Below are positions 1-32,571 of a stretch of DNA of 32,571 nt, piece by piece. The DNA comes from a virus: positions 1-32,571 of the IMG/VR virus record IMGVR_UViG_3300010389_000071. The stretch is one strand, 5' to 3'. Every line of letters starts with the position of its first letter. Position 1 is the stretch's first letter. A model generated the notes under the pieces. The model did no database searches. It was not told the DNA's origin and saw only the letters and a program-made list of their open reading frames with translations. The translations under genes and the position numbers were made by a program.

Positions 1-2
1 TA

Positions 3-308
3 GAAGAGGATGATTTCCGTAAGAATGGTGGAGTGATGAATCACGAAACTGTCGAATCTATTTCCAAACGACGCAAACCATTTACTGTTGATTATACAGG
101 ATTTGGTTGGGTATTGATTAAGAAGGGTGTGTTTGAGAATCTAGAATACCCTTGGTTTGCTCCTAAGATGCAAGTCTTTGAGAGTGGGAATGTACAGGAC
201 ATGTGTGGTGAGGATGTCTCATTCTGTCTTGATGCCAAAGAGAAAGGCTTTGAGATCTGGTGTGATCCTCGCATTCGTGTTGGTCATGAAAAGACTCGGG
301 TTATCTGA
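3..308 (+). CDS. Glycosyltransferase family 2-like protein, C-terminal part (5' end outside window)
   Basis: The frame is open from base 3 and continues from upstream, so only about 101 C-terminal residues are present. The segment GFGWVLIKKGVFENLEYPWF, followed by CGEDVSFCLDAKEKGF and then IWCDPRIRVGHEK, is the typical end of GT-A fold family 2 glycosyltransferases. In that family the acidic ED pair near the end contributes to the active site and a late His helps bind metal or nucleotide. The protein would transfer a sugar to an unknown acceptor. The nucleotide-binding N-terminal half and DxD motif are not in the window, so activity cannot be judged. It lies just upstream of the baseplate block. 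The assignment rests on motif recognition only; a metal-free or inactive homologue is possible. Confidence 0.72.
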   Translation, partial: EEDDFRKNGGVMNHETVESISKRRKPFTVDYTGFGWVLIKKGVFENLEYPWFAPKMQVFESGNVQDMCGEDVSFCLDAKEKGFEIWCDPRIRVGHEKTRVI

Positions 309-373
309 TATAATAGACTACAGGGGGGATTATGAGGTCCCTCATCTTGTTTCTCGTATTAAATTAAAGTATT

Positions 374-508
374 ATGGCAATGATGAAAGGGGGGAGTTAT
401 ATCCCCGGAAAACCGAAGAAAACTCGTCAAGGTAATGGAAAGAACACCTTACTTTCTGCGACTTCTCGTAATAAAGCAAAGAAGAGGTATCGTGGTCAAG
501 GTCGTTAA
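374..508 (+). CDS. Small basic protein, 44 residues, conserved type in T4-like cyanophages
   Basis: This short frame encodes a 44-residue, very basic protein, MAMMKGGSYIPGKPKKTRQG followed by a TSRNKAKKRYRGQGR tail. About a third of the residues are Lys or Arg and there is no acidic residue. The GKPKKTRQGNG and SRNKAKK.YRGQG blocks resemble a small protein I recall from T4-like cyanophage genomes. Its function is unknown; the charge suggests nucleic acid binding, which is inference. Three Met codons lie close together (374, 380, 383) and no clear Shine-Dalgarno sequence precedes the first, so the exact start is open. A GGGG...CCCC inverted repeat (about 389-406) overlaps the start of the gene. 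An overlapping frame ending at 435 has no recognisable content and was not preferred. Confidence 0.62.
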   Translation: MAMMKGGSYIPGKPKKTRQGNGKNTLLSATSRNKAKKRYRGQGR

Positions 509-533
509 ATAGAAGCAGTTACATTAATACATA

Positions 534-1247
534 ATGGGTGCTTTAATTTGTAACCTCCCCTCGATAGAAGTATGGGTAAGAAAAGAATATCTAACTGATC
601 ATCAATCTGGTCATGGTGAATATGTAAAAGGCGTTTGGGTATCGTGTAAGTCGATACCTGGGCGCACTTTTTATTTTGAGACCTATTTGCCCGAATATGC
701 GGCAATGTATGACAAACTACCTATCAGTGCGTTTGTGTCTGCTCCAGAGGCACCTAGACCCGATATGGACCTTCCTAACCTACAGTTCTGGAACTGTATG
801 GACTATGGTGTTGTAGCAGTTACTAAGCAATTTATTGGTAGTATGGACTATGAACTGTACACACGGGACTTTGGTATTCAGAAAGGTACTTATATCTGCA
901 CTATAGACAATTACCATCAAGATCCTGAGGTGGTTGACTATGCTACAAGTGAAAATCCTGCAGAACATAAGTCACATAACTTGATTGAACTTGAAAATGG
1001 ACAGTATGCACTGTATCCTAACAATAGAATGCGTATCTATGATAATAGTTTGACACCTATTGAACCAAAAATGCCTGACTTTAAGGTTTCAACTCAATAT
1101 TATCAGGTTGAAAATGGTTTTGAACGTCTTGGAATGGGTCGTGAAGACGAATATTTTTGGAAAACATCAAAAGAACGTAAAATTGAGGAAGAAAAAATAG
1201 AAGACATGTACAAATCACAAGAGGATCGTCCTCTTGACACTCAATAA
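534..1247 (+). CDS. Conserved-type phage protein of unknown function, 237 residues
   Basis: The protein is 237 residues and soluble-looking, with no signal peptide or membrane segment. The N-terminal half (residues 1-100) is rich in aromatic residues and reads like a globular beta protein (EVWVRKEYLTDHQSGHGEYV, then GVWVSCKSIPGRTFYFETYL). Residues 60-90 are Pro-rich. The last 35 residues are a charged Glu/Lys helix (KTSKERKIEEEKIEDMYKSQ). I recall similar proteins next to gene 25 in T4-like cyanophages, where they are annotated only as conserved hypothetical. Its position directly before the baseplate genes makes a structural or assembly role plausible but unproven. Its stop codon overlaps a late-promoter-like box (1243-1250) that should drive the next gene. 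Confidence 0.7.
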   Translation: MGALICNLPSIEVWVRKEYLTDHQSGHGEYVKGVWVSCKSIPGRTFYFETYLPEYAAMYDKLPISAFVSAPEAPRPDMDLPNLQFWNCMDYGVVAVTKQFIGSMDYELYTRDFGIQKGTYICTIDNYHQDPEVVDYATSENPAEHKSHNLIELENGQYALYPNNRMRIYDNSLTPIEPKMPDFKVSTQYYQVENGFERLGMGREDEYFWKTSKERKIEEEKIEDMYKSQEDRPLDTQ

Positions 1248-1250
1248 ATA
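1243..1250 (+). promoter_or_regulatory. Late promoter box AATAAATA
   Basis: AATAAATA differs from the T4 late promoter consensus TATAAATA only in its first base. It overlaps the stop codon of the upstream gene and lies 16 bases before the ATG at 1267, leaving a very short leader. In T4-like phages such boxes are read by the gp55 sigma factor with the gp45 clamp. Confidence 0.55.
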
Positions 1251-1256
1251 CGAAAA

Positions 1257-1262
1257 AAGGAG
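1257..1262 (+). promoter_or_regulatory. Shine-Dalgarno AAGGAG fixing the start at 1267
   Basis: AAGGAG stands four bases before ATG 1267. This favours that start over the in-frame ATG at 1234, which overlaps the upstream gene and lies before the promoter box. Confidence 0.6.
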
Positions 1263-1266
1263 AAAA

Positions 1267-1467
1267 ATGGCAACTGAACACGATTTTTTGGACAATTTAG
1301 GTAATCATCAGCATCAAAAAATGCTTCGTGAGATTGCAAATGATGATTTGACACCCAAAAAACATGATTTCGTCAAGCAAAATGACATTCATGAAAAAAT
1401 TCGCAATGATGATGACTATAATGACTGGGATTATGGTACTGAACCCATTCCCTTGAACGAATTTTGA
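1267..1467 (+). CDS. Small acidic protein of unknown function, 66 residues
   Basis: The 66-residue product is hydrophilic and acidic, with many Asp, Asn and His residues and a low-complexity DDDYNDWDYG stretch near residues 48-57. No hydrophobic segment is present. I do not recognise the family. The start at 1267 is chosen because a strong Shine-Dalgarno sequence and a late promoter box immediately precede it; starting at 1234 would add 11 residues and overlap the upstream gene by 14 bases. The gene sits between an unassigned gene and gp25 and has its own late-promoter-like box, so late expression is likely. Confidence 0.65.
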   Translation: MATEHDFLDNLGNHQHQKMLREIANDDLTPKKHDFVKQNDIHEKIRNDDDYNDWDYGTEPIPLNEF

Positions 1468-1479
1468 TGAAAATACCCT

Positions 1480-1487
1480 AATAAATA
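1480..1487 (+). promoter_or_regulatory. Late promoter box AATAAATA before gp25
   Basis: CTAATAAATAA lies in the 41-base gap before gp25, with the box ending 21 bases before the GTG start. The same CTAATAAATAA string precedes gp8 at 16183. It probably drives the gp25-gp6-gp7 transcript, as no equally good box precedes gp6 or gp7. Confidence 0.6.
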
Positions 1488-1508
1488 AGTTATAATTGCT
1501 GTAATTTT

Positions 1509-1910
1509 GTGCCTTTAGAGCGCGTTAGTCAAGGTTTTAAAGATGTAAGTATGACTTTTCAGAAACATCCTCTGACAAGTGATATACTCGCGCTAAAAAA
1601 TGAGTCTGCAATTGCTCGTTCAGTGAGAAACATTGTTTTTACTGTTCCTGGAGAGAAATTTTTTAATGAAGACTTTGGATCTAGGATCAGTCAATCACTT
1701 TTTGAGAATATAAATGATATTTCTGCCAATATTATAAAAAATGAAATAAAAAGTTCACTCAAACTTTATGAACCAAGAGTAAATGTGAAGGAAGTTGAGG
1801 TAGATCCTAACTTTGATCAGAATGAATTTAATGTAACCATCATTTATGAGATTATTGGAGCAGATGTTCCCCCACAAGAATTACAATTTGTCCTGGAATC
1901 AACAAGGTAA
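1509..1910 (+). CDS. 25: Baseplate wedge subunit gp25 (lysozyme-like fold family)
   Basis: The product is 133 residues, close to T4 gp25 (132). Family features seen are GEKFFNEDFGSRI (residues 47-59), matching the gp25/GpW pattern of a Gly-Glu turn followed by FxxDFGS, and the conserved EPR motif in LKLYEPRVNVKEVEV (residues about 86-100). gp25 is part of the core of the baseplate wedge, joins gp6 and gp53, and contacts the sheath, so it is needed for sheath assembly and contraction. Translation appears to start at GTG; no ATG start is available at this position and the N-terminus MPLERVSQGFKD looks intact. A late promoter box ends 21 bases upstream. gp6 follows after three bases, so the two genes are co-transcribed and probably translationally coupled. 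Confidence 0.95.
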   Translation: MPLERVSQGFKDVSMTFQKHPLTSDILALKNESAIARSVRNIVFTVPGEKFFNEDFGSRISQSLFENINDISANIIKNEIKSSLKLYEPRVNVKEVEVDPNFDQNEFNVTIIYEIIGADVPPQELQFVLESTR

Positions 1911-1913
1911 AAA

Positions 1914-3989
1914 ATGCCACTAGCTAATTTTACTAATCTGGACTTTAACCAGGTTAAAACAACACTCAGAGAATATTTAAAGGAAAACTCCAATTTCACT
2001 GACTATGATTTTGAGGGTTCTAACCTTTCAACAATACTTGATGTTTTGGCATATAATACCTACATTACTTCATACAACGCAAACATGGTTGCGAATGAAG
2101 TATTCATTGATAGTGCGACATTAAGAGAAAATGTCGTTTCTTTAGCAAGAAATATTGGATATTTACCCAAATCAAGAAAAGCAGCAACTGGAGTAATTAC
2201 TTTTTTTGTTGATACTAGTAATGTTACTCCAGCTCCATCAACTCTTACTCTTAAAAAAGGACCTGTAGCAACTTCATCAGGTGGATTTGGTAATTCTTCC
2301 TTTGTATTTTCAATTTTAAATGATATTACTGTTCCTGTAAATGATGGAATTGCTGAATTTAACAATATCTCAATTTATGAGGGCAATCTACTGACCTCCA
2401 ACTTCACTTATACTGCAAGAAATCCAAATAATAAGTTTATTTTAGACAATATCGGTATTGACACTGAATTATTGACTGTAACCGTCAAACCAAACCAGTC
2501 ATCATCTAGAAGTGTAAAATATAGTCGTCAAGACAGTTTGTTTGAAGTAAAACCAGACTCAACTGTTTACTATCTGCAAGAAGCAGATGATGAAAGATAC
2601 GAAGTAATATTTGGTGATGGTCTTTTTGGTAAAAAACTCGAAGACAACAACTATGTTAGTGTAGATTACATTACATCAAATGGTGATGCTGCAAATGGAG
2701 TTGGTCAATTTACTTTTGCTGGAAGATTAGTTTATTCTAGAAATAATCGAGAATATGTTGTTACAACTGGCATCTCACTTATAACAACTGGATTAACTGC
2801 TAGAGGTGGAGAGGCAATTGAAGGAGTAGAATCTATTAAAAAGTTTGCACCAAGAATTTATGCTTCTCAAAACAGAGCATTGACTGCAAATGACTATGAA
2901 TCCTTAATTCCAACACAAATTTACCCAGAAACTGAGTCTATTTCTGTTTTTGGTGGAGAAGAACTAGTTCCTCCACAATATGGAAAAGTTTTTATTAGTA
3001 TCAAACCAAGATTTGGTGACTTTATCCCTAATCTTATCAAAGAAAACATTAAAAAGAAACTTAAGAAGTATTCTGTAGCAGGAATTGTTCCAGAACTGCT
3101 TGATCTGAAATATTTGTATGTTGAAGTAAATAGCAAAATCTACTACAACACAAACTTAGCACCATCAGCAACTCTTGTTTCTAGTGTTGTTCAAAATAAT
3201 GTCAATAAGTATGCAGAATCAAGTGAGTTGAATAAGTATGGTGCCAGATTAAAATATAGTAAACTTCTCAAGTTAATTGATGATAGTCATGACTCTGTGA
3301 CCTCAAATATCACCACAGTTTCTATCCGAAGAGATCTGAGACTGACTCTTAACACATTTGTTGAATATCAAATCGGATTTGGAAATCAATTCCATATTAA
3401 ATCTATGAATGGTTATAATATAAAGTCAAGTGGATTTACAGTTGCAGGAATACAGGATGTTGTGTATGTTTCTGATATTCCAGATACCAATAGAAGAACT
3501 GGAACTCTCTTCTTCTTTACTTTACCAACTGCAGGATCGCAATCACCAAATATTGTAAGAAGGGATGTTGGGTTTATTAATTATGACAGTGGAGTTATAA
3601 CAATAAATCCAGTCAATATGACGGGTGCAAAAACAAAAGATGGTCAACCAATTTTAGAACTTTCGGCAACACCACATTCAAATGATGTTATTGGATTACA
3701 GGATCTTTATTTGCAACTAGATACTAGTAGCAGTTTATTTGAACCTGTTGTTGATGATGTCACCTCTGGATTAGATCCTTCTGCTTCTACATACATCGTT
3801 TCTTCCAGTTATGCAAATGGTAATTTAGTCCGTTCTGGTGGACCAGACACGGCAGTAGTAACAAGAGCAACTGGATCTAGAGTTACCACTCAAACATCAG
3901 GAGTTACAGGAGGCACAAGGATTTCTACAAGTGGATCATCATCAGGTTCATCGGGATCAACTGGTTCATCCGGTGGATCTGGATACTAA
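1914..3989 (+). CDS. 6: Baseplate wedge subunit gp6 (baseplate J-like)
   Basis: The product is 691 residues (T4 gp6 has 660). The N-terminus NFTNLDFNQVKTTLREYL, then FEGSNLSTILDVLAYNTYI, is the gp6 signature. The core has the J-like pattern YEVIFGDGLFGKKLEDNNYV (residues about 230-250) and the segment ALTANDYESLIPTQIYPE (about 322-340), both typical of baseplate J and gp6 families. gp6 dimerises to join neighbouring wedges into the baseplate ring and works with gp25 and gp53. The last 55 or so residues are a low-complexity Ser/Gly/Thr tail ending SGSTGSSGGSGY, which T4 gp6 does not have. It lies in one operon with gp25 (3-base gap) and is followed by gp7 after 37 bases. Confidence 0.93.
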   Translation: MPLANFTNLDFNQVKTTLREYLKENSNFTDYDFEGSNLSTILDVLAYNTYITSYNANMVANEVFIDSATLRENVVSLARNIGYLPKSRKAATGVITFFVDTSNVTPAPSTLTLKKGPVATSSGGFGNSSFVFSILNDITVPVNDGIAEFNNISIYEGNLLTSNFTYTARNPNNKFILDNIGIDTELLTVTVKPNQSSSRSVKYSRQDSLFEVKPDSTVYYLQEADDERYEVIFGDGLFGKKLEDNNYVSVDYITSNGDAANGVGQFTFAGRLVYSRNNREYVVTTGISLITTGLTARGGEAIEGVESIKKFAPRIYASQNRALTANDYESLIPTQIYPETESISVFGGEELVPPQYGKVFISIKPRFGDFIPNLIKENIKKKLKKYSVAGIVPELLDLKYLYVEVNSKIYYNTNLAPSATLVSSVVQNNVNKYAESSELNKYGARLKYSKLLKLIDDSHDSVTSNITTVSIRRDLRLTLNTFVEYQIGFGNQFHIKSMNGYNIKSSGFTVAGIQDVVYVSDIPDTNRRTGTLFFFTLPTAGSQSPNIVRRDVGFINYDSGVITINPVNMTGAKTKDGQPILELSATPHSNDVIGLQDLYLQLDTSSSLFEPVVDDVTSGLDPSASTYIVSSSYANGNLVRSGGPDTAVVTRATGSRVTTQTSGVTGGTRISTSGSSSGSSGSTGSSGGSGY
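3910..3989 (+). repeat. Low-complexity Ser/Gly tail at the end of gp6
   Basis: Repeated GGATC/TCATC-type triplets encode a Gly/Ser-rich end (GSSSGSSGSTGSSGGSGY). It looks like a flexible tail rather than a folded domain. Confidence 0.6.
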
Positions 3990-4026
3990 TATCAATACCA
4001 TCACTAACAGACGATAAATTCATAAA

Positions 4027-7000
4027 ATGTCAGAAACTAGAGTTCAGTTTAACACTATCGTATCCAATCAACTCCCTGCTTATGTTAGGGAGGATTATCC
4101 ATTAATTTCTGAACTTTTAAAACAGTATTATCTTGGACAAGAATACCAAGGTGGTCCAGTTGATCTGATTCAAAATATTGATAGTTATATTAAATTAGAT
4201 AATACCACAAATTTATCTGAATCTGTTGTTCTTTCTGGTGACTTAGATTTTGATGCAACGACAATCAATGTGGATCCAGGAGCATCTCCAACTGGCACAA
4301 ATGGGTTTCCTGAGTCTTATGGTCTGTTAAAGATTGATGATGAAGTAATAACTTACACTGGAAAAACTAATTTTTCCTTTACTGGTTGTGTTAGAGGTTT
4401 TGTTGGAATAACTTCTTATAGAAGTGAGTTAAACAAAGAAGAAGTAGTATTCAGTGAGACTGATTCTGATGATCATCTTAATCAATCAATCATAACAAAT
4501 TTAAGTTGCTTATTCTTAAAAGAATTTTTAGTAAAAGCAAAACATCAATTCTTACCTGGTTTAGAAGAAAGAAATTTAGATACTGAACTGAATCAAAATT
4601 TGTTTGTAAAACAAGCAAAAGATTTTTATAGAAGTAAAGGAACTGATTATTCGTTTGAAATTTTATTCAGAGCATTATACAATGAAGATGTAAGGATTGT
4701 AAAACCAAGAGATTTTCTGATTTCTCCTTCAAACGCTCAATATAGAATCGTCAATAGTTTAGTAGTAGAACCTATTGAAGGTGATCCAGAGAATTTAGAG
4801 AACGCAACTTTATATCAAAATCAATATAAATTTGGTGGTGGAATAAACAAAGCGTATGCACCAATTACCAGTGTTGAAAAGATAGAAGTTGGTTACGGAA
4901 AAACTTTTTACAAACTTAGTATTGATGGTGGATATAATCGTGATATCTATGTACGGGGGGCAGTATATGGTGCATTTACTGTAGAACCATCCACAAGAAT
5001 AATAGGCAAAGTATCTGCAGGATCATCGGTTATTGATGTTGATTCAACTGTTGGATTTGGATCCACAGGAGAGTTATATTTCCGTTATCCAGATAATAGT
5101 GTAGGAGTTTCTTCATATACTTCTAAGTCACTGACACAATTTTATGGAGTTACTAATATTGATTCTGAAGTTGCAGATGCAACAGTCGTAGGAGTCAATA
5201 CATTTGCATATGGAAGGTCTAAATTAGATCAAGATGAAGTTATTGAGGTAAGAGTTAACTCTGTTCTGAACTCTATTAATGTTCCAGTTAATACTAAAGG
5301 TCTTTTAAAAGGTGGAAAGGTTAATGTAACTAATCTTGGAATTTCTGAGAAAAATATTAAAACTGGTAAGTGGTTTTATAATATCTCACCAACATATAAA
5401 ATTAAAAATCTTGAATTAACAGATTCATCAAATAACACATATAAAGTAACTTTAAATGTACCTAATCAATTTAGATCTGGTGATAGTGCAGAAGTTATCT
5501 TAAATGGTGTTAGAAAAGAAACTAAAATCATATCAGTAACTGGTGAAAAAACTTTTACTATAAGAGGACAAGGTGTTTTAAACACAAGTGCTACATATAC
5601 AATTCAAAGGAGAATTCAAAAAGTTTCCTCTACCACTTATCCATCATCACAGATATATTCTACTGATGTTGATAATGTTTATAAAAACGAATCTGGAGAT
5701 TATTTGATTTCTTCTCCATCAATACCTCATTATGATTCACAACCATTAAATCCTGCATCTAGAGAATTCAAATTCTCTGGAACTTTCCTTGGAGATGAAT
5801 TTGAAATTTCTCCTGGAGTAGAGCATGGTTTCTATACTGGTGATGCAATTTACTATGAAGCACAGACAACAGATAAAACCACTATCATTAATGAAAATGG
5901 AGATACAGTCACTGAAAAAGTTAGAGACACTGCATTATTTGCTGATGGTCTTTATTTTGTAAAAAGAGTAAATGGTTCAACTCTTAAGTTTGCAAGAAGT
6001 AGAGGTGATATTTTTAATTCTAAATTTATTTCCTTAGATAATTCAACTACTGTTGCTAACAGTTCTATAAAACCTTTTGAATTTAATGGAAAGACTTTAG
6101 AACCACAGAAAGTTTTAAGAAAAATATCAGAACCTTTAAATGATGGTACTTTAACAGAAACAGAATCAGGATTGACTGGAATGTTTGTTAATGGTGTTGA
6201 ACTTTTAAATTACAAAGGTAAAGATGTAATAAGATATGGAAAAATTGAGTCAATTGATATTTTATCAGAAGGAACAAATATTGATGTAATAAACCCACCA
6301 AATTTGATTATTTCAGACTCTGTTGGAACCGGTGCAACTGGATATCCTGCTATCAGTGGATCTCTTAGAGAAGTAAGAGTAATAGATTCTGGGTTTGATT
6401 ATCTAAACACACCAACAATCAAAATTGAAGGTGGAAATGGTTCTGGTGCGATTGCCCAAGCTAATATGAAGTTGATTGACCATGAAGTTGAGTTTTTTGC
6501 AGACTTAGTTTCTAATAGAGTTATCACAGGAACTGCATCTACTCAATCAAGAATTGGATTCACAACTTATCATAAGTTTAGAAATGCTGAGCAAGTTTTA
6601 TATCAAACAAAAGATCAAGAAGGTGTAAGTGGAATAGTAACTAATTCTTCTTATTACGTCTCAGTATTGGATAATGTTACTGTTAGACTGCATAAAAATG
6701 AAGCTGATGCAATTTCTGGACTTAACACTGTATTTTTAACTGATTATGGTATTGGAAAACATTCTCTTAAATCAGTAAACAAAAAATCTGTAGTTAATTC
6801 CATCAATGTAGTTAATGGTGGATCTGGTTATGAAAACAAAAAAAGAACATCTCCAATCACAGGGATCAATACGGCATCTAACTTAGTTACGATTGTAAAT
6901 CACGATTACAAGACTGGAGAAAAAGTAAAGTATACTTGCACAGGAACTCCTGTATCTGGTTTATCGGTGGATACGGAGTATTATGTAACTGTTGTTGATA

Positions 7001-10000
7001 AAGATTCTTTCCATCTCTCTCAGATTGGTGTTTCTTCAGACAGAGAATTTTACAGAAGAACAAAACAATATGTAGATATGACCTCTGTAGGTGTGGGAAC
7101 TCATATTTTTAACTATCCAGACATTACTGTAACTTTATCTGGAAATGTTGGAATTTCTTCTATTGGCACAGAAACATTTAAGGGTTCTTTCCAACCAATC
7201 GTAAGAGGAACAGTAACATCTATACATCTTGAAAATGGTGGAGTTGGGTATGGATCATCTGAGATTATTAACTTAGATAGACAACCTACAGTTGAATTAG
7301 AATCTGGATCAGATTGCCAATTAACTCCAATCGTTGTTGGTGGAAAGATAGTAGATGTCATAATTCAAAAATCTGGAAGTAGATATCTTTCTACACCAGA
7401 TTTGGATATAGAAGGTGATGGAGTAGGTGCAGTTTTGGTTCCTGTTTTGGAAAATGGATCGGTAACTGATGTTAAAATTATTGAACCTGGTGCAGGATAT
7501 TCTGATGATTTTGGTACAACTACCATTAGTGTTATACCAGCAGGATCAACTGAAGTATTACCAGTATTTAAAGTAAATGTGCAAAATTGGAGAGTAAATT
7601 TATTTGAAAAATATTATCCATATTTTTCACAGGATGATGGTATTATTATACCTGGATTAAAATCAGATGACTTTGGACTTCAATATTCTCATTTGTATGC
7701 ACCAAGAAAACTTAGAGAAACTGTTTTTTCTACAGATACTGAAGGGAATATATTGTATGGTGAGAGAGATCTCAGAAAGGTCAACAGTATTGAAGTAGCA
7801 TCTACAAAACACTCTCCTATTTTAGGATTTGCTTATGATGGACATCCAATCTATGGACCATATGGATACTCTAATTTGAATGGTGGTGTAATTACACAGA
7901 TGAGATCTGGATACTCTATTGAACTAAAAGACAATAGACCTCCCACATCTATTTTCCCAGAAGGATTCTTTATTAATGATTATACTCATAAAGAAGTTTC
8001 TGATGATAGTGTTCTTGATGAAAATAATGGAAGATTCTGTATAACACCAGAATTTCCAAAAGGAACCTATGCCTATTTTGTTACTATAAATGATAAGTTT
8101 GCAGAATCTTCTGGAATTTTTGAAAAAAATCGTAAACCAATTTTTCCATATGTAATTGGCAATAACTACAAGGGCATTCCCGATAGATTTAATTTTAATC
8201 CATTATCAAATTATGATTCTTTTGATATTTCAAGTGATTGGCGTAGAAACACAGAACCATTAAATGTTATTGAAGATGATTTAGAATATTCTTATTTTTA
8301 TGTCCCAAATAAGTTGAATCAAACTGCAACTATTGAAGCAACTTCTTTTGGTGTAATTGATAGTGTCGGTATTGTTACTGGGGGTTCCAATTATCGCGTT
8401 AATGAAACTCTTGTTTTTAATAATAATGGAACTCAAGGACAGGGTGTAGCAGCAAAAGTAACCAGAGTAAAAGGAAAATCTGTTAATAACATAAGTGTTG
8501 CTTCAAGCATTATTGAAGGGGTTGAGATTTATCCAGGACAAACAAAAGATGAATATTTGGTCTTCTCAGATAATCCTCATAATTTTGAACCTCTTGATAT
8601 TATTACTGTTTCAGGTTTATCTACCACATCTTCAGGAATTGAAGGATTTTATAATGTTGGTATAAGAACAAATAGATTAGCAATTGCTGGAGTGGGAACT
8701 ATAGGAGTTGCTATTGGTAATACTAATATAACTGGTATAGTAACTTACTTTAGAGTTTCTGGTGATCTAAACTATCCAAACATTAGAGAGAATGATACTT
8801 TAATTATAGGAACAGAAAAAGTTAAGGTTCTCAATGTAGATCCTCTGAATTCAAGAATTAGAGTTTTAAGAGCATTTGATAATACTGTTGGAACAACGCA
8901 TACAATAGGAAAATATATTTACGAAGTTCCTAGAAAATTAAGAATTAATTCTGGGTTTAAAACTGATTACTCTTATACTCTCAATAAGCAGATTTATTTT
9001 GATCCTTCAGATGCTGTTGGACTCGGAACAACTGCTGGAGTTGGAATTGGAACAACAATTTCCTTCTCTAATCCTGGTGCTGGTGCAACCTCTATTTTTA
9101 TTCAAACCAAGGCAATCTATCTCCCTGGTCACAATTTAAAAACAGGAGATCAAGTAACATACTCTACTGGAATAGGGACTGTTAAAGGTTCTGGAATAAT
9201 TGTACAAGATGAAACTAATGTTGGGGTAGGAACTACACTTGCTGATGGCACTAATCTATTTGTTGCAAAGATAAATGACGATTTGATTGGTATTGCAACG
9301 GTGAGAGTTGGTCTTGGAACAACTGGAACTTTTGTTGGTCTTACAAACACACTCTCAACCACTCTATTCTTTAGAAGTGTTGGAACAGGAGATACTCATA
9401 GTTTTAAAACAAATTATAGTGTACTAACAGGAGATATAAGAAGAAATTTAGTTACTGTTTCAACAGCAGGAACTCATGGATTGAGTTCTCCACATAATAT
9501 TTTTGTCAATGTTAATCCTCAAAATACGGGAATCGTAACTCTTACTTATAATGATTATAATAGAAGATTGGTTGTAAATCCAGTTGGATTTGTAACTGCA
9601 GGTGTTAACACTACTACAAGTGCCATAACGATTAACTCTCATGGATTTAAAACAGGTGATAAGGTAATTCATACCTCAGAAGTATCATCTGTAGGACTTA
9701 CTAGTGATAGAATTTACTATGTTGTGAGAGTAGATGATAATTTAATTAAATTGTCAAATACTTATCATGAAGCAACACAATCAAAACCAATCATTGTAGG
9801 AATAACCAGTGCATCTCTTGGAACAATTAATCCAATATCACCACTGGTAAAACTTTATAGAAATTCCACTGTAACTTTTGATCTCTCTGATCCTTCTCTT
9901 TCATATGTAAAACAAGGAACAACTTATCCAGCATTTAAGTTTGATTTATATGTTGATAAAAACTTTACTAAAGAATGGGAAAAATATAGTGAAAGTAATA

Positions 10001-13000
10001 CTTTTGATTTATCAAGACAAGGAATAGTAGGAACAGTTGGTGCCAAAGCAGAATTATCCGTTAATGAAAATACTCCATCTGAACTTTATTACAATTTAAC
10101 TCCTTTGTATGAAAGTGATCTTCCTGCAACAAAGTCAGAGATTTATACCGATACTGAAGTTATTTCTGGAAACACAATTGTATCTAGAGAAAGTCTGTAT
10201 AATGGAAAGCACACTATTAATGTTGGAACGACAACAACATTTACATATTCTCTTGCAGAAACTCCAGAAAAACTCTCATATGACACTTCGTCGTTAGTCA
10301 CATATGAGACTGACTGTACCCACACACTTGGACCAATAGCAAAAGTAGAACTATCTGATAGAGGAAAAAATTATTATTCATTACCTGGAATCACTACCGT
10401 AAACACTCTTGGTGGCAATGGTGCTGTTTTAGAGGCGAAAAGTTCATCCATAGGTTCTCTTAAGAGAATGACCTTAGATAATATTGGATTTACTTTACCA
10501 TCAGATCCAACATTAAATCCAAGAATACTTCTTCCTCAAAGTATCAAAATGGATTCTCTGGCATCACTTGATAGTGTTGGAATTACTTCATTTGGAAGAG
10601 GATTCTCAGTTCCACCTGAATTAGTTGTGCTGGATGGAAAAACTAGTGAAGTAGTCTCTGATATTAATTTGAAAGTAACTCTTGGAAAATCTGAAGTAGA
10701 AATTCTGAAAAATACTGATGGGATGAGTAATGTTGGACCAACAATCATACCAACACAAAGTGGTGCTGGAGTTGGTATCAACACTATAGTGTTTGATTCA
10801 GCAACAGAAACAGTAACAGCAACTTTATCTGTTGGATTTAGTACTGTTAATATTTTCCCATTTGCAGTTGGAGATAAAGTTCTTGTAGAGGGTATTAGTG
10901 TTGGTGTAGGATCTACTGGAAAAGGATATAACTCTTCTGGATATAATTACAAGTTATTTGATGTCACTGGAATCACTGAAAACCTTGGTGGTATTGGAAG
11001 TGTTACATATAGCATGTCTGGATTGTTTGAAGGTGGTGAGTTCCCAGGAACTTTTAATTCTGTTAATTCCTCTGGAAAGATTCTTGCTTCTAAACATTTC
11101 CCAACATTTGAAGTTGTTTTAAACACTAGGAATTTTATTAGTGGAGAAACAGTTACGTCAGATTCTGCTACAGGAATTGTTCAGAGTTGGGATCCAAAAA
11201 TTACTACACTAACAGTTTCTTCTGATGATAATTTTGTTGTTGGTGAGGTTGTTAAAGGACTTAATTCTAAAGTTCAAGGTATTGCATCTTCTATTACTTC
11301 TTTTGATTCTTATATCAACTTAGGAGCAACTTCAAAAATTATACAAGGTTGGCAGGAAGATTTTGGTAGATTAAATTTTGAATTACAAAAACTACAAGAT
11401 AATTACTATTATCAAAACTTCTCTTATTCATTAAGATCTAAAGTTCCATATGATACTTGGACTGATGTTGTCTCTGCTCAGAATCATACATTAGGATACA
11501 AAAAGTTCTCTGATTATCAATTAGAGTCAAATAATGAAAATAGTATGACTGTTGGACTCTCAACGGCAGTAACAAATGTAACTGCTGTTAATAATATTGA
11601 TGGATTTGCAAGTCTAAATTGTGTCTATGGATTTGATATTGTTAAGGAAAATAACCTCAATCAAAATTCAAAAGTTGTTTCTGATGAAATAATTTTCTCC
11701 AATAGAATTCTTACTGATTATTTTGAATCTGTTGGAAATAGAGTTCTTTCTATTGATGATCTTAGTGGTCAATTTAATAGTAATCCAAGATCAACCTCAT
11801 TTAGTGTAGTAGATACTTTCCCTCTGAGTGATGTTAGATTCCAAAAATATATCACATATGTTAGAGACAAGAGATACAACGCACAAAGACAGTTGATGAT
11901 TGTTGATCTTCTTCACGATAATTCTCGTGGATATTTGAATCAATATGGTAGAGTTGAAACTTATTATGATCAAGGGTCTTTTGATTTTGCTATTTCTGGA
12001 TCTGAAGCACAACTTCAATTCTATCCAACTAAATCTACGGTTAATGATTATGATCTTAGTGTTTTCTCATATAATTTAAATGATAATTTCCTTGGAATAG
12101 GAACTACAAGTATCGGTGGAGTAGTAACTATTGAAACTAAGAGTTCTCCGGTAACATCTGGTGTTACTACTACTATTGTTTCAATTGGAGACACTCACTC
12201 TAGTGTTAAAGTTCTGGTCAATATAAATCCAGATTTGACTAGAAATGAAGAATTTGAAGCAGTAGAACTTAATATTGTTCATAACGGAGCAGATATTGAG
12301 ATGATGGAATATGGTAGATTGACTACCAATCTTGGTGGATATTCTGCAACTGGACTTGGTACATATCATGCATATTTTAGTGGATCTTCCTTAAATGTTG
12401 ACTTTATTCCAACTTCCGTTGGTATTGCAACTACAGGTGTAATTAACACTATTCAAGTAGGACTTTCTTCAAATACCTTCACTGGTATTGGGACCGTTGA
12501 TCTTACAAGATCAAGACTTGAGGCTAGAACAACTAACATTTCTGCTTCAGGATCTCCTGGTATTACCACTGTTGCTGAGTATCCAAATGATTATGATTGT
12601 GCTTACTTTATTGCTCAAGTTGCAGATACTACTAATTCTGAAACTCAACTATCTGAACTTATCGTTATTGATGATTATGTTTCTTCAACTGGTGCTTATG
12701 AAACATATGATACTGAATATGGAGTAGTAGAAACTGGTGCTGGATTGGGAACATTTGGATCTAGAGTTTCTGCAGCAGGAACCGTTTCCCTTGTATTCAC
12801 CCCAAATGCAAGTATTGACACAGTTGTCAATGTGTACATGAATGCATTGACTTTAAATGAAAATACATCACTGTCTAATGAAATTGACTTTACTAATGCA
12901 ACAATTAACAGTGATTTAGGTTCTTATCAAGGAACAGAGTCAGACATCAAGAGAGGATTTGAACTACAGCATGAAAATCTTCCAATCTTTGAAAGATATT

Positions 13001-16000
13001 TTGAAGCAAATGATGCTGGTATTGCTAACACAACCAATAATACTATTACAGTTCCAAATCACTTCTTTGTTAGTGGTGAAAAACTGAGATATGTTCATGT
13101 TGGAACTGCATCCTCTGCTATTGGAATCGGCACAACTAGTTTTGTTGGTGCTGCAAACACAACTTTCCTTCCAGGAGAAAATCTTTTTGCAGTTAAGGTT
13201 GATGATAACACTATCAAAATTGCATCCAGTGCAGAAAATGCTCTGAAGTCTATTCCCGAGGTAGTTGAACTTGAAAGTGTTGGTATTGGTACATCGCACA
13301 GATTTATATCAACTAATCAAAATGCTAAGGTTATTGTTGCTCTTGATAATATTATTCAATCTCCAATAGTTTCTACTGCAATTACTACGACACTTGCTAA
13401 TCAAATGTTATCAGTAGATAACTTGTTAGAGTTTAGTGGAATAACATCCTTCTTCGGTTCTGATCTTATTAAGATTGGTGATGAGGTTATGAAAATTGAA
13501 GGTGTAGGTATTGGTAGTACAAACTTTGTTAGAGTTCGTAGAGAGTGGTTGGGAACTAGAATTGGAACCGCGGCAACTGGTGATTTAGTTACCAAAATTG
13601 TAGGAAATTACAATATTGTAGATAATGTGCTCAATTTTGCAGAGGCACCATTTGGAAATACTCCAATTGGATCAACTACAAATCCACCTGATGAAAGAGA
13701 CTGGACAGGTATTACTACCTCTTCAAGTTTCCAAGGTAGATCGTTTATGAGATCGGGTGTTGTTGATACATCAAATGAGACTTATTATAAGAACTATATC
13801 TTTGATAATATTTCAGATCAATTTAATGCTACTGAAAATGAGTTCACTCTCAAGCAAGATGGATCTGATATATCTGGCATTTCTACAGAGAACGCAATCA
13901 TTCTTGTTAATGATGTATTCCAGTCACCAGGAATTTCCGATCAATATGTTTTAAGTGAGCAGTCGGGTATTACATCTATTACATTCCAAGGAACCAATAC
14001 AGTTCCATTAGGTCCTGATGTTGGAATTTCTAGTTATCCAAAAGGTGGTATTATTGTCTCTGTAGCATCAACTGAAGGATTTGGATACCAACCATTAGTT
14101 TCTGCTGGAGGAACTGCGATCGTATCTGGTCTTGGAACGATTCAATCCATTAGCATTGGGAACAGTGGATCTGGATATAGATCTGGAATTCAAACGGTTG
14201 TAAATGTTGGTGTTGGACTTTCTGCTTCAGGAACTCCAAGTATTGAGTTCATTGGAACTGCTGCTATCAGTAATGGTAATATTGTTAGTGTAGCAATTAC
14301 TAATCCAGGAACAGGATATACAACAACTAATGTTCCATATGTTGTATTTGATGATCCACTAAGTTATTCTAATATGGATTTGGTGTATAGTTCTTCTTCT
14401 GTAAGTGGATTTGGAACACATGCAACAGCAAACATCGTTGTTGGTCAAGGATCTAGTGTGATTGATTTTGAAATCAATAATACTGGTTATGGATATGGTA
14501 ATGGTGAAATACTAACCGTTGCAATTGGAGGGACAACTGGTATTCCAACAACTTCATCTTATTCTGGAAATGAGTTTCAAATTACAATTGATGAAATTCA
14601 TGATGATGAGTTTACTGGATGGTCAGTGGGAACATTGCAGGTTTTAGATAGAATTGATGAATATATTGATGGAGTGAGAAAAGACTTCCCACTAACATTA
14701 TCTGGATCTATTGTTTCTATTGTTGCAGCAAAAGGTTCTAAGATCAATGTTGAAGATGTTCTTCTCATATTTGTAAACAACATACTCCAGGTTCCTGGTG
14801 AAGGTTATACATTTGATGGAGGAAGCACAGTTGTATTTACTGAGGCTCTGAAGGTAGGTGATACTGTAAACATTCTATTCTATAAAGGAAGTGGTGACAC
14901 TGATGTTATCTTTAGAAATGTGATTGAAACAGTGAAAAAAGGTGATACTTTACAAATTAAGAGTGACAGATCAATTGGACAAGCATCATACTTAACCGAA
15001 GATGAAAGAGTAGTAGAATTGGTCAATTCTACTAGCACGGTAGATACAAATCCTTATGAGGGACCAGGAAACACTGTTGATGTTACTCTTGAAAGACCTG
15101 TTGATTGGTGTCGTCAAACAGAAGATATCTTTATCAATCAAATCGGTGTTGGTAAGGATAGAGAATTGTACGAACCTGTTATTAATCCAAGTGCATATCT
15201 CATCAAGTCTGTTGGAGTGGGATCAACAGCAATCTATGTTGATAATTTAAGACCTATCTTTAACTCTCAAAATGAGAATGATACAGATTTAGATTTCCAA
15301 AAGAAAATTAAGTTTGTAAGACAAGAAACTAAGACAGGTGCAGCTGGTACTGCAGTTGTTTCTGGATTTGGCACTATCTCTTCTGTCACTATTTCTGATG
15401 GTGGTGTTGGATATACAACTGCTACTGTAAGCTTTGGTTCAACTGTTGGTGTTGGAACAACTACCAGAGCATTTGGTAATGTTTCTATTAGTGCTGGAGG
15501 AACAGTTACAGGAGTTGCTATTACAAGTCCAGGTGTGGGATACACTTATACAAATCCACCAACGGTTCTTATTTCTCCTCCAACTTATTCAGAAGAAGAA
15601 GTAAGTGTAACTTCTTATTCTGGTGATAATGGAATCATTGTTGGATTTGGAACAACTGCTGTTGGGGTTGGAACTACTCAACTTATATTTGATATTCATA
15701 TTCCATATGATTCTTTCCTTAGAGATTCCTCTATTGCTGGAACAGCATTAACTATAAGTTCTATTAGTGCTAATGACTACTTTATTATTAGAAACTCTAA
15801 TGTTGGACTTGGATCAACTTCAGTAACTTCACTTGATAGTGTTGGAAATACTGTTGGAGTAGGAACTTCATTTGCAGATAATGTTTATCAAGTTGCTAGT
15901 GCAGAATCTATCTCAACTAGTGTTTCTGGAATATCTACATATGTAAGAAGATTGTTTGTTAAAGTTGATGACTTTGTTTATGGATTCTCAGGAATAACAA

Positions 16001-16179
16001 CTTCTGATAACTTTGGATCTTTCAGTTGGGGAAGAATAGATGTTACCGCAAGAGCAGAGTTGAATTCTTACAATGCATATACCTTAGGTGGTATTGGAAT
16101 CTCTGAAGGAACTGGAATTTCTACATCAACATTAGTGACAAGATCAAACTTCTTGAAATTTAAAAATTATATCGTTTAA
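4027..16179 (+). CDS. 7: Giant baseplate wedge protein, gp7 homologue, 4050 residues, with YHYH domain and many beta-module repeats
   Basis: This single uninterrupted frame encodes 4050 residues; T4 gp7 has about 1032. Residues 1-260 match the C-terminal wedge part of T4 gp7: an early helix LPAYVREDYPLISELLKQYY and later KDFYRSKGTDYSFEILFRAL with YNEDVRI (residues about 198-225), against FYSTKGIEASYKFLFKVLYN in T4. Between those two blocks an IGDE...RG module is inserted (residues about 73-144). The rest is a beta-rich tract: GxGY repeats (residues about 740-815, 1061-1180, 1440-1490, 3360-3500, 3773-3852), six TGD...YYV...VDD repeats (between 590 and 3100), further IGDE modules (about 1581-1640, 3119-3199) and a YHYH domain (about 1258-1385) with GFAYDGHPIYGPYGY. 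gp7 nucleates the wedge and holds gp8, gp10 and gp53. The tract may extend as an outer baseplate arm or fibre. Several Gly-rich V/I-G-x-G-T-T strings recur throughout. Confidence 0.85.
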   Translation: MSETRVQFNTIVSNQLPAYVREDYPLISELLKQYYLGQEYQGGPVDLIQNIDSYIKLDNTTNLSESVVLSGDLDFDATTINVDPGASPTGTNGFPESYGLLKIDDEVITYTGKTNFSFTGCVRGFVGITSYRSELNKEEVVFSETDSDDHLNQSIITNLSCLFLKEFLVKAKHQFLPGLEERNLDTELNQNLFVKQAKDFYRSKGTDYSFEILFRALYNEDVRIVKPRDFLISPSNAQYRIVNSLVVEPIEGDPENLENATLYQNQYKFGGGINKAYAPITSVEKIEVGYGKTFYKLSIDGGYNRDIYVRGAVYGAFTVEPSTRIIGKVSAGSSVIDVDSTVGFGSTGELYFRYPDNSVGVSSYTSKSLTQFYGVTNIDSEVADATVVGVNTFAYGRSKLDQDEVIEVRVNSVLNSINVPVNTKGLLKGGKVNVTNLGISEKNIKTGKWFYNISPTYKIKNLELTDSSNNTYKVTLNVPNQFRSGDSAEVILNGVRKETKIISVTGEKTFTIRGQGVLNTSATYTIQRRIQKVSSTTYPSSQIYSTDVDNVYKNESGDYLISSPSIPHYDSQPLNPASREFKFSGTFLGDEFEISPGVEHGFYTGDAIYYEAQTTDKTTIINENGDTVTEKVRDTALFADGLYFVKRVNGSTLKFARSRGDIFNSKFISLDNSTTVANSSIKPFEFNGKTLEPQKVLRKISEPLNDGTLTETESGLTGMFVNGVELLNYKGKDVIRYGKIESIDILSEGTNIDVINPPNLIISDSVGTGATGYPAISGSLREVRVIDSGFDYLNTPTIKIEGGNGSGAIAQANMKLIDHEVEFFADLVSNRVITGTASTQSRIGFTTYHKFRNAEQVLYQTKDQEGVSGIVTNSSYYVSVLDNVTVRLHKNEADAISGLNTVFLTDYGIGKHSLKSVNKKSVVNSINVVNGGSGYENKKRTSPITGINTASNLVTIVNHDYKTGEKVKYTCTGTPVSGLSVDTEYYVTVVDKDSFHLSQIGVSSDREFYRRTKQYVDMTSVGVGTHIFNYPDITVTLSGNVGISSIGTETFKGSFQPIVRGTVTSIHLENGGVGYGSSEIINLDRQPTVELESGSDCQLTPIVVGGKIVDVIIQKSGSRYLSTPDLDIEGDGVGAVLVPVLENGSVTDVKIIEPGAGYSDDFGTTTISVIPAGSTEVLPVFKVNVQNWRVNLFEKYYPYFSQDDGIIIPGLKSDDFGLQYSHLYAPRKLRETVFSTDTEGNILYGERDLRKVNSIEVASTKHSPILGFAYDGHPIYGPYGYSNLNGGVITQMRSGYSIELKDNRPPTSIFPEGFFINDYTHKEVSDDSVLDENNGRFCITPEFPKGTYAYFVTINDKFAESSGIFEKNRKPIFPYVIGNNYKGIPDRFNFNPLSNYDSFDISSDWRRNTEPLNVIEDDLEYSYFYVPNKLNQTATIEATSFGVIDSVGIVTGGSNYRVNETLVFNNNGTQGQGVAAKVTRVKGKSVNNISVASSIIEGVEIYPGQTKDEYLVFSDNPHNFEPLDIITVSGLSTTSSGIEGFYNVGIRTNRLAIAGVGTIGVAIGNTNITGIVTYFRVSGDLNYPNIRENDTLIIGTEKVKVLNVDPLNSRIRVLRAFDNTVGTTHTIGKYIYEVPRKLRINSGFKTDYSYTLNKQIYFDPSDAVGLGTTAGVGIGTTISFSNPGAGATSIFIQTKAIYLPGHNLKTGDQVTYSTGIGTVKGSGIIVQDETNVGVGTTLADGTNLFVAKINDDLIGIATVRVGLGTTGTFVGLTNTLSTTLFFRSVGTGDTHSFKTNYSVLTGDIRRNLVTVSTAGTHGLSSPHNIFVNVNPQNTGIVTLTYNDYNRRLVVNPVGFVTAGVNTTTSAITINSHGFKTGDKVIHTSEVSSVGLTSDRIYYVVRVDDNLIKLSNTYHEATQSKPIIVGITSASLGTINPISPLVKLYRNSTVTFDLSDPSLSYVKQGTTYPAFKFDLYVDKNFTKEWEKYSESNTFDLSRQGIVGTVGAKAELSVNENTPSELYYNLTPLYESDLPATKSEIYTDTEVISGNTIVSRESLYNGKHTINVGTTTTFTYSLAETPEKLSYDTSSLVTYETDCTHTLGPIAKVELSDRGKNYYSLPGITTVNTLGGNGAVLEAKSSSIGSLKRMTLDNIGFTLPSDPTLNPRILLPQSIKMDSLASLDSVGITSFGRGFSVPPELVVLDGKTSEVVSDINLKVTLGKSEVEILKNTDGMSNVGPTIIPTQSGAGVGINTIVFDSATETVTATLSVGFSTVNIFPFAVGDKVLVEGISVGVGSTGKGYNSSGYNYKLFDVTGITENLGGIGSVTYSMSGLFEGGEFPGTFNSVNSSGKILASKHFPTFEVVLNTRNFISGETVTSDSATGIVQSWDPKITTLTVSSDDNFVVGEVVKGLNSKVQGIASSITSFDSYINLGATSKIIQGWQEDFGRLNFELQKLQDNYYYQNFSYSLRSKVPYDTWTDVVSAQNHTLGYKKFSDYQLESNNENSMTVGLSTAVTNVTAVNNIDGFASLNCVYGFDIVKENNLNQNSKVVSDEIIFSNRILTDYFESVGNRVLSIDDLSGQFNSNPRSTSFSVVDTFPLSDVRFQKYITYVRDKRYNAQRQLMIVDLLHDNSRGYLNQYGRVETYYDQGSFDFAISGSEAQLQFYPTKSTVNDYDLSVFSYNLNDNFLGIGTTSIGGVVTIETKSSPVTSGVTTTIVSIGDTHSSVKVLVNINPDLTRNEEFEAVELNIVHNGADIEMMEYGRLTTNLGGYSATGLGTYHAYFSGSSLNVDFIPTSVGIATTGVINTIQVGLSSNTFTGIGTVDLTRSRLEARTTNISASGSPGITTVAEYPNDYDCAYFIAQVADTTNSETQLSELIVIDDYVSSTGAYETYDTEYGVVETGAGLGTFGSRVSAAGTVSLVFTPNASIDTVVNVYMNALTLNENTSLSNEIDFTNATINSDLGSYQGTESDIKRGFELQHENLPIFERYFEANDAGIANTTNNTITVPNHFFVSGEKLRYVHVGTASSAIGIGTTSFVGAANTTFLPGENLFAVKVDDNTIKIASSAENALKSIPEVVELESVGIGTSHRFISTNQNAKVIVALDNIIQSPIVSTAITTTLANQMLSVDNLLEFSGITSFFGSDLIKIGDEVMKIEGVGIGSTNFVRVRREWLGTRIGTAATGDLVTKIVGNYNIVDNVLNFAEAPFGNTPIGSTTNPPDERDWTGITTSSSFQGRSFMRSGVVDTSNETYYKNYIFDNISDQFNATENEFTLKQDGSDISGISTENAIILVNDVFQSPGISDQYVLSEQSGITSITFQGTNTVPLGPDVGISSYPKGGIIVSVASTEGFGYQPLVSAGGTAIVSGLGTIQSISIGNSGSGYRSGIQTVVNVGVGLSASGTPSIEFIGTAAISNGNIVSVAITNPGTGYTTTNVPYVVFDDPLSYSNMDLVYSSSSVSGFGTHATANIVVGQGSSVIDFEINNTGYGYGNGEILTVAIGGTTGIPTTSSYSGNEFQITIDEIHDDEFTGWSVGTLQVLDRIDEYIDGVRKDFPLTLSGSIVSIVAAKGSKINVEDVLLIFVNNILQVPGEGYTFDGGSTVVFTEALKVGDTVNILFYKGSGDTDVIFRNVIETVKKGDTLQIKSDRSIGQASYLTEDERVVELVNSTSTVDTNPYEGPGNTVDVTLERPVDWCRQTEDIFINQIGVGKDRELYEPVINPSAYLIKSVGVGSTAIYVDNLRPIFNSQNENDTDLDFQKKIKFVRQETKTGAAGTAVVSGFGTISSVTISDGGVGYTTATVSFGSTVGVGTTTRAFGNVSISAGGTVTGVAITSPGVGYTYTNPPTVLISPPTYSEEEVSVTSYSGDNGIIVGFGTTAVGVGTTQLIFDIHIPYDSFLRDSSIAGTALTISSISANDYFIIRNSNVGLGSTSVTSLDSVGNTVGVGTSFADNVYQVASAESISTSVSGISTYVRRLFVKVDDFVYGFSGITTSDNFGSFSWGRIDVTARAELNSYNAYTLGGIGISEGTGISTSTLVTRSNFLKFKNYIV
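4243..4458 (+). repeat. IGDE...RG module, copy 1 (inside the gp7-like N-terminal domain)
   Basis: Residues about 73-144 of the giant protein read LDFDATTINVDPG, then LLKIDDEVITYTG, then GCVRGFVG. The same pattern recurs at 8767-8945 and 13381-13620 in this gene, at 24109-24350 in the DUF4815 gene and at 29196-29463 in gp15. It interrupts what is a continuous region in T4 gp7. Confidence 0.55.
5800..13315 (+). repeat. Six dispersed copies of a TGD...YYV...VDD protein repeat in gp7
   Basis: Copies lie near 5800-6035, 6510-6790, 6880-7130, 9105-9430, 9612-9840 and 13036-13315. Each has a turn such as HDYKTGEKVKY, HGFKTGDKVIH, HNLKTGDQVTY or HFFVSGEKLRY. Most then have a YYV or LFAVK strand and a VDD.xIKL or VDKDSFHL strand, and several end near a GxGTH.F string. 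Divergence is high at DNA level, so the repeats are old. The pattern resembles repeats I know from large phage tail proteins and bacterial adhesins. Confidence 0.6.
6244..15582 (+). repeat. Dispersed GxGY beta repeats in gp7
   Basis: Copies lie near 6244-6470, 6790-6860, 7207-7560, 8350-8500, 10330-10540, 14110-14532 and 15346-15582. Clear examples are VVNGGSGYENK, LENGGVGYGSS, IEPGAGYSDD, IGNSGSGYRSG, ITNPGTGYTTT, ISDGGVGYTTA and ITSPGVGYTYT. Many are preceded by a G-x-[IV]-x-x-[IV]-x-[IV] strand and followed by a Pro-x-[IV] strand. The same unit occurs in gp8, the DUF4815 protein and gp14. Confidence 0.65.
7800..8184 (+). other. Segment encoding a YHYH-type domain within gp7
   Basis: Residues about 1258-1385 contain ILGFAYDGHPIYGPYGY, LDENNGRFCITPEFPKGTYA and FPYVIGNNYKG, which match the YHYH family (PF14240 as I recall it). 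The position corresponding to the name-giving YHYH string reads TYAYF here, so both His residues are missing. The domain occurs in bacterial secreted proteins and in cyanophage structural proteins; its function is not established. Confidence 0.72.
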
Positions 16180-16184
16180 TCACT

Positions 16185-16192
16185 AATAAATA
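16185..16192 (+). promoter_or_regulatory. Late promoter box AATAAATA before gp8
   Basis: CTAATAAATAA lies in the 32-base gap after the giant gene, with the box ending 19 bases before the gp8 ATG. The context is identical to the gp25 promoter box. It would restart transcription after the 12-kb gp7 gene. Confidence 0.6.
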
Positions 16193-16211
16193 AAGAAAAA
16201 CTCTGTCCAAA

Positions 16212-17765
16212 ATGGCTGCTATTATAACTGATCAGATTAGAATATTAAATGCTGGTAATTTTATTGCTGGAGTCTCTAATTCCAACAATTCTTATTATTC
16301 GTTCATTGGTCTGACTAATCCTGCAGATTATCAAACTGATTGGGATTCCGATCCACCTGCTCCCAAGGACAATTTTGATCAGGAGAATGATTACTGGAAT
16401 ACGATGGTGGCGTTGAAGAAAATCAACACTGCTGATGCTAGACAAGTCATTCCAAAAAGAACTTGGGCATCTGGAACGACTTATGACATGTATAGGCATG
16501 ATTATTCTAGATCAAACACAGCAAAAGTTTCTGGAGCAACTAATCTTTATTCATCAAACTATGTTGTATTAAATAGTGATTTCAGAGTTTATATTTGTTT
16601 ACAGAATGGCACTGATCCAGATAATACTGAAGGCAGACCATCTTTGGATGAACCAACTTTCACCGATTTAGAACCAAGATCTGCTGGAACCAGTGGTGAT
16701 GGATATATTTGGAAATACCTTTACACAATTAAACCAAGTGAAGTCGTTAGATTTGAATCAACAGACTTCATGCCAGTTCCGACAGATTGGTTAACCGGAA
16801 CAGAAAATGCTGCGGTCAGAGATAATGCTGTTGACGGTGGAATCAAAATTGTAACTGTTACTAACAAGGGTGTCGGTCTTGGAACTGCTAACAGTGTTTA
16901 TACTTCCGTTCCCATCAGAGGTGATGGAACTGGAGCAGAATGTACAATTGTTGTTGATGCAAATCAACAAGTAAGTTCTGTAACTGTTTCTAATCAAGGA
17001 TCTGGATACACATATGGAAATGTAGATTTAGTTGCCGGTGGAGTTCCAACAGGAACTACAAGACCAACTTTTGATGTTATTATTCCACCTCAAGGTGGTC
17101 ATGGTGCAAACATTTATAGAGAGTTGGGTGCATATAATGTTCTTCTTTACTCTAGAATTGAAAATGATAGCACAAATCCAGACTTTATAACAGGAAATCA
17201 AATTGCAAGAGTTGGTGTTGTTGAAAATCCTCAACAGTTTGGATCAACAACTCTTCTTTCTGCAGATAAAGCAAGTGCTCTCAGTGCTTTAAAGTTAGTT
17301 GGAACTGGATACAGTACTGCAACTTTCTCTGGAGACTCTTACTTCACTCAAACAGTATCAACTGGCACCACAGCAGTTGGAAGAGTTGTAAGTTATGATC
17401 AAAATACTGGTGTTCTGAAGTTCTGGCAAGATAGGTCACTTGCAGGATTTAATACTGTAGGAACAGCACAAACTCAACCTACATATGGATTTGACCTTAC
17501 TGAGTTTTCTTCTTCTCCAGGAACTGGTGGGTCTTTAGTTATATCTCCAACAACTGGTCAAGATCTATCAATTGATACTGCTTTTTCAGGTATAACTACC
17601 GTAATAAATAATCGTACATATTATCTTGGTCAAACTTTTGCTAGCGGTATTGCCAATCCTGAAGTTAAAGCACACTCTGGCAGTATCATTTACGTTGATA
17701 ATAGACCGTCTATAACACGGTCATCGAATCAAAAAGAAGACATAAAAGTTATTTTGCAGTTCTAA
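16212..17765 (+). CDS. 8: Baseplate wedge subunit gp8
   Basis: The product is 517 residues; T4 gp8 has 334. Matches to T4 gp8 are seen at RQVIPKRTWASGTTY (residues about 77-91; T4 has DAVIPRRDWGDTRY), GDGYIWKYLYTIKPSE (about 162-177; T4 GDGYVWEYLFEIPP) and the C-terminus HSGSIIYVDNRPSITRSSNQ followed by KEDIKVILQF (T4 HSGEMIYMENRPPI...EINILFTF). gp8 forms a homodimer in the wedge and connects gp7 and gp10. The extra length comes from an insertion with two GxGY-type units (residues about 209-277: VTNKGVGLG and VSNQGSGYTYG) and a second insertion near 375-460. The gene has its own late promoter box and is followed after six bases by the DUF4815 gene. Confidence 0.9.
   Translation: MAAIITDQIRILNAGNFIAGVSNSNNSYYSFIGLTNPADYQTDWDSDPPAPKDNFDQENDYWNTMVALKKINTADARQVIPKRTWASGTTYDMYRHDYSRSNTAKVSGATNLYSSNYVVLNSDFRVYICLQNGTDPDNTEGRPSLDEPTFTDLEPRSAGTSGDGYIWKYLYTIKPSEVVRFESTDFMPVPTDWLTGTENAAVRDNAVDGGIKIVTVTNKGVGLGTANSVYTSVPIRGDGTGAECTIVVDANQQVSSVTVSNQGSGYTYGNVDLVAGGVPTGTTRPTFDVIIPPQGGHGANIYRELGAYNVLLYSRIENDSTNPDFITGNQIARVGVVENPQQFGSTTLLSADKASALSALKLVGTGYSTATFSGDSYFTQTVSTGTTAVGRVVSYDQNTGVLKFWQDRSLAGFNTVGTAQTQPTYGFDLTEFSSSPGTGGSLVISPTTGQDLSIDTAFSGITTVINNRTYYLGQTFASGIANPEVKAHSGSIIYVDNRPSITRSSNQKEDIKVILQF
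16837..17043 (+). repeat. GxGY repeat pair inserted in gp8
   Basis: Residues about 209-277 of gp8 read IKIVTVTNKGVGLG and VSSVTVSNQGSGYTYGNV, the same unit seen in gp7, gp14 and the DUF4815 protein. T4 gp8 lacks it. Confidence 0.6.
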
Positions 17766-17771
17766 AGAATT

Positions 17772-20700
17772 ATGCCACAACAGACTAACCTCAACGTAGC
17801 ACCATATTTTGACGATTTTGATGCAACGAACGATTATCATAAGGTATTATTCAAGCCAGGATTTCCTGTTCAGGCTAGAGAGTTAACAACTCTTCAATCG
17901 ATACTGCAAAATCAAATTGAAAAATTTGGACAACACTTTTTCAAAGAAGGGTCTAAAGTAATTCCAGGAAATACTGGATATAGTCAGATATATTATTGTG
18001 TTCAGTTAGAAAATACTTTTCAGGGTGTTCCCGTTGCTGCATATGCAGATCAATTAATAGGAACAAAGATAACAGGACAAACTTCTGGAGTAACTGCATT
18101 TGTTGATAGTGTTTTGCTTCCAGAAGACTCTGAGAGAGGCAATTTAACCTTATACATTAATTACTTAACCTCCAGCACTACTAACAATTCTACACAAGTT
18201 TTTAGTGATGGAGAAGTATTGACCTGTAATGAATCTTTATCCTCAGGTTTACTTGGAAATTCTACTATATCTCCAGGAACTCCTCTTGCATCAACACTGT
18301 CACAAGCTGCAGCAGCAACTGGATCTTCATTTCAAATTGAAAATGGAATTTACTTTATTAGAGGGAACTTTATAAATGTAAACAAAGAGACTTTAATCCT
18401 AGATCAATATTCAAATTTACCAAATTACAGAATTGGTTTGTTGATTGATGAGAGTATTGTCACTGCGGATATTGATGAAGAGTTAAATGATAATTCTCAA
18501 GGATTTAATAACTATGCTGCGCCTGGAGCAGATAGATTAAGAATTAGTGTAAGACTTCATAAAAAAGCACTTGATGATTTTAATGATGATAACTTTATTT
18601 TGCTTGCCACTGTCATTAACGGTGTCCTTCAAATAAACAAAAGAAAGAGTATTGTAGGTGGTGGTGTAGGATTTAGTGACTTAACAGATGTTCTTGCCAG
18701 AAGAACATTCGATGAATCTGGTCACTATTATGTTAAACCATTTGACGTTACTGTTGTAAACTCTTTAAATGATAGAGTTGGTAACGGTGGAATTTTTAAT
18801 ACAGGACAGTTCTCTCCTGGTGGAGTGACTGTTTCTGATGATCTTGCTTTATATAAAATTTCTCCCGGAAAAGCATATGTAAAAGGATATGAAATTGAAT
18901 CATTAAACGCAGTATATCTTGATGTAGATAAACCAAGAACAACTAGAACACTTGAAGACCAAAACATAATTTACAATACTGGTCCTACTTTAAGACTTAA
19001 TAGAGTTTATAGAAATCCAACCGTTGGATTAGGAAATACCTATTTTGTAAGTCTTAGAGATCAAAGAGTAGGATCTAATCAAGAAACTCTCCCAGGCAAT
19101 GAAGTTGGAGTTGCTAGAGTTTATGATTTCAGATTAGAGTCTGGTTCATATAATACATCTGATGGAAATCTAAACGAATGGAATCTTGCACTTTATGACG
19201 TTCAAACTAACGTAGATATCTCAATAAATCAAGCTCACACATTATCAACTCCAACCTTTGTAAAAGGTGCTAACAGTGGGGCAACAGGATTCTTGAGACA
19301 TGCAGTTAGTGCTGGAACTGCACTTACAGTGTATGAATCCGAAGGATCTTTCATACCAAATGAGAGACTCATCTTTAATGGTGTTGATGATGGAAGGATT
19401 GCTATTGCCGTCACTGAACACAATATTTCAGATGCAAAGTCTGTTTATGGAATGGTTGGATATGATGGAACTGATTCGTCAGTGGGTATCAACACATTCA
19501 GTGCGGATGTAATTCAGTCAACTAAGTTTACCATTGGAATTGCAACAGTAAGTCCTCTCTCTGGAGGAGTTAGTACTGTAAGAAGCAATAATCCTGCATT
19601 CCCAGGAACTCTGATGAAAGAGAATGATCTGATTGAATATACTGACAATACCACCGGTGGACTTCTTACAGAAGATCCAATTGTAGCTAGAGTTGTTAGT
19701 GTTGGAACCACACATATTGAAATTGAAGGTGTAACTGCAGTTGCAGGAATTTCTAGTGGTCTTCTTCCTTCTGCAGCATTAAACGTAACTGATTTTAAAG
19801 TCATTACAACAGATCTGGCATCATCTTCAGATGACTCTTTATTTACTGCATTACCAAAGATAAATGTATCTAATGTAAATCTTGATGATGCATCATTAAC
19901 GATTAGAAAAACTTTTGATGTAACTATCGCAAGTAATGAGCTCTCTACCCAAGTGGTTGCAGGAACAAATGAAACTTTCTTACCATTCGATGAAGAAAGA
20001 TATCTTTTAATTAGAGATGATGGGACAACCGAATCTCTAAATGGTGATCAATTGGATATTTCACCCAATGGCAAAACATTACAGATTCGTGATTTGGGAT
20101 CAAATAGTGGTGCTACTCTGATTGCTTCTCTAAGAAAAGTCAAACCAAAAGCAAAACAAAAGATTAAAAATAGAGTTAGTTCAATAACTATTGCCAACTC
20201 TAAACTAGTTGGATCTGGAATAGGAACAACAACTCTGAATAATGGATTAACTTATGGTTCTTTCCCATTCGGAACTAGAGTTGAAGATGAAGTTATTTCT
20301 CTGAATACTCCTGATGTTATTCAAATTCATGGAGTCTTTGAATCTGCAGATACTTCCACAGCATCTTGCCCACAAGCCACATTACAAGCAATTAATACCA
20401 CATCAACTACAACTCAAGAACTTTTAATAGGTGAGAGATTTATTGGTCAAACGAGTGGTGCTGTTGCAATCGTGGCAGAAAAATTAGACAATTCTAATAT
20501 TTCTTTTATTTACAAAAACGAAATTGGTTTTATTGAGGGAGAAACTGTTGAATTTGATGAATCTGCAGCGTCTGCACTTATTTCAACATTAGTAACACCA
20601 AGTTTTAATGTTTCATCAAATTATTCTTTCCAAACTGGTCAGGAAAAAACTTTCTACGATCATGGAAGAATAAAAAGAAAAGCAGACTCTTCTACACCTA

Positions 20701-23700
20701 CTAAGCAATTGAAGATTTACTTCATGAATGCTTCCTTCTCTTCAACAGATGATGGTGACATAACGACTGTGAACTCTTATGATCAGTTTAATTATGCAAC
20801 AGAAATTAAAAATATAGACATTAATAGAAATTCTGACATTATTGATATCAGACCTAGAGTTTCCACATTTGTTACTGCCTCAACTAATACTAGATCTCCT
20901 CTAGAATTTCTTGGTAGAACATTTACTGCATCTGGTCAATCAGCAAATACTATACTGGCATCTGATGAAGCTATATTAACAGATATTTCTTACTATCAAG
21001 GTAGAATTGATAGAGTTTACTTAACAAAAGAAGGTAAATTCCAGATAATGTATGGAACTCCTTCTGATGTTCCTGATAGACCTGATCCAATCGATGATGC
21101 AATTGAAATCTGTAGGGTTAATCTTCCACCATTCCTTTATGATCCAAGTCAAGCATCTCTATCTTTTATGCAACATAAGAGATATCAAATGCAAGATATC
21201 AAAAAACTTGAGGATAGAATTAAGAGTCTTGAATATTATACTACATTATCTCTTCTTGAAAAAGAGACTGCAAACTTTTTTGTTCCAGATGACAATGGTT
21301 TGAATAGATTCAAGTCTGGTTTCTTTGTTGACAACTTCAATGATTTCCAAGCACAAGAACTTGGAATTCGTGTCAATAATTCCATTGACAGAAGATTTAA
21401 TGAACTGAGACCAAGACACTATACAAACTCTGTTGATTTGATATTTGGTCCTGTTGTTGATACAGATCCCACTGCCGATTTAGATTTTGCGGATATTGAA
21501 GGTAATAATACAAGAAAGCAAAATGATGTTGTAACTCTTGATTATTCTGAAGTTGAATATATCAAACAGAACTTTGCTACAAGAACTGAAAGTGTCACTC
21601 CTTTTCTCATTAGTTTCTGGAATGGAACCATAGAACTTACTCCAGCATCTGATAACTGGGTTGATACCAATAGACTTGAAGCAAAGATTATCGAAACTGA
21701 AGGTAACTATAACGAAGTATTCAACGATAATGTTGAAGCTGGAGTAATTGATCCTCAAACAGGATTCGGTCCTATGATTTGGGATTCTTGGGAAACAAAC
21801 TGGACTGGTATTGAAGTTGTAGATTCAACTAGAACAAGAGTTATTCAAAATGGTCCCGATGTTATTCACCGTCAGGGTCATGGTGGTAGAAGTAGAACAA
21901 AAAGTTCAACCAGACAAGTAACTGACCAGGTAATTGAAGAACAACTCAGAACAACCAGAGAGTTTGGAACTGAGTCAAGATCTGGTGTCAGAACTATTGT
22001 CACTGAACAGTTTGATATGGAATCTGTTGGAGACAGAGTAGTCAGCAGAGATCTCATCCCATACATGAGATCTAGAAATGTTGAATTTGTTTCTAAGAAG
22101 ATGAAACCACTTACGAGAATGTATGGATTCTTTGATGGTGTTGATATTACAGAATATTGTGTTCCTAAACTTTTAGAAATCACTATGACATCTGGAACTT
22201 TCCAGGTTGGTGAAACAGTTGTTGGTGAGATGGGAACAATTGGTCGTGGTGAAACTACTGCAGAATCTAATGCTAGCATTAGATTTAGAGTTGCTCAATC
22301 AAATCATAGAGAGGGTCCTTATAATGCTCCAACTAAAACTTATCCAGAAAATCCATATTTGAATCTTCCATTATCTGCATCCTACTCTTCTACTTCTACT
22401 ATTCTTAATGTAGATACATTCTCTCTTGCATCTCAGGCAAGAGGTGACTTCTATGGTTGGGTAAAGGAAGGAATGACATTAGTTGGATCAACAAGTGGTG
22501 CTATTGCTACTGTTGAAAATGTTAGATTGATCTCTGATCTTTCTGCTACCCTTATTGGTAGTTACTACATTCCAGATCCTAATAACATTACTTTCCCAAG
22601 ATTTGAATGTGGAACTAAAACATTCACTCTTACTAATGATATTGACAACAATCAAGATAATGCAAGCACTATTGCAGAAGAATCATTTAGTGCATCTGGT
22701 ACTCTAGAAACAGTTCAAGAGAATATTATTTCTGTTAGAAATGCAAGAGTTGAACTGAAGAACGAGTTCCAGAGTAGAAATGTTAACAGAGATCTTGGAA
22801 CAGAGATTACTGCTAGCAGAGTTGTTTCTTCGCGAACAAGGACTCAGACAATCATTACTTGGTATGATCCACTTGCACAGTCGTTCTTGGTAGAAGATGA
22901 AACTGGAGTATTCTTGACCAGTTGTGATGTTTTCTTTAGATCCAAAGATGACATGGATATTCCTGTTGTCTTCCAATTAAGGACGATGATAAATGGATCT
23001 CCCTCGGCAAAAGTTCTTCCATTCTCTGAAGTTGTTTTAGATCCAGATGATATTCAAACATCGTCTGACGGATCGATTGCGACTAATATTCAATTTAAAG
23101 CACCTGTATATGTTGAAGGTGGCACTGAATATGCTGTATGTTTAGCATCTAACTCTACCAAGTATAGTGTTTACATCTCTAGAATTGGTGAGAATGATCT
23201 CCTGACAGATACATTTATCTCTAATCAACCATATCTTGGATCTTTGTTTAAATCACAGAATGCTTCTACATGGGAACCAAGTCAGTGGGAAGATCTTAAG
23301 TTTACTCTTTATAGAGCAGACTTCCTTGATACTGGGTCTGTTGAGTTCTACAGTCCAGAACTTACAAGAGGAAATGCACAGATTGCAAAACTTACTCCTG
23401 ATCCTATTGTTCTTCAGTCCAGATCAATTAGAGTTGGTCTTGGCACTACAGTAGCAGATTCATATGAGTTTGGTAACACATTCTTCCAAGCAGGAACAAA
23501 TGCAACTGGAGACCTTGTAGGGGTCGCAGGATCTGCTGTAGGAGATCTCTCAATCAGTAATGCTGGACTGGGTTACACTCCTGCTGATGGAGGTCAAACA
23601 TTTACTGGTGTTAATCTTATCACCTTAACTGGTCATGGAAGAGGAGCAACCGCAGATATTACTATTAGAAATGGTAGTATTGTTGCTTCTGGTGCCACCA

Positions 23701-25325
23701 TTAATAATGCTGGTGGTTCTGGATATCAGGTCGGTGATGTTGTTGGAATCGATACTATTGGAGCAGCATCTGTTGGCAGAAATGCAAGACTTACAATCGC
23801 AGGAATTGGACACACTAACGAACTTATTCTGAACAATGTTCAAGGTGAGTTTGTTGTTGGAGCAGCAAAAACACTATTCTTCTTTAATAGTTCTGGTATT
23901 TCTACCGAACTTAATTCATCTGGTGCTGTTGGACTTGGTACTGGTGGAGATGTTCAAATTACAAATATTGAAACTGATTCAGATGGATTACACTTTAAAG
24001 TCAATCATCAGAATCATGGAATGTATTTCTCTGATAACCTTGTAAGTATATCTGGTGTTCATCCTGATATAAAACCAACTAAGTTGGCTGTAGAATACTC
24101 ATCTACATCTACCGGTCAGATTGCAGTTGGTGGTGCAACAACATTCTCAACTTTTGAAGGTGTTGGAGTTGGAACAACTAATGTAGGTTATCTCTTAATT
24201 GGAGATGAGATTATTGAATATACTAATGTTTCTGGAAATAGCATTGGTGGAAATATTGTAAGAGGAACTAATCCGAAAACATATCCTGTTGGAACTCCTG
24301 TCTATAAGTATGAACTTGGTGGAATTAATCTTAATAGAATCAACAGAACTCATTCGTTGAGTGATGTTACTAAACTTGATCCGTTTACATTTGATAGTTA
24401 TCAAGTTAAGATTGATACTAGTGCAACAACAGGAACCGACAGAAGCACTGATGTTGGATTCCCCAAACTTTATATAACAGGTGATAGATCTACTGGAGGA
24501 TCTAGAGTTAGAGCATCTCAAAATATGCCGTTTGAAATCATCACTCCACAAGTTCAAAATGTAACTGTTCCTGGAACTAGTATTACAGGTGAACTTAGAA
24601 CAATTACTTCTCAAAGTTTTAGTGGAACTGAACTACCATTTATTGATGCTGGATTCCAAGACATCACTATAAATCAAAAGAATTATTTTGATACCCCAAG
24701 AATGATTGCTTCTAAGGTAAACGAAGATGCACAACTTACCAATATTGTTGGTGGTAAGTCAATGCAGATGAGACTTTTCCTTTCATCTACAGATAGTCGT
24801 TTAAGTCCTGTTATTGATGGTCAAAGAGTAAATGCAATTCTCACTTCTAATAGAGTAAATAATATTATTACAAACTATGCGACAGACTCTAGAGTAAATA
24901 GTGCTACTGAAGATCCAACAGCTTTCCAATATCTTTCTAAAGAAATTATTCTGGAAAACCCAGCATCTTCTATAAAAGTTATTGTTTCTGCTCATATTAA
25001 CGAGGCATCTGATATTAGAGCATTCTTTGCAACTAATAACAAACCAGGATCAGTTCCTGTATTTACTCCTTTCCCCGGATATGCAAACCTTAATGAAAGA
25101 GGAGAAATTATTGCATCTGAAAACAATAATGGTGAATCTGATTCATTCATAACTAAGTCAAGCACTCTCTCCTTTGAGAACAGAGAACTTGACTATAGGG
25201 AATATACATTTACCATTGACAGATTACCATCATTTAGAACATATAGAATCAAACTGGCTCTGACATCTACAAGTCAGTGCTTTGTACCAAGAGTGAAAGA
25301 ACTTAGAGTTATTGCCTTAGCATAA
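17772..25325 (+). CDS. Large virion structural protein with DUF4815-type core, 2517 residues (probable peripheral baseplate/adsorption protein)
   Basis: The N-terminus NLNVAPYFDDFDATNDYHKV, then LFKPGFPVQARELTTLQSIL, is the DUF4815 start found in large structural proteins of cyanophages. Other conserved stretches are YDHGRIKRK (residue about 962), a coiled-coil-like segment KRYQMQDIKKLEDRIKSLEY (about 1135-1155), and FLVEDETGVFLTSCDVFF with PVVFQLRTMINGSPS (about 1705-1745). Dispersed modules are GExVxGxTSGA units (nt 18050-18235, 20425-20600, 22195-22530), a GxGY pair (23536-23860) and an IGDE...RG module (24109-24350). It fills the place of T4 genes 9-12 and wac, and no separate homologue of those is seen, so it may combine gp10-like and host-contact roles. 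That is inference. No signal peptide or membrane segment is seen. A one-base gap separates it from the next gene. Confidence 0.8.
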   Translation: MPQQTNLNVAPYFDDFDATNDYHKVLFKPGFPVQARELTTLQSILQNQIEKFGQHFFKEGSKVIPGNTGYSQIYYCVQLENTFQGVPVAAYADQLIGTKITGQTSGVTAFVDSVLLPEDSERGNLTLYINYLTSSTTNNSTQVFSDGEVLTCNESLSSGLLGNSTISPGTPLASTLSQAAAATGSSFQIENGIYFIRGNFINVNKETLILDQYSNLPNYRIGLLIDESIVTADIDEELNDNSQGFNNYAAPGADRLRISVRLHKKALDDFNDDNFILLATVINGVLQINKRKSIVGGGVGFSDLTDVLARRTFDESGHYYVKPFDVTVVNSLNDRVGNGGIFNTGQFSPGGVTVSDDLALYKISPGKAYVKGYEIESLNAVYLDVDKPRTTRTLEDQNIIYNTGPTLRLNRVYRNPTVGLGNTYFVSLRDQRVGSNQETLPGNEVGVARVYDFRLESGSYNTSDGNLNEWNLALYDVQTNVDISINQAHTLSTPTFVKGANSGATGFLRHAVSAGTALTVYESEGSFIPNERLIFNGVDDGRIAIAVTEHNISDAKSVYGMVGYDGTDSSVGINTFSADVIQSTKFTIGIATVSPLSGGVSTVRSNNPAFPGTLMKENDLIEYTDNTTGGLLTEDPIVARVVSVGTTHIEIEGVTAVAGISSGLLPSAALNVTDFKVITTDLASSSDDSLFTALPKINVSNVNLDDASLTIRKTFDVTIASNELSTQVVAGTNETFLPFDEERYLLIRDDGTTESLNGDQLDISPNGKTLQIRDLGSNSGATLIASLRKVKPKAKQKIKNRVSSITIANSKLVGSGIGTTTLNNGLTYGSFPFGTRVEDEVISLNTPDVIQIHGVFESADTSTASCPQATLQAINTTSTTTQELLIGERFIGQTSGAVAIVAEKLDNSNISFIYKNEIGFIEGETVEFDESAASALISTLVTPSFNVSSNYSFQTGQEKTFYDHGRIKRKADSSTPTKQLKIYFMNASFSSTDDGDITTVNSYDQFNYATEIKNIDINRNSDIIDIRPRVSTFVTASTNTRSPLEFLGRTFTASGQSANTILASDEAILTDISYYQGRIDRVYLTKEGKFQIMYGTPSDVPDRPDPIDDAIEICRVNLPPFLYDPSQASLSFMQHKRYQMQDIKKLEDRIKSLEYYTTLSLLEKETANFFVPDDNGLNRFKSGFFVDNFNDFQAQELGIRVNNSIDRRFNELRPRHYTNSVDLIFGPVVDTDPTADLDFADIEGNNTRKQNDVVTLDYSEVEYIKQNFATRTESVTPFLISFWNGTIELTPASDNWVDTNRLEAKIIETEGNYNEVFNDNVEAGVIDPQTGFGPMIWDSWETNWTGIEVVDSTRTRVIQNGPDVIHRQGHGGRSRTKSSTRQVTDQVIEEQLRTTREFGTESRSGVRTIVTEQFDMESVGDRVVSRDLIPYMRSRNVEFVSKKMKPLTRMYGFFDGVDITEYCVPKLLEITMTSGTFQVGETVVGEMGTIGRGETTAESNASIRFRVAQSNHREGPYNAPTKTYPENPYLNLPLSASYSSTSTILNVDTFSLASQARGDFYGWVKEGMTLVGSTSGAIATVENVRLISDLSATLIGSYYIPDPNNITFPRFECGTKTFTLTNDIDNNQDNASTIAEESFSASGTLETVQENIISVRNARVELKNEFQSRNVNRDLGTEITASRVVSSRTRTQTIITWYDPLAQSFLVEDETGVFLTSCDVFFRSKDDMDIPVVFQLRTMINGSPSAKVLPFSEVVLDPDDIQTSSDGSIATNIQFKAPVYVEGGTEYAVCLASNSTKYSVYISRIGENDLLTDTFISNQPYLGSLFKSQNASTWEPSQWEDLKFTLYRADFLDTGSVEFYSPELTRGNAQIAKLTPDPIVLQSRSIRVGLGTTVADSYEFGNTFFQAGTNATGDLVGVAGSAVGDLSISNAGLGYTPADGGQTFTGVNLITLTGHGRGATADITIRNGSIVASGATINNAGGSGYQVGDVVGIDTIGAASVGRNARLTIAGIGHTNELILNNVQGEFVVGAAKTLFFFNSSGISTELNSSGAVGLGTGGDVQITNIETDSDGLHFKVNHQNHGMYFSDNLVSISGVHPDIKPTKLAVEYSSTSTGQIAVGGATTFSTFEGVGVGTTNVGYLLIGDEIIEYTNVSGNSIGGNIVRGTNPKTYPVGTPVYKYELGGINLNRINRTHSLSDVTKLDPFTFDSYQVKIDTSATTGTDRSTDVGFPKLYITGDRSTGGSRVRASQNMPFEIITPQVQNVTVPGTSITGELRTITSQSFSGTELPFIDAGFQDITINQKNYFDTPRMIASKVNEDAQLTNIVGGKSMQMRLFLSSTDSRLSPVIDGQRVNAILTSNRVNNIITNYATDSRVNSATEDPTAFQYLSKEIILENPASSIKVIVSAHINEASDIRAFFATNNKPGSVPVFTPFPGYANLNERGEIIASENNNGESDSFITKSSTLSFENRELDYREYTFTIDRLPSFRTYRIKLALTSTSQCFVPRVKELRVIALA
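23536..23860 (+). repeat. GxGY repeat pair in the DUF4815 protein
   Basis: ISNAGLGYTPADGG and INNAGGSGYQVGDVVGI are spaced about 55 residues apart, followed by a GAASVGRNARLTI strand, as in the gp7 copies. Confidence 0.58.
24109..24350 (+). repeat. IGDE...RG module in the DUF4815 protein
   Basis: GYLLIGDEIIEYTNVSG is followed by NIVRGTNPKTYPVGTPVYKY. This is the same arrangement as in gp7 and gp15: an acidic IGDE turn, a beta strand, then RG and a late GxxVY. Confidence 0.58.
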
Positions 25326-25326
25326 T

Positions 25327-25551
25327 ATGGAATTTTACGAAATGGAGGGTCATAAGGATCTCGCAAGAGATCCTGAAACCAACGCAATCGTTAATGTAAA
25401 TAATTTGGAATATACACAGTATCTTTCAAGACGTGACGTGAAAACTGAAAAGAATCAGAAAGTACAGACAATGGAAGAAGATCTTGCTAATGTAAAGAGT
25501 GAACTTAATGAAATCAAGTCATTACTAAAGGAGTTATTACATGGATCCTGA
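25327..25551 (+). CDS. Small coiled-coil protein, 74 residues
   Basis: The 74-residue product has a polar N-terminal half (EFYEMEGHKDLARDPETNAI) and a C-terminal half with a heptad pattern, METEEDLANVKSEL-like (VQTMEEDLANVKSELNEIKS, residues about 46-65), ending LLKELLHGS. A homo-oligomeric coiled coil is likely. It starts one base after the 2517-residue gene and overlaps the next gene by 11 bases, so translational coupling is likely. I recall similar short proteins in this place in cyanophages, without known function. A chaperone or small structural adaptor for the large neighbour is possible but not shown. Confidence 0.68.
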   Translation: MEFYEMEGHKDLARDPETNAIVNVNNLEYTQYLSRRDVKTEKNQKVQTMEEDLANVKSELNEIKSLLKELLHGS

Positions 25552-25723
25552 TAGCATTGAACTAACAAACTTATCAAAGAGTTTTGCATATCAAAAGATT
25601 GCAACTGATATAGATAATTGTAATGATCATGATACCCTTAAGAATATTGCAAAATCATTCTGTAAACTTTATTATAAACAACAAGAAACAATGTCGGTAA
25701 TAGGACTTCCAGATGCCATCTAA
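25541..25723 (+). CDS. Small helical protein, 60 residues, unknown function
   Basis: The 60-residue product (MDPDSIELTNLSKSFAYQKI, then DIDNCNDHDTLKNIAKSFCK, then LYYKQQETMSV) is predicted to be mostly helical. It resembles short T4-like phage proteins of the pattern SFAYxKIxxDID...LxxIAKxxxKLYxKQQE, whose function I do not know. It overlaps the previous gene by 11 bases and the next by 11 bases, an arrangement typical of coupled late genes. The amphipathic helices suggest a small adaptor protein; this is inference. Confidence 0.65.
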   Translation: MDPDSIELTNLSKSFAYQKIATDIDNCNDHDTLKNIAKSFCKLYYKQQETMSVIGLPDAI

Positions 25724-26093
25724 AAATATTACTTTCGATCCAGACTCAGGAGTTCCATACGGTGCTAATTTAACAATATATGGGGGAACAGATTTTTCTA
25801 CCATATTTAATGTTAAAACAACATCAAGTTCTGCTTTTGATTTAACAGGATATTCAGGTGCAGGTGCATTATCAAAGAGTATCGCTGTTGGAGCAACTCT
25901 TGGTGCATCTGATACGTTTACTGTTGGGTTTACCAGTGCATATGATGGTGTAATGAAAATTTCTTTGACAGATACAGAAACTGGTAATCTCACAGAAGGT
26001 AGATACGTTTATGATGTATTAGTCACAGTTGGATCATCAACATATCCTTTGGTTCGGGGAAATGCATATGTTTATAATACGATTTCTTCTTAA
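25713..26093 (+). CDS. Small Ig-like/beta-sandwich phage protein, 126 residues
   Basis: The 126-residue product is beta-rich: ITFDPDSGVPYGANLTIYGG, then DFSTIFNVKTTSSSAFDLTG, and EGRYVYDVLVTVGSSTYPLV near the C-terminus. The FDLTGYSG turn and the closing GRYVYDV...V.G strand fit a family of small phage proteins with an Ig-like or BppU-N-like fold, often near tail or baseplate genes. It may decorate the virion or attach to the baseplate. The start overlaps the previous stop region by 11 bases. An alternative is an unrelated short beta protein; no catalytic motif is visible. Confidence 0.68.
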   Translation: MPSKNITFDPDSGVPYGANLTIYGGTDFSTIFNVKTTSSSAFDLTGYSGAGALSKSIAVGATLGASDTFTVGFTSAYDGVMKISLTDTETGNLTEGRYVYDVLVTVGSSTYPLVRGNAYVYNTISS

Positions 26094-26094
26094 A

Positions 26095-26102
26095 CCTAAA
26101 TA
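26095..26102 (+). promoter_or_regulatory. Late-promoter-like box CCTAAATA before gp13
   Basis: CCTAAATA keeps the TAAATA core of the late consensus and lies 23 bases before the gp13 ATG. The same octamer stands before gp15 at 28423. It also forms the left arm of a small inverted repeat, CCTAA-ATACAC-TTAGG (26095-26110). No T-tract follows, so it is not a terminator. Confidence 0.35.
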
Positions 26103-26125
26103 CACTTAGGAAACTTGTGGAATAA

Positions 26126-26974
26126 ATGGCACAACCGGCAAGTAGAACAGATTTAATTAATTATTGCAAAAGGCAACTGGGAGCACCAGTGCTTGAGATT
26201 AATGTTGCCGATGAGCAAATAGACGACCTGGTTGATGATGCCTTACAATATTTTCAAGAGAGACACTTTGATGGTGTAACTCAGACATTTTTAAAATATA
26301 AAATAACACAAGAAGATATTGATAGAGGAAGAGCAAGAGGTGGCAGTAATAATGCTGCTGGTATTACAACTTCTACTGCAACTTCCACTATTGATGGATC
26401 TTCCGTAACTTTTTCGTTTGAAGAAAATAGTAACTATCTTCAAGTTCCGCCAGAGATTATTGGAATAACGAAAGTATTCAAATTTGATGGATCAAACACT
26501 GTAACCAATAACATGTTCAGTGTTAAATATCAGTTGTTCTTAAATGATATTTACTATTGGGGATCTACTGAAATATTAACTTATGCAATGACTAAGAGAT
26601 ATCTTGAAGATATTGATTTTGCATTAACTACTGATAAATTCATCAGATTTAATCAAAGACAAGATAGATTATATTTAGATTTTGATTGGGGATCTGCTAC
26701 AAAAGATGACTACCTTATCATTGATTGTTATCGTTTGTTGGATCCAAATTCATATTCAAGAGTTTGGAATGACTCTTTCCTAAAGAAGTATGTAACTGCA
26801 CTTGTCAAAAGACAGTGGGGTCAAAACTTAATGAAGTTTCAAGGAGTAAAGTTGCCTGGCGGAATTGAATTAAATGGTCGTCAGATCTATGATGATGCTC
26901 AGAAAGATCTGGAAGTAATTAGGGAGCAGATGTCCAATACTTACGAACTTCCTCCATACGATATGATAGGTTGA
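26126..26974 (+). CDS. 13: Neck protein gp13
   Basis: The product is 282 residues (T4 gp13 has 309). The N-terminus LINYCKRQLGAPVLEINVAD, then EQIDDLVDDALQYFQERHFD, lines up with T4 gp13 (RRLGAPIINVELTPDQIYD, ALELYGEYHFDG). Later conserved-looking parts are the Trp-rich WGSTEILTYAMTKRYLEDI (residues about 145-165) and the C-terminal helix FLKKYVTALVKRQWGQNLMK. gp13 forms the neck with gp14 once the head is filled, closing the portal vertex and joining the tail. gp14 follows after four bases. A late-promoter-like box precedes it. The ATG at 26126 is favoured since the N-terminus MAQPASRTDL fits the family. Confidence 0.92.
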   Translation: MAQPASRTDLINYCKRQLGAPVLEINVADEQIDDLVDDALQYFQERHFDGVTQTFLKYKITQEDIDRGRARGGSNNAAGITTSTATSTIDGSSVTFSFEENSNYLQVPPEIIGITKVFKFDGSNTVTNNMFSVKYQLFLNDIYYWGSTEILTYAMTKRYLEDIDFALTTDKFIRFNQRQDRLYLDFDWGSATKDDYLIIDCYRLLDPNSYSRVWNDSFLKKYVTALVKRQWGQNLMKFQGVKLPGGIELNGRQIYDDAQKDLEVIREQMSNTYELPPYDMIG

Positions 26975-26978
26975 TATC

Positions 26979-28427
26979 ATGTTAAATCCATTTTTTACTC
27001 AAGGAACAGTTGGTGAGCAAAACCTTGTCCAGGATTTAATTAATGAACAACTGAGGATGTATGGTGTAGATATTTTTTATCTACCCAGAAAATATATGAC
27101 AGAAAACACTGTCATAAGAGAGGTTGTGCAATCAAAATTTGATATGGCACTTCCTTTGGAAGCTTATGTTGATAATTATGATCAATATTCTGGTGCCGGT
27201 GATATTCTTTCTAAATTTGGAATTGAGTCTAAAGATGAAGTAAGACTTATCATATCAAGAGATAGATTTGAAAATTACATTACTCCTTTGATTGAAGATC
27301 AAGCAAATGTAAAACTTTCAACCAGACCAAAAGGTGGAGATTTAATTTGGTTTCCACTTGATGATAGAATTTATGAAGTTAAAGATATTGAATACGCAAA
27401 ACCATATTATCAGTTACAGAACCTCTATGTTTATGAATTGTATTGTGAACTCTTCCGTCTGGAAGACGAAGTTATTGCAACTGGTATAGATGACATTGAC
27501 AATAACCTTATTGGTGAAGACTATGATGGACAAACTGATGATGGCATCAACACCATTCAAGGTCCTACACAGACACTAACTCTGGTTGGTGCTGCAATTC
27601 AAGCAACTGCAACTGTTGCTATATTTGATGGTGGTGTCAGACAATTTACAGTAACAAACAGAGGTGGTGGATATAGTAGTGTACCGACTGTAGTTGTCTC
27701 TGCTGCCCCTTCAGGAGGGACTACAGCAGTCGGTATTGCTACTATGATTGGTGGTATCAATGTATGCAATTTAAATGCTAATCCAAGGGACCAATCTGTT
27801 CAGAGGGTTGATGTAGCAAATTCTGGTGCTGGATATACTGTGGCACCAGGTGTTAGATTTACTGGTGGTGGATCAGGTGGAACTGGTGCTGCTGCAACCG
27901 CAACGATTGGTGATGGTGTTGTTGGAATCGTTACTATTACAAACGGCGGATCTGGATACACAACTCCTCCTACGATCACGTTTACTAATGAAGTGTTTGA
28001 ATCTGGTGTTACAACTGTATCTGCTGCTGCAACAGCAGTTGTAAGTGCTGCTGGAACGATCTCAAACATCTTCCTAACAAATGCTGGTGTTGGATACTCT
28101 GTTGCTCCTACAATGTCTATCGCAACATCTGGTAGTTCTGGATCTGGAACATTCCAATTCAATGAAATAGTTGTCGGATCATCTAGTGGAACAACAGCAA
28201 GAGTTAGAGTTTGGAATTCCTCAACAAACGAACTTGAAGTTGGCACAGTAACTGGAGAGTTTACCCGTGGAGAAACAATTACAGGATCTACATCTGGTGC
28301 AGCATACGAACTGAGAGTAGCAGATGCACAACCTGCTGATGATGGATTTGCAGATAATATCAATATAGAAATAGAAGCGGATTCTATTATTGACTTCTCT
28401 GAGCAGAACCCATTCGGTATGCCCTAA
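26979..28427 (+). CDS. 14: Neck protein gp14, enlarged by an internal GxGY-repeat insertion
   Basis: The product is 482 residues, nearly twice T4 gp14 (256). Residues 1-170 match T4 gp14: LINEQLRMYGVDIFYLPRKY (T4 ESIQMRGVECYYVPREY), GDILSKFGIESKDEVRLIIS (T4 FFSNFGMQVQDEVTLSI) and KGGDLIWFPLDDRIYEV (T4 EGDLIYFPMDNSLFEI). The last residues DFSEQNPFGMP correspond to the T4 end SSPFDNDFMD. Between them, about residues 200-450 are Gly-rich beta repeats with VTNRGGGYSSV, VANSGAGYTVA, ITNGGSGYTTP and LTNAGVGYSVA, followed by a GETITGSTSGAAYEL module. gp14 binds gp13 to form the neck and accept the tail. The insertion probably protrudes from the neck. The gp13 stop lies four bases upstream. Confidence 0.9.
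   Translation: MLNPFFTQGTVGEQNLVQDLINEQLRMYGVDIFYLPRKYMTENTVIREVVQSKFDMALPLEAYVDNYDQYSGAGDILSKFGIESKDEVRLIISRDRFENYITPLIEDQANVKLSTRPKGGDLIWFPLDDRIYEVKDIEYAKPYYQLQNLYVYELYCELFRLEDEVIATGIDDIDNNLIGEDYDGQTDDGINTIQGPTQTLTLVGAAIQATATVAIFDGGVRQFTVTNRGGGYSSVPTVVVSAAPSGGTTAVGIATMIGGINVCNLNANPRDQSVQRVDVANSGAGYTVAPGVRFTGGGSGGTGAAATATIGDGVVGIVTITNGGSGYTTPPTITFTNEVFESGVTTVSAAATAVVSAAGTISNIFLTNAGVGYSVAPTMSIATSGSSGSGTFQFNEIVVGSSSGTTARVRVWNSSTNELEVGTVTGEFTRGETITGSTSGAAYELRVADAQPADDGFADNINIEIEADSIIDFSEQNPFGMP
27628..28125 (+). repeat. Four GxGY repeats inserted in gp14
   Basis: Four units are spaced roughly 35-65 residues apart, each with a strand [IV].x[VI]TN or [VA]N before the GxGY and a P.[IVM] strand after. 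The coding strand is strongly enriched in GGTGG/GGATC-like codons here, which leaves a long open frame on the opposite strand by chance. Confidence 0.68.
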
Positions 28428-28430
28428 ATA
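28423..28430 (+). promoter_or_regulatory. Late-promoter-like box CCTAAATA before gp15
   Basis: CCTAAATA overlaps the gp14 stop codon and lies 37 bases before gp15. It is identical to the octamer before gp13. A short AT-only-stem hairpin follows at 28433-28454. Confidence 0.35.
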
Positions 28431-28432
28431 AA

Positions 28433-28454
28433 AATATCTTAATATAGAGATATT
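28433..28454 (+). other. Short inverted repeat between gp14 and gp15
   Basis: AATATCT (28433-28439) pairs with AGATATT (28448-28454) across an eight-base loop. The stem is weak and there is no T-tract, so it does not look like a terminator. It sits just before the gp15 Shine-Dalgarno AGGA (28457-28460). Confidence 0.35.
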
Positions 28455-28467
28455 GTAGGACTTAAAA

Positions 28468-29466
28468 ATGTTTGAGTATTTTTACAACGAAATTTTAAGG
28501 AGGACCATTATATCTTTTGGTACTTTGTTTAATAACATTAGCATTAAACATGAGGACTCTGATGACAATGTTGTCAGTGTTATAAAGGTTCCTTTGGCAT
28601 ATGGTCCTACTCAAAAGTTTCTGGCAAGAATAGAACAGTCTCCAGACTTGAATAAACCATTTGCGATAACCCTACCAAGGATGTCGTTTGAATTTACAGG
28701 ACTAACTTATGATCCTAGTAGAAAAGTATCAACAACTCAAACTTTTACTGTAAAGGATCCTAATGATGGGACTGAAACAAAAAAGGCATATATGCCAGTC
28801 CCATATAACATGCAATTTGAACTTGCCATCATGAGTAAGTTAAATGATGATGCACTTCAAATTGTAGAACAGATTTTACCATACTTTCAACCTGCGTATA
28901 ACGTCACCGTAGAACTGGTTGAAGCACTACAAGAAAAGAGAGATATTCCTGTTGTCCTAGAAAATATTACCATGCAGGATGACTACGAGGGAGACTTTTC
29001 TGGCAGGAGAGTTCTTCTCTATACTTTAAGATTTACTGCAAAAACATATCTATTTGGTCCTGCATCTGCTGCAACCAAGGATATCATCAAAAAGGCTACC
29101 GTCAGTTACCTTACAGGCACAGACACTTCAAACTCTATCAGAGAAGTTTCTTACTCAGTCGAACCAAGAGCAATCAAAAATTATACTGGAAACGCAGCAA
29201 CAACACTGGCAGAAGATATTACAAAAACAAAAACAGCATTCAATGTTGCTGATGCCAGTGGACTTACTGAAAATACCTATGTTGATCTCAATGGAGAAGA
29301 AATCTTCATCACGAAGATAACTGGAAATAGACTTAACGTGAAGAGGGGTCAAGATGGAACTACTATTACCGATCACTTGACAGGAGAAGAAATCTTTATT
29401 ATTGATGCTGCAGATAATGCATTAATTGAAGTTGGAGATGATTTTGGATTTAGTGGTTCGTTCTGA
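28468..29466 (+). CDS. 15: Tail sheath terminator / tail completion protein gp15
   Basis: The product is 332 residues (T4 gp15 has 272). The N-terminus MFEYFYNEILRRTIISFGTL followed by FNNISI matches T4 MFGYFYNSSFRRYATLMGDL, and IVEQILPYFQPAYNVTV (residues about 132-148) matches the T4 string IVEQILPYFQPHFNTTM almost exactly. KRDIPVVLENITMQDDYEGD and the Arg pair in FSGRRVLLYTLRF also fit. gp15 forms a hexamer that ends the tube and sheath and connects the tail to the neck. The last 90 residues are an extra IGDE...RG module (NTYVDLNGEEIFITKITGNR, then VKRGQDGTT). It is preceded by AGGA at 28457 and a late-promoter-like box. It overlaps gp16 by one base. Confidence 0.93.
   Translation: MFEYFYNEILRRTIISFGTLFNNISIKHEDSDDNVVSVIKVPLAYGPTQKFLARIEQSPDLNKPFAITLPRMSFEFTGLTYDPSRKVSTTQTFTVKDPNDGTETKKAYMPVPYNMQFELAIMSKLNDDALQIVEQILPYFQPAYNVTVELVEALQEKRDIPVVLENITMQDDYEGDFSGRRVLLYTLRFTAKTYLFGPASAATKDIIKKATVSYLTGTDTSNSIREVSYSVEPRAIKNYTGNAATTLAEDITKTKTAFNVADASGLTENTYVDLNGEEIFITKITGNRLNVKRGQDGTTITDHLTGEEIFIIDAADNALIEVGDDFGFSGSF
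29196..29463 (+). repeat. IGDE...RG module appended to gp15
   Basis: The C-terminal 90 residues of gp15 carry VDLNGEEIFITKITGNRLNV, then KRGQDGTTITDHLTGEEIFI. This is the cleanest copy of the module also found in gp7 (three copies) and the DUF4815 protein. T4 gp15 has an unrelated Pro-rich tail here. Confidence 0.62.
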
Positions 29467-29894
29467 TGAAAATGACAAAAAATTTTGATGAACTTAATGA
29501 TACTTTCAATACCTCTGGTGAAGTGATTAAACCAGAAGTAATTGAAAGTAAAATTGAAAAAGTTAAAGAGAGTGTTGATGACATAAAAAAAGATTACGAG
29601 TATACTAGAGGTAATCTTTATTCCATTATTGAAAAGGGACAAGAAGCTCTCAACGGTGTTCTTGAACTTGCCCAAGAAAGTGAAATGCCAAGAGCATATG
29701 AAGTTGCTGGCCAGTTAATTAAGAACGTTGCTGATGCAACTGATAAATTATTAGATCTGCAGAAGAAACTTAAAGATATTGAAACAGAGGAAAAAATCAA
29801 AGGTCCATCAACTGTTAATAATGCATTATTTGTTGGGTCAACAGCAGATCTGGCAAAAATGCTCAAAGATGGATTAAAAGAGGACAATAAATAG
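29466..29894 (+). CDS. 16: Terminase small subunit gp16
   Basis: The product is 142 residues (T4 gp16 has 164). It is mostly helical and highly charged, with a central coiled-coil region (residues about 45-110: DYEYTRGNLYSIIEKGQEAL, then PRAYEVAGQLIKNVADATDK, then LLDLQKKLKDIE). The C-terminal NNALFVGSTADLAKMLKD matches T4 QNATVFMGSPTELMDEI, and SEMPRAYEVAGQLI matches ADSPRHMEVFATLM. gp16 forms rings that recognise and present concatemeric DNA to gp17 and stimulate its ATPase. The start at 29466 overlaps the gp15 stop as ATGA; the next ATG at 29472 is an alternative. gp17 does not follow directly here, unlike in T4. Confidence 0.88.
   Translation: MKMTKNFDELNDTFNTSGEVIKPEVIESKIEKVKESVDDIKKDYEYTRGNLYSIIEKGQEALNGVLELAQESEMPRAYEVAGQLIKNVADATDKLLDLQKKLKDIETEEKIKGPSTVNNALFVGSTADLAKMLKDGLKEDNK
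29886..29893 (+). promoter_or_regulatory. Late promoter box AATAAATA after gp16
   Basis: It overlaps the last codons of gp16 and lies 25 bases before the GTG start at 29919. Confidence 0.5.
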
Positions 29895-29901
29895 TAAAAT
29901 A

Positions 29902-29907
29902 GAGGAG
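29902..29907 (+). promoter_or_regulatory. Shine-Dalgarno GAGGAG supporting the GTG start at 29919
   Basis: GAGGAG stands 11 bases before GTG 29919. The ATG at 29908 that follows it reads MY and then stops, so it is not a usable start. Confidence 0.45.
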
Positions 29908-29918
29908 ATGTATTAAAC

Positions 29919-30053
29919 GTGGCACTAAAGAAACCTTCAGATTTTTTTGGTAATATGAAAAAACTCAACTACGAAAGTAATAGAATTTCGTATGATTCTA
30001 CTTCAGGAGTTGCAACAGTATTCTCCAATCCACTAACAATAGTTGGATTATAA
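29919..30053 (+). CDS. Small protein of unknown function, 44 residues, GTG start
   Basis: A 44-residue frame starts with GTG and reads (V/M)ALKKPSDFFGNMKKLNYES, then SGVATVFSNPLTIVGL. A good Shine-Dalgarno sequence and a late promoter box precede it, which supports translation despite its size. I do not recognise the family with certainty. The protein has a basic, polar N-terminal half and a hydrophobic C-terminal end, with no true transmembrane segment. It lies between gp16 and the 690-residue gene. Its stop codon overlaps the next late promoter box, a pattern also seen at 1243 and 29886. Confidence 0.55.
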   Translation: MALKKPSDFFGNMKKLNYESNRISYDSTSGVATVFSNPLTIVGL

Positions 30054-30056
30054 ATA
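30049..30056 (+). promoter_or_regulatory. Perfect T4 late promoter box TATAAATA
   Basis: TATAAATA matches the T4 late consensus exactly. It overlaps the stop codon of the 44-residue gene and lies 21 bases before the ATG at 30078. It should drive the DUF192 gene and the genes after it. Confidence 0.65.
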
Positions 30057-30077
30057 TTTTCATGATCTCTTTCTAAT

Positions 30078-32150
30078 ATGAAAAAGAACGGACGTTGCCC
30101 TGCAGGGAAATATTACTGTTACACTGATGAAGTGTGTAAACCAATCCCTAAGGGATTTAAGGTTGTGGGACCTGCTGGAATGCTCCGTAAAGAAAATGGT
30201 CATTCTGTCGATGACAATACTGAAACCAAGAAAAATGGTAATGGAAATGGTAATGGTAACGGTGGAGGAGTAAGTGAATCGAAAAGTGGTGATTCTTCTC
30301 TGCGTGACTGGTTTGGCAAGAGTAAGTCTTCTGATGGGAAGCCTGGTTGGGTTCAATTGGGTGGTAAATACGCAGGAAAACCCTGTGCAAAGCAACCAGG
30401 ACAAACCACAAAACCAAAATGTGGATCCAGCAAAATGAAACGCAATCTCTCTAAAGATGAGGAGGAAGCAGCATTCCGTCGTAAAAATCGTCAAGATCCA
30501 AATCCAGATCGCAAAGGGAAGGCAATTAACGTGAAAACTGAAGAAAAAGACCATGAAGTCTCTATGGCACAATCTCAATTAAGTAGTGTTGAGAAAGATG
30601 TCAAGGCACTGAAGAAGAAACTTGGCAAGAAAGAGAAAAATCTTCCCGCGTGGATGCAAGCAAAGATTACTGATACCGAGCACAACATGGATGCTGCAGC
30701 AGGTTACATGAAGAAAGAAGAATTTACAACCTTACCTCTTCATGTTGAGATTCCAACCAATATCAGAGACTTCAATCTTGGACTTATGTTCCGTGAAAGT
30801 CTGAATACAAACAGTGGTATGCTTTTTATCTTTGATGATGTGCAGCAACAGTCATTCCATATGACTGAAACACGAATTCCTCTTGATATTGCTTTCATCA
30901 GAGAAGATGGAATTATTGAAAGTATTAAACAATTAGAACCATTTGACGAAAGTCCAGTATACTCCGAAGGAGAAGTACTGTGTGCTTTAGAAGTAAATCG
31001 TGGATGGTTTGCAGAAAATAATGTAGAAGTTGGTGACGAGATTGATATTGAAGAAGGCAAGAAGGATGCTTGCTATCATAAAGTCAAGTCACGTTATTCA
31101 GTTTGGCCAAGTGCATATGCATCGGGAGCACTGGTCAAGTGTAGAAAAGTTGGTGCATCAAATTGGGGAAATAAAACCAAAAAAGAAGAATTTGAAAACT
31201 GGAGAGATAGTTTTACTCCTACAGACTACGAAACTGTAGATTTAGTTAAACCAGAACCTTTGGAAGCAACAAAAGGTCTTGGTAGTGACATGCTTGATGA
31301 AAAGTGTTGGAAAGGTTATGAGAAAAAAGGTATGAAGACTATGTTTGGTAAAAGATATCCAAACTGCGTCAAAAAAGAAGAGACTGATGACCATGATGGT
31401 GATCAGATTGATGAAAAGTTTAAAACACAGTATGGTGATAAAACTAAACTCTCTCAATCATCTGAACGCAAATCACTTGGTAGAGGATCTTCTATCAAAG
31501 ATGGGTCTAAGAAGAGTGGTTACGAGTCCAAGAAGGAATTTCGTGATCAGTCAATGAAGTTAAGAAGACATCGTGAAAGATTCGGTGATTTGGCAAAGGA
31601 AGAGAATAATATTGTTGTCTGTACTCATACAAACAAGGGCATGGATTGTCCAGTGCATGGCAAAAAAACTTGCCCAGACATGGTTAAAGAGGCAGTTAGA
31701 TTACCTGCAAAAACTGGTAATCTTGTGAATGTTATCTTCCGTTTTAGAAGTTCAACGATTATGTTGAAGATGTTCTTCTCTCAAGTGTCATTACCAACTA
31801 GATCTGATGTTCAAGATCAGATCAATAAAGTTTATCCCGGTGCGAGACTATTAACGTTTAACGTATCCGAGTATGAACCTGGACAACCAATCCTCCATGC
31901 AGAAGGCGCAGCATGGACAAAAAAGTCAGGAAAGAACAAAGAAGGAGGTCTTAACGAGAAAGGCAGAAAATCTTACGAAAGAGAAAATCCAGGAAGCGAC
32001 CTTAAGGCACCAAGCAAGAAGGTTGGAAATCCCCGTAGAGCGTCCTTTTGCGCTAGAATGAAAGGTATGAAGAAAAAACTCACTTCTGCCAAGACTGCTA
32101 GAGATCCCGATAGCAGAATCAATAAGTCCCTTAGAGCTTGGAACTGCTGA
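30078..32150 (+). CDS. Multi-module protein with DUF192 domain and Cys/Lys-rich modules, 690 residues
   Basis: Modules in order: Cys-rich start CPAGKYYCYTDEVC (residues 7-20); an Asn-Gly run (53-63); a basic module DSSLRDWFGKSKSSDGKPGW with Cys103 and Cys115 and RQDPNPDRKGK (72-152); AWMQAKITDTEHNMDAAAGY (191-210); DUF192 (217-326) with LGLMFRES, SGMLFIF and ALEVNRGWF; ACYHKVKSRY plus WPSAYASGALVKCRKVGASN (331-362); DEKCWKGYEKKGMK...YPNC (408-430); CTHTNKGMDCPVHGKKTC (515-532); an LPTR...YPGA module (548-605); and a C-terminal module ASFCARMKGMKKKLTSAKT...SLRAWNC (612-690). I recall several of these as recurrent parts of cyanophage proteins. The overall charge is strongly positive, so DNA contact or packaging into the head is plausible. 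No signal peptide is present, unlike many bacterial DUF192 proteins. The function is unknown. Confidence 0.8.
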   Translation: MKKNGRCPAGKYYCYTDEVCKPIPKGFKVVGPAGMLRKENGHSVDDNTETKKNGNGNGNGNGGGVSESKSGDSSLRDWFGKSKSSDGKPGWVQLGGKYAGKPCAKQPGQTTKPKCGSSKMKRNLSKDEEEAAFRRKNRQDPNPDRKGKAINVKTEEKDHEVSMAQSQLSSVEKDVKALKKKLGKKEKNLPAWMQAKITDTEHNMDAAAGYMKKEEFTTLPLHVEIPTNIRDFNLGLMFRESLNTNSGMLFIFDDVQQQSFHMTETRIPLDIAFIREDGIIESIKQLEPFDESPVYSEGEVLCALEVNRGWFAENNVEVGDEIDIEEGKKDACYHKVKSRYSVWPSAYASGALVKCRKVGASNWGNKTKKEEFENWRDSFTPTDYETVDLVKPEPLEATKGLGSDMLDEKCWKGYEKKGMKTMFGKRYPNCVKKEETDDHDGDQIDEKFKTQYGDKTKLSQSSERKSLGRGSSIKDGSKKSGYESKKEFRDQSMKLRRHRERFGDLAKEENNIVVCTHTNKGMDCPVHGKKTCPDMVKEAVRLPAKTGNLVNVIFRFRSSTIMLKMFFSQVSLPTRSDVQDQINKVYPGARLLTFNVSEYEPGQPILHAEGAAWTKKSGKNKEGGLNEKGRKSYERENPGSDLKAPSKKVGNPRRASFCARMKGMKKKLTSAKTARDPDSRINKSLRAWNC
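30230..30270 (+). repeat. Asn-Gly low-complexity run in the 690-residue gene
   Basis: AATGGT/AATGGA hexamers repeat about five times (residues about 53-64, NGNGNGNGNGGG). It probably forms a flexible linker between the Cys-rich N-terminus and the first basic module, and the copy number may vary by slippage. Confidence 0.6.
30726..31055 (+). other. Segment encoding the DUF192 domain
   Basis: Residues about 217-326 follow the DUF192 (PF02643) pattern: GLMFRESL, SGMLFIFDD, SFHMTETRIPLDIAFIREDG, I.xI....PFDESPVY, ALEVNRGWFAENNVEVGDEI. It lacks the bacterial secretion signal and sits inside a phage protein. Confidence 0.82.
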
Positions 32151-32151
32151 T

Positions 32152-32484
32152 ATGAAAACATTCAAGCAATTTATGTCAGAAAGTGTCACTATTCATGGTG
32201 ACTTTAATGGAACACTTAATGTTGGTGGTGGAGATCCTGTTAGAAAAGAAGTAGAAGAACAAAATCAGTATGTTGCTGATGTTATTTGGATGGGAAGTAT
32301 ATATAGAATGAAGTTGGAAAGAAAAAAATCCTTGAGACTTCCAACAACACAAGAACTAGCAGAGCAACTTCAAGGGGAATATCCTGGTGCAATCGTTCAA
32401 AGAATTTATCCAGTTGAACCAAAACCAACAGTCAAAATTGCAGACGTTAAAAGATATCATCCAGGCAAATTAGAGTGGGTATAA
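32152..32484 (+). CDS. Putative internal head protein with T4 capsid-targeting-like N-terminus, 110 residues
   Basis: The first ten residues, MKTFKQFMSE, closely match the capsid-targeting sequence of T4 internal proteins (MKTYQEFIAE), which directs proteins into the prohead and is removed by the gp21 protease after the Glu. Here cleavage would be after Glu10; the residue three before the cut is Met rather than the usual Leu or Ile. Residues 40-89 (VADVIWMGSIYRMKL, then LPTTQELAEQ, then EYPGAIVQRI) match the LPTR...YPGA module in the C-terminal part of the preceding 690-residue protein, with the LPT-to-YPGA spacing identical. The end is PGKLEWV. It starts one base after the upstream stop, so the two are co-expressed late. 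A packaged protein acting in the host on infection is inference. Confidence 0.72.
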   Translation: MKTFKQFMSESVTIHGDFNGTLNVGGGDPVRKEVEEQNQYVADVIWMGSIYRMKLERKKSLRLPTTQELAEQLQGEYPGAIVQRIYPVEPKPTVKIADVKRYHPGKLEWV

Positions 32485-32488
32485 TTTT

Positions 32489-32571
32489 ATGGCTCAGTGG
32501 AATAAAAATCAACAGGACTACCTGAACCAGGAGAGAACTCTTCATGAGGTTTATCTTCAGGCAGATCAGTA
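32489..32571 (+). CDS. Start of a structural-type protein, partial (3' end outside window)
   Basis: Twenty-seven residues are visible: MAQWNKNQQDYLNQERTLHE, then VYLQADQ. I recall similar starts (WNK..QDYLNQE.TL.EV) in cyanophage virion proteins, but the visible part is too short to assign a function. It begins four bases after the previous stop and is probably in the same transcript. Confidence 0.55.
   Translation, partial: MAQWNKNQQDYLNQERTLHEVYLQADQ

Follow-up and report, generated by a model that had tools for sequence, protein, structure and literature searches.

The familiar version of the baseplate wedge protein gp7 is that of phage T4 (1,032 aa; PDB 5IV5 and 5HX2; PHROG 964), which PMC3004832 describes as a monomer present in six copies per tail. 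In T4 gp7 and in the gp7 of KP1 (9F4A) a core (T4 646-760) is followed by a second and weak stretch (T4 862-890), called block B below. A tiny protein of the same kind is gp17 of Vibrio phage XM1 (242 aa), called a T4 gp7 ortholog in PMC10457771. According to that source it has an N-terminal helix-turn-helix in the core bundle and holds separate spike proteins, which it binds through a loop (80-106) inside the core domain and through its C-terminus; we liken it to the protein studied here by description. Small gp7 proteins are further found in Stenotrophomonas phage Moby (503 aa), Xanthomonas phage X1 (498 aa), a Variovorax phage (486 aa) and Desulfovibrio phage 7757 (586 aa). Very large ones, which belong to PHROG 2885, are gp7 of Synechococcus phage S-SM2 (4,156 aa) and gp111 of Synechococcus phage Bellamy (4,067 aa).

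Host attachment by the baseplates of marine T4-like phages is poorly understood. The genes wac, g10, g11, g12, g34, g35 and g37 are reported in PMC2984593 to be missing from cyanomyoviruses, and a statement in PMC7029224 has T4 gp7 itself absent from pelagi- and cyanomyophages and apparently replaced by VrlC. Gp7 is already named for cyanophages in a comparison table of PMC5349666 and in some cyanophage records, and the name 'wedge initiator' is used in PMC9146016. The kind of gene described here is therefore already known, its orthologue S-SM2 gp7 being annotated as 'baseplate wedge initiator' in GenBank. What is new is the split architecture of gp7, of which we found no description in the open-licence PMC literature, and the conflict with the paper calling gp7 absent. 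A split gp7 would provide an anchor point for modelling the baseplate, placed within one of the largest structural proteins of these phages. It may also explain why such proteins are annotated variously as 'gp7', 'putative fiber', 'hypothetical' or 'head closure'.

Gene order and the giant reading frame

The window, by which we mean the whole stretch of 32,571 bases that was analysed, comes from an IMG/VR virus record and covers only this fragment of the genome. Its genes are arranged as gp25, gp6, an ORF of 4,050 aa, gp8, a VrlC/DUF4815 protein of 2,517 aa, small genes, gp13, gp14, gp15 and gp16 (Table 1), which is the order seen in S-SM2 and Bellamy. The ORF is uninterrupted and sits between gp25-gp6 and gp8, as gp7 does in T4, where the order gp6-gp7-gp8 is the same. 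It has a full-length match to PHROG 2885, 'baseplate wedge subunit' (E 0, 3,877 bits, best stretch residues 1-3394). Identity is 54% to S-SM2 gp7 over 4,016 aligned residues and 57% to Bellamy gp111 over 4,014, and because both alignments run from end to end with few gaps the ORF looks intact. These two proteins occupy the same slot, fall in the same length class and have a similar layout (core at 4-62 and 164-248, YHYH at about 1256-1380, block B at 2451-2526). They differ from the window protein by sequence divergence only, and their displayed annotation makes no mention of a split wedge domain. As one part of our best explanation as a whole, the ORF is probably the gp7 of a cyanomyovirus of the Kyanoviridae type. 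A part of gp8 was also searched against plasmids and gave no match.

Table 1. Positions of the described features in the window and the evidence for each
Feature	Residues	Position	Strand	Evidence
gp25		1509..1910	+	PF04965 E 2e-14
gp6		1914..3989	+	PF21379 E 2e-16; PHROG
Probable giant gp7 (baseplate wedge initiator), 4,050 aa, 437 kDa	1-4050	4027..16179	+	PHROG 2885 match; orthologue of S-SM2 gp7 and Bellamy gp111
Wedge core part 1, helical, roughly T4 gp7 646-700	3-62	4033..4212	+	Profile of smaller gp7s only, E 7e-9; alignment
Insertion 1 inside the core, ~102 aa, beta module	63-164	4213..4518	+	Profile split; predicted strands; structure match
Wedge core part 2, motif inside, roughly T4 gp7 700-760	165-248	4519..4770	+	Profile of smaller gp7s only, E 2e-18; other profiles
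Motif KDFYRSKGTDYSFEILFRAL	198-217	4618..4677	+	Comparison with T4 gp7 motif
Insertion 2, between core and block B, 2,204 aa	249-2452	4771..11382	+	Boundaries of profiles of smaller gp7s only
YHYH domain, inside insertion 2	1257-1358	7795..8100	+	PF14240 E 6e-22, 79 bits
Block B, YYYQNFSY...NHTLGY, proposed counterpart of T4 ~862-890	2453-2510	11383..11556	+	Profile of smaller gp7s only, E 4e-15; other profiles
C-terminal extension, 1,540 aa, repeated modules	2511-4050	11557..16176	+	Profile boundaries; repeat search
gp8		16212..17765	+	PF09215 E 1e-18; PHROG
VrlC-like DUF4815 protein, 2,517 aa		17772..25325	+	Profile matches; gene order of relatives

Homology of the N-terminal core to T4 gp7

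In T4 the gp7 motif begins at residue 734 of 1,032, which is 71% along the chain. The sequence-only reading had placed its equivalent near the N-terminus of the 4,050-residue protein, and our comparisons agree with this. Pairwise BLASTP of the ORF against T4 gp7 gives 45% identity over 33 residues (E 2.7e-5, T4 726-758), covering the motif KDFYRSKGTDYSFEILFRAL. The similarity stands well clear of chance: the T4 gp7 family profile phrog_964 has a single match in the window, at the motif site (E 6e-8; 1 of 14 control genomes also matched). It finds one place each in S-SM2, Bellamy, P-SSM2, syn9 and P-RSM4, and has no match in S-RIM32 or HTVC008M. A profile of N-terminal sequences reaches T4 gp7 726-758 with an i-E of 1.6e-8 in a set of 12 proteins. 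The further expectation that residues ~1-260 would match T4 gp7 by profile is likewise borne out by a 45-row N-terminal profile, which ranks T4 gp7 first (E 6e-4) and KP1 gp7 second (E 1.8e-3) among 177,635 distinct PDB sequences. A profile derived solely from other, smaller gp7-like ORFs detects both parts of the window core (Table 1) as well as T4 646-760 (4e-13); in reversed-sequence controls of these profiles the core gave one match at 0.076 and block B none below 0.1. The Pfam family PF23786 (Baseplate_wedge) aligns to window residues 187-229 with 18.4 bits (E 0.0016), under its curated cut-off of 27 bits, and does not detect T4 gp7.

The helical wedge core can be aligned to T4 gp7 ~643-760, which suggests that the window protein belongs to the gp7 family in the broad sense. 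Overall identity between cyanophage gp7 and T4 gp7 is very low, and phrog_964 aligns to the window only at profile positions 725-757. With the sensitivity of this profile, the ~640 N-terminal residues of T4 gp7 (fn3 and following) have no equivalent in the ORF, which therefore falls outside the T4-type gp7 subfamily (PHROG 964). A phmmer search of the PDB with the whole protein returned only Kemp-eliminase matches (E 0.08 and worse), which were rejected as chance.

An AlphaFold model of window residues 1-300 (pLDDT 62.7, pTM 0.46) has block means of mostly 37-56 in the helical core and is too poor there to prove the fold. Foldseek ranked KP1 gp7 second for this model (E 0.0067), and the VIA rows lie mostly over the beta insert at 62-163, with many ATP-synthase barrels as background. 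This model and the small gp7 model discussed below are both mediocre, with an rmsd to T4 gp7 of 16-21 A.

Position of the core among gp7 proteins

The gene lies downstream of gp6 in every annotated record examined, the neighbours in P-SSM2 being unnamed. Proteins in the slot after gp6 have 498 aa in X1, 503 aa in Moby, 1,016 aa in HTVC008M, 3,048 aa in S-PM2 and 3,411 aa in S-RIM32, and the P-SSM2 counterpart in the gp7 slot has 5,195 aa. The 6,076-aa gene of syn9 also follows gp6 and is separated from gp8 by a connector-like and a putative fibre gene; the locus of P-RSM4, with a gp7 of 6,603 aa, begins in the same way. The core is N-terminal in all of these gp7 proteins, that of the window included. 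Among the close loci (best 80 of 274 relatives) the motif is found at 199-201 in 80 of 80, one of them a 239-aa ORF that we read as a contig break. A regular expression placed it at 116-195 in 77 of 80 S-RIM32-like loci, at 202 in 13 of 33 HTVC008M-like loci and at 381-742 (median 735) in 22 of 23 T4-like loci; it missed the other 3, 20 and 1 loci, and the positions given are those of the remainder. The value of 381 fits a truncated 678-aa ORF (locus L212). For a further 80 gp7-like ORFs (best 80 of 565 relatives), fetched by core patterns and including Moby itself twice, the core starts within the first 40 residues in 79. Since the presence of the core was the selection criterion for this set, only its place is informative.

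As far as the compared sequences go, an N-terminal core is the state of every gp7 outside the T4 type, bar one odd ORF, and the same N-terminal hairpin is described for XM1 gp17 in PMC10457771. The view that the wedge domain was moved to the N-terminus in this protein is therefore not upheld, as nothing need have moved. Among the gp7 proteins compared, the T4 type alone has ~640 residues ahead of the core. The simplest reading, behind which stands no rooted tree, would be that T4-type gp7 gained these residues. It looks as if the familiar T4 version is the odd one out.

A second conserved block

The sequence-only reading took the rest of T4 gp7 to be gone or replaced. This is correct for the first ~640 residues of T4 gp7, which have no counterpart at the sensitivity of the profiles used, but a second block is kept about 2,200 residues downstream of the core. 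The 586-aa protein of Desulfovibrio phage 7757, which matches T4 648-897 weakly (E 7e-3), contains a second conserved stretch, YYYQDFSY...HPAGF, with an equivalent at residue 2460 of the window protein; the consensus of block B is YYYQxFSY...HPxGF. A profile of 36 block B stretches also matches gp7 proteins outside the model (Bellamy, P-SSM2, P-RSM4, 7757, Moby, X1 and Variovorax), and in a small protein set it reaches T4 862-892 at 0.0013 and F86 at 0.0069. A profile of 55 stretches, taken from the 80 further gp7-like ORFs only, finds the window block (E 4e-15) and reaches 1.5e-13 or better in 13 of 15 complete named gp7 proteins (Moby itself being in the profile), among them all the complete gp7 proteins of cyanophages and pelagiphages that were examined; F86 gives 8e-4 and T4 only 0.57. 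In a PDB search with block B by itself, T4 gp7 comes first (E 0.048) and KP1 gp7 second (E 0.098). By these three T4 values, the block B of T4 itself is weak by sequence. The presence of a second block after the core, in the same order, again suggests that the window protein is a member of the broad gp7 family.

The regular expression for the block B motif matched in 35 close loci, with positions of 2450-2466, and 51 of 53 complete ORFs from viral contigs carry the block, the other two being without it. With an E limit of 0.01, public phages contain 449 block B places, spread over 448 records, and the N-terminal 300 residues gave 451 places in 443 records (E limit 0.001), the two lists being counted separately and not intersected. 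We considered whether block B might be a module shared widely among tail proteins and rejected this, as none of 22 other window, T4 and HTVC008M proteins scored below 0.72 with the 36-stretch profile and every phage record but one has a single place. S-RIM32 has a second, non-significant block B-like stretch (E 0.09). A 1,906-aa ORF running off its locus (L096) has the core and YHYH, and is without block B in the part present (block B profile 0.47).

Do the core and block B form one domain?

In the PF23786 model the core (~153-230) and block B (~231-281) directly adjoin, and in syn9 the same model positions map to 686-730 and about 3,460-3,501, about 2,730 residues apart. The model detects block B in S-RIM32, syn9, P-RSM4, HTVC008M and 7757; it did not detect block B in the pieces of the window, S-SM2 and Moby. 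The spacer between the two is constant in length among close relatives and ranges from 79 to 2,688 aa across groups: 79 aa in 7757, 101 in T4, 219-233 in the other small gp7 proteins, 489 in HTVC008M, 1,558-1,561 in S-RIM32 and S-PM2, 2,204 in the window and 2,688 in syn9. The small gp7 proteins thus resemble the window protein in having an N-terminal core, a spacer and block B, downstream of gp6 in the annotated Moby and X1, but their spacer is short, only 39-298 aa follow block B and the core contains no insertion. The T4 protein also has a core free of insertion and a short spacer. I899_gp055 of Pelagibacter phage HTVC008M (1,016 aa) follows gp6 and has a core with a ~105-aa insertion and block B at 739-828; its spacer is shorter than that of the window protein.

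When a profile of four small gp7 proteins was compared with the PDB, KP1 gp7 came first (E 1.7e-8) and T4 gp7 next (3.6e-8), with the core on 647-760 and then a weak second stretch at ~863-946, in the same order. The spacer of the small gp7 proteins includes a stretch like domain I of the T4 gp18 sheath protein (E 3e-7; Z 7.6, rmsd 2.2 over 68 residues). For an AlphaFold model of the 503-aa Moby-type gp7 (37 sequences, pLDDT 62.1, pTM 0.36), the only three Foldseek matches below 1e-3 are T4, KP1 and T4 gp7 (E 3e-6 to 6e-5). VIA aligns range 1..432 of this model to T4 641..891 (Z 8.9, 203 residues, rmsd 20.9). Several compact single domains of 77-97 residues align over 73-74 residues across model range ~131..382, so that the spacer is skipped and its two flanks seemingly form one domain in the model. 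Range 53..435 is covered by two further matches, one to a P1 baseplate chain of 190 aa (Z 6.7, rmsd 3.2 over 107) and one to a chain of 179 aa from a Streptomyces injection system (CIS; Z 5.3, rmsd 4.4 over 107). VIA reports first and last residues only and the modest Z may reflect a common arrangement, and we take these matches as support, not proof, for the unity of core and block B. The wedge domain of the window protein seems to be made of the two core parts and block B, with three additions.

Insertions, extension and repeats

The first addition splits the core profile at position ~62, between residues 62 and 165 in the window and between 58 and 667 in syn9. It is absent from Moby, X1, Variovorax, 7757 and T4, and its predicted model resembles phage tail and capsid beta domains (Z 8.8-9.2).

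The YHYH domain in insertion 2 scores far above the curated cut-off of 25 bits and covers about half of the PF14240 profile (87-186 of 193). It was the only Pfam domain above cut-off in ten consecutive pieces of residues 301-4050. All 52 close loci with an ORF of at least 1,500 aa have a YHYH motif, and the 80 further gp7-like ORFs, many of which are truncated, all lack it; no YHYH was found in T4 gp7 or in the HTVC008M protein. The domain lies near the middle of insertion 2 in the window but not in syn9 or S-RIM32. We considered a YHYH domain at the tip of a symmetric hairpin and rejected it, as the relative position differs between groups.

The sequence-only reading described about 3,800 residues of beta modules after the core; what we found there are repeats and the YHYH domain. 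An hmmsearch for repeats within the 4,050-aa protein gave two families with 38 matches, against 1 in the reversed control. The first lies at about 765-810, 1035-1170, 2115, 3375-3465 and 3780-3870, and the second at about 630, 855, 945-990, 1710-1755, 1890-1935 and 3015-3060. The first family resembles stretches in gp14 and gp8 of the same phage, in a comparison made with no composition correction. The similar stretches in gp14 (26979-28427) and gp8 (16212-17765) correspond to gp7 residues 3333-3645 and 3768-4003, and one type of module therefore seems to be common to neck and baseplate proteins. In syn9, the second half of gp7 (L087 10763-19990) contains a concanavalin-like Laminin_G_3 domain (E 1e-23) after block B.

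Proposed architecture and alternative readings

Homology, block order, gene position, single copy and conservation of the layout are covered directly by the evidence. We think it likely that gp7 here has a split wedge domain in which core and block B are the anchor, with additions at three sites and peripheral arms in contact with the host. We infer that block B packs back on the core in this protein, and the two together should pack with gp6 and gp25 as T4 gp7 and XM1 gp17 do, probably with one gp7 chain per wedge and six per baseplate. The additions would comprise a ~102-aa beta domain in the core, a stretch of ~2,204 aa that separates core from block B, and a further ~1,540 aa beyond block B. 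The chain would leave the wedge for a very long excursion that includes the YHYH domain, return to be held by block B, and leave again. Excursion and tail might form large peripheral arms, which would reach the host surface or bear other fibres and relay host contact straight to the wedge. That such arms would contact the host and pull directly on the wedge is suggested by the comparably placed additions, by the presence of large counterparts in virions and by mutation of S-PM2d081. Two large proteins, which we liken to the window protein by role and without sequence comparison, are reported in virions by mass spectrometry: the 'baseplate wedge initiator' S-SZBM1_208 (724 kDa, 6,619 aa, 71 peptides, 13.5%; PMC9146016) and S-CREM2 ORF122 (91 unique peptides, 27.2%; PMC10665884). 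S-PM2d081, identified through its position and profile match as S-PM2 gp7, is named in PMC9910659 among giant proteins mutated during a host coexistence experiment. The window protein might act as a tail fibre or adhesin that binds a host receptor.

A more general idea, to which we give somewhat less than an even chance, sees the conserved gp7 wedge domain as a scaffold that offers three ports for insertions. In cyanophages more than 2,000 residues would have been threaded through the middle port, so that the arm contacting the host would form one covalent unit with the wedge and be clamped at either end. If this is true, there would be no separate fibre joint, and pushing or pulling the arm would move the contraction trigger directly.

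The sequence-only reading differs from the split domain in taking the wedge-nucleating part as N-terminal, the rest of gp7 as lost and everything after residue ~260 as one free C-terminal arm. The N-terminal core, the missing counterpart of T4's first ~640 residues and the weak block B of T4 would all fit, and a protein whose block B has ceased to pack on the core would look just so. We nevertheless consider a free arm unlikely, since block B adjoins the core in PF23786 and is kept in the same order and in essentially a single copy in the complete cyanophage, pelagiphage and small gp7 proteins compared. Of the large extra arm, what stands is that most of the chain is extra material; we read it instead as an insertion anchored at two ends plus a long tail. 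Very unlikely, in our opinion, is a polyprotein that is cut after assembly and leaves no single giant arm. The peptide coverage of the two virion proteins mentioned above could be taken in its favour, but block B downstream of insertion 2 would still have to reach the wedge. The remaining objection to the anchor itself is the statement in PMC7029224, by which gp7 would be absent, VrlC would take its place and the giant ORF would be only a fibre. It would agree with how little identity cyanophage gp7 and T4 gp7 share overall. We find this scarcely credible, as phrog_964 matches the giant ORF alone, both in the window and in five complete cyanophages (with no match in S-RIM32 and HTVC008M), the VrlC of the window is not among the matches of the 36-stretch block B profile, and the PDB profile rankings and the Foldseek matches of the small gp7 model point to T4 and KP1 gp7. 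The A2 profile furthermore detects a single gp7 gene both in the window and in each of the 7 complete relatives; its extra matches in syn9 and P-RSM4 are split gp7 parts and weak beta-insert matches in other large proteins. No separate gp7 gene was found in any of these, in line with the sequence-only reading, and the profile results speak against the published absence of gp7.

A different question is whether the role of insertion 2 and of the C-terminal extension is mainly structural, thickening the baseplate or linking wedges with no binding to the host. This would be compatible with the split wedge domain and disputes its function alone. Identity to S-SM2 and Bellamy is 44-71% per 150-residue segment, except for 36-43% at 451-600; gaps are few, there is no hypervariable tip, and the similar modules in gp14 and gp8 (without composition correction) would also suit a structural role. 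Against it are the YHYH domain in the insertions of the cyanophages compared, the lectin-like domain of syn9 and the mutation of S-PM2d081 reported in PMC9910659, and on balance we hold a purely structural role to be possible but rather doubtful.

Further observations

In HTVC008M (L091) the gp7 orthologue (33435-36485) is labelled 'head closure Hc2' in RefSeq, and the label 'baseplate wedge initiator' is given to two other proteins (44145-46025 and 46673 onward), of which one is fibre-like and has a Peptidase_S74 chaperone; these labels look misplaced. S-PM2d081 (L317 7531-16677) is a 'hypothetical protein' of 3,048 aa with the core, YHYH and block B of gp7. The 586-aa gp7 of Desulfovibrio phage 7757 (L234 5971-7728) is unannotated, and with just 79 residues from core to block B it would be a good small structure target.

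In the window, a family named ferredoxin in PHROG 3704 is found at 534-1247 and matches a gene named PurM in several cyanophage records. For a 690-aa protein after gp16 (30078-32150), the matches of several PHROGs are confined to the final ~83 residues (about 608-690), as would be expected if variable proteins were capped by a conserved C-terminal piece.
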